This document shows, in pieces, positions 1 to 64,000 of a stretch of 64,000 bases of DNA. The notes under the pieces were generated by a model. That model was given only the letters and a program-made list of their open reading frames with translations. It did not search any database and was not told where the DNA came from. The DNA lies in contig NZ_CP108095.1 in the NCBI RefSeq assembly GCF_036194065.1, positions 434,001 through 498,000 on the forward strand, read 5' to 3'. This DNA is from Streptomyces sp. NBC_00239. GTDB lineage: Bacteria > Actinomycetota > Actinomycetes > Streptomycetales > Streptomycetaceae. The first letter of the stretch is position 1, and the number at the start of each line of letters is the position of its first letter. The position numbers and the translations under genes are program-made.

Positions 1-248
1 AGTTCGGTGCGCAGGTCGGTGAGGCGGTCCAGGGTGCTGTCGCCGGGCGTTGCGTTGATCACGATGTCCGCGGTGCGCGCGGTGGTGCGCTGGTCGGCGA
101 AGGCGATCCGCGGGGCGAGCCCGGCGGTGCGGGTGGCGGTGTCTCCGGTGCTGCGGCCGCCGAGGGTGACGTGGTGTCCGGCTGCGGAGAGCTTGCCGGC
201 GAGGTTGGTTCCGACGCGGCCGGCGCCCAGGATGCCGATGCTGGTCAT
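1..248 (-). CDS. NADPH-dependent F420 reductase-like protein (5' part only)
   Basis: The gene starts at the ATG at 248 and runs off the left edge, so only about 82 N-terminal residues are seen. They open with MTSIGILGAGRVGTNLAGKL, a Rossmann-fold GxGxxG nucleotide-binding site, followed by GHHVTLGGRS, the usual second strand where NADP(H) phosphate is recognised. This pattern is typical of the F420-dependent NADP oxidoreductase / pyrroline-carboxylate reductase-like family. The fold is clear; the substrate cannot be told. It is followed 37 bp upstream by the phosphatase-family gene on the same strand and may be its operon partner. Confidence 0.7.
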   Translation of the reverse strand, partial: MTSIGILGAGRVGTNLAGKLSAAGHHVTLGGRSTGDTATRTAGLAPRIAFADQRTTARTADIVINATPGDSTLDRLTDLRTE

Positions 249-285
249 GGGGTGTTGCTCCTTTGGGTATCGGGGGGAAGTCCGG

Positions 286-1098
286 TCAGGCGATCGGTGT
301 GAGGACCTTGAGGGCGGTGGTGTGGATGCCGGGGGCGGCGGCCAGGAAGTCGCGGCTTCCGGTGTTCCAGGGTTCGCCCGTCAGATCGGTGACGGTGCCT
401 CCGGCCTCGGATACCAGCAGGGCGCCGGCGACCAGACCGGAGCGGACGTCGGAGAACTGCCAGAACGCGTCCATGCGTCCGGCGGCGACGTGGATGAGCT
501 GCATCGTGGCGGGAACGGACACGCGCACCACCAGGCCGTTGATGAGCATCGCGGTGACGGAGTCACCGATCCGCCGGAAGGTGCGCTCGTCCTCGCCGGG
601 CTTGGCCTGGCCGGTGCCGACGAGCGCGGCGCCCAGGTCGGTCTTGGCGGACACCTTCAGGGGCCGGTCGTTCAGGCGGGCACCGCCGCCGGCGACCGCG
701 GTGTAGGTGTCGCCGTTCAGCGGCAGGTGGACGACGGTGAGTACCGGCTGGTTGTCGCGGACCAGGGTGGCGGTGACGGCCCAGTCGTCCATGCCGTGGA
801 CGTGGTTGATGTTGCCCTCGGCGGGGTCGACGACCCACCACTCCCCCGACGGGAGGGCGCCGCCGGCCAGCTCGTCCTCGGCCCACTGCGACCCCGGCCG
901 GGCCCGCAGCAGCGGTTCCCGCAGCACGTCCAGCACCGCGTCGTCGTTGGCGTGGATCTCGCCCACGACCTCGTCCAGGCTCACGCCGCGGGCGTGCGGG
1001 GTGTGGCGGTCGCGCAGCGTGACTCCGGCGGTCTTCACCGCAGCTGTCACGTCGGACAGGAGCGTCGTACCGGCGTCGAAAGGCATGGCTGTGCTCAT
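286..1098 (-). CDS. inositol monophosphatase family protein with altered metal motif
   Basis: The product is about 270 aa, the usual length for this family of Mg-dependent sugar or nucleotide phosphatases. The start chosen is the ATG giving MSTAMPFDAG; longer versions would run into the LysR gene. The region WWVVDPAEGNINHVHG corresponds to the family motif DPxDGTxNF, but here the second acidic residue is Glu and the Thr is Asn. The second motif, near residues 215-225 (SDVRSGLVAGALL), replaces the usual WDxAAG. Both metal-site changes suggest a shifted activity or lost catalysis. The gene is divergent from the LysR regulator, which probably controls it. Confidence 0.75.
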   Translation of the reverse strand: MSTAMPFDAGTTLLSDVTAAVKTAGVTLRDRHTPHARGVSLDEVVGEIHANDDAVLDVLREPLLRARPGSQWAEDELAGGALPSGEWWVVDPAEGNINHVHGMDDWAVTATLVRDNQPVLTVVHLPLNGDTYTAVAGGGARLNDRPLKVSAKTDLGAALVGTGQAKPGEDERTFRRIGDSVTAMLINGLVVRVSVPATMQLIHVAAGRMDAFWQFSDVRSGLVAGALLVSEAGGTVTDLTGEPWNTGSRDFLAAAPGIHTTALKVLTPIA

Positions 1099-1178
1099 GG
1101 CGGGCTCCCTGGGGTGGGTCGAAGCGGGGCAGTTGTCTCGCTCCCGCACTTCGAAGGTAGGCCGCACGGTGATTAACA

Positions 1179-1201
1179 ACAAGTGCATGCTTGTCACTTG
1201 T
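1179..1201. promoter_or_regulatory. inverted repeat, probable LysR operator
   Basis: Perfect 7-bp arms ACAAGTG and CACTTGT are separated by 9 bp that contain a further CTTGT half. It sits 13 bp before the LysR start and about 80 bp before the divergent phosphatase-family start, in an AT-richer 115-bp gap. LysR proteins usually bind such dyads between divergent genes and control both. The repeat is seen directly; binding is inferred. Confidence 0.6.
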
Positions 1202-1213
1202 AGAGTTACCGCC

Positions 1214-2149
1214 ATGCAACTGGATCTGAACCTGCTCACCGCCCTGGACGCCCTGCTGGAAGAGGGCAGCGTCGCCGGCGCGGCAGCGCGCCTCCACGTC
1301 ACCGCACCGGCGATGAGCCGCTCCCTGGGCCGCATCCGCAAGGCCACCGGTGATCAGATCCTGGTCCGCACCGGCCGCAGCATGGTCCCCACCACCCGCG
1401 CGCTGGCCATGCGCGCCGAGGTTCACGCCGTCGTGCAGCAGGCCCACCGACTTCTGTCCGCGCAGCAGGAACTCGACCTGGCAGCTCTCGACCGGGTGTT
1501 CACCGTGCGCTGGCACGACACCCTGACCGCAGCCTGCGGGACCGCCTTGACCACGACCGTCCACCAACAGGCCCCCGGCGTCCGGCTGCGCCTGTCCGCC
1601 GAACCCGGGACGGACGACGCCGAGCTGCGCCGGGGCGAGGTCGACCTCGAATCGAGCTCCAGCACTCCGACGCTCCCCGACATCCGCCACCACCTCGTCG
1701 GCAGGGACCGGCTGATCGTCGCCGTCCGACCGGGCCACCCGCTCACCGAAGGGCCGCTGAGCGTTGAGCGTTACGCAGCCGCCGAACACCTCACCGTTTC
1801 GCGGCGCGGAAACCTGCGCGACCCCATCGATGACGCCCTGTCCACACGCGGCCTCGAACGACGCGTCGTCGCCGCCGGGCCCACCGCCGCCTTCGCCCTC
1901 CAACTCGCCCTCGACACCGACCTGGTCGTCACCCTCCCCGACGCGGTCACCCGAACGGCCCGGGAACAACTCGGCCTGACCACACTGCCGCCGCCACTCC
2001 CGCTGCCCGACGTCCCCCTCTACCTGCTGTGGCACCAGCGCTACGACGACGACCGCGCCCACGCCTGGCTGCGAGAACTGGCCACCGAAGCCGTCCAGGC
2101 ACTGTTCACACCACCGACCGCCTCTCAACATTCCCTCGCGAACGGGTGA
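1214..2149 (+). CDS. LysR-family transcriptional regulator
   Basis: The product is 311 aa, the normal LysR length. Residues 1-65 form the winged helix-turn-helix (MQLDLNLLTALDALLEEGSV, then AARLHVTAPAMSRSLGRIRK as the recognition helix), and the remainder is a periplasmic-binding-like effector domain. The ATG at 1214 begins the classical LysR N-terminus. It is divergent from the inositol-monophosphatase-family gene, with the dyad at 1179-1201 between them, which implies control of that operon and of itself. The inducer cannot be predicted. Confidence 0.9.
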   Translation: MQLDLNLLTALDALLEEGSVAGAAARLHVTAPAMSRSLGRIRKATGDQILVRTGRSMVPTTRALAMRAEVHAVVQQAHRLLSAQQELDLAALDRVFTVRWHDTLTAACGTALTTTVHQQAPGVRLRLSAEPGTDDAELRRGEVDLESSSSTPTLPDIRHHLVGRDRLIVAVRPGHPLTEGPLSVERYAAAEHLTVSRRGNLRDPIDDALSTRGLERRVVAAGPTAAFALQLALDTDLVVTLPDAVTRTAREQLGLTTLPPPLPLPDVPLYLLWHQRYDDDRAHAWLRELATEAVQALFTPPTASQHSLANG

Positions 2150-2218
2150 TGAAGTGTCGTTCTGGGCGCTGGGGGCGCCGGCCAGGGATCCGCTTGGGTC
2201 GCCGCGGGACGATTACGC

Positions 2219-3832
2219 CTAGTGGGCGATCGGGCCGACGGGGCCGTTGTGGCCCGCCGTGCCGAGGGATCCGCGCCGCACGCGCTGCCAGGCGGTGATG
2301 CCGGCGGAGGTGCCCGTCTTCTTCAGCTTCAGGACGTACAGGATGCCCGTGTCGCGGTCCGATTCGGTCGTTGCGATGGGAGCGGTGAGGACGAGCTCGG
2401 CCGTGCGGTCGCCGTCCACGTCCAGCAGTGCCCCGCCGGTGAGGTGGGGGTCGGTGTCCTGCGCGGCCGCCCAGGTGAACCGGCCGGCAGTGGCGGGGCC
2501 GCGGGTGGAACCGAACAGGAGCGCCGCGTAGCCGGGGGTGTCGTGTTCGCCGTCAGAGGTGCGGCGGGAGATCGCGAGCAGGTCGGGGATGCCGCTGCCG
2601 TCCACGTCGCCGACCGCCAGGTCGGCCCCGAAGAGGGTTCCCTCCACCCGCGGGCGGCCGGCGTTGGCGGCGGTGAGCACGGTCGTCGCCGTCGCGGGGA
2701 GGCCGTTCTTGCCGCCGCGCACGACGGCCACGGCCCCCTCGTTGCACTTCCCGCCGTTCGCGTACTTGCCGGAGACGGCCAGGTCCGCGTACGTGCCGCC
2801 GTACAGCCGGCCCGTGACGGCCGTGGTGGCGGAGTAGGACAAGCCGCCGGTGATGCTCCCGAGGGCCAACTTCGCGGAGGTCAGGTACTGCGCCCCGGTG
2901 CGCGTGAGCGGGCCGCCCGTACCGCCGCGCAGCACCGTCACCGAGCCCGCGGGCCTGGACCTCTGACTCGTCCCGCCCGGGCCGGTGCAGATGAACTCGG
3001 GCGTGCCGGCGGGCGCGGGGTCGTACGGGGCGACGACGACCAGCTCGTCCGCGGGAGTGCCGGCCAGGTTGCCGGTGGCGAGCCGCTCGCCGAAGCGGCT
3101 CCTGAGGCCCGCCGTGCCGGGTACGCCCCCGGTGTCCTGGGTGAGGACCCTCGCGCCGGTGGCGGTGAGACCGCTCGCGCCGCCGCGCAGGACCGTCACG
3201 GATCCGGCGTCGGCCTTGCTGCCGACGTCTTCGAGCGGGGCGCCGACGGCGAGGTCGGCGTAGCCGTCGCCGTCGAAGTCGCCGGCGGCCAGTACGTCGG
3301 AGAAACGGTCGGAGGCCTCGGCCAGGTCGGGGACCCCGGGGGTGTTCTGCGTGAAGACCTTCGCCCGCGTGTAGTACGGGGCGCCCGCCCTGCCGTACAG
3401 GACGGTCACGGCGCCCGCCGAGACGACACCGCCGACGGTGGCGAAGGGGGCGCCGACGGCGAGGTCGGTGCGGCCGTCGGCGTTGAAGTCCCCGTACGCG
3501 AGGGCCGTGCCGAACTCCTCGAAGCGGGCGGGATCGTTCCTGAGCGGGATGCCGGGGTCGTTCTGGTTGACGGCTGCCGCCCCGCGGCCGAGCGTGCCGA
3601 CCGCCCCGCCCGGGATGAGCTGGATCTCCTGGCCACCCCCGTAGAAGCCGCCGTAGACGGCGAGGTCTGCTTTGCCGTCGCCGGTCAGATCGCCCCGCAC
3701 GGCCTTCGGGGCCGCGGCCGCGACGGGGGCGACCGGCGTCTCGGCCCGGGAGGGGGCGGCCGTTAACCCGGCCGTGAGGACCGCGGCGACGGCCGATGCC
3801 CCGAGAACTCTGCTGATCTTCATCATGTGCAT
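2219..3832 (-). CDS. secreted FG-GAP/VCBS repeat protein
   Basis: The product is about 537 aa. It starts MHMMKISRVLGASAVAAVLT, a Sec signal peptide probably cut after ...APSRAE. The mature part carries seven repeats ending in a DxDxDG-type calcium loop, for example DLTGDGKADLAVYG, DFNADGRTDLAVGA, DFDGDGYADLAVGA and DVDGSGIPDLLAIS. Seven is the blade number of the integrin-alpha beta-propeller, so a seven-bladed extracellular calcium-binding propeller is expected. Start codons at 3832, 3826 and 3823 are all possible, because no strong ribosome site decides between them. These proteins are common in Streptomyces and their role is unknown; adhesion or polymer binding is the usual guess. Confidence 0.85.
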   Translation of the reverse strand: MHMMKISRVLGASAVAAVLTAGLTAAPSRAETPVAPVAAAAPKAVRGDLTGDGKADLAVYGGFYGGGQEIQLIPGGAVGTLGRGAAAVNQNDPGIPLRNDPARFEEFGTALAYGDFNADGRTDLAVGAPFATVGGVVSAGAVTVLYGRAGAPYYTRAKVFTQNTPGVPDLAEASDRFSDVLAAGDFDGDGYADLAVGAPLEDVGSKADAGSVTVLRGGASGLTATGARVLTQDTGGVPGTAGLRSRFGERLATGNLAGTPADELVVVAPYDPAPAGTPEFICTGPGGTSQRSRPAGSVTVLRGGTGGPLTRTGAQYLTSAKLALGSITGGLSYSATTAVTGRLYGGTYADLAVSGKYANGGKCNEGAVAVVRGGKNGLPATATTVLTAANAGRPRVEGTLFGADLAVGDVDGSGIPDLLAISRRTSDGEHDTPGYAALLFGSTRGPATAGRFTWAAAQDTDPHLTGGALLDVDGDRTAELVLTAPIATTESDRDTGILYVLKLKKTGTSAGITAWQRVRRGSLGTAGHNGPVGPIAH

Positions 3833-3999
3833 GACGCGCACGCTACCGAGCGGGGCGGTGCCGCGGTACGGGGTGTCGCGCATCGGCAGCGACGCCGAAG
3901 CCCTGGAAGGCGTCGAGGAGTTGTGGGCGGTGCACGCTGGGCCGCGGAGAACGTAAATGCGTCGACAGCTCCCCTCGGTACCCGGCAAAGTGGCCGTCC

Positions 4000-4740
4000 G
4001 TGACGAGCAGTGAACTGTGGACCCGTGCGACCGCCGACCGCTACGACGCCGAAGAGGTCGAAGCGTCCTCGGCCGCCGTTCTCGGACCGACCCTCGCCTT
4101 CCTCGCGGAGCTCGCCGGAGACGGCCGGGCACTGGAGTTCGCCATCGGAACCGGACGGGTGGGAGTCCCGCTCAGGGAACGCGGCGTGCCGGTGGTGGGC
4201 ATCGAACTGTCCGAGCACATGGCAGCGGTGCTGCGGCGCAAGATCGACGAGGACACGCTCCCGGTAGTCATCGGGGACATGGCCACCACCGTCGTTCCCG
4301 GCGAGTTCACCCTGGTCTATCTCGTCTACAACACCATCACGAACCTGCTCACGCAGGACGAGCAGGTCGAGTGCTTCCGCAACGCCGCACGACATCTGGA
4401 GCCCGGCGGCCGATTCGTCATCGAACTGGGCGTGCCGCCGCTGCGGTTCCTGCCGCCCGGCCAGGTCGCGGTGCCGTTCGATGTCTCCGAGCAGCATCTC
4501 GGCTTCGACACCTTCGATCTGGTCGAGCAGATCCTCGTCTCGCACCACTTCACCCGCGACGGCGACGACGGCCGCTACCGCCGCGACAACTCCCGGCACC
4601 GGTACGCCTGGCCGGCAGAGCTCGACCTGATGGCGCGGATCGCTGGGCTCGAGCTGGAACGTCGCGTCGCGGACTGGGACGGGGCTCCGTTCACGCAGGA
4701 CTCCGCGAAGCACATCTCCGTCTGGCGCAAGCCAACCTGA
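4000..4740 (+). CDS. class I SAM-dependent methyltransferase
   Basis: The product is 246 aa from a GTG start (MTSSELWTRATADRYDAEEV). Residues about 43-55 (ALEFAIGTGRVGVPL) are motif I of the Rossmann-like SAM-binding fold, with E/F-x-G-x-G-x-G. VVGIELSEHM is motif II, where the acidic residue binds the ribose of SAM. LEPGGRFVIELG is the post-motif III strand. The C-terminal part (residues 150-245) is the variable substrate cap. It resembles the Methyltransf_25 small-molecule methyltransferases. The substrate is unknown and no pathway neighbour helps. It faces the DUF4246 gene tail to tail. Confidence 0.85.
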   Translation: MTSSELWTRATADRYDAEEVEASSAAVLGPTLAFLAELAGDGRALEFAIGTGRVGVPLRERGVPVVGIELSEHMAAVLRRKIDEDTLPVVIGDMATTVVPGEFTLVYLVYNTITNLLTQDEQVECFRNAARHLEPGGRFVIELGVPPLRFLPPGQVAVPFDVSEQHLGFDTFDLVEQILVSHHFTRDGDDGRYRRDNSRHRYAWPAELDLMARIAGLELERRVADWDGAPFTQDSAKHISVWRKPT

Positions 4741-4781
4741 GGTCGCCCACCGGGCTGTCAATGTGGGCCGTACCTGTCTGG

Positions 4782-4800
4782 GAACTCCTATCGGGAGTTC
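4782..4800. terminator. short hairpin between convergent genes
   Basis: The 7-bp arms GAACTCC and GGAGTTC with a 5-bp loop lie between the convergent methyltransferase and DUF4246 genes. There is no T-run. Placement suggests a bidirectional terminator, but the stem is short. Confidence 0.4.
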
Positions 4801-4955
4801 AGACGTCGCCAGCAGATCAGTCCACGACCGGGATGGCCCGCGGCTCGGCGGGCTCAACCCGCCGGGCCGCCGCCGTATGGGCCCGGCCGGCGGGTCCGCG
4901 AACACATCGGCCTTGTGCCACGCGTACGGTTGGCACCCCCACCGCTACCCGCGGT

Positions 4956-6461
4956 TCAGTGCTCGCAGAGGGAGAACTCCCTTTCGTAGAGCTGCTCATT
5001 GTGTTCGTCGACGAAGAACTTCCGTTCCTGCATGAGTTCCTCGCGGTACGTCTTGGCCTGCTCGAGCGTCATGGTCGATGTGTCGGACCAGGGCTGCTGC
5101 GGCGGCACGTCGGAGGTCGAGACGATCTGCTCCGCCGGGTCGACCAGGAAGAACGCGAGGATCTTGCGGTGTCCCGGGCGGGTGGGGTCCGCGAGGCGGA
5201 ACGCGTCCACGCGGTGCTGCAGGACGTTGGGGAACGCCAGGCAGCGGCCCGCCGGGGTCGGTACCGAGCCCAGCGCCTGGTTCAGCGCGTCTTCGTCCTG
5301 AAGGCCGTAGACCTCGCGCAGCCCGGCGTCGTCGTTCTGCTGATAGTCCGGGTCGTCGAGTGCGGCCCGGAATCCCAGCCGGCTCTCGGTGATGTTCTCG
5401 CTGTCCCAGTAGTAGATGCCGGTCGAGACGATCCGCTCGTTCAGCATCCCCTCGACGTGCCAGGAACCACCGGGGTACTCGGGCTGGTCCGGGGTGAGGT
5501 GGACGTTGGCGAGCTTGACGATGACCTGGAGCCGGCGGCCGCGCAGGTCGACCCGGGAGGCGTCGGGCAGGGCGGGCGGGCTGAAGTCCGGGGCGTCCGG
5601 GATGATCGGGTGGCGGTTCTCGAACCAGGCCTCGTACGCCTCGTCCCAGGCGGCGCGGGCCTCCATGTAGGTGTCGTTGTCAGGGTAGGACGACTTGTGC
5701 GGGTACTCCGGTTCCGAGTCGTACCAGCCGTAGGGATCGGCCTTGATCCGCAGGGGCCGCGGGTGCCTCAGGTCGGTGAGCACGTTCTCGAACAGGGGGC
5801 GCAGGCGCGCGAACACGTCCGGCAGGACGGACTCAAGTGCGCGATGCGCCTCGGGGTGGACGTTGTTGACGTAGGAGCGGAAGGCGACGGCGCCGTCGTC
5901 ACTGACGTCGACGTCCGTGGGCAGCCACTGGAACCTCTCCGAGAACTCGTACTTCGCGTAGTGGTTCGTCGGGTTGTGCCAGGCCCGCTCGGGCCCTCCA
6001 CTCACCTCCCTCACCAGGCAGAACAGCGAGGGGTGCACGAGGTCCAACACCTGGCCGTCGGATCCGGGATGCCAGTCGCGCTCCGCTTCGGGGACCTCTT
6101 CCAAGACCCGGGCCGCCTCACGCAACCGGGACCTGAGCTGCTCGTCGACGAGGGTGTCCGACTGCCAGACCCCGTCGACCGCGGACACCTCGATGCCGGT
6201 GCGCGCGTCCCGCAACGCGGCGTAGTGCCCCAGCTCGGCGAGAACGTAGCGCACCTGCGCTTCGGTCAGGCCCTGCGCCATCGCTTCCTGCGTCCACCGG
6301 GCGACGATGTCGGCGTCGTTCATCTTGTCGAACCACGCGGGCTTGGCGCGCAGGTGCGAGCTGCACTGCATGATCTGCAACTCCCGCAGCGTCCGGGGCG
6401 TCGCGAACGCCGGGGAACGGGAGGTCTGGAAGGGCAGCGGGAAGGCTGACAGGCCGGTCAC
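4956..6461 (-). CDS. DUF4246 domain-containing protein
   Basis: The product is 501 aa from a GTG start (MTGLSAFPLPFQTSRSPAFA) with GAGGA about 9 nt ahead. The whole length matches the DUF4246 family, known from fungi and some actinobacteria. It includes an N-terminal helical part (residues about 40-90, MNDADIVARWTQEAMAQG) and a double-stranded beta-helix-like C-terminal half with PGGSWHVEGMLNERIVSTGI, where H-V-E-G looks like an HxD/E metal pair, and HRVDAFRLADPTRPGHRKIL with a later His and Arg. That layout recalls Fe(II)/2-oxoglutarate oxygenases, but this is inference. No enzymatic function is established for the family to my knowledge. Confidence 0.8.
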   Translation of the reverse strand: MTGLSAFPLPFQTSRSPAFATPRTLRELQIMQCSSHLRAKPAWFDKMNDADIVARWTQEAMAQGLTEAQVRYVLAELGHYAALRDARTGIEVSAVDGVWQSDTLVDEQLRSRLREAARVLEEVPEAERDWHPGSDGQVLDLVHPSLFCLVREVSGGPERAWHNPTNHYAKYEFSERFQWLPTDVDVSDDGAVAFRSYVNNVHPEAHRALESVLPDVFARLRPLFENVLTDLRHPRPLRIKADPYGWYDSEPEYPHKSSYPDNDTYMEARAAWDEAYEAWFENRHPIIPDAPDFSPPALPDASRVDLRGRRLQVIVKLANVHLTPDQPEYPGGSWHVEGMLNERIVSTGIYYWDSENITESRLGFRAALDDPDYQQNDDAGLREVYGLQDEDALNQALGSVPTPAGRCLAFPNVLQHRVDAFRLADPTRPGHRKILAFFLVDPAEQIVSTSDVPPQQPWSDTSTMTLEQAKTYREELMQERKFFVDEHNEQLYEREFSLCEH

Positions 6462-6819
6462 TTCTGGTGGTCCTCACGATCGGTGTGCGGTGCCCGGAAG
6501 GATAGCCCGGCCCACTGACACCCCAGCCGCGGGCCCCTGGGCAGGGACGACCCTGTGCATGACCGAGTCCCGGGCCGGCCGGTCACGTTGGTTTCGGGTG
6601 ACGTCGTGGGGCGCGGTTACCGCACGGTGGGCTGTGGGGACTCGTCGGACGTGCGCGAAGCCGGAGCTGGTCGGCTTCTGGGCGGACCCTGGCGGAGCAC
6701 TGCCCTCCCGTTCAGGCGGTGCCTAGTGTCGTCTGCACGGCGCGGGCCTGGGGAGGGTCACGCGCCGGCCGTCCAGGGACAATCCCTCGGCCGTCGTTCC
6801 TCATTCATCTGGAGGGGTC
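6462..6819. other. non-coding gap, divergent promoter region
   Basis: These 358 bases lie between the divergent DUF4246 and lectin genes. No convincing coding frame or RNA gene is seen. A strong ribosome site GGAGGGG lies just before the lectin ATG. The promoters of both genes must lie here. Confidence 0.5.
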
Positions 6820-7290
6820 ATGCAGATACTCGCTGTACGCCGATGGGCCGTCGTCGCCGCGACCGCCGCAATCGCCGCGCTGTCGGTTGCCACGCCCGCG
6901 CATGCCCGTGCGGAGGTCTTCCACTTCGACGGTCAGAACAACGCGACCCGCCGCTGCATGGACGACAGCTTCGCGTACGGGCTCCGGGCCTTCGACTGCA
7001 ACAGGACGGACTTCCAGCAGTTCCGGTTCGGCGACGGCACGTACTACCACGAGCTGCGGAACAAGGTGACCGGCCGGTGTATCGACGACAGCTTCGCGTA
7101 CGGGCTGCGGGCCTTCGACTGCAACAGCATGAGCTACCAGCAGTGGTCGGTCAGCAACACCACCGGCGGGACGACCTTCAAGAACCGGGCCACCGGCCGC
7201 TGCATCGATGACAGCTTCGCGTACGGGTTGCGGGCGTTCGACTGCAACGGGATGAACTTCCAGAAGTGGTGGGGGGTCCACGCGAACTGA
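6820..7290 (+). CDS. secreted ricin-type mini-lectin with three near-identical repeats
   Basis: The product is 156 aa. Residues 1-30 are a Sec signal peptide ending ...ATPAHARA. The mature part is three repeats of 41 residues, each with R-C-x-D-D-S-F-A-Y-G-L-R-A-F-D-C-N followed by a QxW-like element (QQF, QQW, QKW). Three such repeats make one ricin-B beta-trefoil, which binds sugars; the paired cysteines probably form a disulfide in each lobe. The repeat cores are almost identical in DNA at 123-bp spacing (from 6961, 7084 and 7207), which points to recent duplication or gene conversion. It is a stand-alone lectin with no catalytic domain. The ligand is unknown. Confidence 0.85.
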   Translation: MQILAVRRWAVVAATAAIAALSVATPAHARAEVFHFDGQNNATRRCMDDSFAYGLRAFDCNRTDFQQFRFGDGTYYHELRNKVTGRCIDDSFAYGLRAFDCNSMSYQQWSVSNTTGGTTFKNRATGRCIDDSFAYGLRAFDCNGMNFQKWWGVHAN

Positions 7291-7374
7291 CCGCGCCCCG
7301 CAGGGCGAAGGACCTGCGCGTCGTTGTCGCGGGCGCCGGTTCCACCGATGTGGCACCGGTCCGCAGAAGCCCTT

Positions 7375-7414
7375 CCATCGGGTCAGCCGTTGGCGCTGAC
7401 GGCTGACCCGATGG
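7375..7414. terminator. strong hairpin terminator
   Basis: A perfect 16-bp stem (CCATCGGGTCAGCCGT paired with its complement) encloses an 8-base loop. It lies between the convergent lectin and Tat-protein genes and is probably a bidirectional, T-run-free actinobacterial terminator. Confidence 0.8.
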
Positions 7415-7577
7415 TCCCCAAGGCCGTTCCCCTACACGGATGGCGTCGGCGAAGCGGTGGCGGGGTCGGGGCGTGGACGCGGTGAACTGCGCATGCTGAG
7501 GAAGCGGTGACGGCGAGCATCTCGTGACACGGCGCACTCGTCCGCTGCGCGACGTTCGTCTGTCCCCGGGCCGACCG

Positions 7578-8267
7578 TTATGCCGCGTGATCGACGAGTG
7601 CGTCGAACCGACCCAGCGTCCCGGCTACGTCCGCTGTGGCGCTGCCACCCGGCGTATACATGGTGACCGGCTTCTGCAGTGTCCAGGGCTGGTTGACCGG
7701 GGGGAACGCCTTGATGTTCTCCGACCTCAGCGTGACGTACCGTGTCGGATATGTGGCCCCGAGGTCGATCTCCTCTTTGGCCGCCTTGTCGTGGTGCGAG
7801 ACGGTGAGGGCCATGTGGACGAGCAGCAGTCCGGCTGAGGTCAGGGTGCTGAGCGGCGTCCACTTGGAGTTCGACATGGTCAGAGCGAGGAGAGTGCCGC
7901 TGTCGGGGGTCGACGGGCTCATGTCCGCCTCCATCCTGAACCCCTGGACCTCCAGGACGCAGCCATTAGCGTTGCTCGACTGCACCATGAAGGTGATGCC
8001 ACCCTTGAAGTCGAGCGTGAGGACTCCCAGGGGCTTCAGCTTCAGCGGCACGTTGGCGGCGTACATGGTGCAGAGGATGTTCGTCCCCACCGGTGGCAGA
8101 GGGACCGACGGCGTCCTCCCCGCCCTCGAGTGCGGTGCGGCCGCATAGGCGCTGCCCGAGAGCAGCACTCCGGTACCCACCATCGCGGCTGCGGCCGCGG
8201 CCTCCCTCAAAAACCCGCGGCGGTCGCTCTCTGCACGGGCCATGCCTCGTTCAGTCCGTTCAGTCAT
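7578..8267 (-). CDS. Tat-exported protein of unknown function
   Basis: The product is about 229 aa from the ATG giving MTERTERGMARAES. Residues 15-20 read D-R-R-G-F-L-R, a twin-arginine signal, followed by a mild hydrophobic run and an AYA-AAP cleavage region. It is therefore exported folded by the Tat system. The mature part is rich in beta-strand-like segments (PLGVLTLDFKGGITFMVQSS, YVTLRSENIKAFPPVNQPW) with a VLEVQGFRMEADMS stretch. It may be a small beta-sandwich that carries a ligand or cofactor. I do not recognise the family. It has no obvious operon partner. Confidence 0.75.
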   Translation of the reverse strand: MTERTERGMARAESDRRGFLREAAAAAAMVGTGVLLSGSAYAAAPHSRAGRTPSVPLPPVGTNILCTMYAANVPLKLKPLGVLTLDFKGGITFMVQSSNANGCVLEVQGFRMEADMSPSTPDSGTLLALTMSNSKWTPLSTLTSAGLLLVHMALTVSHHDKAAKEEIDLGATYPTRYVTLRSENIKAFPPVNQPWTLQKPVTMYTPGGSATADVAGTLGRFDALVDHAA

Positions 8268-8590
8268 ACGGCTGGTCTCCATTTCTCGAACAGCTCGCCG
8301 TTGTGGACACCGACGGGAACCTCCTCGCAACCCACGTCGCAGCGCCCTCGATCCAGCCCCGCCCCGGCGCACGAGGTCTGGAATCCATTCTGAAAACCTA
8401 CGACTACCCGCTTCCGTAGAAGAGCTCACGCTGCTACCCCTGAACGCGCCAGTTGGCCGGTCCGGCCCACTGGCGCGCTCCATCACAGCGGGCGACAATG
8501 CCCTCCACGTCGCCTCGACCCCGTAATCAAACATGTAATCCAATAGGACGGTCCCGAGCCTTCAGGGGGAGGTACGCAGGAACCCCCGTT
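8268..8590. other. non-coding gap
   Basis: These 323 bases lie upstream of the Tat-protein gene and downstream of the decayed transporter. The section near 8520-8560 is AT-richer than its surroundings. No gene, repeat or hairpin of note was seen; it presumably holds the promoter of the Tat-protein gene. Confidence 0.4.
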
Positions 8591-9094
8591 TCATTGCTGA
8601 CGCAGGCGCCGGATCGGTTTCAGGGCGAGACCCGTGATCCCCGCAACGCAGCTACCCACCGCGCACACCGCCGCGGCGAGCGTGGCCCCTTGGGCGTCGG
8701 CGAGTGCGCCGAGCGCGTTGTTGCCCACCACCAGCGCCAGACTCTGAACGAGCACCAGCAACGCCTGCATCCTGGCCAGGTGGGTGTCCGGGAAATCGGT
8801 CAGCACCAGAGGACCGATATGGCAGGCGAACATCCCGGAACCCGCACCGACGACGGTTCCTCCGGCCACGGCCACGGCCACGGCGGCTGTCTCGGCCGGG
8901 GCCACTGCGATGATTCCCGGCGCCAGGAGACCCTCCCCACGAGGGGACCAGCAGCAAGGTGCGCGGAAGGGTGACCGGGCGATGGTCCGGGTGCCGATGC
9001 CCTGGTCGCCGCTGTTGCGGAGCCGGAGGCCAGCGTCGAGGAAGAGGAAGCCGTTGTCGCGGCGCCAGAAGGGCCCCGCGTTCTTCGACTCCAT
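8591..9094 (-). pseudogene. MFS transporter collapsed by a large internal deletion
   Basis: An open frame of 167 codons starts at an ATG with AGGAAG a few bases before it. Its first 35 residues (PFWRRDNGFLFLDAGLRL, SGDQGIG) look like the N-terminus of a major-facilitator drug or siderophore exporter. Its last 110 residues (GPLVLTDFP, LARMQALLVLVQSLALV, NNALGALAD) look like the final helices of the same kind of protein. A full transporter is about 400 aa, so about 250 central residues are missing, and the joining segment is hydrophilic and meaningless. The frame is open but cannot encode a working transporter. This is recognition by eye; an alignment would settle the join. Confidence 0.6.
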
Positions 9095-9212
9095 CAGGTC
9101 TTCCTCTGCTTCGACTGGTGGCGATGATGATCGCCCGAAGCCGCACGGAGGCCGTCGTCCATCGTGACGTCGCCCCCCCGGTGCAGCGGTCCCGCTGTGG
9201 CCCCGAGTGGCT

Positions 9213-9392
9213 TCAGCTGGATGTGGGGGTGGGGGCGACGCCGAGGGCGCTGCCCAGCCGGGCCACGACAGCGGAGTAGTCGGTGTCACCCTTCATGAGG
9301 GCGGTCTGGGCTTTGGTGACCTGGGCGGCATCGTTGGCGGTGGCAGCGGTGAGGCACTCGGTCGCGCCCTGCCGCAGACTCGTGAGCGCCGA
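9213..9392 (-). pseudogene. C-terminal remnant of an unidentified protein
   Basis: A protein-like tail of about 60 residues (SALTSLRQGATECLTAATAN, later KGDTDYSAVVARLGSALG) ends in a stop at 9213. The upstream part of the frame is low-complexity and not protein-like. It resembles the C-terminus of a small secreted or lipoprotein-type actinobacterial protein. It has lost its start and is probably dead. Low certainty. Confidence 0.3.
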
Positions 9393-9990
9393 GCCCGCTC
9401 CACCGCCCACCGCCCTCCCGCGCGTTTCCGCCTGCCACCCCGCGCCGCCCGCGCACCCGCCCACGCCCACGCCCCAAGCAGCCCAACAGCGCGTGCAGTT
9501 GGACTCCGCGGCGGTAGCGCGACCAGTCCCCGGTCGAGCTCCTCGGCGACCTCGCCGGCGGTGGGAGTACGCCTGGGCCGGCCGCCCTTCAGGACCCCCC
9601 GCAGTTCACCCGCTTCGACGGGCTGTTGCAGGTCGACCTGTGCGCCGAGCGCTTCGGCAGCCTGCACCCCGAAAATGCGCAGGAAGTCTTCAAGGATTCC
9701 GAATTGGTCTTCGCTGCGGTCGACGGCACCTGGAGCGCCCTGGAGCCGTGGACCCCGTGGCCGGGCCCGGTCGGCCTCCTGGCCTCAGCACGGGCCGACA
9801 CCGCGGACAGGAACGCCCCGGCTGTCCGAGGCGTCACGGGCGGGACCTCCATCCGCTGTCGTCCCGGGCGGCGGCAGTCAACGGAGCCCACCCCGCGGCG
9901 ACATCGAGCACGTCGGTGACCGGGGCCGTGGCAGCGACCTTCTGCATCGGACTCTCCTTCGATTCCACGTTTCCGATGGGCAAAACGCTA
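9393..9990. other. degenerate stretch without a supported gene
   Basis: Several short frames on both strands carry protein-like bits, for example plus-strand FTRFDGLLQVDLCAERFG near 9606-9660, but none has a credible start, ribosome site or family match. Together with the collapsed MFS gene beside it, this looks like a zone of gene decay. Confidence 0.35.
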
Positions 9991-10114
9991 CGTTGCATTC
10001 ACTAAATATTCAATGCTCGCGTTGCGCAGAATCACAATTAAGGCAGCTCAGAGCCCACAAATCGTTGCAACAACTCTGGCGACTAATGCAACGAAGACGT
10101 CCATACGTTGCAAT
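9990..10114. promoter_or_regulatory. AT-rich region with four CGTTGCA motifs
   Basis: CGTTGCA or its complement TGCAACG occurs at 9991, 10063, 10087 (reverse) and 10107, with an imperfect GTTGCGC at 10021. The third and fourth copies form a loose dyad. The segment is far more AT-rich than its surroundings. Repeated copies of one short motif upstream of the ProP-type transporter suggest an operator for a dedicated regulator. The regulator is not identified. Confidence 0.45.
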
Positions 10115-10489
10115 GAGCTGAGCGTGAACGCTATGCCGGGGAGGCGGCGCCCGTGTCTTCGCTGTTGCGCTCCGCTGGCGCCCCCGTTCGCCGCCGGCGC
10201 CGTACGCACTCCTCGGGAGCGGGGACCGGCTGCGGGGTGGGTCTCGCCGGCCCGGCCGACGGTCACGGTGCGTGAGCGGTGGTCGGGACATGCGCCGGTG
10301 AGGGCGGAGGCTACCGGGCTCGGGGGCGCTCGTCACGCCCGGTGTCCGGCATGCCCGTACCGGGACCAAAGACCCTGTGGACGACAGGGCCGGAAGTCCT
10401 GCCATGCGGGACCTTCGGCGGTCGGCGACCCCGCGCCGAGAGGCTTTGGTGTACGGAGCCTCTTTGCAGTCGTCACGAAAGGTAACCTC

Positions 10490-11911
10490 GTGGACCCCGC
10501 CAATATCACGGTGACCGACGAACGGGCGGTGAAGCGTGCCGTCAAGGCCACAGCCCTCGGAAACGCGATGGAGTGGTTCGATTTCGGGGTGTACAGCTAC
10601 CTCGCCGTCACTATCGGAAAGGTGTTCTTCCCATCGGGGAACGCCACAGCGCAAATCCTCGCGTCCTTGGCGGCCTTCGCCGCGGCCTTCCTGGTCCGGC
10701 CGCTGGGCGGCATGTTCTTCGGCCCGCTCGGTGACCGCGTGGGCCGGAAGAAGATCCTCGCCCTCACCATGATCATGATGGCGGCGGCGACGCTCGCCAT
10801 CGGCCTGATCCCCGGCTACGCCACGATCGGCGTGTGGGCGCCGGCCCTGCTGGTGCTGTGCCGCATGGTGCAGGGCTTCTCCACGGGCGGCGAGTACGGC
10901 GGTGCCGCAACGTTCATCGCCGAGTACGCCCCTGACCGCCGCCGCGGCTTCTGGGGCAGCTTCCTGGAATTCGGCACGCTCGTCGGCTACATCGCCGCGG
11001 CCGGCCTGGTCACCGGGCTGACGCTGCTGCTCGGCGACGCCGTCATGCTGGAATGGGGCTGGCGGCTGCCGTTCCTGATCGCGGGTCCGCTGGGGCTCGT
11101 CGGCCTGTACCTGCGACTCAAGCTGGACGAGTCGCCCGCGTTCCGGGAACTGGAGGGCCGCACGGCCGGCGCGCCGGTCGAGAAGGTGCCGCTGCGCAAG
11201 GTCCTGTTCGCCGATCCCCGGGCGCTGGCGCTGTGCGTGGCGCTGGTCGCCGCGTTCAACATCACCGACTACATGCTGCTGTCGTACATGCCGACGTACC
11301 TGTCCACTCTCGGCTTCGACGAGACCGGCGGCCTGTTGTCGATCGTCGCCGTCATGCTGGTGCTGCTCGCCCTGGTCAACCTGGTGGGCCGGCTCTCGGA
11401 CCGTGTGGGTCGCCGTCCGGTGCTCATCGGCGGCTCCGCCGCGTTCGTGGTCCTGGCCCTCCCCTGCTTCCTCCTCATCCGCCAGGGCAGCCCGGTCGCC
11501 GTGTTCACCGGCCTGCTCGTCCTCGGCCTGGCCTTGGTCACCTACCTGGGGGCGATGAGCTCCACGCTGCCGGCGCTCTTCCCGACCCGGACCCGCTACG
11601 CCTCGCTCTCCTTCGGATTCAACGTCTCGGTCTCGCTGTTCGGCGGCACCACCCCGCTGGTCGTGGCCGCCCTGATCGACGCCACCGGCGAGGACCTGAT
11701 GCCCGCGTACTACACCATGCTGGCCGGTCTGGTCGGCTTGATCGCGGCGGTGCTGATGGCGGAGACGGCGGGCCGCCCGCTGCCCGGCTCCCCGCCGTCG
11801 GTGTCCACTCCCGCCGAGGCCGCCGAACTCGCCGCGGCACTCTCCCGCCCGTCCGGCGCCACCCGCGTCCCCCGGCAGAGCGGCCGCGGCGCCACCACCG
11901 CCCGCTCCTGA
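10490..11911 (+). CDS. MFS metabolite:H+ symporter, ProP type
   Basis: The product is 473 aa from the GTG at 10490, chosen because GAAAGG lies 7 nt ahead and the protein then begins at the family N-terminus. It shows twelve hydrophobic segments. Hallmarks are GNAMEWFDFGVYSYLA in helix 1, GPLGDRVGRKKIL in loop 2-3, RMVQGFSTGGEYGGAATF in helix 4-5 and LSDRVGRRPVLI in loop 8-9. These place it in the metabolite:proton symporter family with ProP (proline/betaine), ShiA and KgtP. The substrate is a small zwitterion or organic acid and cannot be fixed. A long leader (about 380 bp) with the repeated CGTTGCA motif precedes it. Confidence 0.88.
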   Translation: MDPANITVTDERAVKRAVKATALGNAMEWFDFGVYSYLAVTIGKVFFPSGNATAQILASLAAFAAAFLVRPLGGMFFGPLGDRVGRKKILALTMIMMAAATLAIGLIPGYATIGVWAPALLVLCRMVQGFSTGGEYGGAATFIAEYAPDRRRGFWGSFLEFGTLVGYIAAAGLVTGLTLLLGDAVMLEWGWRLPFLIAGPLGLVGLYLRLKLDESPAFRELEGRTAGAPVEKVPLRKVLFADPRALALCVALVAAFNITDYMLLSYMPTYLSTLGFDETGGLLSIVAVMLVLLALVNLVGRLSDRVGRRPVLIGGSAAFVVLALPCFLLIRQGSPVAVFTGLLVLGLALVTYLGAMSSTLPALFPTRTRYASLSFGFNVSVSLFGGTTPLVVAALIDATGEDLMPAYYTMLAGLVGLIAAVLMAETAGRPLPGSPPSVSTPAEAAELAAALSRPSGATRVPRQSGRGATTARS

Positions 11912-11957
11912 ACCGGCCGTCGGCGTGGCCGGGAGCACGATGACGCGGCCGACGCAC

Positions 11958-11993
11958 AAGAGGCGGTGACCGGCCACCCGGTCACCGCCTCTT
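11958..11993. terminator. strong bidirectional hairpin
   Basis: A 16-bp perfect stem (AAGAGGCGGTGACCGG and its complement) with a 4-base loop lies between the convergent symporter and metalloprotease genes. This position is expected for a shared terminator. Confidence 0.8.
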
Positions 11994-12021
11994 CGCGCAC
12001 CCTCGTTCAGCGCCGCGGGGG

Positions 12022-13689
12022 TCAGGCCTTGACGTTCACCCCCGCCCACGCGGCGGCAACGGCCTGGGCCTCGGCGCTGTTCGCGCCGTAGAGGTCGGCG
12101 GCTGCCTTCAGGGTGCCCTCACGGGCACCGCGGTAGTCGGTGGTGGAGGTGAAGTACGTGGTCAGCGCCCTGTACCAGATCTGCACCGCCTTGTCGCGGC
12201 CGATGCCGGCGACCGTGGAGCCGTCCACGGTCGGGCTGTCGTAGTGCACGCCATTGATGTCCTTCGCGCCGCTTCCCTCGGACAGCAGGTAGAAGAAGTG
12301 GTTGGCGACACCTGACGAGTAGTGGACGTCGAGGTTGCCGACGCCGGCGCTCCAGTAGTCGGCCGAACCGCGGCCGTCCTTGCTCGGCTTGTCCTGGTAG
12401 CGCAGCGGCTTTCCGTTGCCGAAGATGTCGATCTTCTCGCCGAGCAGGTAGTCGCCCTGGTCCTGGGCGTTCTTCGCGTTCCACTCCACCGCGGTGCCGA
12501 AGATGTCCGAGGTGGCCTCGTTCAGGCCGCCGGACTCGCCGGAGTACTGCAGGTTCGCGGTGGCGGAGGTGACGCCGTGGCTGAACTCGTGGCCGGCCAC
12601 GTCGAGTTGGGTCAGCGGGTGCTGGTTGTTCGCGCCGTCGCCGTAGGTGATGGTGAAGGACTGGTCGTCCCAGAAGGCGTTCTGGTACGCCTTGCCGTAG
12701 TGGACCCGGGAGACCGGGGCCCGGCCGTCGTTCTTGATGCCGTTGCGGCGCAGGACGTTCTTGTAGAAGTCCCAGGTCTGGGCGGCGCCGTAGGCCGCGT
12801 CCACGGCGGCCGTCTGGTTGTCGGCGGGGCTGCCGGTGCCCCACTTGTTGTCCGCGTCGGTGAAGACCGCGCCCTTGCCGCTCGTACGGTGCTTGAGGTC
12901 GACGGTGCTGGATCCGCCGCGCACACTGTCGACGAGGGTGTAACCCGTCGACGACGTCGTGGTGTTCAGGCCGACGGTACCGCTGTACTGGCTGAGGCCG
13001 GTGCCGGCCGCGGCGGCCCGGGAGCCCACCGGCCCGGCGGCCCCCGAGCCGACCCCGGGGGTGATGCCGCCGGCTATGTCGTTGATCAGCTGGATCTCGA
13101 ACAGCTTCCTGCCGGTGTTGGCGTCCGTGATGACGCGCAGGCGGCTCGGGGTGACACCGTCGTGCCGGGTGCCGGTGACGACCGTCTCGTAGGCGAGGAC
13201 GGGCTTGCCCTTGGCGGCCCAGATGACCTTGCGGGGGGCCTCGGCGTCGGCAGCACCCGTGGTCTTCGCGGCCTTGGCGGCCTTGAACGCGGCGGACTTG
13301 GCGGCGGTCGGGGTCAGCTTCGGGGTGACAGAGGCGACCTTGATGGTGGTCTTGACGGCCTTGGTGACGTCGGCGACGGCGCCGTCGGCGGCACGGTGGA
13401 CTATGAGGTCGCCGCCCAGGACCGGAAGGCCCGCGTAGGTGCGCTCGTAGCGGGTGTGGACCGTGCCGTCGGCGTCCTTGACGACGTCCTTGACGACCAG
13501 CCTCTCCTTGGCGCCGAGACCGAGCGACCGGGCGGTGGCCGCGACGGAGGTGCCCTCGTGGCGCTCCGTGGCTGCACCCGCCGACGCGGTGGCGGCACCG
13601 GTGGCGAGCAGGGTGCCGGTGAGGACGACGGCGCCGGACGTGAGGGCGAGACGGCGCGCCCGGCCGGCGGTGGGGGAAAGCGGAGACAT
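12022..13689 (-). CDS. secreted M4 neutral metalloprotease (thermolysin/griselysin type)
   Basis: The product is about 555 aa from an ATG with GGAGAAA ahead. Order: signal peptide (1-38, ending ATASAGA); FTP and PepSY-type propeptide (about 45-205); M4 catalytic domain (about 230-555). The zinc site is HEFSH (H367, E368, H371) with E391 in GGLNEATSD as the third ligand. The C-terminal helical half carries DVHYSSGVANHFFYLLSEGS, with the transition-state His. It is made as a zymogen and degrades extracellular protein. The pattern is that of actinobacterial griselysin-like enzymes and appears intact. Confidence 0.93.
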   Translation of the reverse strand: MSPLSPTAGRARRLALTSGAVVLTGTLLATGAATASAGAATERHEGTSVAATARSLGLGAKERLVVKDVVKDADGTVHTRYERTYAGLPVLGGDLIVHRAADGAVADVTKAVKTTIKVASVTPKLTPTAAKSAAFKAAKAAKTTGAADAEAPRKVIWAAKGKPVLAYETVVTGTRHDGVTPSRLRVITDANTGRKLFEIQLINDIAGGITPGVGSGAAGPVGSRAAAAGTGLSQYSGTVGLNTTTSSTGYTLVDSVRGGSSTVDLKHRTSGKGAVFTDADNKWGTGSPADNQTAAVDAAYGAAQTWDFYKNVLRRNGIKNDGRAPVSRVHYGKAYQNAFWDDQSFTITYGDGANNQHPLTQLDVAGHEFSHGVTSATANLQYSGESGGLNEATSDIFGTAVEWNAKNAQDQGDYLLGEKIDIFGNGKPLRYQDKPSKDGRGSADYWSAGVGNLDVHYSSGVANHFFYLLSEGSGAKDINGVHYDSPTVDGSTVAGIGRDKAVQIWYRALTTYFTSTTDYRGAREGTLKAAADLYGANSAEAQAVAAAWAGVNVKA

Positions 13690-14123
13690 GCGGTTTCTCC
13701 AGAGGTACGTGGGGAGTCGGACGGCGTTGCCGCCCACCTGTGCAAGGAACTGCCTTGCTGGGCAGGGACACAACCAGTCCGTCGCGCACATGTCACCCGG
13801 CACAAAAGGGGGTTCGGACGCCCATGCCGGATTTGCGACCCACCTCTTCACAGGAAGGACAAGATCCCGATACGCGCCGACACGAATGACACAAGACTTC
13901 GCAACACGAGTGAACATCCGCACGGCGTGCGCGAGTCGCACGCGACACCGAACGCCCGCACGCCGCACGTCGCACTCCGCACTCCGCACTCCGCACTCCG
14001 CACTCCGCACTCCGCAACGCGCCTCCCCGGGCTGTCCACAGGCGGAATCCGGCCGTTCTGTGTGTTCTCCAGCCCGATCAGGACAGGTCCGGCAGGATGT
14101 CGGTCCGGACGAAAGGGGCGGGG
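13690..14123. other. non-coding gap with divergent promoters
   Basis: These 434 bases separate the metalloprotease from the divergent FAD monooxygenase. The half near the protease is AT-richer and probably promoter DNA. The remainder contains a 7-bp tandem repeat, listed separately. No small gene was seen. Confidence 0.45.
13974..14015. repeat. six tandem copies of ACTCCGC
   Basis: Six perfect 7-bp units lie head to tail in the gap, preceded by a degenerate copy. Because the unit is 7 bp and lies outside genes, copy number is free to vary by slippage. It is about 110 bp upstream of the monooxygenase start and may sit in its leader. Confidence 0.85.
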
Positions 14124-15356
14124 ATGCGCAGCGGCGGTTCGATCGCGGTGGTCGGCGGGAGCATTGCGGGCTGCGCGTTCGCTTCGGTGGCGGCGCGCGC
14201 GGGGGCCGACCGCGTCGTGGTCCTCGAACGCACCGGCGGCCGGTTGGCGGACCGGGGCTTCGGCCTGTGCATCCACGACGACCGGGCCGCCGAACTCTCG
14301 GCGGTCGGCACGCTGCCCCCGGGCATCGCCGCCCACCCGCTGACCCGGCGCCGATGGGTGGTGCGCGACGGCGACACGGCCGCGGGCACACTCTTCTGGG
14401 AGCAGCCGTTCCCCTTCCACTCCTATCACTGGGGCCTGCTCTGGCAGGGGCTACGGGGGGCGATGCCTGACTCCGTGGCCTACCGGCAGGGCGCCGCGGT
14501 CACGGCGGTGACCGGCGCCGCCGACCGGCCCGAGCTGCGGCTCGCCGACGGCACGTCCGACCACCACGACCTGGTCATCGGCGCCGACGGCTACCGGTCC
14601 GTGGTCCGCGAGGCCGTCGCCGCGGGCTCCCGCCCCCAGTACGCCGGATACGTCTGCTGGCGCGGCCACTTCGATGCCCGGCGCATGGAAGGGCTCGGGA
14701 GGGGCGGGCCCGGGACGGACGTCTCGCCCGCGGACGCGGTCACCACCGTCTGCTTCCCGGGCGGCAGCTGCGTCATCTACCGCATCCCCGGCCCGGGGGG
14801 CACCCGCGTGAACTGGGTCCTGTACGCCGTCCCCCCGCAGGACGGCACGCTGCGCTTCGACGACCCCACCAGCTTCCCGGCCGGCCACGTCACCCCGGGC
14901 CTCGCGGCAGGCCTGTCGGAGCTGCTCGACCGCGAGTTCCCCCCGTACTGGGGCCGGCTGCTCGCGCTCACCCCGCCCGAGGACACCTTCGTCCAGCCCA
15001 TCTACGACCTCCGGACGCCCCGCACGGCCGCCGGACGCGTACTGCTCGCGGGCGACGCCGCCTCCGTGGTCCGCCCGCACAACACGAGCGGTGTGGCCAA
15101 AGCTCTCCAGGACGCGACCGCGTTCGGGGCGGCCTGGCGTACCGCCCCGTCCTGGGACCGCCTCGTATCGGACTACCAGGCCGCCCGGGGCCCGGCCGGC
15201 CACGAACTGGTGGCCCTCGCCCGCCGCCTCGGGCACGCCCAGGTGGAACAGACCCCCGACTGGGCCGCGATGAGCCCCGGCCGCGCCGAGAGTTGGTGGC
15301 GGGACGTGCTGGCCGGGGCGCCCGACATCGGGGGTCGACCCCTGGGCGGTGGCTGA
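14124..15356 (+). CDS. FAD-dependent monooxygenase (PHBH-type)
   Basis: The product is about 410 aa from ATG 14124, preceded by GAAAGGGG; an in-frame ATG at 14097 is also possible. Residues 6-35 are the FAD dinucleotide site (IAVVGGSIAGCAFASVAARA, ending VVVLER). The second FAD motif is GRVLLAGDAASVVRP, with GD contacting the ribityl chain. The middle is the substrate domain of class A aromatic hydroxylases. It would hydroxylate a small aromatic or similar molecule with NAD(P)H and O2. It lies directly before the cluster but on the opposite strand, facing kamA, so membership in the pathway is open. Confidence 0.85.
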   Translation: MRSGGSIAVVGGSIAGCAFASVAARAGADRVVVLERTGGRLADRGFGLCIHDDRAAELSAVGTLPPGIAAHPLTRRRWVVRDGDTAAGTLFWEQPFPFHSYHWGLLWQGLRGAMPDSVAYRQGAAVTAVTGAADRPELRLADGTSDHHDLVIGADGYRSVVREAVAAGSRPQYAGYVCWRGHFDARRMEGLGRGGPGTDVSPADAVTTVCFPGGSCVIYRIPGPGGTRVNWVLYAVPPQDGTLRFDDPTSFPAGHVTPGLAAGLSELLDREFPPYWGRLLALTPPEDTFVQPIYDLRTPRTAAGRVLLAGDAASVVRPHNTSGVAKALQDATAFGAAWRTAPSWDRLVSDYQAARGPAGHELVALARRLGHAQVEQTPDWAAMSPGRAESWWRDVLAGAPDIGGRPLGGG

Positions 15357-15484
15357 GCCGGGCGGGAGCGCCTCCGACGTGCCTCCCGGGGCGAGCGCCG
15401 ACTGGGCCCGGAAAACCGGGAAGCCAAGACGCGAGGCAGCGCTCGTTCGGCTCCTCTTCACCCTCGTACTCGCTGGTCTCCGCT

Positions 15485-16813
15485 TCACTTTCCGTCAGGC
15501 GCGAGGAGCGCGGCGGCGATATCGGCGGGAGTACCGGCTTCGAGTCTGAGCTGGTCGATCCAGGAGGCGGTGCTCGAATAATGTGCGCGGAACGGACGTC
15601 CGACCAGCAGAGGGTCGCGGGCCTGAAGCAGGCGGAGCTGGAAGTACGTGTCGCGTTCCGCGTGCTCGATTCCGTCCACGACCACTTTGCCCGCAGTGGC
15701 GGACATCACCGGTCCACGAACGGTGCGGGCGAGACCGGGGAGGTTGGCGTAGGCGTTCCGGAAGATGTCGAATGCCTGGGCGAGCGGGACCTTGAAGTAG
15801 TCGTGAGGGCCGGTGTCGCGTTCAACGAACAGGTAGTAGGGAACGACTCCGGCCGAAAGTTCGGCACGCCACAACTCGGCCCAGGTGCGGGCATCGTCAT
15901 TGACGTGAGCGATCAAGGGCGCCTGGCCGTAGACGAGCGCGCCGGTGGAGCGAATGCGGGCCAGAGCCCGGCGGACGAGGTCGGTTTCGAGTTCCCGGGG
16001 GTGGCTGAAGTGCGCCATCAGGGCGAGGTTCCGGCCGGAGGCCACGATGTCCTCGAAGAGGCGGAGCACGTCCTCGGCGTCCTTGTCGGTGGTGAAGCGC
16101 TGCGGCCAGTAGGCGAGGGACTTGGTGCCGATGCGAAGGGTGCGGATCGAGTCCACCCGCAGCATGGGCATGAGGTGGTCGCGCAGCCTGGCGGTGGACA
16201 TCACCATGGGGTCGCCACCGGTGACCAGGACATCGCCGACTTCCGGGTGCCGGCGAAGGTAGGCGATCAGCTGCTCGGGGCCGGGTGCGGCGAAACGCAG
16301 GTCGGCGTCTCCGACGAACTGAGCCCAGCGGAAGCAGTACGTGCAGTAGGCGTGACAGCTCTGGCCGTTCGCCGGGAAGTACAGGACGGTCTCCCGGTAC
16401 TTGTGCTGGACGCCGGCCAACGGTACGCCGTCGAGGTGGGGGACGTTCAGTTCCTTCTGCCCGGACGGGTGGGGGTTGAGCCGTGCCCGGATCCCCTGGA
16501 CGACACCGGCGATCCGGGATTTCGGCGCCCCTTCGTCGAGGAGGTTCGCCAGCTGCCGCTCGTCCTCGGCCGCGAGCATCCCGCGCTGCGGGAAGACCAT
16601 CTGGAAGATGGGGTCTCCTGGAACGTCCCGCCAGTCCACGAGGTGGGACAGCACGTAATCATTGACCCGGAACGGCAGCACCAGGGACAGTCTGCGCACG
16701 GTCTCCCGGATCTCATCGGAAAGTCCGAAACGAGCAGCTATCTCGTCGATCTGGCGTGGGCCACGGGCAAGGAACCTCGCCGACTGAACCGGTTCGAGTG
16801 CGGACGTCAGCAT
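15485..16813 (-). CDS. kamA: KamA-family radical SAM 2,3-aminomutase
   Basis: The product is 442 aa, the length of lysine 2,3-aminomutases. The cluster C153-x3-C157-x2-C160 (in QSCHAYCTYCFRW) binds the 4Fe-4S/SAM centre. K376 in SATAGKVVVDG is placed like the PLP lysine. D306 (AHVNDDA) and D333 (FVERDTG) fall where lysine aminomutase holds the substrate side-chain amine, which favours a basic substrate such as lysine over glutamate; this is an alignment by eye. It lies 178 bp downstream of dpgC on the same strand, and GGTGGAG precedes the ATG. It may supply beta-lysine or another beta-amino acid to the assembly line, but could be an unrelated neighbour. Confidence 0.8.
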   Translation of the reverse strand: MLTSALEPVQSARFLARGPRQIDEIAARFGLSDEIRETVRRLSLVLPFRVNDYVLSHLVDWRDVPGDPIFQMVFPQRGMLAAEDERQLANLLDEGAPKSRIAGVVQGIRARLNPHPSGQKELNVPHLDGVPLAGVQHKYRETVLYFPANGQSCHAYCTYCFRWAQFVGDADLRFAAPGPEQLIAYLRRHPEVGDVLVTGGDPMVMSTARLRDHLMPMLRVDSIRTLRIGTKSLAYWPQRFTTDKDAEDVLRLFEDIVASGRNLALMAHFSHPRELETDLVRRALARIRSTGALVYGQAPLIAHVNDDARTWAELWRAELSAGVVPYYLFVERDTGPHDYFKVPLAQAFDIFRNAYANLPGLARTVRGPVMSATAGKVVVDGIEHAERDTYFQLRLLQARDPLLVGRPFRAHYSSTASWIDQLRLEAGTPADIAAALLAPDGK

Positions 16814-16991
16814 CAGAAAACTCCACCCATCCTCTGCATACGCGCTCCCATAGCGCTGAAACCTTTCGCTGCGCGTTCGGCACCCTGCGCGCCGCGGACA
16901 TCGGGCACGCGGTGTCTCTGCCGGTGTGCACGGCCGTCGCCCGGCGACCGGCGGTCGGGGCCGTGCGTCGTCGGCTCCTCGACCGGGCCCA

Positions 16992-20147
<3,156 letters not shown>

Positions 20148-20151
<4 letters not shown>

Positions 20152-21464
20152 TGTGCCGCCCGCCCGCTCTGTTCGGCGACGAAGGCCGCCAGCCGGTCCA
20201 GGCCGTCCTCGATCTCGTCGTGCGACAGATGGCTGAAGGACAGCCGTATCCGGCGGCGCGGCTCGTCATCGCCGTAGAAATGGTGCATCGGGGTGAAGAG
20301 CACCCGGTGGGTTCGGGCGCAGTGCTCCAGCAGACGGTCATCCGCTGCGAAGGGAAGGGTGAGGCACAGGAAGAAGCCCCCCGTGGGGGTGTTCCAGCGC
20401 ACCGGAGGGTCCGTGCCCGGGGGGAACCGGGCCGTGAGCCCGGCGAGCACCGCGTGCAGGTTCCCGCGGTACACCTCGGCTTCCCGGACGTTGGCGCGGC
20501 GCATGCTGCACCCGTGCTCCAGCAGCTTCCCGCCGATGACCGCCTGCGCGAGCGGGGAGGTGTTGACGCTCAGCACACTTTTGATCTTCGCCAGCTCGTC
20601 GGCCAGCACGGTCGTGCCGCCGTCCGGCCCCGCCACCCGCTGGTCGGCGACGGCGAACCCGACCCGTGCTCCCGGCACTCCGGACTTGGCGTAGGACCCC
20701 AGGTAGACGACGCTGCGCCGGCGGTCCAGCGCCTTCAGCGTCGGGAGCCGCTCCGCGTCGCCGTGGAAGATCCCGTACGGGTTGTCCTCCAGGAGCAGGA
20801 AGTCCAGTTCCGACGCCAGCCGCAGCAGGGTCCGCCGCGCCTCCAGGTCGAGGCTGACCCCGGTGGGGTTGGTGAAGTCGGGGGTCAGATAGCAGGCGCG
20901 CGGCCGCAGCCCACGGCCCCGGGCGCGCTCCACGACCGACCTCAGATCGTCGAAGTCGACACCGCCCGGGGCCGACTTGACCGGCAACAGCGCCATGTCG
21001 GCCAGCTGCGCGGCCCCGTAGGCACCGATGTAGGTGGGCGGTACGACGAGCAGGGCGTCCCGGTCCGTGCTGCGCAGGGCGCGCAGTGTGAGGTACAGGG
21101 CCTCCTGGCAGCCGACCGTGACCACGATGGATTCGGGGTCGACGGTGATGTCCTCGTCCACGAGGAGGTTCCGGGCGATCAGCTCGTGGATGATCCCCTT
21201 GGTCCTCCCGTACTGCAGGAGGGTGCGCAGGACGCGGGTCTCGTCGGATCCGGTCGTGGTCAGCAGGTGCTCGCGGTACGTCTCCAGGTGGCGGTGCACC
21301 GCGTCGAGGTCGAAGAAGCCCTCGTAGGGGCGCCCCGCCGCGAAGGAGATCGCATCGGGGTACCGGTGCGCGACCTCGTTGAGGAAGTTCATGGACTCGC
21401 TGATGGGCGACCGCAGGGAGCCGTGCAGCTCCGTCAGGTCCAGCTCTGCCGCGTCCGCTTTCAA
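20148..21464 (-). CDS. hpgT: HpgT, phenylglycine aminotransferase
   Basis: The product is 438 aa if translation begins at the TTG at 21464, which overlaps the previous stop as TTGA and restores the family N-terminus (ELHGSLRSPISESMNFLNEV). Fold type I PLP enzyme: FTNPTGVSL, LLLEDNPYG (D227, pyridine nitrogen) and GSYAKSG (K260, Schiff base). It converts 3,5-dihydroxyphenylglyoxylate to (S)-3,5-dihydroxyphenylglycine, usually with tyrosine as amino donor. No hydroxymandelate genes (HmaS, Hmo) are present, so it should serve Dpg only, not Hpg. Confidence 0.92.
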
Positions 21465-22684
21465 CGCCGGCCCCCCGACTCCGCCGTCGGTGTGCCCTGC
21501 GCGGGCGCTACCACGGGCGTCGCGCCGGCGAGTCGGCGTGCCAGGGCGGCCGCGGTACGGTCCTCGAACACCTCTTTGACCTCCATGGTGACGCCGTAGG
21601 TGGCGCGTACCCGGTTCGTCAGCCGGATCGCCAGCAGGGAGTTTCCGCCCAGCTCGAAGAAGTCCTGGTCGACGCCGATCTCGGGCAGGTCCAGGACCTC
21701 GGCGAACAGCCCGCACAGCAGTTCCTCTCCGGCGGTACGGGCCGCCCGGGGGGAGCCGGCGGCGGTCCCCTGGTAGTCGGGAGCCGGAAGCGCCGGGCGG
21801 TCGAGGGTGCCCTGCTCGGTCAGCGGGATGGTGTCGAGGAACACGAATGCCGACGGCACCATGTGGTCCGGCAGTTGACCGCTCAGATGGCTCCGCACGG
21901 CCGCCACGTCGAGCGTGGTGGTGTCGTCCGTGGGGACGAGGTAGCCGACCAGGGTGCGCTCCCCCGGGCGGTCCTCCCGCACGGCGACCACCGCCTGCTT
22001 CACGCCGGGCGTGGCCATCACGGTTGCCGCGACCTCGCAGGGCGCGATCGCGTGGCCGCCGATCTTCACCTTGCTGCGCCAGCGGCTGGGTCCCAGCGGG
22101 GGCCGGACCGGCTTGCCCACTCCGAGGAGCTGGGCCAGTTGCGCGACGGTGGGAGCCCGGGACAGCAGCTCGGGCCGCATGCCGGTGCGCAGCTCCGTCC
22201 CCAGTTCGGCCTGGATCCTCCGTACCAGCTCCGCCACCGAATCCGGGCTCCCGCCCAGGTCGAAGAAGTCGTGGTCGATGCCCACGGCCGGGCGGTGCAG
22301 CACCTCGGAGAACAGCGCGCACAGGGTCTGCTCGCCCGGTGTCCTCGCAGGACGGTTCGCGACCGCGGTGAAGTCGGGGGCGGGCAGCCGGTGACGGCAG
22401 AGCTTGCCGTTGGGGACGAGCGGGAAAGCCTCCATTTCCACCAGCGCGGACGGAACCGCGTACTCCGGCAGCCGGTCGCGGACGTACGTCTTCACCTCGA
22501 CCGGATCGACGGCCGCGCCGCGGTGCGGCACCAGGTAGCCGACCAGGCGGAGCTCTCCGCTCCGGGCCTCCCGGGCGTCCACGAAGGCCTGTCGTACTCC
22601 GGGCGCTCGGGTCAGCGCGGCCTCGACCGCGGCGGTATCGATGCGGAACCCGCGGATCTTCACCTTGTCCTCCCTCTGTTTCAT
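21461..22684 (-). CDS. stand-alone Asub-PCP-Asub-PCP protein lacking any adenylation core
   Basis: The product is 407 aa. It contains only the small C-terminal subdomain of NRPS adenylation domains plus carrier domains, twice: Asub1 (about 6-105), PCP1 (115-190), Asub2 (204-302), PCP2 (315-390). Each Asub begins exactly at the A8 hinge ([10 protein letters not shown] and KVKIGGHAI). Asub1 keeps the A10 lysine (PNGKL, K94); Asub2 has Thr in its place (EQGTL). PCP1 reads LGGSPDSV, with Pro where the phosphopantetheine Ser should be; PCP2 is canonical (LGGNSLLA, S349). The large Acore with ATP and amino-acid sites is absent. Its ATG overlaps the stop of the carrier-less NRPS (ATGA), so it probably supplies that enzyme with a carrier in trans. 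Confidence 0.85.
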
Positions 22685-25600
22685 GTGCCGGGCCGACCGC
22701 GCCGGTTGCGACCGGCGGCGGTGCGGATGCGATGGATCAGTCGGCCGGGTGCCGACGTGGGGGCGGGTGTCGGCTCGGGGCCGTCACCGATCGGGGCCGG
22801 CCGCGCGGGGCCCTGCGGTGGCAGCCTGTCCGGGGCCGGGGGCAGCGCGGCCCGGTCGAGTTTGCCGTTGGCGGTCAGCGGGAGTGCGTCGAGCACGACC
22901 AGCGCCGACGGCACCATGTACGCGGGCAGTCGGCCGGTCAGGCCGCGCGCCACCGCGGCCGTGTCCGGCGCCGGGTCGCCCTGCGGAACGATGTAGCCGA
23001 TCAGCCGCTTGTTCCCGTGGCGGTCCTCGCTGACGGTCACGGTGGCCTCGCGCACACCCGGTGCGTCGGCCAGGGCGGCCTCCACCTCACCGATCTCGAT
23101 GCGGTATCCGCTGATCTTGACCTGGTCGTCCATCCTGCCGAGAAAGACCAGTTCGCCCTCGTGCGACCAGCGCACCAGGTCACCGGTGCGGTACATGCGC
23201 TCGCCCGGTTTGCCGAAGGGGTTCGCGACGAACCGCTCGGCCGTCAGGTCGCTGCGGCCGCGGTAGCCGCGGGCCGTGCCCGCACCGGCGACGCACAGTT
23301 CCCCCGCCACGCCCGGTGGCACCGGTCGCCGCCATGCGTCGACGACGTACAGGCGGGTGTCGTCCAACGGGCGGCCGAGCGGCACCGTCGAGCCGATCCG
23401 GTCCCCGGCCCGCCAGGGTCGTTGGGTGACGCACAGCGTCATCTCGGTCGGACCGTACGTGGTTCTGACCACGGTCTCCGGGCAGGCGTCGAGCACGCGT
23501 GAGACGGAGGCGGGAGAGATCACGTCCCCGCCCGTGGTCACCTCCGCCAGGCCCCGGAACGCCTCCGGGGCGTCCTCCGCGATCACCCGGAACAGGCCGG
23601 CGGTCAGGCTCAGCCGGGTGATGCCGTGCTGCTCGACGAGGTCCTGCAGGCGGGCGGCGTTCAGCCCGCCGGGCGGGGCGACCACCACGCGGCCGCCTGC
23701 CAGCAGGGGCGCCCAGATCTCGTAGGTGGAGCCGTCGAAGGCGTGCGGAGCCTGGAACAGGATCCGGTCGGTGCGGTCCACCTCCCAGCACGGGTCGAGC
23801 GCCAGGCCCACCACGTCCTCGTGGGTGATCTCGATCCCCTTCGGCACTCCGGTCGACCCGGACGTGTACATCACATAGGCGAGGTCCCCGGGGCGCACGG
23901 CGGGCCGGGCGGCCGGCTCCCCGGCCTCCGCCCGGGCACCGGTCGGGCCGGGCTCGACCAGAACGATGCGCCGGCCGGCCCGCTCCTGCTCGGCCACGAG
24001 GTCGTGTCCGGCCAGCGCCCGGTCGACGAGCAGGACCTCGGGCGTGCTCTGCGCGAGGGTGAGCGCCAGATGGGCGGGAGGGTGTGCGGTGTGCAGCGGC
24101 AGGTACGCGCCTCCTGCCTTGAGCACCCCCAGGAAGGCGGCCACGACGTCCGTCGAGCGCTCCATCAGGATCGGCACCACCGAACCGGGGCCCACTCCGG
24201 CACCGGCGAGGACGTCGGCCAACCGGTCGGCGTACGCGTCCAGTTGCCGGTACGTCAGCGCCGTGTCGGCTGCTTCGACCGCGATCTCGTCGGGGCGCGC
24301 GGCGACCTGCCGGGCGAACACGGAGACCACGGTGCCCGGCACGGTGGCGGCGACGGTCTCGTTCCAGTCCACGAGGACGTGCCGACGCTCTTCGGGCGAC
24401 AGGAGGTCGAACTCGCCGACCCGCCGGTGCTCTTCGGCCACGGCCTGCTCCAGCACGCGGATCACCCGCTCCCCCAGCGCACGGGCCGTGTCCTGGTCGA
24501 ACAGGTCGACGGCGTAGCGCACCAGCAGGCTCAGACCGCCCGCGTCGTCCCCGTCCGACGGCTGGTCGTCGACCTGGAATCCCAGGTCCACCTTGGCCAC
24601 CTGGGAGCGGGTGGGTGTGGGAGTGCACCGCAGGCCCGGCAGACCGAGGTCGCCTCCGCTGTCCCCCGCCCAGGACAGCACGACCTGGAACAGCGGATTG
24701 CGGGACAGCGTACGTACCGGCCGGAGGGCTTCCACCAGGCGGTCGAACGGGAGGTCCGCGTGGTCGTAGGCGGCCAGGTTGGTGTCCCGGATCCTGGCGA
24801 GCAGCTCGGTGAAGGCCGGGTCGCCCGATGTATCGGCGCGCAGGACCAGGGTGTTGGAGAAGTAGCCGACCAGATCGCGCAGTGACTCGTCGGCGCGTCC
24901 CGCGGCGACGGTGCCCAGCGGGAGGTCCGTGCCGGCGCCCAGCCGCGTCAGCGTCACCGCGATTGCGGCCTGCACCACCATGAACGCGGTGGCGCCGTGC
25001 CGCCGCGCCAGTTCCCGCATGCCCTGGTGCGTGGCGGCGGTGATCGCGAGTTCGAGTGCGTCGCCGCGGTGCGAGGCGCGGTCCGGACGGGGCCGGTCGG
25101 CGGGCAGGTTGAGCTCGTCGGGGCTGCCCGCCAAGGTCTCGCGCCAGTAGGCGAGTTGGCGTGCGGCCTCGCTGTCGGGTTCCGATTCCTCGCCCAGCAG
25201 TTCCCGCTGCCACAGCGTGTAGTCCCCGTACTGCACCGGCAGCGGCTCCCAGTCGGGAGCCCGGCCCTCGCGGCGCGCGGCGTAGGCCTGGGACAGGTCG
25301 CGGTGGAGCGGCCGTATGGACGAACCGTCCATGGCGATGTGGTGCACGACCATCACCAGCGTGTAGGTGTCGGCTCCGTACTCGATGAGGTGCCACCGGA
25401 TGGGGACGTCCCGGGCCAGCCGGAAGGGACGGCCGCTCTCGGCGGCCACCACGGCGGCCACCTCGTCGGGGGCGCAGCGGGTGACCCGCACGTCCGCTCC
25501 CGCTTCCTCGGGGGACAGGACGCGTTGCACCGGCTCGCCGTCGTGCTCGTCGAACACCGTGCGCAGGCTTTCGTGGCGGGCGACGAGATCGCGCGCCGCC

Positions 25601-28600
25601 GCACGGAGGGCCGCCTGGTCGAGTTCGCCCTCGATCCGGGTGACCATGGGGTCGTTCCAGACCGCGCCGGCGCCTTCGAGCTGGTCCAGGAACCACAGGC
25701 GCCACTGCCCCGGTGACAGCGGCAGGTGCTCGGGGCGGGGGGTGAACGGCTTGAGCTCGGGGCGCTTGCGGACGGTTCCGTCTCCCAGCCGTCCGGCCAG
25801 GGCCGCCACGGTGGTCGCTTCGAACAGCGCCCGCACGTCGACCTCGGCGTCCAGTACGGTCCTGATGCGGTTGATCAGGCGCATGGCGAGCAGCGAGTGA
25901 CCGCCCAGCGCGAAGAAGTCGTCGTCGATTCCCACGTCGGGCAGGCCGAGGGTCTCGGCGAACAGCCCTTGCAGGATCTGCTCCCGCGTGGTCCTCGCCC
26001 CTCGCCCGCCCGTCGGTCGCGGTGCCGGGGCGGAGGGCTCGGGCAGCGCGGCCCGGTCCAGCTTGCCGTTGGCCGTCAGCGGCAGCGCCTCGACCACCGT
26101 CAGGACCGTGGGGACCATGTAGCCCGGCAGCCGGGCGGCGACATGGCGTCGTACGTCGGCGACATCGGGTGCGGCGCCGGGCTGGGGTACGAGGTAGCCC
26201 GCCAGCCGCCGGTCTCCGGGACCGGCGTCCCATACCGTGACCGCGGCCTGGCGGACGCCGGGCGCCCCGGCCAGGGCCGCCTCGACCTCGCCCGTCTCCA
26301 CACGGAATCCACGGATCTTGATCTGCTGGTCGTTGCGCGCGAGGTATTCGAGCCGGCCGTCTCCGCGGGTGCGGACGATGTCGCCGGTCCGGTACATCGT
26401 GCGATCCGGGCCCAGGAGGTCGGGACGGCCGCGGGGGCCGGGGACGAACCGCTCCTCGGTGAGTTCGGGCCTGCCGAGGTATCCGGCGGTGACCCCGGCA
26501 CCCATGATGTACAGCTCTCCCGGCACGCCGACCGGTGTCCGGCGCCCGTACCGGTCGAGAACCCTCACGGCGGTTCCGGCGATGGGGCGCCCGATGGTGA
26601 CGGCACCGTCCGGGTCGAGGACATCGGTGGTGGACCAGACGGTCGTCTCGGTCGGTCCGTACATGTTCCGCAGTTCCGCGCCGGTGTGCCGGGCCAGCTC
26701 CCGTACCAGTTCGGCGTCCAGCGGCTCGCCTCCGAGCAGGATGCGGCGCAGCGACCGCAGGGCCCCGGGGGCGGGTTCGTCGAGCAGGGTGCGCGCTCGC
26801 GAGGGGGTGCACTGGAGGTGGGTGATCCCGTGGGTGTCGATCAGGCTCGTCAGCGGGGTCTCGAAGGTGCTCGGGGCAGTGGTCGCGGCGGGGGTGGTGA
26901 CGGGATGCCGCCCGGCGGCGCGGCGCAGTTCGTCCAGCCGGGACAGCCCGGTGAGGGCGGCCTCGGCGGGGATCCCGAAGTCCAGCAGGCAGGCGATCTC
27001 GTCCACGCCCATCGCGCCGAGCCGTCGCACCAGGGGCAGGCACTGGTCGACGGTGCCGATCAGCGAGCCCTCGCCCAGATAGCGGGAGCAGGCGTGGTCG
27101 AGCAGGGCCTCCTCGTCCTCGGGGGTGAAATCGGCGGCCTTGACGTCCATGCCGAGCCCGCGGGCCAGGTTCGCGATCAGCCCGACCGAAGACCGCAGGT
27201 AGGCGCGGAACGGCTGCCACGCGACCGCGCGCACGTCGTCCGCGTCGGCCCCCACGTAGGTGTGCAGCATCACGGTGACGTGCGGGTCACCCGGGTGCCC
27301 GGCCTGCTTCCAGGCCGCCCGGTACTCTGCGATCCGCTGCGCGAGCGTGTCCGTGTCCTGGCCGAGCAGATGGGTCAGCAGTCCTGCCCCGGCCTCACCG
27401 GCCCGTCGGCAGGTGTCCGGGCTGCCGGAGGACGTGAGCCAGTACGGCAGTTCGGCCTGGACGGGAGTGGGCAGCACCGCGGTGTCCAGGACGCGGCCGC
27501 CGGGCGCTTCGAACGCGACCTTCTCGCCGCGCCACAGCCTGCGCACCTGGTCCAGGCCCTCCAGGGTGCGGGCCTGGCGGTCGTCGTAGGCGTCCTTCGC
27601 CAGGACGAAGTCGTCGACGTGCCAGCCTGAGGCGAAGGAGAGCCCGACCCGGCCCGCGGAGAGGTTGTCGACCACCGCCCATTCCTCGGCGACGCGCACC
27701 GGGTGGTGCAGGGGCATGACCACGCTGCCGGCCCTGATCCCGATCCGCTCGGTGACCTGGGCGACAGCCGCGGCGAGGACCGAGGGGGCGGGATAGGAAC
27801 CGCCGAAGGCGTGGAAGTGCCGCTCGGGGAGCCAGACGGCGCTGAAGTCATGGGTGTCGGCGAACCGCGCGCCGTCCATCAGCAGCCGGTACCTGTCGGG
27901 CCCGGCCGCCGTTTCGGCCGTGTCACTGGCGAAGTAGAAGAGGCTGAAGTCCGGTGCCGCGGACGGCTCCCCGGTGTGCGTCGGGGCGGCGCCGCCGTCC
28001 GGGCCGAGTACGACGCGGTGTCCCCTGCTCAGGGTCCACAGCAGTTCGAGTACCGAGATGTCGAAGGACGTACTGGTCACGGCGAGCCAGCTGGTGCGCT
28101 CCCCGTCGTCGCCGACCGTCTCGTCCATCGCGGCCAGGAAGGCGGTGAGGTTGCGGCGCCTGACCACCACGCCCTTGGGTTCTCCGGTGGACCCCGACGT
28201 GTGGATCACGTAGGCGGCGCTCTCGGGATCGGGCGCCGCCGGTTCGACCGGTCCGGCGCGGCCGTCACGCTCCGGGGCCGCGTCCAGGTCCAGTTGGGGT
28301 ACGTCGCCGGCGACGACGCCCTGGGTGGCGGCGTGCGTCACCACGACGGCGGGGGCCGCGTCGTCGATCACGTACTGGATGCGGGCGGCCGGATAGTCCG
28401 GATCCAGTGGCAGGTAGGCCGCTCCGGCCCGCAGGACCGCGAGCATGGCGGCGGGGAGTTCGGCTCCCCGCCGCAGGCACAGTCCCACCCGGTCCCCCGG
28501 TCCCACTCCTGCCGCGCGCAGCTGCCGCAGCACCCGGTCCACCAGTCGGTCCAGCTCGCGGTAGGTCAGCACCGGGCGCTCGGCGCCGTCCACGGTGATC

Positions 28601-30198
28601 AGCGCTTCGTCGTCCGGACGGTTGCGTACGGTCGCGGCGAACGTCTCCACGATGTCCGCCGCGTCGGCGGGGAGCGGCGGCCCTTCGCCGGCGGCGTCGA
28701 TCGCGTCGCGCTCCGCGTCGGTGAGCGCGAGCAGCTCGGACAGGGGGAGGCCGGGGTCGGCCGTCCCCCTGCGCAGGACGCGGACCAGGGTGTCGGTGAA
28801 GCCCCGCACGGTCGCCTCGTCGAAGAGGTCGCCGCTGTACTCGCAGATTCCCTCGGTGGTCGCGCCGTGCAGCCCGAGTTCCAGACCGAGGTCGGTGCGG
28901 CAGGTTCCGTTGTCGAGGTCGACCGGCTCGACCGTCAGGCCGGTCAGCGAGAACGCGTGCGCGGGGACGTTGCGGTAGCCGAACTGCACTTGGTAGAGCG
29001 GGTCGTGGCTGAGGTCGCGCTCGGGCTGCAGTTCGCGGACGATGCGCTCGAAGGGCACCTGGGCATGCGCCAGGGCGCCCAGCGCGCCCTCCCGTACCCG
29101 TGCGATCAGGTCTCCGAACGCGGGGTTGCCCGACAGGTCCGTGCGCAGCACCACGCTGTTGACGAACATGCCGACGAGCGGCTCCAGTTCGGGCCTGTCG
29201 CGGCCGGCCGTGGGCACGCCGACGACCACGTCCTCCTGTCCGGAGTGGCGCATCAGCACGGCCTGCCAGGCCGCCAGGGTCACCATGAAGGGGGTGGCCC
29301 GTGCCGCCCGGGCGGTCTCCTCGACCGCTGCGGTGAGCGCCTCGTCGAGGGTGAAGCGCACCTGTCCGCCGCGGTACGAGCGCACGGGCGGCCGCGGGCG
29401 GTCCGTCGCCAGGTCCAGCAGGCCCGGTGCGCCGTCCAGTTGCCGACGCCAGTAGGCCAGTGAGGCCGACAGCGACTCGTCGTCGGTGCGGTCGCGCTGC
29501 CAGGCGGCCCAGTCCGCGTACTGGAGGGCGAGCGGCTCGGGTGCCGGGTGCAGGCCGGGATGCGGACGGTAGAACGCGCACAGATCGTCCACCAGGACGC
29601 TCCTGGACCAGGCGTCGCCCACCATGTGGTGGTTCACCACCACGAGCAGCGCGCGCCGGGGGCCCGAGCGGATCAGCAGGGCGCGGAACAGCGGGCCCCG
29701 CTCCAGGTCGAAAGGGGCGGCGGCCTCATGGCGGGCGAGTTCCCGCTCGGCGTCGTCGAGGCCGCCTGCCGGGTCTTCGTCCAGTTCCACGATCCGCAGG
29801 ACCGAAGCGGCGGGTTCCAGAACCCTCTGCACGGGGGTCTGGCCGGCCATGGCGACCACGGTGCGCAGCGCCTCATGGCGGACCGTCAGTTCACGCAGGG
29901 CCGTGTCCAGTGCGGCCACGTCGAGCGGTCCGGTCAGGCTCAGCGCCACGTACTCGTTGTACATGGCGTGGCCGGGCGCCAGCTGTTCCAGGAACCACAG
30001 CCGTTCCTGGCCCGGGGACAGCGGGGCGGGCGCGTCCCGGTCGCGCGGTGGCACCGGCGCCCCGGGCTCGCGGCCGGCGCTGCCGCGACCGCCGACGCGT
30101 TCCTCGAAGAGGGCGCGCTGCCGGGGGCTCAGCCGGGCCAGCCGGTCGTTTCGGTCCTGCCGGCCGCTGCCGGGCGGCCGGTCCGGTGTGGCGCTCAC
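22681..30198 (-). CDS. NRPS, C-A[MOx]-T-C-A, ending without a carrier domain
   Basis: The product is 2505 aa from a GTG overlapping the PKS stop. C1 (60-490; [10 protein letters not shown], with A instead of G after the Asp). A1 is split: A1-A4 at 515-730, a luciferase-like FMN monooxygenase at about 751-1090, then A5-A10 at 1110-1395. T1 has S1435 (LGGHSLLA). C2 (1493-1940; HHIAMDG). A2 (1965-2460) keeps A10 (NGKLDR), then a 45-residue Pro/Arg tail ends the protein with no carrier. Pocket residues: A1 D-I-L-Q-L-G-M-V-W, a glycine code; A2 D-G-Y-L-T-G-T-L-C, close to the Dpg code of glycopeptide synthetases (six of nine). It should add an oxidised glycine and then Dpg. No thioesterase or epimerase. 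Confidence 0.9.
26929..27948 (-). other. MupA/Atu3671-type FMN monooxygenase domain inside an A domain
   Basis: This marks about residues 751-1090 of the NRPS. It starts [20 protein letters not shown] and contains [48 protein letters not shown] and [19 protein letters not shown], the flavin-binding beta-barrel pattern of bacterial luciferase-like enzymes found embedded in NRPS/PKS proteins. It sits after A4 (FDISVLEL) and before A5 (NMYGPTETT). Known relatives in myxobacterial systems hydroxylate glycine at the alpha carbon, which leads to amide formation. Whether this one does is inference. Confidence 0.88.
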
Positions 30199-33100
30199 TG
30201 GCCCTCCAGTTCGGTGAGGATCAACTCTTCGACTTCCAGGGCGAGGTCCGCGACGCGTCCGCCCTCGAAGAACAGCCGGGCGGGCACCTCGACGTCGAAC
30301 TCGGTGCGCAGCCTGGCCACGACCCTGGCGGCGAGCAGCGAATGCCCGCCGAGTTCCAGGAAGTCGTCGGTGACGCCGACCCGTTCCAGGCCGAGCAGTT
30401 CGGCGTAGACCGCGGCCAGGCGCTCCTCGGTCGCGGTGCGTGGAGCGACGTACTCCGTGGCCAGTTCGGGCCTCGGCTGGAGGGCCGAGGGACGCGGTGC
30501 CAGGGCCGGCGTGAAGGCGACCGTTCCGTCCGGGCCCGTGCCGGTCCCGGCGCGGGCCACGACGGCCCGGCCCCCAGGCCCTTCGACGAGCGCGGTGAAG
30601 GCGCGCGCACCCTGCTCGGGGCTCAGGGCGCCGGCGATCATGGTCTGCTGGAAGTCCCGCAGGTCGGCGGGGACTTGTGCCCTGCTGGCCATGCCGACCC
30701 GGGCCCACATGTCCCAGTCCACGGCGACGGCGTGGCGCTCGCCGCGGGTGTTCTCCGCCTCCGCCACGGCCACGAGATAAGAGTTGGCGGCCGTGTAGTC
30801 GGCCTGACCGTAGGTGGGCACGAGGGTGGCCAGGGAGGAGCACAGGACGAGGAGCCCGGCCTCGCCCGGCCGCAGCTCGGCGAGCAGATGGCGCACTCCT
30901 GCCGTCTTGGGGGCGAGGACGGCGCGCATCTCGTCGTCGCTACGCAGTTCGACGGAGCCCCCGCCGGGGATCCCGGCGCAGTGGACGACACCGTCGATGG
31001 ACCCGAAGCGGTCGCGGGCGGCGTCGAGTGCCCGGGCCAGCTCGCTGCGGTCGGTGACGTCCGCCCGAACGGTGAGGACTTCGGTTCCGGAGGCCCGCAG
31101 TTCGCGCAGGGCGGCTGCCGACCCGTCGCCCTCGTCGGGTGTTGCCCGGCGGCCGACGAGCACGAGCCGGGCGTCGCAGGTCCGCGCCAGCTGACCGGCG
31201 AGGACGAGTCCGATCCCGCCGAGCCCGCCGGTGATCAGATACGTTCCGCCGCGGCGCAGCCGGGAGGGGGTGGCGGGCACCGGGCGGTCCACGGGCTCGA
31301 CCGCGCGGCCGAGCCACTGCCCCTCGCGCAGGGCCATCAGCCGGGCGGGGGCGGTGAGCACCGTGCGCACCAGGTCCGCGGCGCGGGTCTCGTCGGGGAT
31401 CTCGCCTGGCGCCAGGTCGAGCTGGGTGCAGTGGAGATTCGGATACTCCTCGGGCAGCACCTGCACGGGTCCGCTCATGAGGGCGGCCGCGGGGTCGGGC
31501 CGTTCGCCGGGCCCGGTGCGGAACGCGCCGGCGGTGAGGACGCCGAGCCGGACCTCGTGGACGACGCTTTCGGCGGCCATGGCGCGGGCGAGCCGGATGA
31601 GCCCGAAGTACCCTTCGGTCTCGTCCGCCCCTACGGGGCCCAGGCCCCAGGCGTGCAGGACCGCGGTGGGGGTGCGCACCAGCGACCGCAGCTCCGCCAG
31701 GAGCTTGGTGTACTGGGCCTGATCGGTGGGGTCGATCTCGTACACACCGCGTCGGACCCGTCGGTAGCCGGTGCCGGGCCGCACGACGGTGACGATCTGA
31801 CCGCGGCTGGTGAGCAGGTCGGCGAGCGGCTGGGCCAGCCCTTGCCGGTCGAGCAGGACGAGCCAGGTCCACCGGCGGCCGTCGAGGGGGTCGGCGCCGT
31901 CGTCGACGCGCAGCGGGCGCCAGGCGACCTGTGCGTGGGCCGCCTCGGCCTGCGCGGGGACCACCGCCTCGGCCTGCGCGGGGACCACCGCCTCGGCCTG
32001 CGCGGGGGCCGCCTCGGCCTGTGCGAGGGCTGCGGTGGGGGCGGCGGGCCCGCCCGACGGATACGGCTCGATCCAGTGCGGTCGGCGCTCGAACGGGTAG
32101 CCGGGCAGGCCGGTCACCCGGGCGTCGGTGCCGAGCGGTTCCCAGCGGACGTCGACCCCGCGGGTCCACAGGTCCGCCAGCGAGAGCACGGCGGCGCGGG
32201 CCTCGTCCCGGTCCGATCGCCGGCCGCGCGACGGCAGCGGGGGCCGGGCGGTCCGGGGCCGCGCGGAGCCGCTGTCGCCGGCCCCTCTGACCAGGTCGGT
32301 GAGGACGCCGCCCGGACCGCTCTCCACGAGGACCAGGTCGTCGTCCAGCGACGTCATGCGGTGCACGCCGTCGTGGAAGCGGACCGGGGCCCTCATCTGC
32401 CGCACCCAGTAGCCGGGGTCGGTTGCCTGTTCGTCGGTGATCCAGTCTCCGGTCAGGTTGGAGACGAAGGGCGTCCGGGGCGAGCGCAGGGTGAGACCGG
32501 AGAACTGGTCGGCGAACCGCTCGGCGGCGCCCTCGCACAGGGCGCTGTGGAACGCACGGTCGACCGGCAGCCGCACCGGCCGCAGCCCGTTCCCGGCGAG
32601 TGCAGCCGTCGCCCGGTCCACCGCCTGCTCCGTACCGGACAGCACCGTCGCCCGCGGCCCGTTGACGGCGGCGAGGTCGAGCCCGTACCGCTCCGCGGCC
32701 TCCAGGGCGTCCGATTCCGTCAGCGACACCGCGAACATGGCCCCGGGCCCGGTCTGTTCCAGCAGTCGGCCCCGGGCGGACGTCAGGGCCAGTGCGTCGG
32801 GGAGTTCGAGTACGCCGGAGAGCAGCGCCGCGGTGTACTCGCCCAGGCTGTGCCCGAGCAGGGCCCGCGGCCGTACGCCCCAGTGCTCCCACAGGCGGCT
32901 CAGGGCCCAGCTGACGGCCACCACCGCGGGCTGGGTGACGGACGTACGGCGCAGTACGTCCGCGCTACCGGCGCGCAGCAGTTCGACCAGGTTGTGGCCG
33001 AGGTCGGGCGTCAGCAGGCGGGCGCACTCGTCGAGGGCGGCCCTGAACACCGGATGGTCGCGGTGCAGCCCGACCGCCATGGTGGGGAACTGCGCGCCCT

Positions 33101-34775
33101 GCCCCGGCAGCATGAAGCCGACGGGTGCGTCGTCCCGGGCGGTGGTCGCCTCCACCGTGGTGTGCCGGCCCGCCGCGCGGAGCGCCTCGGCGGCCTCGGC
33201 GGTGTCGCCGGCCACGACGACGCGGCGGCGGCGCAGTTGCCTGCGTCCCGTGCGCAGGGTGCGGGCGATGTCGTCGATCCGCTGCCCCGGGTGGGCGGTC
33301 AGGTGGTCCGAGAGCCGGACCGCCAGGGTGCCCAGGGCGGTTTCGGTACGAGCGGAGAGCGGCAGCGCCACCGGCAGGACGGGGGCGTGCGCGGCGGCGC
33401 GGGGAGCGGGGTCGGGGGCCTGTTCGAGGATGACGTGGGCATTGGTGCCGCCGATGCCGAACGAGCTGACCGCGGCGCGCCGGGGCCCTTCGGCGGGCGG
33501 CCATTCGGCGAGTCCTTCGGGGACGAAGAACGGGCTCCCGTCCAGGCCTGATCCGGAGTGGGTTCGGACCGGGTGCGGAGACGCCGGAATCCGCCGGTGC
33601 CGGAGCATCAGCACCGTCTTGATCAGACCGGTGACCCCGGCCGCCGCGTCCAGGTGGCCGATGTGCGCCTTGGCCGACCCCAGCGCGCACCAGGCCCGCT
33701 CGTCCTCGCCGGTCGCGGCCGCACCGTAGACGGCGGTGAGTGCGGCCGTCTCGATGGGGTCGCCGATGGGAGTGCCGGTGCCATGGGCCTCGACGTACCC
33801 GATGGACCGCGGGCTCACCCCCGCCATCGACAGCGCCTCGCGGATGACCGCGGTCTGTCCCGCGACTCCCGGTGCCGTGTAACCGGCCCTTGCGGCACCG
33901 TCGTTGTTGATCGCGGAGCCGAGCAGCACGGCGTGCACCCGGTCGCCGTCGGCGAGGGCGTCGGAGAGCCGTTTGAGGACGACGACGCCCGCCCCGTTGC
34001 TGAAGACCGTGCCGTTGGCGTCGGCCGAGAAGGGCCTGCAGTGCCCGTCGGGCGACTCGATGCCGCTCGCGGCGGGCAGGTAGCCCGAGCGGTGGGGCAC
34101 GGTGACCGAGACTCCCCCGGCCAGAGCCAGGTCGCACTCCTGCGACAGGAGGCTCTGCGCTGCCAGGTGGACGGCGACGAGCGAAGTGGAGCAGGCGGTC
34201 TGCACGTTCACCGCGGGGCCGCGCAGGTTGAACTTGTACGCGACCCGGGGCGCGAGCCCGTCCGGAGCATTGCCCTGGAAGATCAGCGGGACGCCGAGCG
34301 AGGCCTTCAGATCGGTGCGGGGCAGCAGATTGTGGATCAGATACGTGCTGAGCATGGAGCCCGCGAAGACCGCGGCGGATCCGGTGAACCGCTCCGGATC
34401 ACACCCGGCGTCCTCCAGCGCTGCCCAGGCGCTCTCCAGGAAGATCCGCTGCTGCGGATCGATGACGGAGGCCTCGAGTCCGCTGTAGCCGAACAGCTGG
34501 GAGTCGAATCCGGCGATGTCGTCGAGAATGCCCTTCACCGGTACGTAGCCCGGCTGCGCCGCCTCCGCGTCGGGCACACCGGACGCGCGCAGTTCCTCCG
34601 GTGTGAACCGGCTCAGCGCCTCGCGGCCGGAGACGAGCAGGTCCCACAGCTCGTCCGGTGACTCCGCTCCGGGAAATCGCCCGGCCATGCCGATGATCGC
34701 GATGCGGCCGTCCGGTTCGTCCGGGCCGTCCGTGCCGTCCGGGCCGGTCTGGTGTGCGTTCAAGATCCGCTCCAT
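30195..34775 (-). CDS. type I PKS module KS-AT-KR-ACP
   Basis: The product is 1526 aa. KS (24-450): C195 in QTACSTS, H331 in EAHGTGT, H374 in [12 protein letters not shown] (550-850): PGQGAQ, S643 in GHSLGEY and AFHS at 741-744, which predicts malonyl-CoA. A repetitive Ala/Gln/Glu linker lies at 915-948. KR (about 1175-1400): T1182-GGLGGIG, S1313/S1314, Y1327 and N1331, all catalytic residues present. ACP (1450-1515): S1479 in LGGHSLL. No DH, ER or methyltransferase. The module should add one malonate unit and reduce the ketone to a hydroxyl, giving a beta-hydroxy (statine-like) extension of the peptide. Its stop overlaps the next NRPS start. It begins 12 bp after the hydroxylase gene. Confidence 0.94.
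31941..32030 (-). repeat. 24-bp tandem repeat coding the AT-KR linker
   Basis: Two perfect 24-bp units (31941-31964 and 31965-31988) are followed by two decayed ones. They encode repeated A-Q-A-E-A-V-V-P octapeptides between the AT and KR of the PKS. The unit is a multiple of three, so copy changes keep the frame and only change linker length. Confidence 0.85.
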
Positions 34776-34787
34776 GGTGGTGGGCTG

Positions 34788-35525
34788 TCAGACGGCCATC
34801 AGGTAGCGCTGGAAGCGGGGCATCAGGATCTCCAGGGCTTCGATCTCGACGGGTGTCAGCTCCGGGTGCCAGATGTCCCAGAGCAGGACCGCTCGCTGGT
34901 CGCTGCCGCGGTTCCACGCCTCGTGGATGAAGCTGTCGTCGAAGAGGATCACCTTGCCCTCCTGCCAGCCGCGTTCCTCGTCGCCGACCTTGATCCGGCA
35001 TCCCGGCGGAACGACCAGGGGCAGGTGCGCGGTGAGCAGAAGGTTGACGCCGCCGGTGTGCGGGGTGATGTGGACGCCGGGATTGAGCACGGTGAACATG
35101 GCGTCCCGCGGGCCGTGCGGGGTGAGGTCCAGGGCGCGCCGAGTGGCGGGGCAGCGCTCGCGGGCCTCCTCGCGCCAGGCACCGTTGCGGTAGAGCTGGT
35201 ACGTGTCCCAGCCCTGCCAGCCGAGTTCCTTCGTGTAGTGGTCCTCGAACGGAGCGAACGCGGCCCGCTCGGCGCGCAGCGCCAGGAACTCCTCCCGGAT
35301 GCGCGGATAGGCCTGCTCCATCTCGGCCACCCAGGCCAGGTCGGCGGTGTCGTGCCAGGGCAGCGCGCTGATGCCGGGGAAGAACAGCCGGGTGGGTTCC
35401 TGGTCGTCGTGCAGATACTGCGGGGCCCGCTGCCCGACGAGGATGCGCAGGCATTCCTCGACGCGCTCCAGGCCGTCGGCGTCGAGCGTCCGTCGCAGCT
35501 CCGCCAGCACCTCATCGATATCCAC
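34788..35525 (-). CDS. aspartyl/asparaginyl beta-hydroxylase family enzyme
   Basis: The product is 245 aa from the GTG at 35525 (MDIDEVLAELRRTLDADGLE), with GAGGAAG 8 nt ahead; it starts 1 nt after the NRPS stop. Residues 145-215 carry the AspH/LpxO double-stranded beta-helix: NPGVHITPHTGGVNLLLTAH (H152, H156), then ILFDDSFIHEAWN (H201) and R211, matching iron and 2-oxoglutarate ligands. Related enzymes in NRPS clusters hydroxylate the beta carbon of Asp, Arg or similar residues, often on the carrier protein. Its place between the first NRPS and the PKS suggests it acts on the residue loaded by the second NRPS module. The substrate is not proven. Confidence 0.88.
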   Translation of the reverse strand: MDIDEVLAELRRTLDADGLERVEECLRILVGQRAPQYLHDDQEPTRLFFPGISALPWHDTADLAWVAEMEQAYPRIREEFLALRAERAAFAPFEDHYTKELGWQGWDTYQLYRNGAWREEARERCPATRRALDLTPHGPRDAMFTVLNPGVHITPHTGGVNLLLTAHLPLVVPPGCRIKVGDEERGWQEGKVILFDDSFIHEAWNRGSDQRAVLLWDIWHPELTPVEIEALEILMPRFQRYLMAV

Positions 35526-35526
35526 G

Positions 35527-38500
35527 TCAGGAACTTCCTCTCGGTACTCGGGTCGGTGCGTCCGTGTCCCGTGCGGTTTCCGCCCGGGTGTCTGCGTCGT
35601 CGTCGACCGGGCCGCGGGCCCGGCGGCGGGCCGCGGCCCGGCCCCGGACGGCGGCCCGCCGCCGACTTCCGCGCTCCTCGGTGGTGTCCGTGTCCATCCG
35701 GTCGGCGGCGACCGGGACGAGTCCCCCGGCGAACTCCGCGACGGTCGGGCGGGCAAAGAGGTCCACCAGCGGGATCTCCCGTCCCAGCACACGGCTCAGT
35801 TCCAGCTGAAGCTGAGCCGCGCGCAGCGAATCACCGCCCGCCTCGAAGAAGTTGGTGTGCCGTCCGACCGGGCCGCCGCCCAGGACCTGGCGCCACGCGT
35901 CGGCGACGAGCTGCTCCACGCCCGCCAGCGGCGAGGCGGTCGCGGCCGCCGGCGGTGCGGGCAGCGGAAGCCGGGTCCGGTCGCGTTTGTTGGTGCGCGT
36001 CCGGGGCAGGGCGTCCAGCAGCATCACGGTGTCGGGGACGGCCGGGGCGGGCAGCCGCGCGGCGAGGTGGTCGCGCAGCTGCGCGCCGTCGACACCGGGG
36101 GCCACGACGGCGTATCCGACGAGTCTCTGGACGCCGCCGACGTGGTGCACGGTCGCGGCGGCCTCGCGGACCGACGGGTGGCTTTCGAGAACGGCCTCGA
36201 TGCCTTCCAGCTCGACCCGGTTGCCCCGGATCTTGACCTGGCTGCCCAGCCTTCCGACGAAGCCGAGCTGCCCGTCGGGCAGATGGCAGCCGAGGTCGCC
36301 GGTGCGGTACAGCTTCCCCTCCGGCTCCCACGGGTCGGGAACGTAGGCGCGGGCGCTCTCCTGCGGCCTCCGGTGGTAGGAACCGGCCAGGAAGTCGCTG
36401 CGCAGCAGGATTTCCCCCGGTACACCGACCGGGCACGGCCTGCCCCGGTGGTCCAGGACCAGTACCTCCCGCCCCGGGATCGGCACTCCGACGGGCACCG
36501 ACGACGGGAAGGTCTCCTCGGGCAGCAGCTCGCGGTACGTGGCGATCACGCATTCGGTGGGACCGTACAGATTGTGCAGTCGGGGCCGGTCGGGGCGGTG
36601 CGCCCACGCCTCGACGAGCCGCACGGGAACGGCCTCTCCCGCGAGTTGCACATGCTCCAGATCGGGCAGGTGCGCCCCGGTCGCCTCCAGTGCCTCGGTG
36701 ATCAGCTGGAAGAAGGCCGGGACCGTGCCGAGCCGGGTGATCCGCTCCGTCCGCAGCCATGCGGCCACCGCCAGTGGGTCGCGCCGCCGGTCCTCGGGCA
36801 CCACGCACAGCGTCGCCCCGGCGCACAGCGCCGCAAACATGTCGGAGTAGGCGGCGTCGTAGGTGAAGGGGGCCCACTGGGCGATGCGGCCGCCCGGCCG
36901 GATGCCGTAGTACTCCCTTTCCCAGTCCGCCAGTTGGGAGAAGGTCGCATGCGGCAGCACGATGCCCTTGGGGGTGCCGGTGGACCCCGAGGTGTACACC
37001 AGGCACAGCGGGTCGGCGCCGCTGACGGCGGCCGGGGTCGGGGGCGGACCCGTGGGGGGCGCGCCGGGGCAGTCCGGCTCCACGACCTCGACCGGCACAC
37101 CGGCGAAGCGCCGGCCGGCCGGGTCCCACAGACCGGGATGCGCGGTCAGCGCCGCCTCCTCCGCGAGCAGGCAGAGCGGATCGGCGTCCGCGAGCAGTTC
37201 GGTCAGCCGGTGGTCCGGGTCGCCGGGGGCCAGGACGCAGAAGGCCGCCCCCGCCTTGGCCACGCCCAGCGCCGCGGCGACCTGCACCGGACCGGTGTGC
37301 ACCAGGACCGAGACGAACCGTCCGGGAGCTGCGCCCAGCGCTCCGAGCCGGCCCGCGATGCGATCGCTCCAGTCGTCGAGGCTCCCGTAGCCGACCGCGA
37401 CACCTTCGTGGCGGACGGCCACGGCGTCCCTGTTCTCCGCGGCGCGCCGCCGGAACACCTCGTGCACGGGCAGGGAGTGGTCGCGGCGCGCCTCACCGCG
37501 CCGCCGCACCGGGCGGGGCGACGGCTGTACGTCATCCGTCAGATCGACCGTGTCCAGGGACCGGTCGGGGTCGTCGAGGGCGGCTCGCAGCAGGGTGAAC
37601 AGGTGGGTGAGGACGCGGGCGGCCGACGCCGGGCCGAACCGGGTGCCGCTGTACTCCAGGCGTCCGTCCAGCCGGCCGGCGTGCTCGTCCAGGGAGAGAG
37701 CGATGTCGTATTTCGCCGCCCCCGGGCTCAGCGGACGCAGTCGCCCCGATGCGCCGCCCAGCCCGAGTTCACCGGGCGGTGCGTCCTGGAGCGTCAGCGT
37801 CGCCTGGACCAGCGGAGTCCGGGCCGATGAGCGGTCCAGGCGCAGCCGGGACACCAGGTGGTCCAGGGGAACGAGCGCGTGGTCCAGGTCACGGGCGAGT
37901 ACGCCGGCGGTCCTGGCTGCCAGCCCGGCGAAGGTCGCGGAGCCGGACAGGTCGATCCGCACCGGCAGCATGTTGACCAACGAACCGACGACGGTGTCGA
38001 GTTCGGGCCGGTCGCGGTTGGCGACCGGCACTCCCACCACCACGTCGTCGGTCCCGGCGTACCGCCCCAGCAGCGATCCGAACACGGTGAGCAGGACCGT
38101 GAAGGGGGTGGTCCGCAGGTCCACGGCCGTCTGGCGCAGCCGGGCGGTGAGCTCCTCGGGTACGGCGACCGGCAGGGTCCCGTCCTCGCCCCCCACGACG
38201 CCCGCGGCGTCGCTGGGCAACTGCAGCACCCCCGAGCAGCCGTCGAGCCGATCGGCCCAGTAGGCGAGCTGGTCCGTCCGCACCGCCTCTCCGCGGGGCC
38301 CGGCGGCCTCGGCCGCGTACCGCGAGAATCCGGATCGGATGCGCGGCGGCGGTTCGGCGGCTCCGGTCCGATGCGCGTACAGGGCGCCGAGGTCGCGCAG
38401 GACCACGCCCGCGGACCATCCGTCCAGTGCGATGTGGTGCGCGCTGAGCAGCAGGTGCCAGCCCCGGTCGCGGGTCCGCACCACGGTCGCGCGCATCAGC

Positions 38501-41500
38501 GGTCCGGCCGCCAGGTCGAACGGGCGGGCGGCCTCCGCCGCGGCCAGTGCGGTCACCGCGTCGTCCGCCCCGCTGCCGTCCCCGTCCCCGTCCGCGTCCA
38601 GCACGTCCAGGGGCACGGGGAGGTGGTCCTGGCGCCAGAACACCGGCCGCCCGTCGTGCAGTTCACAGCGTGCCGTGAGGATCTCGTGCCGTGCGGCGAG
38701 TTCCGCGAGAGCGGCTTCGAGCGCTGCGATGTCCACCGGGCCGCCCAGGTGGACGGAGGCTGCCAGATTGTAGGCGGGGGAAGCGGGCGCGAGGCGGTGC
38801 AGCAGCCACAGTTGGCGCTGCTGGTCGGTGAGCGGGACCGGCCCGACCGGCGCGGCGTCGGCCACCGAGGTCCCGGCCGCTGCCGTATCGGTCGCTTCCG
38901 TTTCGGCCATCGCGGCACCCGCACCGGCGGCCGACCGGGCCAGGGCCGCGGGAGTGGGGTCCTGATAGAAGTCGGCGAGTGACGGTGCGGCGCCCACGGT
39001 CCGGCGCGCCCGGGCCAGCAGCCGGGTCGCGCTCAGCGAGTTTCCGCCCGCGGTGAGGAAGTCGTCCGCCATGCGCACGCGGTGGGGGTCCACGTCCAGC
39101 GCCTCGGCCCAGAGACCCGCCACGGTCCGCTCCAGCGGGCTGCCGGGCTCGGCGCCGGACGGCTCGGGAGCCGGCCGGCGTGCGATACGGACCAGGGCCG
39201 GACGGTCCACCTTGCCGCTCGTGTTCAGTGGCAGCGCGGGCAGCACGAAGAGCGCGGCGGGCACCACCGCGGCCGGCAGCCGACGGCGCAGCCAGGCCCG
39301 CAGCGCGGTGTGCGGCTCTCTCCCGTCCGTGTCGCCGTCGGTCACCACGAAGGCCGCCAGCCGTGGCGCGCCTTCCGACGACCGGTCCGCCACCACGGCC
39401 GCGTTCCGCACGGCCGGGTGGTCGAGCAGGACGGCCTCGATCTCGCCCGGTTCGATGCGGTGTCCGAGGATCTTCACCTGGGCGTCGGCCCGCCCGAGGA
39501 TCACGATCCGTCCGTCCGGGAGGTACCGGCCCAGGTCGCCCGTCCGGTAGACCGGCCCGGCCGCGGGGTCCACCGGATCCGGAACGAAGGCGGATCCGGT
39601 GAGCTCCGGCCGGTTCCAGTAGCCCGCGCTCACCCCGGCGCCGCCGATCACCAACTCGCCGACGCTGCCGGGGCGTACGGGCCGGTCGTCGCGGCCCAGC
39701 AGATAGCACCTGGTGCGCCCGATCGGGCGGCCCACCGTGACGGGCTCGCCCCGGTGGACGCGGCCCGCCGTGGACCAGACGGTGGTCTCGGTGGGGCCGT
39801 AGAGGTTCCACACCTCCTCGTACCGGCTGAGCAACCGGTCGGCGAGGTGTGCGTCCAACGGCTCGCCACCGCTGAGTACGCGCAGTCCCGGTCGCAGCGG
39901 CGGGCGTTCGTCATCCGTCAGCGCGCGCCACAGCGAAGGGGTGGCCTGCATCAGTGTGGCGCCGCAGTCCGCCGGTAGCGCCGCGAGGGCATCGACGTCG
40001 AGCACCGCCTCCCGGGGTGCGATCACGACCTGCCCCCCGGCCGCCAGCGGCGCGAAGAGCTCCAGCATGCAGATGTCGAAGCCGATGGACGTGACGGCGA
40101 GCAGCACATCGTCCTCGGACATGCCGGGCTCGCGGATCACGCTGTGCAGCAGGTTGGCCAGATTGCCGTGGGTCACGGCGACGCCCTTGGGCGCTCCCGT
40201 GGAGCCGGAGGTGTACATGAGGTACGCCAGGTCCGCCGGAGCGGGCCCGTCGGGGAACGGGACAGGGCCGGATCCGTCCTCCGTCTCGCCCTCCGCGAGG
40301 AGAGCGTCGGCGCGGATCTGCGCGGCCCCCCGGTCCTCGTCCGCCGGCACGTCGACGATCACTGCCCTCGCGCCGCTGTCGTCCACCATGTGGGCGACGC
40401 GCTCGGGCGGCAGCGCCTCGTCGAGGGGGACGAGCACGGCGCCCGCGCGCCACACCCCCACCATGAGCGGGACGAGCGCGGCATCGCGCGTCACCCGCAG
40501 GGCCACCCGGTCTCCGGGTCCGACCGCGTGCTGCGCCGCCAGGCGGGCGGCGACCCGGTCGGCCGCGGCATCGGCATCGGCCCGGCTCAGACGGGTCGCC
40601 CCGGAGCTCACGGCGCCCGCGGTCCCGTTCCGCCGGGCCAGGTCCCGCAGCACCGCGGGCACGGCCGGCCACCACGGTCGGTCCTGCGAGCCGACGTTGA
40701 AGTCGACCACGACGCGCCGGCGCTCCGCCTGCGTCAGCAACGGCAGTTCCCCGAGGGGGCGTCCGGCGTCCTCGACCACGGCCCGCAGCAGGCACACCAG
40801 TGACCGGGCGAGGTCGGATGCTGCCGCGTCGTCGAGCACGGCGGTGCGGTATTCCAGGCTGAGGTCCAGTCGACCGGACGGCCGGGGGCGCACGAAGAGC
40901 GACAGGTCGTGCTTGGCGGTGCCGCTGTGCGACGGCATCGGGACGGTGTCCACTCCCGGCAGCCGCAAGGTGGTGGCCGGTCCGCTGTGGAAGGCGTACA
41001 TCAGCCGGAACAGCGACGGAGCTCCGATGCCGAGGTCCTGGAGGATGAGGTCGAGCGGCGTGTCACGGTGCCGAAGATCGTTCTTCAGGGCCGTTCTGGT
41101 GCGCTGCAGGGCTTCTCGGAAGGTCGGATCGCCGCTGAGGTCGGCCCGGTGGACCATCACGTTCAGCAGCGGGCCGACCACGCCGCTCAGACCGTGTGCG
41201 TTCCTGGTGGCCACCGGCATGCCCAGGTTCAGGACGTCCTGTCCGGTGCGACGCTTGACGACGGCGCAGAAGGCCGTGAGCAACACGGTGGACAGGCTGG
41301 ACAGTTCCGTACGGCCCAACGCCGCGAGGTCCGCCGCCAGTTCCGCGGGCACCGTGAAGTGGTGGAGTCGGCCGGCGACTTGGCTGCCGTTGTCGGTTCC
41401 CGAGGCGGACGTCGGGCCCGGTGCCGCGGGGAAGTCCACCGCGGGCAGGTCACCGGAGAGGCGGCCGCGCCAGTAGCCCAGGTGCTCCTCGGCGTCGAAC

Positions 41501-42156
41501 CGGGTCTGCTGCCAGGCCGCGAAGTCACCGAAGCCGGGCGCCGCCTCCGGCGTCTCGGCCGGGCCGCCGGTCTGTTCCGCGGGTTCCGTGGGTTCCGTGT
41601 GTTGCGTGTCGTGCGCGTGCTCTGTGAAGGCGGCGGTGACCTCGTCGAGGAACACGCCGAACCCCCAGGCGTCGACCGCGATGTGGTGCGCCACCAGGAG
41701 CAGCGCGTGCTCGTCCGCGCCCAGCCGGACCAGCAGGATGCGGACCGGCGGCACCCGGCTCAGCTCGAAGGGCGCGGTGGTGGCCGTGGCGAACAGTTCG
41801 GCGACGCGGCCGTCGCGCTCGTGTTCGGGCAGCCCCGTGAGGTCGATCCGTTCGACCGAGGAGCCTGCGGTGTCGGGGAACACCTGCACGGGCTCGCCGC
41901 CGGCTCCCTCGGAGATGCGACAGCGCAGTGCCTCGTGACGGCCGGTCACCTCGTCCACGGCACGCACGAGACGGTCGGCGTCGAGGGGGCCGTGCAGCCG
42001 GAAGGCCGCGCTCTCGTTGTGCAGGGCGCTGCCGGGAAGCACCTGTTCGGCACGCCAGATCGATCGCTGTATGTACGACAGTGGGGCCCGGTTGGGTTCC
42101 GGGCGCGGCGGGATCGCCCGTTTTCCCGGTTCGAACGACATACCCGACGTGCGCAT
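35527..42156 (-). CDS. NRPS, two modules, C-A-T-C-A-T
   Basis: The product is about 2209 aa with ATG 42156 (AGGGGA ahead); ATG 42141 is the alternative. C1 (23-480; HHIAVDA, H157/H158); A1 (500-985); T1 (S1040, AGGNSL); C2 (1105-1540; HHIALDG, H1240/H1241); A2 (1565-2060; K2057 in TNKRDR); T2 (S2110, AGGDSL); Arg-rich tail (2153-2209). A1 pocket D-I-L-Q-L-G-L-V-W is a glycine code. A2 pocket D-A-S-G-Q-A-L-I-A matches no code I know and has a divergent A4 (FTYDAAYSDMF). A condensation domain at the very start implies an acyl or other donor loaded elsewhere, perhaps a lipid starter. It is the first gene of the leftward operon. Confidence 0.92.
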   Translation of the reverse strand: MRTSGMSFEPGKRAIPPRPEPNRAPLSYIQRSIWRAEQVLPGSALHNESAAFRLHGPLDADRLVRAVDEVTGRHEALRCRISEGAGGEPVQVFPDTAGSSVERIDLTGLPEHERDGRVAELFATATTAPFELSRVPPVRILLVRLGADEHALLLVAHHIAVDAWGFGVFLDEVTAAFTEHAHDTQHTEPTEPAEQTGGPAETPEAAPGFGDFAAWQQTRFDAEEHLGYWRGRLSGDLPAVDFPAAPGPTSASGTDNGSQVAGRLHHFTVPAELAADLAALGRTELSSLSTVLLTAFCAVVKRRTGQDVLNLGMPVATRNAHGLSGVVGPLLNVMVHRADLSGDPTFREALQRTRTALKNDLRHRDTPLDLILQDLGIGAPSLFRLMYAFHSGPATTLRLPGVDTVPMPSHSGTAKHDLSLFVRPRPSGRLDLSLEYRTAVLDDAAASDLARSLVCLLRAVVEDAGRPLGELPLLTQAERRRVVVDFNVGSQDRPWWPAVPAVLRDLARRNGTAGAVSSGATRLSRADADAAADRVAARLAAQHAVGPGDRVALRVTRDAALVPLMVGVWRAGAVLVPLDEALPPERVAHMVDDSGARAVIVDVPADEDRGAAQIRADALLAEGETEDGSGPVPFPDGPAPADLAYLMYTSGSTGAPKGVAVTHGNLANLLHSVIREPGMSEDDVLLAVTSIGFDICMLELFAPLAAGGQVVIAPREAVLDVDALAALPADCGATLMQATPSLWRALTDDERPPLRPGLRVLSGGEPLDAHLADRLLSRYEEVWNLYGPTETTVWSTAGRVHRGEPVTVGRPIGRTRCYLLGRDDRPVRPGSVGELVIGGAGVSAGYWNRPELTGSAFVPDPVDPAAGPVYRTGDLGRYLPDGRIVILGRADAQVKILGHRIEPGEIEAVLLDHPAVRNAAVVADRSSEGAPRLAAFVVTDGDTDGREPHTALRAWLRRRLPAAVVPAALFVLPALPLNTSGKVDRPALVRIARRPAPEPSGAEPGSPLERTVAGLWAEALDVDPHRVRMADDFLTAGGNSLSATRLLARARRTVGAAPSLADFYQDPTPAALARSAAGAGAAMAETEATDTAAAGTSVADAAPVGPVPLTDQQRQLWLLHRLAPASPAYNLAASVHLGGPVDIAALEAALAELAARHEILTARCELHDGRPVFWRQDHLPVPLDVLDADGDGDGSGADDAVTALAAAEAARPFDLAAGPLMRATVVRTRDRGWHLLLSAHHIALDGWSAGVVLRDLGALYAHRTGAAEPPPRIRSGFSRYAAEAAGPRGEAVRTDQLAYWADRLDGCSGVLQLPSDAAGVVGGEDGTLPVAVPEELTARLRQTAVDLRTTPFTVLLTVFGSLLGRYAGTDDVVVGVPVANRDRPELDTVVGSLVNMLPVRIDLSGSATFAGLAARTAGVLARDLDHALVPLDHLVSRLRLDRSSARTPLVQATLTLQDAPPGELGLGGASGRLRPLSPGAAKYDIALSLDEHAGRLDGRLEYSGTRFGPASAARVLTHLFTLLRAALDDPDRSLDTVDLTDDVQPSPRPVRRRGEARRDHSLPVHEVFRRRAAENRDAVAVRHEGVAVGYGSLDDWSDRIAGRLGALGAAPGRFVSVLVHTGPVQVAAALGVAKAGAAFCVLAPGDPDHRLTELLADADPLCLLAEEAALTAHPGLWDPAGRRFAGVPVEVVEPDCPGAPPTGPPPTPAAVSGADPLCLVYTSGSTGTPKGIVLPHATFSQLADWEREYYGIRPGGRIAQWAPFTYDAAYSDMFAALCAGATLCVVPEDRRRDPLAVAAWLRTERITRLGTVPAFFQLITEALEATGAHLPDLEHVQLAGEAVPVRLVEAWAHRPDRPRLHNLYGPTECVIATYRELLPEETFPSSVPVGVPIPGREVLVLDHRGRPCPVGVPGEILLRSDFLAGSYHRRPQESARAYVPDPWEPEGKLYRTGDLGCHLPDGQLGFVGRLGSQVKIRGNRVELEGIEAVLESHPSVREAAATVHHVGGVQRLVGYAVVAPGVDGAQLRDHLAARLPAPAVPDTVMLLDALPRTRTNKRDRTRLPLPAPPAAATASPLAGVEQLVADAWRQVLGGGPVGRHTNFFEAGGDSLRAAQLQLELSRVLGREIPLVDLFARPTVAEFAGGLVPVAADRMDTDTTEERGSRRRAAVRGRAAARRRARGPVDDDADTRAETARDTDAPTRVPRGSS

Positions 42157-42660
42157 TCTGCGGATTCCCCTACTTTCAGCAGACGCCGTAGAAAAACGAG
42201 AACAAGAGAACGCTCTGGGTGGATCACCAAAGCGGGCTTGCCAGACCACACGCAACTGACATTCAGCCCGCTGAATGAACCGCACACCGGCAGCAATTGA
42301 TCACGCTATCAAGATCGCGTCATTCGGCTATAGGGTTATTTTCAGACACCAGTGAATGATCCCGTCCACTACGCGATCCGGCTCCCCCGCAGCCCAGTTC
42401 ACGTGCGCCTATGCATTTCGGATTACCGGCTCTCCGACGGCACACACCCCCGCAGTGGACGAAGATTTATGGCCGATACAAGACGTTTAACCACCACGCA
42501 TCACGCGTTTTTGACGTGATCGACAATTAACGTGAAGCCCGGTTGACCCTTGACCATGACTGCCAGAAACTGATGGCTTCGGATACCCGTGAGTCGATCC
42601 GACTTCCCATTCACATACATGAACGGTCCTTGATCCACACACACGGAAGGCCTTCCTGCT
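42157..42660. promoter_or_regulatory. divergent promoter region of the cluster
   Basis: This 504-bp gap is much richer in AT than its surroundings and lies between the divergent NRPS and halogenase genes. It must hold the promoters of the main operon and of the halogenase. Visible elements: the palindrome at 42260-42277; a dyad ATCACG...CGTGAT at 42500-42520 beside TTGACG; and a self-complementary GGAAGGCCTTCC (42645-42656) covering the likely halogenase ribosome site, which could hide it. No small gene is seen. Confidence 0.65.
42260..42277. promoter_or_regulatory. 18-bp palindrome, candidate operator
   Basis: CATTCAGC-CC-GCTGAATG has perfect 8-bp arms with a 2-bp centre. It is about 105 bp upstream of the first NRPS start, a usual place for an operator. 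No regulator gene is present in the window, so its protein is unknown. Confidence 0.5.
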
Positions 42661-44097
42661 ATGACACATACCGTTGATTCCGACTTCGATGTGATTGTGG
42701 TCGGCGGCGGGCCCGGCGGGTCGACGGTGGCGTCATTCGTCGCGATGCAGGGCCACCGGGTCCTCCTGCTGGAGAAAGAGGAGTTTCCCCGGCACCAGAT
42801 CGGCGAGTCGCTGCTGCCGTCCACCGTGCACGGAATCTGCAAACTACTGGGCGTTTCGGAGGCAATGAGCCAGGCAGGCTTCATGGTGAAGCACGGCGGC
42901 ACCTTCCGCTGGGGGTCCAACGCGGAGCCGTGGTCGTTCGACTTCGCCCTCTCTCCCAAGTTCGCCGGCCCGACGTCCTTCGCGTACCAGGTCGAACGCA
43001 TGAAGTTCGACAAGCTCCTCCTCGACAACGCCCGCGCCAAAGGTGTCGACGTGAGGGAGCGCAGCACCGTCCTCGACGTCGTGCAGGAGGAGGGTCGCGT
43101 CCGAGGGGTCACCTACGACGACGAGCACGGTGTCCGGCACTCGGTACGCGCCTCGTTCGTCGTCGACGCCTCCGGCAATCAGAGCCGGCTCCAGGGCCGG
43201 ATCGGCGGCCGCCGCGAGTACTCGGAGTTCTTCCAGAACATCGCGCTCTTCGGCTACTACGAGGGCGGCAAGCGGATGCCCTCACCCAACTCGGGCAACA
43301 TCACCTGCGTCGCCTTCGGATCGGGCTGGTTCTGGTACATCCCGCTCAGCGACAGCCTCACCAGCGTCGGCGTGGTACTGCGCCGGGACCAGGCGCACCG
43401 GGTGCGCGGCGACCGGGCCGAGGCCCTGGCCGCGCTGATCAAGGAGTGCCCGCTGCTGTCGGACTTCCTGTGCGAGGCGCGGCGCGTACGGAGCGGCCCG
43501 TACGGCGAGGTCCGCATCCGCAAGGACTACTCCTACCTCCATGACACGTTCTGGCGTCCGGGCATGGTGCTCATCGGCGACGCCGCTTGCTTCATCGACC
43601 CGTTGTTCTCCTCCGGTGTCCATCTCGCCACCTACAGCGCGCTGTTGGCGGCGCGCTCCATCAACACCTCCCTGCGGGGCGACATCGACGAGAGGGAATG
43701 CTTCACGGAGTACGAGGCGCGGTACCGCAAGGAGTACGGCCTCTTCCACGACTTCCTGACGGCGTTCTACGACGTCAACCGCGATGAGCAGGAGTACTTC
43801 GGCGAGGCCAAGCGGGTCTCCAAGGGCGCGGCGTCCGAGGCCGTGTCCTTCGTCGAACTGGTCGGTGGTGGCGCGTCCGACGAGGGCGCCCTCATCTCGG
43901 AGGCGTACCAGGCACAGCGCAGGGCCGACCTGCTCGACCACGTGCCCCAGATGCACTGGGAAGGACAGCGGATCCAGCTGCAGGCCACCTTCGGCGAAGT
44001 CGTCGGTGACGTCCCCCTGCGCGAGAGCGGCCTCGTGGAGTCGGCGGACGGCATGCACTGGATGAAGAGTTCCCAGGAGCCGGCCCCTCTGGCGTGA
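42661..44097 (+). CDS. FAD-dependent halogenase
   Basis: The product is 478 aa. GGGPGG (15-20) binds FAD; PRHQIGESLLPS is the conserved stretch after it; W223-x-W225-x-I-P228 (GWFWYIPL) is the halogenase signature that keeps the enzyme from acting as a monooxygenase. A second flavin motif is MVLIGDAACFIDPLFSSGVH. Length and sequence style match the halogenases that chlorinate carrier-bound phenols in glycopeptide and related clusters. With the Dpg genes here, a chloro-Dpg residue is the likely result. A separate flavin reductase, supplied by the host, is needed. It is divergent from the NRPS operon. Confidence 0.92.
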   Translation: MTHTVDSDFDVIVVGGGPGGSTVASFVAMQGHRVLLLEKEEFPRHQIGESLLPSTVHGICKLLGVSEAMSQAGFMVKHGGTFRWGSNAEPWSFDFALSPKFAGPTSFAYQVERMKFDKLLLDNARAKGVDVRERSTVLDVVQEEGRVRGVTYDDEHGVRHSVRASFVVDASGNQSRLQGRIGGRREYSEFFQNIALFGYYEGGKRMPSPNSGNITCVAFGSGWFWYIPLSDSLTSVGVVLRRDQAHRVRGDRAEALAALIKECPLLSDFLCEARRVRSGPYGEVRIRKDYSYLHDTFWRPGMVLIGDAACFIDPLFSSGVHLATYSALLAARSINTSLRGDIDERECFTEYEARYRKEYGLFHDFLTAFYDVNRDEQEYFGEAKRVSKGAASEAVSFVELVGGGASDEGALISEAYQAQRRADLLDHVPQMHWEGQRIQLQATFGEVVGDVPLRESGLVESADGMHWMKSSQEPAPLA

Positions 44098-44161
44098 CGG
44101 CGGCATCCTGCCCGCCCCGGTGCCCGTCGAATCTCGGCACGACGGCAACGGGGCGGGCTCG

Positions 44162-44192
44162 GTCCTGTTCGACGGTCGCCGCCGAACAGGAC
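44162..44192. terminator. hairpin after the halogenase
   Basis: Arms GTCCTGTTCG and CGAACAGGAC (10 bp, perfect) enclose an 11-base loop in the gap between the convergent halogenase and asparagine-synthetase-like genes. Confidence 0.65.
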
Positions 44193-44244
44193 TGACGGCG
44201 CGAGTCAGTTGGGCCTCGCCCCTCGGCGCGGCCGATCTGCTCGC

Positions 44245-44279
44245 CAGGCACCCGCGACGGCTCGTTCCGCGGGTGCCTG
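44245..44279. terminator. second hairpin between convergent genes
   Basis: Arms CAGGCACCCGCG and CGCGGGTGCCTG (12 bp, perfect) with an 11-base loop lie just after the stop of the leftward asparagine-synthetase-like gene. With the preceding hairpin it insulates the two convergent units. Confidence 0.75.
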
Positions 44280-44294
44280 ACGAGTCCGAGGCCG

Positions 44295-45827
44295 TCAGGG
44301 AGTGAACTCGAAGTAGTCCTCGTGCGGGTAGTCGAACCCGGCCCGCTTGTACCGCTCCCGCGGAGCGGGAAAGCCCGCCTTCACGTACTCGCTCAGGAAG
44401 TACACACCGCCCGCGGTGTCGATGCCCAGGTCGTGCGCGGGCCCCCGGTCGGCCACGGCGGCGCGACGCGCCCGCTCCATGACCGCGTCCGTCAGACCGC
44501 TGCCGTCCGACATCCGGCTCTTCGTCCTGTCCGTGATGTAGGCCGGCAGCCGGTCCCGGCACGCCTCGCGCAGCACCCACTTCTCCACCCCGTCGCGGAG
44601 CTTCAGGGACATCGGCAGCCGGTAGCCGAATTCGAGGACGAACCGGTCCATGAAGGGCACCCTGGTCTCCACCGAGTGGAGCATGCTCATCCTGTCCACG
44701 CGCTGGAGGTCCGTGCGGTACAGGTTGCGCACGCGGTAGCTCATCAGCTCGGCGGGGTCGGGGTGCGTCTTGAACAGGGCGTATCCCGCGAGCACTTCGT
44801 CGCTGCCCTCACCGCACAGGGCGATTTTGAAGCCGTGCTCCCGCACGGCCCGGTAGGCGAAGTAGGCGACGCACGAATCCATCACGTCGATCGCCTCGAA
44901 GAGTTCACCGCCCCGGATCACCTCGGGTATGGCGTCCGCCACGGCGATGTGGTCGAGGTACTCGACCACATGAGGTATGCCCATCTCGGCGCAGTAGCGT
45001 TTCGCCACCTCGATGTCGGCCGCGCCTTCGTACCCCACGGTGAACGCCGTCACCGCCGGATGGAAGCGCCGGGCCGCCTCCAGCACGGCCGCACTGTCGA
45101 TCCCTCCGCTGAACAGCACCGCGATCGGCAGGTCGGAGTCGGTCTGCTTGCGTACGGCGGCGTCGAACAGATCCCGGTAACGGGCCACGGCGTCCCGGTC
45201 CGAGCCGCCGGGCGGCTCCGTACCCAGGTCGAAGTGTCGTACGGGCTCTCCGCCGTCGACCGTGTACGTGCCGGGCGGGATCTCATCGACGTGATCCGCC
45301 TTGCCGAGCAGGCACTTCTGCTCGGAGGCGAAGTAGTGAACCGCGTCCCGCACCGCGTGGTACAGCGGCTTGACACCGATGTGATCACGCGCCGCGAGAA
45401 ACGTCCGCGTACGCCGGTCGTACAGCACGAAGGCGTACATCCCGTCGAGCCGGCCGACGAACGTCTCCCCCCACTCCAGATAGGCGTGGATCAGGACCTC
45501 GGTGTCGGATCCCGTACGGAACTTGCGACCCAACCCTTCCAACTCGTCCCGCAGTAGGTGGTGTTCATACAGCTCGCCGTTGAACACCACTTCGACGAAC
45601 CCGTCGACATCCGACTGCGGCTGCCGGCCGTGGTCACGATCCACGATCGCCAGCCGGTTGGTACCGAGCGACACACCGGGCTCCGACACCCGCTCCGCGA
45701 AGCATTCCTGGTCGCCTCGGTGTCTGATCCGTTCGAGCATGTCGACCAACTGCGCATCCCGGTGCGCGACGGCCCGGGGAGTTTCATCAGCGATCCATGG
45801 GGCGATGATCGCGGCGATTCCGCACAA
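44295..45827 (-). CDS. asnB: asparagine synthetase B-like amidotransferase
   Basis: The product is 510 aa. The start is a TTG (TTG-TGC-GGA), which puts Cys at position 2, the glutaminase nucleophile exposed after Met removal. N-terminal class II glutaminase domain: MCGIAAI, RLAIVDRDHG, VFNGELYEH, FRTGSDTEVLIHAY. C-terminal ATP-pyrophosphatase domain: VLFSGGIDSAAVLEAARR (PP-loop) and CGEGSDEVLAGYALFK. Both halves look intact, so glutamine-dependent amide formation on a carboxylate is expected. It is shorter than housekeeping AsnB (about 600 aa) and lies at the cluster edge. It could make an amide on the product or simply asparagine. Confidence 0.88.
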   Translation of the reverse strand: MCGIAAIIAPWIADETPRAVAHRDAQLVDMLERIRHRGDQECFAERVSEPGVSLGTNRLAIVDRDHGRQPQSDVDGFVEVVFNGELYEHHLLRDELEGLGRKFRTGSDTEVLIHAYLEWGETFVGRLDGMYAFVLYDRRTRTFLAARDHIGVKPLYHAVRDAVHYFASEQKCLLGKADHVDEIPPGTYTVDGGEPVRHFDLGTEPPGGSDRDAVARYRDLFDAAVRKQTDSDLPIAVLFSGGIDSAAVLEAARRFHPAVTAFTVGYEGAADIEVAKRYCAEMGIPHVVEYLDHIAVADAIPEVIRGGELFEAIDVMDSCVAYFAYRAVREHGFKIALCGEGSDEVLAGYALFKTHPDPAELMSYRVRNLYRTDLQRVDRMSMLHSVETRVPFMDRFVLEFGYRLPMSLKLRDGVEKWVLREACRDRLPAYITDRTKSRMSDGSGLTDAVMERARRAAVADRGPAHDLGIDTAGGVYFLSEYVKAGFPAPRERYKRAGFDYPHEDYFEFTP

Positions 45828-45872
45828 GGGATTTTCCCCACTCCTGAGTTCCGGCCGCTGGCAGAGAGGTCT

Positions 45873-46346
45873 CTACTCCCCTGCGGGAGCGGTCCATTCC
45901 AACGTCTGGTCGGGCAGATTCTCCATGTTGCGGCTCCCGTCGGTGCTCTCCAGGACGGTGAAGCCATGACGCCTGTAGAACTCCCGCGCATCGACGTTCA
46001 GTTGGAACACGTGCAGGCGCAGCCGGCCGGCGCTGTGCCGCTTCACCTGGTTCAGGAGCAGCGTCCCCACCCCCTGGCGGCGGACGTCCGGTCGCAGGTA
46101 CAGGTGCTCGAGCATGTCACCGTCGAGGGCGGCGTAGCCGAGTAACTCCCCGTCCCTGACCGCCACCCACGTACGGCACTCCTTCAGCAGGACGTTCTCC
46201 GCCCACTGGGTCACTTGCTCGTGGTTGCGTTTCTGGGGCGGGAGATACGGCATGGACGCCGCCCGCGATGCCATGTGGGTGCGCGCGATGTCCGCCGCGT
46301 CCATGACTTCGGCAGCCCGGATCGTCACCAGTTCCTCAGCAGTCAT
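45873..46346 (-). CDS. GNAT-family N-acetyltransferase
   Basis: The product is about 157 aa (ATG 46346; a GTG at 46364 is possible). The acetyl-CoA loop is LYLRPDVRRQGVGTLLLNQV (R/Q-x-x-G-x-G/A), followed by LHVFQLNVDAREFYRRHGFT, the typical last strand and helix. It sits 45 bp upstream of the asnB-like gene on the same strand, so the two are probably co-transcribed. The acceptor amine is unknown; self-protection or tailoring by N-acetylation are both possible. Confidence 0.85.
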   Translation of the reverse strand: MTAEELVTIRAAEVMDAADIARTHMASRAASMPYLPPQKRNHEQVTQWAENVLLKECRTWVAVRDGELLGYAALDGDMLEHLYLRPDVRRQGVGTLLLNQVKRHSAGRLRLHVFQLNVDAREFYRRHGFTVLESTDGSRNMENLPDQTLEWTAPAGE

Positions 46347-46473
46347 ACGCGTCACCCTACCCACACGGACGATCTCGCATCCGGGTACGGATCAGGTCCG
46401 TGCCCGCGACGGGCCCGGCCGTTTCACGATCGTGGAGACTGCCACTCCGCGCCGGTCACGGCACCGCAGCAGC

Positions 46474-46524
46474 GGCTCGGCCCGCAGCGTTCGCCCGTGC
46501 GGGCGGAACGCTGCGGGCCGAGCC
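46474..46524. terminator. very strong hairpin terminator
   Basis: An inverted repeat of about 23 bp starting GGCTCGGCCCGCAGCGTT, with one unpaired G and a 4-base loop, directly follows the stop of the leftward VCBS gene and precedes the GNAT gene. It ends the VCBS transcript. Confidence 0.85.
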
Positions 46525-46537
46525 TCAGGGACATCCG

Positions 46538-49111
46538 TCAGTGGACGCCGTTGTAGACCTTCCAGCCGGTGGCGATCTTCTTCTTGGCGGTGAAGGTGCC
46601 CCGGGCGGTGCCGGTCCAGCGCCAGATGTTCCCGGCGGTGTCGCGGGCGAGGAGGTCGGGGCGGTTGTCGCCGGTCAGGTCGCCGGGGCCCACGAGGGTG
46701 GAGTAGGAGGGGCTGAAGTCGTCGAAGAGGAGGGTGCGGGGGCCGAACTTGCCGTTGCCGAGGCCGTAGCTGCGCCACAGCTTGTTGGTGTCGCTGTGGA
46801 GCAGGAGGTCTCCGACGCCATCGCCGTTCAGGTCGCCCGCGCCGACGACCTTCTTGTAGTCCACGTAGGCGGCGCTGATGCGTACGCGCGGGGCGAGGAT
46901 GCCGGTGCCGGTGGTGGTGTAGAGGTAGAGATCGCCGGTCTTCGGGTCGCGGGCGATCAGGTCGGGGCGGCCGTCCTTCGTCACGTCGCCGGACGACGTG
47001 AGGACGTCATACGCGTTCCAGCCCTTGCCGAGGACCTTGTGCTTGGTGGTGGGCTTGAGGGCCTCGCCGCAGGCGGGGGTGTAGAGGCGCATCTCGCCGG
47101 TGGCGAGGCGGACCAGGGTGTCGTTGCAGCGGTCGCCGTTGGTGTCCCCGAACGGGATCGGGCGGAAGCCCTTCGGCCAGCCGGTGGTCGTGCTGCTGCC
47201 GCTGAAGTTGCCGGTGGCCGGGTTGCCGTAGGCGATGCGCAGGGAGCCGGAGGTCGTGGTCTGGAAGAAGTCTCCGGTGCCGTCCGGGGTGCCGGCACGG
47301 GAGCCGAAGTCGCGGTGGACCGCGGCGCCGCCCTGCACGGTGACCGTGCCGGAGGCCAGGAAGGTCTGCTCGGAGGCGTTCCGGCCGGCGACCGACAGGC
47401 GCCAGGAGAGCGGGCCGTTGGCGGCCAGGACGGTCTGGTCCTGCTCGCTGCGCCCGTTCCACTTCGGGGCGATGGTGGCGCTGCCGGTTCCGGAAGCGAC
47501 GCCCGTGAGGTTGTGGAAGACCTTGCCGCGCCGGTCCGTGAGCGTGAGGCGCCACGCGTCGGCCGGGCGGTCCAACTTCCACACCGGGGCCCACACCACG
47601 CTGGCGGAGGTGCTCTTCGCCAGTACGGCCGTGGCCGGGACGGAGGCCGAGGCGACCTTGGGGGTGCTGAAGGCCGTACGGGTGGACAGCGGTCCCTCCG
47701 CGGCGGTCCACAGGACCGCCGCCGAGCGGGCGGCGCCCGCCGCGGTCTGGACGGCGCCCGTGCGCGGCCCCGAGCCGTCGGCGTGCAGCAGACGGCGGGG
47801 CCCGGTCCAGGCGTTGTCGTCCGTGGTGCGGGCGGCCGTGAACACGTTGTAGCGCGCGTCGTTCCCGAACCATCGCACCTCGGACCAGGACACGCGGACG
47901 GTGCCGTCGGCGCCGATGGCGGCGTCGAAGCCGGCGCCGACCTCCTGGGTGCTGAGCTGCTTGTGCTGCCAGCCGGAGCCGCCCTTGGCCAGGGTGGCGG
48001 TGACGACCCCCGAGAACACGGGGTCCTCGACCTGGTCGTCGCCCTCCCAGTGCTCCTCCCAGGCCAGCGTCACGTCGCCGTCCGGGGCGATCAGCGGCTC
48101 CGGTGCCGAGACGTCCGTCTCGAAGCCGTAGTACGGCACCGGTGCCGGTACGGTCCACGAGCCGCCGGGCTGCTTGACGGACGCGAACACCTTCGAGGTG
48201 AACGGGTACCGAGGATCCTGGTGCGTCAGCGACCAGGTCACCGCGAGCGTGCCGTCCGGGCCCGCGCCGGCGTTCGGGACCTCCGTACCGGCGGCCGGGG
48301 CGGCTGCCGGGGCGGGCGTGCTCCAGGCGCCGGCGGTGGCCGTGCGCTCGGAGGTCAGGATGCCGGCGGTCCCGTCCTGGGCGGTGCGGCGGAACGCGAC
48401 GACCGCGTGCCCGGCGGCGGTGACGGCGACGTCGGCCCCGTCGACCTTGCCGGCTCCGGCCGGGTCGGTGGTCGAGGCGGTCGCCACCGGCGCCGGCTCG
48501 GACCAACTGCCGTCCGTGCCGCGGGAAGCGGTGTACACGGCGGAGGACGCGCCGTCCGCGGACGCGGCGGACCAGACCGCCACCGCGGTGCCCTGCGGAC
48601 CCGCGGCCACCTGGAAGGCGTCGACGACACGGCCGTCGGCCGCGGCGAGGAGCTCCTTCGGTGCCGACCACACCCCGCCCCGCAGGGTCGCGGTCAGGAG
48701 CCGGGTGGCCGGAGCGGGCTCCCCGGCCGCCGGATCGGCGGACTCCGCCCACGTCACGGTGGCCCCGCCGGCCGGGTCGGCGGCCACGCGTACGGGCAGG
48801 CGCGAGGCCACGCCGGAAGCCGAGAAGCCGGAGTCCTTCCATCCGTCGCTGTCGGCGGCCTGGACCGTGGCGGTCAGCTTGTCCTGCTCGCGCCAGAGGG
48901 CGAGTGAGGAACCGTCGGCCAGCGCGGTGAGTTCCGCGGCCTGTCGGTCCTGTCCGCCGCCGACCTGGACGGGGAGGTTCCAGATCGGCAGGGCGGAGGC
49001 GTGCGCCGTGCCGGAGGTGAGCAGCGGGGCCGCGAAGCCCCCGGAAACGACCATCGCGGCCGTGGCGACCGCGGCGGCCAGTCGGCTGTGCGTGCTTGTA
49101 CGTGCGCCCAT
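46538..49111 (-). CDS. large secreted FG-GAP/VCBS protein with sialidase-like front and FlgD-type Ig domain
   Basis: The product is 857 aa. Residues 1-40 are a signal peptide (MGARTSTHSRLAAAVATAAM, cut near AHAS). Residues about 40-480 hold repeated blades with W-S-x-P and W-x-E elements (GVWSAPKELLAA, GAWSTPAPAA, GSWTVPAPVPYYG) typical of sialidase-like propellers. Residues about 500-600 form an Ig-like domain (WRLTLTDRRGKVFHNLTG). Residues about 640-857 carry FG-GAP calcium blades (GDTNGDRCNDTLVR, GDLNGDGVGDLLLHS, GDLTGDNRPDLLARD). No catalytic motif is seen. It is probably an extracellular binding or scaffold protein. This architecture is common in Streptomyces. Confidence 0.85.
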   Translation of the reverse strand: MGARTSTHSRLAAAVATAAMVVSGGFAAPLLTSGTAHASALPIWNLPVQVGGGQDRQAAELTALADGSSLALWREQDKLTATVQAADSDGWKDSGFSASGVASRLPVRVAADPAGGATVTWAESADPAAGEPAPATRLLTATLRGGVWSAPKELLAAADGRVVDAFQVAAGPQGTAVAVWSAASADGASSAVYTASRGTDGSWSEPAPVATASTTDPAGAGKVDGADVAVTAAGHAVVAFRRTAQDGTAGILTSERTATAGAWSTPAPAAAPAAGTEVPNAGAGPDGTLAVTWSLTHQDPRYPFTSKVFASVKQPGGSWTVPAPVPYYGFETDVSAPEPLIAPDGDVTLAWEEHWEGDDQVEDPVFSGVVTATLAKGGSGWQHKQLSTQEVGAGFDAAIGADGTVRVSWSEVRWFGNDARYNVFTAARTTDDNAWTGPRRLLHADGSGPRTGAVQTAAGAARSAAVLWTAAEGPLSTRTAFSTPKVASASVPATAVLAKSTSASVVWAPVWKLDRPADAWRLTLTDRRGKVFHNLTGVASGTGSATIAPKWNGRSEQDQTVLAANGPLSWRLSVAGRNASEQTFLASGTVTVQGGAAVHRDFGSRAGTPDGTGDFFQTTTSGSLRIAYGNPATGNFSGSSTTTGWPKGFRPIPFGDTNGDRCNDTLVRLATGEMRLYTPACGEALKPTTKHKVLGKGWNAYDVLTSSGDVTKDGRPDLIARDPKTGDLYLYTTTGTGILAPRVRISAAYVDYKKVVGAGDLNGDGVGDLLLHSDTNKLWRSYGLGNGKFGPRTLLFDDFSPSYSTLVGPGDLTGDNRPDLLARDTAGNIWRWTGTARGTFTAKKKIATGWKVYNGVH

Positions 49112-49305
49112 CAGGCGGAATCCCTTTCCCCGTGACTCGTTCGTCGATCCGAGCTGCGGATCTCAGCGTTGGATCAAGGAATTGGACTGCCGGTCGGGGC
49201 GGATGGTTGTACGGGGTTTCGGGGAATCCCGGAGCACGCCGGTCCCCGGGAACCGCCCCGGGCCCGCGTGCGCGTGCTCCTCGCCGCCCGTGCGGGGGAC
49301 TCGCC

Positions 49306-50058
49306 TCAGCGGTTCCCTTCCGGGGCGCCGTGCTCGTCGCCGGCGTCCGGCAGGAGGCGGATGAGGGCGGCGACGGCCGCTTCGGCGGTGGCGGCGGGGG
49401 TGTGGGCGGAGGCGGGTTGCCGCGGGTCGCCGACGAGCCAGCCGTGTTCGCCGTGCGGGTTGGCCCGGGGGAAGTGGTGGGGGTGGGGAGGGAGGGGGGT
49501 GTCGCTGAAGGTGAGGGAGCCGTGGGAGACGAGCGGGTAGAGGGCGCGCAGGCGGGGGGCCGCGTACACCGCTTCGATGAGGTTCCTGTCGATCGTGTGG
49601 TCGGGCAGCGAGCGGACCTCCTGCCACCGGTAGGAGAGGGCTCGGCCCTGTTCCAGTGCCAGGGCGAAGGGCGCGACGGCGAGGGCGGGCCACCGGCGGG
49701 CCATGTCCTCGAGCGGCAGGTGCCGGTGCCAGGCGTCGAGCAGGGCGACGGTGTCGTGGAGGGTGGGGTTCGCGGCCGTGGCGGCGTCGCCGATCCAGGG
49801 CCTGGTGAAGCGGACCCGGATGGCGTGCTGTTGGCGTTCGAATTCGACGACGCAGGTTCCGCGGTCGCTGTCCACGGCTACGGAGAGCGGGTCCTGTGCG
49901 GCGTCCCAGTGTCCCCAGGGGCGGGTGGGGGCGAGGGTGACGCCTTCGGCGGCGGCGATGCGGTCGAGGCCGACGAGGGGGTCGCCGGCGTCGGGCGCGA
50001 GTTCCGGGTAGGTGCGGGGGTCCAGTGCGGCGCTGGGGGCGGCGGGCTCGGGGTGCAT
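49306..50058 (-). CDS. conserved hypothetical protein, possible immunity partner
   Basis: The product is 250 aa (ATG 50058) with no signal peptide or membrane segment, so it is cytoplasmic. Conserved-looking patches are VAVDSDRGTCVVEFERQQHA, LLDAWHRHLPLEDMARRWPA and LRALYPLVSHGSLTFSDTPL. I have a weak impression of the DUF6193 family. It begins 124 bp downstream of the giant toxin-like gene on the same strand, the place where immunity genes of polymorphic toxins usually lie. That role is inference only. Confidence 0.55.
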   Translation of the reverse strand: MHPEPAAPSAALDPRTYPELAPDAGDPLVGLDRIAAAEGVTLAPTRPWGHWDAAQDPLSVAVDSDRGTCVVEFERQQHAIRVRFTRPWIGDAATAANPTLHDTVALLDAWHRHLPLEDMARRWPALAVAPFALALEQGRALSYRWQEVRSLPDHTIDRNLIEAVYAAPRLRALYPLVSHGSLTFSDTPLPPHPHHFPRANPHGEHGWLVGDPRQPASAHTPAATAEAAVAALIRLLPDAGDEHGAPEGNR

Positions 50059-50182
50059 GGGTCTTCCGTGGGTGTTGGGCGTGGTGAGCGCTGCTGTGGG
50101 AAGGGACTGCCGGGGCAGCCCGGTCAGGCTGCCCCGGCAGGGGGTGTCGCGTCCAGTCTCGTGGTTCTCGGCTAGGTCGCGG

Positions 50183-53100
50183 CTAGTTCTCGATGCTGAA
50201 GGTCTTCATCCAGTCGAACGCCGGAGGGCCGTCCAGCTTCTTTCCGTTCCAGTACCAGTCGATGTCCTTCAGGTCCCGTACTTCGTCCAGTACGGAGGAC
50301 TTGACGATGGTCGCCAGCTCCCAGGCGGTCTGGTTGCCCGACTGCCGGACCACCTGCGGGGTGTTGTACGTCCTGCCCCGCGCCACGGTGTACCGGAGGG
50401 CCTCCTCGGCCGTCTCGAACGCCGATCCGTCGGCCTTCGTCAGGTGGTCCAGCGAGAAGGTGACCTTGACGCCCTTCTTCTTCGCGGCCTCTTCGACCGC
50501 GACCATCCACAGCGGCTTGTTCTTGTCGGCCGAGCTCTCGTTGCCCCACACACCGCCGTTCAGCGTGAAGTACTCCTTGCCGAGCTCCTTCTTGAGCGCC
50601 GCGGCGAGCTTGTCGCCGCTGCCCTCCCCGTTGACGCCCAGCACCAGGTGGTCGCCGTCGTTGAGGAAGCAGCCCTCGGTCTTGCCGGGGTCGGCGGCCG
50701 GAACCGCCATGACGCCGGCGGGCACGGCGTACGTACGCCGGTCGTTGACGGGAAGGCCGGAGGCGGCCCGGGTCGGCTTCCACTGGTGGGCCTTGGCGTT
50801 GCCGGAGCCGGACCAGACGGCCGGCACGGCGAACGACGCCGCGGAGACGCGCCGGGCGCTCGACTTCTTGCCCCCCGAGCCGCCCACCAGGCAGGTGGCG
50901 GCCGACTTGAGGCGGTCCAGCGCCTTCTCGTACTTCTTGAGGTTCTTGCGCGCGTCCGCGACCTTGTCGAGGAAGGAGTTGATGCCGGCGATGGCCTTCG
51001 CGATCTTCGGCATCTTGCTGGCGAGCTTGAGGGCCTTGCCCGGGCCGATGTTCTGGATGACGGCCCACAGGCAGGTCCCGATGTCCGGGTCGTCGATGCA
51101 GGCCTTGATGTCCTCCAGGAAGAGCTCGACGAGGATCTCCCCGCCGTTCTCCAGCAGGTAGTCGATCAGGTCCTTCTCCGCGAGGGCCTGGATCTCCTTG
51201 AACTGCTCGGGCGACAGGCCCGCCTCCGCGAGGGCCTTCTTCACCTGGTCGTCGAGGGCGGGATCGCCCTGCTGCGGCTTTCCGGCCTCCTCGCGCTCCT
51301 TGCGCTGCTGCTCCCGCTGGTACTCCTCCGCCCTCTTGGCGGCGGCGTCGGCCTCGCCGGCGTACTGCCGGGCGTTGGCGGCCGCGGCCTCCGCGGACTT
51401 GGCGTGCTGCTCGGCGGAGTCGGCGAGCTTGGCGGCGTCGGCGGCGTCCTTCTCCGCCTGGGCGGCGGCGGCCTGGGCCGTGCTCGCCTCCCGCTCCGCG
51501 TGGGTGGCGGAGGCGGCTGCGGCCGCGGCGTGGTTCTCCGCTTCGGTGGCCGCGCCACGGGCGCGCTGCGCCTCGCCCTCGGCCGCGGTGGCGGCATTGC
51601 GGGCCGCCGCCGCGTCCGCGAACGCGGCGCTCGCGGCCTGACGGGCCTGCTTGGCATCGGCCTGCGCCTGGGCGTCGGCCTGCAGGGCGCGGCCCGCGGC
51701 CGCACGGGCCTTCGCGCCGTCCTGCGCCGCCTGCGCCGCCGAGACCATCGCGGCCGCGGAGGAGCGTGCGGCGTCGGCCGAGGAGCGTGCCGCTGCCGCG
51801 GCCTCCGCGAAGGCCGGGGCCACCTGGGCGTTGGCGCTCTTCGCGGCCGCCTCGGCGGCTTCCGCCGCCTTCAGGGCCTCCGCCGCCTTGGCCTGGGCCG
51901 AAGCGACCTGCTCCTGGCCCGTCTTGACCGCGGCGTTGGCCACCGCGAGTGCGAAGTCCGCGTCGACGTCCGTACCGGCGAACGGCGCGACCAGCGCGAT
52001 GGCGTTGTTCGCAGGGTCGGCGATGCCGGCTGCGGTCGTACGGGCCGCGGTGGCGGCCTGGACCGCCGTGACGGCCTGGAGCTGGGCCATGGCCGCCTCG
52101 CGGACGGCGCCCTCGGCCTCGTCACGGGTACGGCCGGCTGCCTGGAAGGCCTGGTTGGCGTGCATGGCGGCGAGACCGGCGAGCCGGGAGGCCTCGTGGG
52201 CGGCGATGCCCGCCCGGCCTTCCTGCGCGGTGGCCTCGGCGGCCTTGGTGAGGGCGCGGTGGGCGGCGGCCCGTGTCAGCGCGGCCTCGCGTTCGGCCTT
52301 GTTCGCCGCGGCGTTGGCCGCGTGGGCCGCCGCCTCCGCCTTGTTGGCGGCGGCGTTGGCGCGGGCGGCGTGCGCCGTCGCCTCGTTGGCCGCTGCCCGC
52401 GCACGGGCGGCGGCGCCGGAGGCCTCGATGGCCGCGGCGCGCGAACGCTGCGCGGCACCGGAGGACGCGTCGGCGGCACTGCGGGAGGCCCCGGCCGCCT
52501 GGCCGGAGGCGTTCGCGTCCGAGCGCGCCTGGTTCGCGGCCTGGCGGGCCAGCCCTTCCTCGGAGGTGCCCCTGACCGCGGCGGCGAGCGCCTCGGTGGC
52601 CTTGGCGCGGGCCTCGTCGGCCTTGTGCTGCCGCTCCGCCTCGAAGGCGTCGTTGCGGGCGTTGCGGGCCTTCGTCTCCTCGTCACCGGCGTTCTTCGCC
52701 GCGCGGGAGGCGTTGCCCTCCTGGACGGCGGCGCGTCCGCGCATCTCGGCCGCGGTGGCCGCGGCTGCCTGCGCCTCGGCCCGCATGGCCGAGGCGGTAC
52801 GGGCCTCCGCGTCGGCGCGGGCCCGCGCCTGCGCCGCGATTTCCTTCTCCCGTTCGGCGCGCGCACGTGCGGCCGCGGCCAGTGCGCGCTCGCGCTCGGC
52901 GATCGCGCGCTGCTCGGCGGCGATCTTCGCCTGGCGCTCGGCCTCCAGCCGGGCGTCGCGGGTCTTCTTCGCGTGCTCCCAGGCAGCCTTCTCGGCCTGC
53001 TCCGCCTCGATCCGGGCCTGCCGGGTCTTGGCCGCCGCGTCCGCGGCGATCTTGGCCTGCTTGTCGGCCTGGCGGGCGAGTTCGGCCGCGGCCTTCGCGT

Positions 53101-54424
53101 GCTGCGCGGCGTTGGCCCGCCACGCCTTGGCCTGCTGCTCGTGCAGTTCCGCCCGGTTCTGCGCGTTGAGGCCGGCCGCGTCCGCGGCGGAGGCGTCGAT
53201 GGCGTGCCGGGCGGTCTGTGCGGCCCGTGACGCGGCGTCGGAGGCCGCGGCGATGCCGGCGGCGACCTCGGCCCACTGCACCCCGTGGGGCAGGCCGGTC
53301 TCCACCAGGACGTCGGCCTGCACCTTGGCCTGCCCCGCGGCCACCTGGGCCTGCTTGGCGGCGGTGTCGGCGAAGCCCACCTGGAGCGCGACGGCCTTCT
53401 TCACCTGGGAGTAGTCCGACAGGCGCTTGCCCGCCCGGTCCCCCGCCAGCAGCCGGTCGGCCTCCCGCGAGGAGGCGGCCGCCATGCTCATGGCGTTGGA
53501 GGCGTTCTTGAGGGCGCGGACCGCGTCCCCGTGCGCGGCGATCAGCTTGGTACGGGCCTCGGCGGCGCGGGCGGTGTTCGCGGCGAGCGTGCGCAGCCGC
53601 TCCGCCGCCTCCAGGGCCTCCTTCTGTGCCTTCTCGTGCGCGGCCCGGTCGTCGGCGTCCTGCTGCGCGGCGACCAGGTAGCCCTTGTCCAGGAACTCGG
53701 CGATCGCCTTGTCGTCGCCGGTGGCGAGTGCCGCCTGCGCGGCGCGCTTGACCTCCGGTCCGCCGATCGCAGCGAGCGTCTCCACGCGCTTGCGGTTCTC
53801 GGCCGCGCGCTGCTGGTCGTTCTGCTCCGCGGCCTTGTCGCGCTGACGGGCGATGTCCGCACCGAAGGCCAGGAAGTCCGCGCGGTCCTGCGGGGTGCCG
53901 CCGAGCACGCGCTCGACCTCGGCGTTGAAGTGCGTGCCGCCGGTGCCGCGCAGGGCCTCGATGGTGCGCCGGTTCTCGACGTCGGCCGCGTTCCGCTTGT
54001 CCTTCGCCCGCTGGCGCGCCTCGGCCTCGCCGCGTTCCAGGAACTCCCGGATCGCGTTCGGGTCGGTGCTCTCCAGCGCCTTGCGGGCGGCCTCGCGTAC
54101 CTCTTCTTCCTGGTCGAACTCGGCATAGTCCTCGACGAGTTGCCGGTCGCGCTCGTCACTGATCCGGTCCAGCTCGGAGCGGCCGGGCGCGGGCGGGGCC
54201 GCGGCCCGCGCCCGGGCGACGGCCGCGTTCCCGCGCTGTACGAGCTCCAGGACCTGAGGGTCGAGGACCGCGGCGGCGGGCCGCTCGGCGCCGGCTGCGG
54301 ATGCCTGTCCGACCAGGCCCGTGAGCAGGGCCACGGCCACCGCCGTGGACACGGCTCTGACGGCCTTACGTGCGCGCAGGCCGGGCAGGCGTCTTCCGGC
54401 CCCCGGCCGGAATACGTCATTCAT
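50183..54424 (-). CDS. giant secreted ALF-repeat coiled-coil protein, probable polymorphic toxin
   Basis: The product is 1413 aa from ATG 54424 (AGGGGAA ahead). Residues 1-47 are a signal peptide. Two or three ALF-type short repeats follow (about 105-265; AARKALESTDPNAIREFLER, AAQAALATGDDKAIAEFLDK). Residues about 280-1030 are Ala/Glu/Arg-rich heptads, a very long coiled coil. A conserved helical block lies at about 1065-1195 (DDPDIGTCLWAVIQNIGPGK). The final 190 residues form a different, globular domain (WGNESSADKNKPLWMVAVEE, LRYTVARGRTYNTPQVVRQS). Long stalk plus variable C-terminal domain is the plan of polymorphic toxins. I cannot assign the C-terminal domain to a toxin class with confidence. 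Confidence 0.75.
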   Translation of the reverse strand: MNDVFRPGAGRRLPGLRARKAVRAVSTAVAVALLTGLVGQASAAGAERPAAAVLDPQVLELVQRGNAAVARARAAAPPAPGRSELDRISDERDRQLVEDYAEFDQEEEVREAARKALESTDPNAIREFLERGEAEARQRAKDKRNAADVENRRTIEALRGTGGTHFNAEVERVLGGTPQDRADFLAFGADIARQRDKAAEQNDQQRAAENRKRVETLAAIGGPEVKRAAQAALATGDDKAIAEFLDKGYLVAAQQDADDRAAHEKAQKEALEAAERLRTLAANTARAAEARTKLIAAHGDAVRALKNASNAMSMAAASSREADRLLAGDRAGKRLSDYSQVKKAVALQVGFADTAAKQAQVAAGQAKVQADVLVETGLPHGVQWAEVAAGIAAASDAASRAAQTARHAIDASAADAAGLNAQNRAELHEQQAKAWRANAAQHAKAAAELARQADKQAKIAADAAAKTRQARIEAEQAEKAAWEHAKKTRDARLEAERQAKIAAEQRAIAERERALAAAARARAEREKEIAAQARARADAEARTASAMRAEAQAAAATAAEMRGRAAVQEGNASRAAKNAGDEETKARNARNDAFEAERQHKADEARAKATEALAAAVRGTSEEGLARQAANQARSDANASGQAAGASRSAADASSGAAQRSRAAAIEASGAAARARAAANEATAHAARANAAANKAEAAAHAANAAANKAEREAALTRAAAHRALTKAAEATAQEGRAGIAAHEASRLAGLAAMHANQAFQAAGRTRDEAEGAVREAAMAQLQAVTAVQAATAARTTAAGIADPANNAIALVAPFAGTDVDADFALAVANAAVKTGQEQVASAQAKAAEALKAAEAAEAAAKSANAQVAPAFAEAAAAARSSADAARSSAAAMVSAAQAAQDGAKARAAAGRALQADAQAQADAKQARQAASAAFADAAAARNAATAAEGEAQRARGAATEAENHAAAAAASATHAEREASTAQAAAAQAEKDAADAAKLADSAEQHAKSAEAAAANARQYAGEADAAAKRAEEYQREQQRKEREEAGKPQQGDPALDDQVKKALAEAGLSPEQFKEIQALAEKDLIDYLLENGGEILVELFLEDIKACIDDPDIGTCLWAVIQNIGPGKALKLASKMPKIAKAIAGINSFLDKVADARKNLKKYEKALDRLKSAATCLVGGSGGKKSSARRVSAASFAVPAVWSGSGNAKAHQWKPTRAASGLPVNDRRTYAVPAGVMAVPAADPGKTEGCFLNDGDHLVLGVNGEGSGDKLAAALKKELGKEYFTLNGGVWGNESSADKNKPLWMVAVEEAAKKKGVKVTFSLDHLTKADGSAFETAEEALRYTVARGRTYNTPQVVRQSGNQTAWELATIVKSSVLDEVRDLKDIDWYWNGKKLDGPPAFDWMKTFSIEN

Positions 54425-55362
54425 GAGTAATTCCCCTGAAGAGATGAAAAATCTGGTGGGTGATGGGGTGATGAGGTGATGGGATGCCGGCAGGAGGGCA
54501 GGCCGGGACGCCGGGTGCGTCAGCAGGCCCGGCGGAGGTCACTCCGCCGGGCCGGTCGACTCCCGGTGCAGGTCTGCCCGTTGCCTACCGGTGCGGGAAC
54601 TCCCGCGAGAGGGCGGCGGCTCGCACCGCGTGGAGGCGACGCTCCGGTTCAGATGGCGCGGGCGGCGGAGGCGGCCGCATCGGTCGCGGCGAAGGCGCGA
54701 CGGACGGCGGCCCGCTGTCTTCTACTGGGCATGGTGCTGTGAAATCCCCCGTCAGGAATGGTCCGGATCGTGAACCGGCGCCGCGGCCTCACGGAGGCCG
54801 CACGGTCCTGCGGGGAACCGGCGGGGGTCGTGACGGGCGTACGGCGAACCGGCCCGCCCGTGCGGCACGACGGCGCGCACGGCGGGCGCCGGAACGCGCG
54901 GCAGCGCGACGACTTCCCCCTGTGGCAGGCTCCCCCGGAACCCGATGAACGACGGTCTGCGCGGCGCGGTGGAACCAGTAACACCCCGCCGCCTCAAGAT
55001 GGTTGGTCAAGCCACCTACACGGACATTATCAACGTAAGAGATGATCAAAGAGGATCAGACGCCTGATTTTCGGCCATCCTGCCGGACGCGCCATCACCG
55101 CCCGAGGGCGTCGCGTACCGCATAACGGATGACCGAACCACGGCCAGGGGATGGCCGAAAAGAGCCTTTGCCCCACTCGACGGCAACCCGGCCCGCCATA
55201 GCGCAACCCGCCCCGTCGCGTCATCACACCCGGGGGCGAGGCCGTCTCGTTCTCGGGGCGCAGCGGCTCCCGACCGCGGGATGATCCGGGGTCCGGCAGG
55301 CAACGCATCCTGCGCGCGCACCCTCTTCCGGCCCGACAGCCCAACCCACGAAAGGGACCCCG
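54425..55362. other. long non-coding gap with divergent promoters
   Basis: This 938-bp gap lies between the divergent toxin-like gene and the arginine deiminase gene. Frames on both strands are Arg-rich and look like composition artefacts. A 27-codon minus-strand frame (54649-54733, MPSRRQRAAVRRAFAATDAA) precedes the toxin gene but has no supported role. The AT-richer patch at 55010-55075 is a likely promoter area. Confidence 0.4.
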
Positions 55363-57328
55363 TTGGGTACGAGCCAGAACAACCGAACAGAACGTACGAA
55401 CAAGACGAAACGCGCAAACCAGGCGAGGCGCGCGACGCTGGCGATCACCGCGATCGGCGCCGTACTGACCCCCGCCGCCCCGGTGCTCGCCGCCGGGCCG
55501 CCCCCGGTGGACCTGCGGGCGGACGTGAACCGGGACGGGCGCGTGGACCTCGCCGGGGCGAGCGACACGGCCGGCGAGGACGGCTGGAGCGCGGGACGCG
55601 GAGCGGTGTTCCTGCCGAACATCGACGACGACACGAAGCGCTGCAAGGCCGCCGGCCCGGACGGCCGGCCGCTGCCGGACGCCAAGCTGGCGGCCTGCAA
55701 CGACGCGGCCGACGCCGTGGTGAACGGCGCCGCGGACGCCGCCGACCTGGCCCGGGTGCGCTCCGTGCCCATGGCGGGCGTCTCCGCATCCGCCAAGGGT
55801 TCGCTGAGCCTGGTGGCCGGGGGCAGGAAGTCCCGGGTCTTCCTCAAGCGCGGCGACGGCTGGACGCACGTCACGGCCCGGACCCGACTGACGGCCGCGG
55901 AGCTCCGCTCCGGGGTGGAGCTGGGCGTCGAGGGCACCGACGTCATACGCGACACAAAGACCTGGAGCGGCCGTACCGTCGTACGGCTGACGGTGACCGA
56001 CCGCGGGAAGAGCGCCTCCGACGAGGTCACCCTGCGGGTCGCCCCGCTGCTGACCCACCATCACCTGCAGAAGGCCCAGCAGGTGATGGTGACCAAGGTG
56101 CCCGGCACCGCCCCTCACGCGCGGCGCCAGCAGGCGTTCGTCAAGGGCCTGGCCGCGGAGGCGAAGTCGGCGGGCATCGACGAGCCGCTGATCACCTTCG
56201 AGAAGTACGGGGACGTCTGGGCGCAGGATTTCGTCGAGCCCGGCTACGTCAGCATGTCCGGGCCCGGCGGCCGCCGTCAGGTGATCCGTGTGATGCTGCG
56301 CTCCGCGCAGGCGGACCGCCCGGCCGGGCGGGAGCTGTTCGAGAAGCTGCGCGGCAACGGCGTGGGCGTGGTGCAGGTGTCCGGGGTCCGCGACTCGGAG
56401 GAGTGGACGCTGAACTCGATGGGCAACCTGGAGACCCTCCCGCCGTACGCCCGGGGCGGCCGGTCCTTCCCGGCCGGGCGCATCATCATGGGCGAGCGGC
56501 GGGACAGCGGCTCCAGGCCCGCGCAGGCGATGCGGACGCTGCTGAAGTCCCAGGGCTTCCAGGACCCGCTGCTGCTGGACACGTCGTGGCTGCACGTGGG
56601 CCACGTGGACGAGTTCGTGCAGTTCCTGCCGGCGGACACGCCGCGCGGCTGGAAGATCGGGATCGCGGACCCCGAGGCGGGGCTGAAGCTGCTGCGGGAC
56701 GCGAAGGCGGCGGGCCACGGCCGGGCGCGGATGTTCTCGGTGCCGGACAGGCCGGGGACGCCGGCGCCGAAGGAGACCGTCGAGCAGGCGCTCGCCTCCC
56801 GGTGGCTGGTGGCCGACAACGCCCTGGCCGCCCGGCGGATCAAGGCGAACCTGGCGGTCCTCCAGCGCGAGACCGGCGCGACGGACGCCGAGGTCGTACG
56901 GATCCCCGCGCTGTACACCCGCGGTGCGGAGCAGGGCGAGCAGGGCACGCGCGTACCGCGGCTGTCGCGGATGGGCGCCGGTGACCTGCCGGTGCCGGAC
57001 GCGGTGCGCGAGTACGGCCAGCAGAAAGAGCTGCAGCGCTCCGGAGACCGCGGGGCGGGTCCGGGGCAGGGTCATGACGAGCGCGTACGTCCCCGGCGCG
57101 GTCAACGGCATCCTGCTCGGCCGCGACCGCTACCTCGCACCCCGCCAGTGGGGTCCGGTGATCGGCGGCAAGGACATCTTCACCGCCGCCGTCAGCAGGG
57201 CCTACACGCGCGAGGGCCTGAAGGTCTCGTACATCGACGACTGGGACACGTACCACCTCGGCATGGGCGAGGTGCACTGCGGCACGAACACCTTGCGCGA
57301 CACCTCCGGCGCCTGGTGGAGGCACTAG
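55363..57328 (+). pseudogene. secreted protein-arginine deiminase, broken by a frameshift
   Basis: It starts at a TTG with AAAGGGA 5 nt ahead and has a signal peptide (cut near VLAAG). One frame (55363 to about 57050) covers the Ig-like middle domain and most of the catalytic fan: WAQDFVEPGY (catalytic Asp) and HVGHVDEFVQFLP (catalytic His and Asp). The remainder (TSAYVPGAVNGILLGRD, GEVHCGTNTLRD with the nucleophilic Cys) is in the +1 frame, ending at 57328. The shift lies at about 57030-57078, which is rich in G runs. Either one base is inserted by mutation or the sequence has an error; read as given, the product lacks the catalytic Cys. The enzyme would convert peptidyl-arginine to citrulline. 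Confidence 0.85.
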
Positions 57329-57385
57329 CAGAGGCGGCGGAACCCGGAGTCCGCAGAGCGCTCCCGCAAGGCGGCCACCTTCTGA

Positions 57386-57429
57386 TGTCAACCACGGTTG
57401 ACAGAATCGACGCGTCAACCTAAGTTGAC
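57386..57429. promoter_or_regulatory. two related palindromes, probable autoregulatory operators
   Basis: TGTCAACC-AC-GGTTGACA (57386-57403) and GTCAAC-CTAA-GTTGAC (57414-57429) share the half-site GTTGAC. They end 3 bp before the ATG of the small HTH gene, so bound protein would block transcription or initiation there. The spacing between the two centres is about 27 bp. The HTH protein itself is the natural candidate to bind them. Confidence 0.65.
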
Positions 57430-57432
57430 ATC

Positions 57433-57642
57433 ATGACGGAAGCAACCGACCTCGCTGCCGCCGCCGGCGACCGCGACCCGCGGGTGGGACTCCGCGCGGT
57501 CGCGGCCCTGCGCCGGCTGCTGGAACAACTCGAAGCAGTACAGGTACGCAGCGCCCGGGCGCACGGCTGGCCCTGGCAGGAGATCGCGGCCGAACTGGGC
57601 GTGAGCCGGCAGGCCGTGCACAAGAAATACGGGAGGCATTGA
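57433..57642 (+). CDS. small helix-turn-helix protein
   Basis: The product is 69 aa. Residues about 20-40 form a helix with a heptad pattern (LRRLLEQLEAVQV), and residues 45-66 form a helix-turn-helix (WPWQEIAAELGVSRQAVHKK). It is almost only a DNA-binding unit. It overlaps the Clp_N gene by 1 base and is preceded by paired palindromes, so it probably represses its own operon. The HTH plus Clp_N pairing is common in actinobacteria. Confidence 0.8.
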   Translation: MTEATDLAAAAGDRDPRVGLRAVAALRRLLEQLEAVQVRSARAHGWPWQEIAAELGVSRQAVHKKYGRH

Positions 57643-58175
57643 TGTTCGAGAGGTTCACGACCACTGCTCGGGACGCGGTCAAGGGCGCGGTCGACCAGGC
57701 TCGGCTGGCGGGCGCCGACACGGTGGACGAGCAGCACCTTCTGCTCTCCCTGCTGAATCTGGGCACCCTGTCCCCTCTCGGGGTGGACCCGGTGCGGCTG
57801 ACCGCCGACCTCGCTGCCGCCCGCCGCCGCGGCGGGCTGTCCAAGGCCGACCAGGAAGCCCTGGCCGGCATCGGCATCGATCTGGCCCAGATCGTCTCCC
57901 GCATCGAGGAGACCCACGGCGAAGGCGCCCTGGCACCCGCACGCGGCTCTCGCCGGCGCCGCTGGACGAACCACCGCCCCTTCACCCCCGGCGCGAAGAA
58001 GATCCTGGAACAGTCGCTCCGCATCGCCCTGGGCCGCGGCGACCGCCACATCGGCACCGAACACCTGCTCCTGGCCCTGATCTCCCGCCCGAGCCCGGTA
58101 GCGGAGACCCTGGCCGACCACGCCGTCACCTACGCCACCGCCGAAGCCGCCCTCCCCCACCGCCCGGCAGCCTGA
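57642..58175 (+). CDS. Clp amino-terminal domain protein
   Basis: The product is 177 aa, ATG 57642 with GGGAGG 5 nt ahead. It has two Clp_N repeats: FERFTTTARDAVKGAVDQAR...DEQHLLLSLL (1-75) and FTPGAKKILEQSLRIALGRG...GTEHLLLALI (about 105-150), separated by an Arg-rich linker. There is no AAA+ domain, so it cannot unfold proteins. Clp_N domains bind adaptors or substrates of ClpC, and stand-alone versions may act as adaptors or decoys for it. It is translated with the HTH gene. Confidence 0.88.
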   Translation: MFERFTTTARDAVKGAVDQARLAGADTVDEQHLLLSLLNLGTLSPLGVDPVRLTADLAAARRRGGLSKADQEALAGIGIDLAQIVSRIEETHGEGALAPARGSRRRRWTNHRPFTPGAKKILEQSLRIALGRGDRHIGTEHLLLALISRPSPVAETLADHAVTYATAEAALPHRPAA

Positions 58176-58463
58176 AGGGCCTGCACCGGAGATACGTCCG
58201 CACCAGTGCCGGGCGGTTGCCCGGCGGGAGTGAATCGTCCCGGCCGTCGACGGCCACGCCCACCGGGGCGGTCGTGGCGTTCTCTGCACCGCACGGCGGC
58301 TCGGTTGCGCCCCGCGGCAAGGCGGGGTCGGGCGGCCGAGGGGTCGGTACGGCGGCGGCGCCGACCGTTCGGACGTGTGGCGCGATCACCGGCTGACACA
58401 GGGGGTATCGTCGTCCGGTCACGGACGGCAATCGGATCGTCTGTCCAACCCGGGGGACCCGAC

Positions 58464-58805
58464 ATGACTGATCTGGACTCGCTGCGGGCAAGCCTTGCGT
58501 CGGGTGAGCACGAGTTCGCCGACACCTTGGCCTTCATTGCCGCGCATTACGCGTATCGGCCGCAGGCGTTCCGCAACGGCGAACTGGAAAATGCCGCAGG
58601 TGAGAACGAGGGTTCCTGCAAGACGCTGGGACTGGCCCTCCTCGAAGGGCTGAGCGACCAAGAGGCGCTGCTGGCATTCGGTGAGCACTATCGCAGTGTG
58701 CTGGCGACGCCGAACGACACTGATCACGGCAACATTCGCAACCTCATGGCCCATGGCCTCGCGGGCGTGCGCTTCGCCGGACAACCGTTGGCCCGCAAGA
58801 GCTGA
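58464..58805 (+). CDS. HopJ-family small protein
   Basis: The product is 113 aa from an ATG with GGGGGA ahead. ADTLAFIAAHYAYRPQAFRN, ENAAGENEGSCKTLGLALLE and PNDTDHGNIRNLMAHGL are the family signature, including the conserved NxAGxNxGSCK. The family is named after a Pseudomonas effector but is widespread in bacteria without type III secretion. The role is unknown, probably metabolic or stress-related. No neighbour explains it. Confidence 0.88.
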   Translation: MTDLDSLRASLASGEHEFADTLAFIAAHYAYRPQAFRNGELENAAGENEGSCKTLGLALLEGLSDQEALLAFGEHYRSVLATPNDTDHGNIRNLMAHGLAGVRFAGQPLARKS

Positions 58806-58938
58806 GCAGCGAAGTCCGGGCGCGCACCAAAGGCGAGGGGCGGAACAGGTCGTTCACGGTCGCCGGCAGCACTGCCGACAGCCGCGGCCCGGGTTCGGGC
58901 CGGGTTCGGGCCGGGCTCGGGCCGGGGCCACCCGGTAC

Positions 58939-59631
58939 TCACCGCGAGCCGAGCGTGGCGCCGAGGTCCTCGGCCAGGATCCGGAGGGCGAACCGCCGGA
59001 CGAGTTCCCGAACGGGTTCCTCACCGGCCACGAGCAGTTCACGGACCAAACGCTCCCCCGGCGCCGAGGGAACACCGCGGCGGCCGAAACGCACCGTCAC
59101 GCGTGCGGGCTCCGTGCGCTCGGGCGTGACGGCGATCACTACGCGGGCCCCGTGCTCCGTGCCCGTGTGGGCGGCGAGTTCCTCCGCCAGCAGTCGGGCA
59201 GCGGTGTCCACAGGCTGCTCCCAGCTGACGTCCGACGCTGCCCTGGCCAGTTCGGCGTCGTACCGGTCCGCGTCGAAGTGCACGTCGGCGGGGACCGGAA
59301 CCCGGATGTCGTGCGTGTTCTCCCAGGACGTCCAGAGCACCCGGTCGCCGTGGCGTCGGATGGTGACGAAGATGCCTCCGCAGCAGGCGGTGACGCAGTC
59401 GTTGTTGGACAGCTCGACCCGGCGCGGTTCGCCGGAGGCCGCGAACGGCCACGTCTCGGCGGGGCCGAGCAAGTGCCGGCGCGAGCAGCTCGACGTGCCG
59501 CCCGGGTGGACGTCCGCCAGCAGGTCCCGGCCTTCGACCAACGGACGTACCTCCGCCCACTGCTCCATCGCCTGAGCGTGCGGTACGACGACCCGCAGTC
59601 CGAAACTGCTGAGGGGAACGGAGTGGTCCAT
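58939..59631 (-). CDS. hypothetical protein
   Basis: The product is 230 aa from ATG 59631. It is predicted soluble and without a signal peptide. It contains a Cys-rich patch (NNDCVTACCGGIFVTIRRHG, also SSCSRRH) and a patch reading LWTSWENTHDIRVPVPADVH. The C-terminal third is acidic and helical. No family was recognised. It may be co-transcribed with the membrane protein gene beside it, but the 69-bp gap and missing shared features leave that open. Confidence 0.65.
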   Translation of the reverse strand: MDHSVPLSSFGLRVVVPHAQAMEQWAEVRPLVEGRDLLADVHPGGTSSCSRRHLLGPAETWPFAASGEPRRVELSNNDCVTACCGGIFVTIRRHGDRVLWTSWENTHDIRVPVPADVHFDADRYDAELARAASDVSWEQPVDTAARLLAEELAAHTGTEHGARVVIAVTPERTEPARVTVRFGRRGVPSAPGERLVRELLVAGEEPVRELVRRFALRILAEDLGATLGSR

Positions 59632-59700
59632 GCAGGCAATGATCGCAGCTTGTGGGCAGCTCCGACCTCCGAGAACGCGCCCGGCCGGGGGCGCCGGTCA

Positions 59701-61083
59701 TCAGCGCTGCCGCTCGTCCTGTGCGTGGTCGAGGAGTTCCGCGAGAGGCTTCTCGGCCCTCGAGCCGCGGACCCGCGTGAGCCCGTAACGGTCGTTCTCC
59801 TCCTTGTTCGCGTTGGGGTGGTCGGGGTCGAACGCCTTCTTCTCCCCGGACGGCCCCACGTGCACGTACAGGTACGGACTCTTGGCGTTGTACATCCACC
59901 ACAGGGTCACCCGGTGTCGGCCGCGGGTCGCGTTGAGGATCTCGTTGCTGTTCGACACCGTGGCCTGATAGCGGAAGTAGTCTCCGGGAGGCCCTTCGGG
60001 GTCCTTGTCCAGGCCCTGTTCCCTCAGCCCTCCGGCAAAGCGCTTGGAGGTCTCGAACGCGGGGTCGATGGTCGTCCGGTCCTGCCTCACCATGTACACC
60101 TCGGTCTGGGCGCGCACGGTTTCGTACGGGGCGTGGACGGGGTCGTTGATGGGCACGACGGCGTCCCCGGAGAACTCCTCTCCGGGGTTGAGGGCCCGTC
60201 CCGGCGGCGCGATGAATTCGAGGGACGTGATCAGCTTGTACTCGGAGCTGTTCCTGAGCTTGCCGTGGATCCAGTAGATGCTGCCGAGCACGTAGACCGG
60301 GATGTTCCCGGAGTTCCGCACGGTGAGGTGCACCGGCATGTACAGCCTCTTCCCGTCCTGGCTGAAGCTGGTCGGCTGGAATGCGGCGTTGCTCTCCACC
60401 ATGGGCTTGGTCGCCTGTGGAACGTATACCTGCGAATACAGCAGGTTCGCGCCCGCGAGGACACCGGAGAGCACGGCTCCTACCGCGATGCGCTGCGGAT
60501 GGTGAAGCCCCTTCCAGGCGCGGGCGCGGACGAGCACGCACAGCCCCCACACCGACCAGACGATGAGCGTGATCCAGACCCACAGGTACCGGGTGTAGAT
60601 GCCGCCGGCGATCTGTACGACCAGCAGCGCCACATTGATGACCAGCGAGATCGAGACCGCGAGGAGGACGACGCCGCCCGAGAACCGCGACTGCCGTTTG
60701 GTCCAGTAGTCGAAGGCGGCGACGGCGCCGAGCGCCTCCACGCCACCCGCGGCCACGAAGCTCGCTCCCGCGAGGCGCCCGGCGTAGGTGAGGGCGCCGG
60801 AGGCGTCCGCCATGCCGAACCTGATGAGCAGTGCTGCGGTCGCCAGGAGGCCGAGTGCCATGAAGGCGCCGGTGACGCGGCGAGGCCACGCGCGATCCGG
60901 CCAGACGGTGCTGTCTCCGCCGTGCCATTGCACGTCGTGCTCGAAGGCCAGACCGTGACGCCGGAGCAGCCTCTGCAGCTCGCCGGCGGACATCACCGTG
61001 CCCAGCGTCTTCCCCTCGACGGAGACCTTCCGCAAGCCGAGGTCATCCGGCGGCCCCACGGCGACCGTGGGGGTGTGCTCCAT
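59701..61083 (-). CDS. hypothetical membrane protein
   Basis: The product is about 460 aa (ATG 61083). A soluble N-terminus of 70 residues is followed by five hydrophobic segments (about 70-220; MALGLLATAALLIRFG, LAGASFVAAGGVEALGAVAA, GGVVLLAVSISLVINVALLV, WVWITLIVWSVWGLCVLV, IAVGAVLSGVLAGANLLYSQ). A large extracytoplasmic C-terminal domain follows (about 230-460), with beta-rich stretches such as RLYMPVHLTVRNSGNIPVYV. I do not recognise the family. The outer part could be a sensor or binding domain. Confidence 0.65.
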   Translation of the reverse strand: MEHTPTVAVGPPDDLGLRKVSVEGKTLGTVMSAGELQRLLRRHGLAFEHDVQWHGGDSTVWPDRAWPRRVTGAFMALGLLATAALLIRFGMADASGALTYAGRLAGASFVAAGGVEALGAVAAFDYWTKRQSRFSGGVVLLAVSISLVINVALLVVQIAGGIYTRYLWVWITLIVWSVWGLCVLVRARAWKGLHHPQRIAVGAVLSGVLAGANLLYSQVYVPQATKPMVESNAAFQPTSFSQDGKRLYMPVHLTVRNSGNIPVYVLGSIYWIHGKLRNSSEYKLITSLEFIAPPGRALNPGEEFSGDAVVPINDPVHAPYETVRAQTEVYMVRQDRTTIDPAFETSKRFAGGLREQGLDKDPEGPPGDYFRYQATVSNSNEILNATRGRHRVTLWWMYNAKSPYLYVHVGPSGEKKAFDPDHPNANKEENDRYGLTRVRGSRAEKPLAELLDHAQDERQR

Positions 61084-61192
61084 GCCCCCAGTCTGCTGCC
61101 GCCGTCCGCTGCTCGCCTCCGGAGTGGCCGAACCGCGGCCCCCGCGCGGTAATGGAAGGGGACCCGCCCCGGACCGACCCTCAGGAGTCCGT

Positions 61193-61405
61193 ATGCGCAC
61201 CCGCCTTCCGGGCCTGGCCGCCGCCCTCCTCGCGGCCTCCCTGGCTTTCACCGCCCCCGCGGCCCAGGCCGCCCCGTCACCGAAGCCGAGCTCGACCACG
61301 GACGCCCAGCAGTGCGTCACCGGCGGCGGCACCGTCGAATACGACTCCGACACCGGCCAGTGGACCTGCAAAGGCGGCAAGTACAACAAGCAGCCGATCC
61401 GCTGA
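61193..61405 (+). CDS. small secreted protein
   Basis: The product is 70 aa with CAGGAG 5 nt before the ATG. Residues 1-26 are a signal peptide (cut at AQA-AP), leaving about 44 residues with two cysteines (QQCVTGGGTVEYD, QWTCKGGKY), likely one disulfide. No family was recognised; small Cys-pair proteins of this kind are frequent in Streptomyces secretomes. Confidence 0.75.
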   Translation: MRTRLPGLAAALLAASLAFTAPAAQAAPSPKPSSTTDAQQCVTGGGTVEYDSDTGQWTCKGGKYNKQPIR

Positions 61406-61481
61406 TCCGCCCGGCCGCCCCGTCGGCGCCAGCGCCGGTCAGTGGCCGCCATGGGTTTCAGGACCATCCGGCAACAGCCCG

Positions 61482-62204
61482 CTACCGGGGGATCTGTACA
61501 GAGAACTCGTTGCCGTCGGGGTCGAGCATCAGCGCCCGGCCGCCGTCGCCCTCGCCGATGTCGGTGCGTGTCGCGCCGAGGGAGATCAGGCGGTCGACCT
61601 CCGCCTCCCAGTCGGCGCCGGCGGGCAGCACCAGCTCTAGGTACAGCCTGTTCTCGCCCGTCTTCGGCGCCACCGGAGGACCACCCCACGTGATCTTCGT
61701 GCCGCCGTTCGGCGATTGGATCGCGGTCTCCTGGTCCTGATCCCAGACCAGCGGCCACCGGAGAGCCTCGCTCCAGAAGTAACCGACCGCCTGAGTACCG
61801 TCGCAGGCCAGCGCTCCGATGAAGCCGGTGTCGGCGAGGAACTCGTTGCCCGCCTCGATGACGCAGAACTCGTTGCCGTCCGGATCCGCGAGCACCACAT
61901 GCCCGTCTTCCGGGAGTTGGCCCACGTCGATGTGTCTCCCGCCGAATTCCAGCGCCCTGGCCACCGTCTGCACCTGATCCTCCGGGGAGGTGCTCGTCAG
62001 GTCGAAGTGCGCCCGGTTCCGACCGGTCTTCGGCTCCCGGCTCGGCAGGAAACGGATGCGGAACCCGGCGTTATCAGGGGGCAGGATCGCGACGTCGTCG
62101 TCCGGCCCGTCGGCGAACTCCCAGCCCAGGACCCCGGACCAGAACCGTGCCAGGCCCGACGGCCGGGTCGCATTGAAGCAGATCGCGAACAGTTGACTGG
62201 TCAT
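61482..62204 (-). CDS. VOC-family protein (glyoxalase/bleomycin resistance fold)
   Basis: The product is 240 aa holding two fused VOC half-units (about 1-118 and 125-240), each with the beta-alpha-beta-beta-beta order. Markers are ARFWSGVLGWEF, RAHFDLTSTSPEDQVQTVAR and VVLADPDGNEFCVIEAG in the first, and LYLELVLPAGADWEAEVDRL and LMLDPDGNEFSVQIP in the second. The final Glu or acidic residues in the DPDGNEF strands are typical metal ligands. It may be a dioxygenase, glyoxalase or drug-binding protein. Common in actinobacteria; substrate unknown. Confidence 0.85.
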   Translation of the reverse strand: MTSQLFAICFNATRPSGLARFWSGVLGWEFADGPDDDVAILPPDNAGFRIRFLPSREPKTGRNRAHFDLTSTSPEDQVQTVARALEFGGRHIDVGQLPEDGHVVLADPDGNEFCVIEAGNEFLADTGFIGALACDGTQAVGYFWSEALRWPLVWDQDQETAIQSPNGGTKITWGGPPVAPKTGENRLYLELVLPAGADWEAEVDRLISLGATRTDIGEGDGGRALMLDPDGNEFSVQIPR

Positions 62205-62350
62205 ACCGCGTGCATCTCCGATCCACCGGCGGTCGATACGGCGCCCGCCGTCCCCGCGGGCGCAGCGTAGGACGGCCGTGCGACACCCGCATCCGAGTTT
62301 CCGTCGTGGGAGCGCCCGGACCCCCCGGGTGACCAGGCCGGGCGGTGGTC

Positions 62351-63334
62351 TCAGCGCCAGTCGTCGATCACATAGGCGTCGGGGTGGCTGTAACCGGGCT
62401 CGTTGGGCCGGTGCATCGTGACGCCCTGCAACCCCGTGCGGAAACCGCGGTCGATCATGCGCCGATAGGCATCCGGGCGGCCCAGGTTCATCCCGGCGTC
62501 CAGCTGACTCAGCCCGCGCTCCGCCGCCAGTTGCTCACACGCGTCGAGCAGCCGCTCGAAGCGGTCGGCGGCCTGCGGGCCAGGGCGTACGGCGCCGAAT
62601 TTGACGAAGCACACGTCCTCGCCGGCCTCCGATCCCGCTCCGCAGTGGCAGACGGCCAGGCCGTCGAGCTCGGAGCCGCCCTGGAGCAGGATGGTGTCAC
62701 CGAGTCCCTGCGCGTGCACGGCGACGATCTCGCGTTCCAGGTCCAGGCCCTCGTACACGGCCCCGGTCAGTGCGCGACAGGCACCGAGGCAGGCGGGCTG
62801 CTCGGCGGCGGGCAGCTCGCTGTACATCACCCGGCCGGGGACCGCGGAGTTGTCCGCGGCGCCCCCTTGCTTCTTCATGATGGCCGTCAGGAACCGGGGC
62901 CAGAAGCCGTACCTGCGATAGAGCTCGAGGTGCTTGGGGCTGTGCGAGAAGGTGAACAGGCCCAGGTGGCGGTTCCCCCAGGTGTCGAAGCAGTCCATGA
63001 CCGGATCCATGAGGCGCTTGCCGACGCCCTGGTCCCACAGGTCCGGACGCACGGTCAACGGTCCGAAGAACCCGACGCTGCCCCAGTTGGCGGCGAAGTT
63101 CGATCCGACGAGTTCACCCTCGATCGTCGCAGCGAAGGCCGCGTGCGGATCGGCCGCCCAGCGTGTGCGGACGTAATCGGCGGTCTCGAAGAACGTCTTC
63201 GGATCGGGGACCCCGAGGAACGTCCCGAAGGCGACCCGGAAGATCTCGTCGGCCCGATCCAGGTCCGCCTCGGCCAACGGGCGGACTGACACCGGGCCCG
63301 TGACGGTCTTCCGCTCCGCTGCCGGTGAGGACAT
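62351..63334 (-). CDS. GNAT-family acetyltransferase, two-lobed
   Basis: The product is 327 aa (ATG 63334). The first lobe (about 18-160) carries LTVRPDLWDQGVGKRLMDPV as the acetyl-CoA loop and KHLELYRRYGFWP as its end. The second lobe (about 180-320) is a degenerate GNAT copy (LLDACEQLAAERGLSQLDAG, YRRMIDRGFRTG). Such tandem GNAT proteins are known in actinobacteria. The acceptor is unknown. Confidence 0.82.
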   Translation of the reverse strand: MSSPAAERKTVTGPVSVRPLAEADLDRADEIFRVAFGTFLGVPDPKTFFETADYVRTRWAADPHAAFAATIEGELVGSNFAANWGSVGFFGPLTVRPDLWDQGVGKRLMDPVMDCFDTWGNRHLGLFTFSHSPKHLELYRRYGFWPRFLTAIMKKQGGAADNSAVPGRVMYSELPAAEQPACLGACRALTGAVYEGLDLEREIVAVHAQGLGDTILLQGGSELDGLAVCHCGAGSEAGEDVCFVKFGAVRPGPQAADRFERLLDACEQLAAERGLSQLDAGMNLGRPDAYRRMIDRGFRTGLQGVTMHRPNEPGYSHPDAYVIDDWR

Positions 63335-63495
63335 CGCTCTCTCCTTCTCGGCCCCCCTTTCATCACACCACGAGCAGCACGGCGTGGCGATGCGAAAGAT
63401 CCGCCGACAGCGGGGCCGGTGACCAGGCCCGATTGCCTTGCCTCCCCGCCCGTGAACGAGGGGCCGCCCGTGGGTGGATCCGGCCAGATACGCAC

Positions 63496-63526
63496 AAACG
63501 CCCGGCCGGGAAGCGGCCGAGCGTTT
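63496..63526. terminator. imperfect hairpin
   Basis: AAACGC...GCGTTT with inner CGGCC/GGCCG pairing and one mismatch, followed by TTTT on the plus strand. It is a degenerate copy of the larger hairpin 60 bp further on. Confidence 0.55.
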
Positions 63527-63553
63527 TCGTACGTGTGTCACCGGCCGGGTACG

Positions 63554-63594
63554 CGAAAACGCCCGGCCGGGGAAGCCCCGGCCGGGCGTTTTCG
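63554..63594. terminator. very strong hairpin terminator
   Basis: A 19-bp perfect stem (CGAAAACGCCCGGCCGGGG and its complement) with a 3-base loop and A/T tracts at its base lies 25 bp after the transglycosylase stop. It functions in either direction. Confidence 0.9.
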
Positions 63595-63619
63595 TGTGGT
63601 GGCTGCTGCCGCTGGTGGT

Positions 63620-64000
63620 TTAGTACCAGTGGTTCTGCTGCCAGAAGTTCCAGGCGCCGACGGGGCTGCCGTAGCGGTCGTTCATGTAGTCCAGGCCCCA
63701 CTTGATCTGGGTGGCGGGGTTGGTCTTCCAGTCCGAACCGGCGGAGGCCATCTTGGAGGCCGGGAGGGCCTGGACCAGGCCGTACGCGCCGGAGGCGGAG
63801 TTGGTGGCGGTGTGGTTCCAGCCGCTCTCGTGGGACACGATGTTGCTGAAGGCCTGGAACTGGGCCGCGTCCGGGATCATCCGGTGCGCGATCGCCTTGG
63901 CGTCCATGGGAGCCGCCTGCGCCGGAACGGCGGCAAGCAGGGAACCGGCGGCGCCGAGAGCGACGACGGTGCCCGCGAGGGCCTTCTTGGAAGCGGCGAT
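63620..64000 (-). CDS. secreted transglycosylase SLT-domain protein (5' end missing)
   Basis: 126 residues are seen; the start lies beyond the right edge. The first 33 are the end of a signal peptide (LAAVPAQAAP cleavage region). The mature domain reads FSNIVSHESGWNHTATNSAS, with the catalytic Glu in S-H-E-S-G-W-N, then GAYGLVQALPASKMAS and NPATQIKWGLDYMNDRYGSP, the G-x-x-Q-x and N-P-xx-Q-I-x-W-G-L-x-Y motifs of small lytic transglycosylase-like proteins. It cleaves or binds cell-wall glycan outside the cell. It is a short, single-domain form typical of Streptomyces. Confidence 0.88.
   Translation of the reverse strand: MAASKKALAGTVVALGAAGSLLAAVPAQAAPMDAKAIAHRMIPDAAQFQAFSNIVSHESGWNHTATNSASGAYGLVQALPASKMASAGSDWKTNPATQIKWGLDYMNDRYGSPVGAWNFWQQNHWY

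Follow-up and report, generated by a model that had tools for sequence, protein, structure and literature searches.

A core-less Asub-PCP-Asub-PCP protein encoded beside an NRPS that lacks its last carrier: a candidate detached carrier subunit in Streptomyces and Kitasatospora

Stand-alone (type II) PCPs are separate proteins that bring a carrier to an A domain, and the X domain of glycopeptide NRPSs is a dead domain that recruits P450s. CmnI of capreomycin is described as a C-T protein loaded in trans by the A domain of another module (PMC12400406), PchE as containing an interrupted A domain with an inserted epimerase domain (PMC8807600), and the adenylation core and Asub as meeting at the hinge where A8 begins (PMC11253843). 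A stand-alone Asub-PCP protein is not mentioned in the accessible part of this last source, a review on adenylation domains from 2024, and no such protein was found in print, the literature cover being thin and the absence weakly tested. Here such a protein, referred to as protein X, is described from a stretch of 64,000 nucleotides of Streptomyces DNA, the whole of which is called the window.

Layout, start codon and family of protein X

The gene for protein X lies on the minus strand (21461..22663, or up to 22684 with a non-conserved ATG; Pfam, homologues and start comparison). Pfam reported two AMP-binding_C (PF13193) and two PP-binding (PF00550) matches and no adenylation core (PF00501), bearing out the Asub-PCP-Asub-PCP layout without a core that a first-pass annotation had read from the letters; with PF00501 absent, X is not a complete C-A-T module. 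On the minus strand, the protein runs from Asub1 (22373..22663; Pfam, residue count and model), with A10 Lys and A8 Arg439 kept, through psiPCP1 (22121..22345; Pfam and residue count), with the carrier Ser replaced (Pro here), a linker (22073..22120; alignment) and psiAsub2 (21776..22072; residue count and model), without A10 Lys and A8 Arg436/Arg439, to PCP2 (21524..21736; Pfam, carrier scan and residue count), a normal carrier with Ser. Both copies, Asub1-psiPCP1 (copy 1) and psiAsub2-PCP2 (copy 2), begin at A8.

The start originally read from an ATGA overlap with the NRPS2 stop, an ATG at 22684 that would give 407 residues, is probably wrong, as S. cellulosae has CTG at this codon. Each of the four DNA sequences has, 21 nt downstream, a GTG that follows AGGGAGG or GGAGGA, and in both Kitasatospora genomes it is this conserved GTG that overlaps the NRPS2 stop (GTGA). 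Because the GTG is present in 4/4 sequences and the ATG is not conserved, translation probably begins at 22663 (M-KIRG), inside A8 and just behind the hinge Asp, with a start that may derive from the GTG codon of QVKIRG. The recorded starts of the four named homologues are MKIRG or MRIRG.

The X family is real and rare. A protein search with X gave 3591 matching proteins among 7993 scored candidates, and among the best 120 of these matches five covered at least 93% of the query (402-887 bits), the sixth covering 43% (221 bits). The five members are P0007, which is the window's own X or a near-identical protein, and proteins from S. cellulosae (80%), Streptomyces sp. NPDC046727 (70%), Kitasatospora aureofaciens (54%) and Kitasatospora sp. 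NBC_00374 (55%). The layout was the same in all five of these protein clusters from Streptomyces and Kitasatospora, and X was also contained in four S. cellulosae plasmid records. Full-length matches were present in three of 394 genomes drawn from the family, the window's own included, in the window's own alone among 392 genomes of the genus, and in two of 70 genomes of the genus of genome G222, the same two as in the family draw; the family and genus draws overlap. A contig scan with motifs common to NRPSs gave 79 loci, with matches of at most ~0.71 kb, half the gene. The suggested search for tandem Asub-PCP proteins without a core, and for their neighbourhoods, gave, among the best 120 matches, five proteins sharing one layout and one syntenic gene cluster.

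A wider class of proteins starting at A8 was considered and rejected: among 17 half-length matches fetched, one (P0125) begins at A8 and the rest further upstream. P0065 and P0077 also begin at A8 in the alignment, and as the relatives of P0077 sit in open frames of 1374 and 1346 aa (two that are 95% identical) and 501 aa (a third at 76%), P0077 seems to be a full module cut short by gene calling.

The complementary differences first noticed between the copies were confirmed, and the losses of the carrier Ser in copy 1 and of the A10 Lys in copy 2 recur in all five homologues. In the window, copy 1 keeps the A10 Lys (PNGKLCR) but has LGGSP where carriers have LGGxS, whereas copy 2 has GTLDR, without the A10 Lys, and a normal carrier LGGNS. 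Against a background of 115 ordinary homologous didomains, the carrier Ser was found in 115/115 background didomains, 0/5 of copy 1 (P, P, E, E, A) and 5/5 of copy 2; the A10 Lys in 115/115, 4/5 (Arg in one) and 0/5; and the A8 Arg439 (GrsA numbering) in 115/115, 5/5 and 0/5, respectively. Copy 1 also shows Cys or Ser for the Asp two places past the A10 Lys (5/5) and loss of the first Glu of the A8 motif (4/5), and one of the five homologues has Arg instead of both Lys of copy 1. Since the whole background keeps all three residues, and the losses and the layout are common to all five family members, the pattern is more than chance.

Gene cluster and carrier count

X follows NRPS2 (22681..30147, minus strand, start provisional; ORF, Pfam and carrier scan), a C3-A3-T3-C4-A4 protein with a luciferase-like insert in A3 and no last carrier; the insert, a luciferase-like monooxygenase domain by Pfam, lies inside the A3 adenylation core (27001-27948, minus strand). 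Also on the minus strand are NRPS1 (C-A-T-C-A-T, 35527..42285, start provisional), a gene for an Asp/Asn beta-hydroxylase-like (AspH-like) protein (34788..35792) and a PKS (KS-AT-KR-ACP, 30195..34775), all by Pfam, and, as the next gene after X, an aminotransferase class I/II gene (20148..21434; Pfam and synteny), for which no NCBIfam model exceeded its cut-off among those listed for the window. This is followed on the same strand by genes for DpgA, the 3,5-dihydroxyphenylacetyl-CoA synthase (19048..20151), DpgB (18326..19036) and DpgC (16992..18359), and for a lysine-2,3-aminomutase-like (KamA family) protein (15485..16813; below curated cut-offs). As DpgA, DpgB and DpgC exceed curated cut-offs, 3,5-dihydroxyphenylglycine is an expected building block of the assembly line. 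A halogenase-like FAD protein is encoded on the plus strand (42661..44097; CmlS model match, below its cut-off), and an asparagine-synthase-like gene lies at the cluster edge (44295-45827, minus strand; above the TIGR01536 cut-off). No thioesterase domain was reported in the scanned NRPS and PKS proteins, and for this reason the asparagine-synthase-like protein might act in release or amidation. Resormycin is a chlorinated resorcinol peptide; it was considered as the product and set aside, as no evidence supported this identity.

The order NRPS1, AspH-like, PKS, NRPS2, X, aminotransferase, DpgA, DpgB, DpgC is the same in the window, S. cellulosae (75-88% identity) and G222 (52-76%), and the stretch from genome G248 runs from NRPS2 to DpgC. 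The halogenase-like, asparagine-synthase-like, GNAT and KamA-like genes are also present in S. cellulosae, and the halogenase-like gene in G222 (71%); the matches listed for the Kitasatospora stretches included neither a KamA-like nor an asparagine-synthase-like gene. In S. cellulosae the whole cluster is carried on linear plasmids of ~0.44-0.46 Mb (the two records opened are linear), and it may for that reason be mobile between strains; the contig that carries it in the window's genome is 8.5 Mb long. In two of the S. cellulosae plasmids, L106 (CP109198.1) and L107 (CP109195.1), NRPS1 is split into two frames, and in L107 NRPS2 is split into three, both being single frames in the window; these splits are either sequencing errors or real breaks. 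Elsewhere in the window, a protein of 1413 aa whose C-terminus matches Ntox27, bacterial toxin 27 (50183-54424, minus strand), adjoins a DUF6193 gene (49306-50058), a pair that looks like a polymorphic toxin locus, and a DUF4246 protein with two strong Pfam matches is encoded at 4956-6461 (minus strand).

NRPS2 ends C-A without a carrier in all four loci compared (window, S. cellulosae, G248 and G222), as the first-pass annotation had stated for the window. The loaders of the window cluster are four A domains and one AT (Pfam), and a scan of all frames of at least 50 aa gave six carriers (T1, T2, ACP, T3, psiPCP1 and PCP2), the same six as in S. cellulosae and G222. Ser is present in five of the six in the window, psiPCP1 being the exception, and no spare Ser-bearing carrier other than PCP2 was found in these frames. 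With five loaders to five Ser-bearing carriers, PCP2 is the one carrier left for A4. PCP2 also has features expected of a trans-acting carrier: its Ser is kept in 5/5 homologues, it is encoded by a separate gene in 4/4 DNA sequences, and the A domain at the end of NRPS2 in the window is without a carrier of its own. As NRPS2 lacks a last carrier and PCP2 is the only spare one with Ser, PCP2 very probably serves module 4, and architecture and carrier count suggest that A4 loads it in trans.

It had been proposed that X donates either a carrier or an Asub lid in trans. The carrier count gives good support to the former. The lid is not supported, as A4 has its own Asub and copy 2 lost both the A10 Lys and the A8 Arg439 in 5/5 homologues. 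The Asub of A4 carries the A10 Lys and Arg439 in 4/4 loci (the Arg436 position is Ser in the window), and an Asub stands behind every one of the four A cores. The A4 pocket stretches (25 protein letters) are identical in the four loci and end in TLC, which we take to resemble, weakly, the dihydroxyphenylglycine code; the A4 substrate is perhaps, speculatively, 3,5-dihydroxyphenylglycine. Behind a variable Pro/Ala-rich stretch (A4 with tail: 22684..24330, minus strand; locus comparison), the NRPS2 tail keeps RIR[TS] in 4/4 loci and is a candidate docking element, with no docking family reported by Pfam in NRPS2 or X. A predicted structure of A4 with this tail, built from three sequences, was too poor to use (mean pLDDT 47.6).

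Origin and possible role of the other three domains

In a 137-row tree, copy 1 (5), copy 2 (5), A3-T3 (4) and the A4 Asub (4) fell into one group (support 97/95), which also took in one background row, P0049; copies 1 and 2 each formed one group (100/97) and the A4 group was weak (74/70), in a short alignment with unsettled bootstrap, a background of matches to X and A4 rows without a carrier. Because the copies group with A3-T3 and the A4 Asub, both half modules seem to derive from their own assembly line, before the Streptomyces/Kitasatospora split. The linker that joins the two halves, of 18 protein letters, resembles PCP-to-C linkers (ARPPLRxxxRP), as if cut before the C domain, and passes directly into A8. 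As a PCP-to-C-like linker joins straight to A8, the C domain and A core seem to have been lost as one block, in support of the domain-level excision proposed at first reading. An alternative reading takes the linker for a remnant of the A7 region (RWR); on this reading, too, the C domain is gone, together with almost all of the core. X appears to be a clean example of domains lost within a single assembly line, and its five homologues allow comparison.

In the predicted structure of X (mean pLDDT 85.4, pTM 0.45), all four domains are folded but the two halves are joined floppily, residues 186-194 scoring below 50. The model matched structures of NRPSs, DhbF and SrfA-C among them, over ~180 columns. 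By NG86, dN/dS in the close pairs (window/S. cellulosae and the two Kitasatospora, respectively) was 0.31 and 0.24 for the whole of X, 0.34 and 0.30 for Asub1, 0.34 and 0.31 for psiPCP1, 0.27 and 0.22 for psiAsub2, and 0.22 and 0.20 for PCP2. Two distant pairs gave 0.56 and 0.51 for the whole of X, and psiPCP1 reached 0.82 in one distant pair. NRPS2 controls gave 0.16-0.20 in five stretches of the window/S. cellulosae pair and 0.27 in the single Kitasatospora control. X is therefore under constraint, but weaker than that on NRPS2. Conservation of psiPCP1 was uneven along its length: the helix behind the carrier site was invariant at 5/15 positions in psiPCP1 and 11/15 in PCP2, and the part before it (helix I and loop) at 18/31 and 15/31, respectively. 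The difference between these two parts shows that psiPCP1 has retained its fold more than its carrier face. In the linker, 10/16 residues were invariant in the five homologues.

It is about an even chance, in our judgement, that X serves the fourth NRPS module as its detached carrier subunit, with its other three domains forming a structural adaptor. C4-A4 of NRPS2 would activate an amino acid, perhaps 3,5-dihydroxyphenylglycine, and A4 would load it in trans onto PCP2, which would join the last condensation and then hold the chain. Asub1, psiPCP1 and psiAsub2 would do no chemistry; as remnants of two modules from this line, they would keep PCP2 close to NRPS2, possibly through a grip on its tail, a docking role that is speculative. 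Of the roles considered for these three domains, we favour the adaptor, with moderate confidence. Counted for this reading as a whole were the layout in 5/5, the synteny, the missing NRPS2 carrier, the match of five loaders to five Ser carriers and the complementary losses, as well as the dN/dS of 0.24-0.31, helix I and loop of psiPCP1, the four folded domains, the linker (10/16) and RIR[TS] (4/4); counted against it were the constraint below that of NRPS2, the 0.82 of psiPCP1 in one distant pair, its uneven conservation and the floppy joint. More tentatively, and with somewhat less than even confidence, the dead half-module (Asub1-psiPCP1-psiAsub2) is proposed to be a dedicated adaptor replacing docking domains, whereby a carrier-less A domain loads the carrier of another chain and X constitutes a portable cassette. 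If an adaptor is indeed what these domains form, losing the C domain together with the A core, at the A8 hinge, would have made a portable carrier cassette, and this hinge would be a natural cut point, providing the natural split of a module into A domain and carrier that assembly-line engineers seek. X would also predict the carrier of the last building block in a product that probably contains dihydroxyphenylglycine.

Rather unlikely, yet the strongest competitor, is that PCP2 is the module 4 carrier and the three other domains are leftovers kept passively for folding and for PCP2 solubility. The weaker constraint on X, the lost carrier face of psiPCP1 and the Arg at both Asub1 Lys positions in one homologue fit such a tether, but four domains have been kept with open frames since before the Streptomyces/Kitasatospora split, and the linker and psiPCP1 helix I are well conserved. 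That the dead domains recruit an enzyme for tailoring or release (halogenase, hydroxylase or asparagine-synthase-like) to the PCP2-bound chain is improbable: genes for all three types lie in the cluster, and X adjoins the dihydroxyphenylglycine genes, but no partner is known and nothing in the sequence indicates one. We give very little credence to Asub1 serving A4, or any other A domain, as a trans-acting lid; its A10 Lys (4/5) and A8 Arg439 (5/5) would suit this role, but A4's own Asub has both residues in 4/4 loci, and Asub1 shows Arg for both Lys in one homologue and Cys or Ser for the Asp after the A10 Lys in 5/5. Assembly collapse with missing DNA or decay, named in the first-pass annotation as what would refute its reading, would fit partial domains that adjoin one another but can practically be dismissed. 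The layout recurs in five protein clusters, and likewise in four plasmid records of S. cellulosae and in two genomes of Kitasatospora; the frames are open in the DNA sequences compared and under purifying selection, with dN/dS well under 1 in close pairs rather than broken frames or values near 1.

Comparison with known systems

Like the type II PCPs, X offers an A domain a carrier on a separate protein, but it has three further NRPS half domains, of which psiPCP1 and psiAsub2 are without key residues in 5/5 homologues. If the other three domains do serve as an adaptor or in recruitment, X would also resemble the glycopeptide X domain in retaining dead NRPS parts for the sake of protein contacts, although the latter is C-type and protein X offers a dead Asub and PCP without a known partner. 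X and CmnI are alike in placing the carrier on one protein and the A domain presumed (for X) to load it on another, X differing in having no C domain, two Asubs and a second, dead carrier (PMC12400406). In interrupted A domains, as described for PchE, the A domain hinge and Asub region are likewise naturally rearranged, but there by insertion into a whole A domain, whereas in X the core is gone (PMC8807600). Loading of a carrier by another protein's A domain is already known; what would be new here is the core-less Asub-PCP-Asub-PCP subunit.
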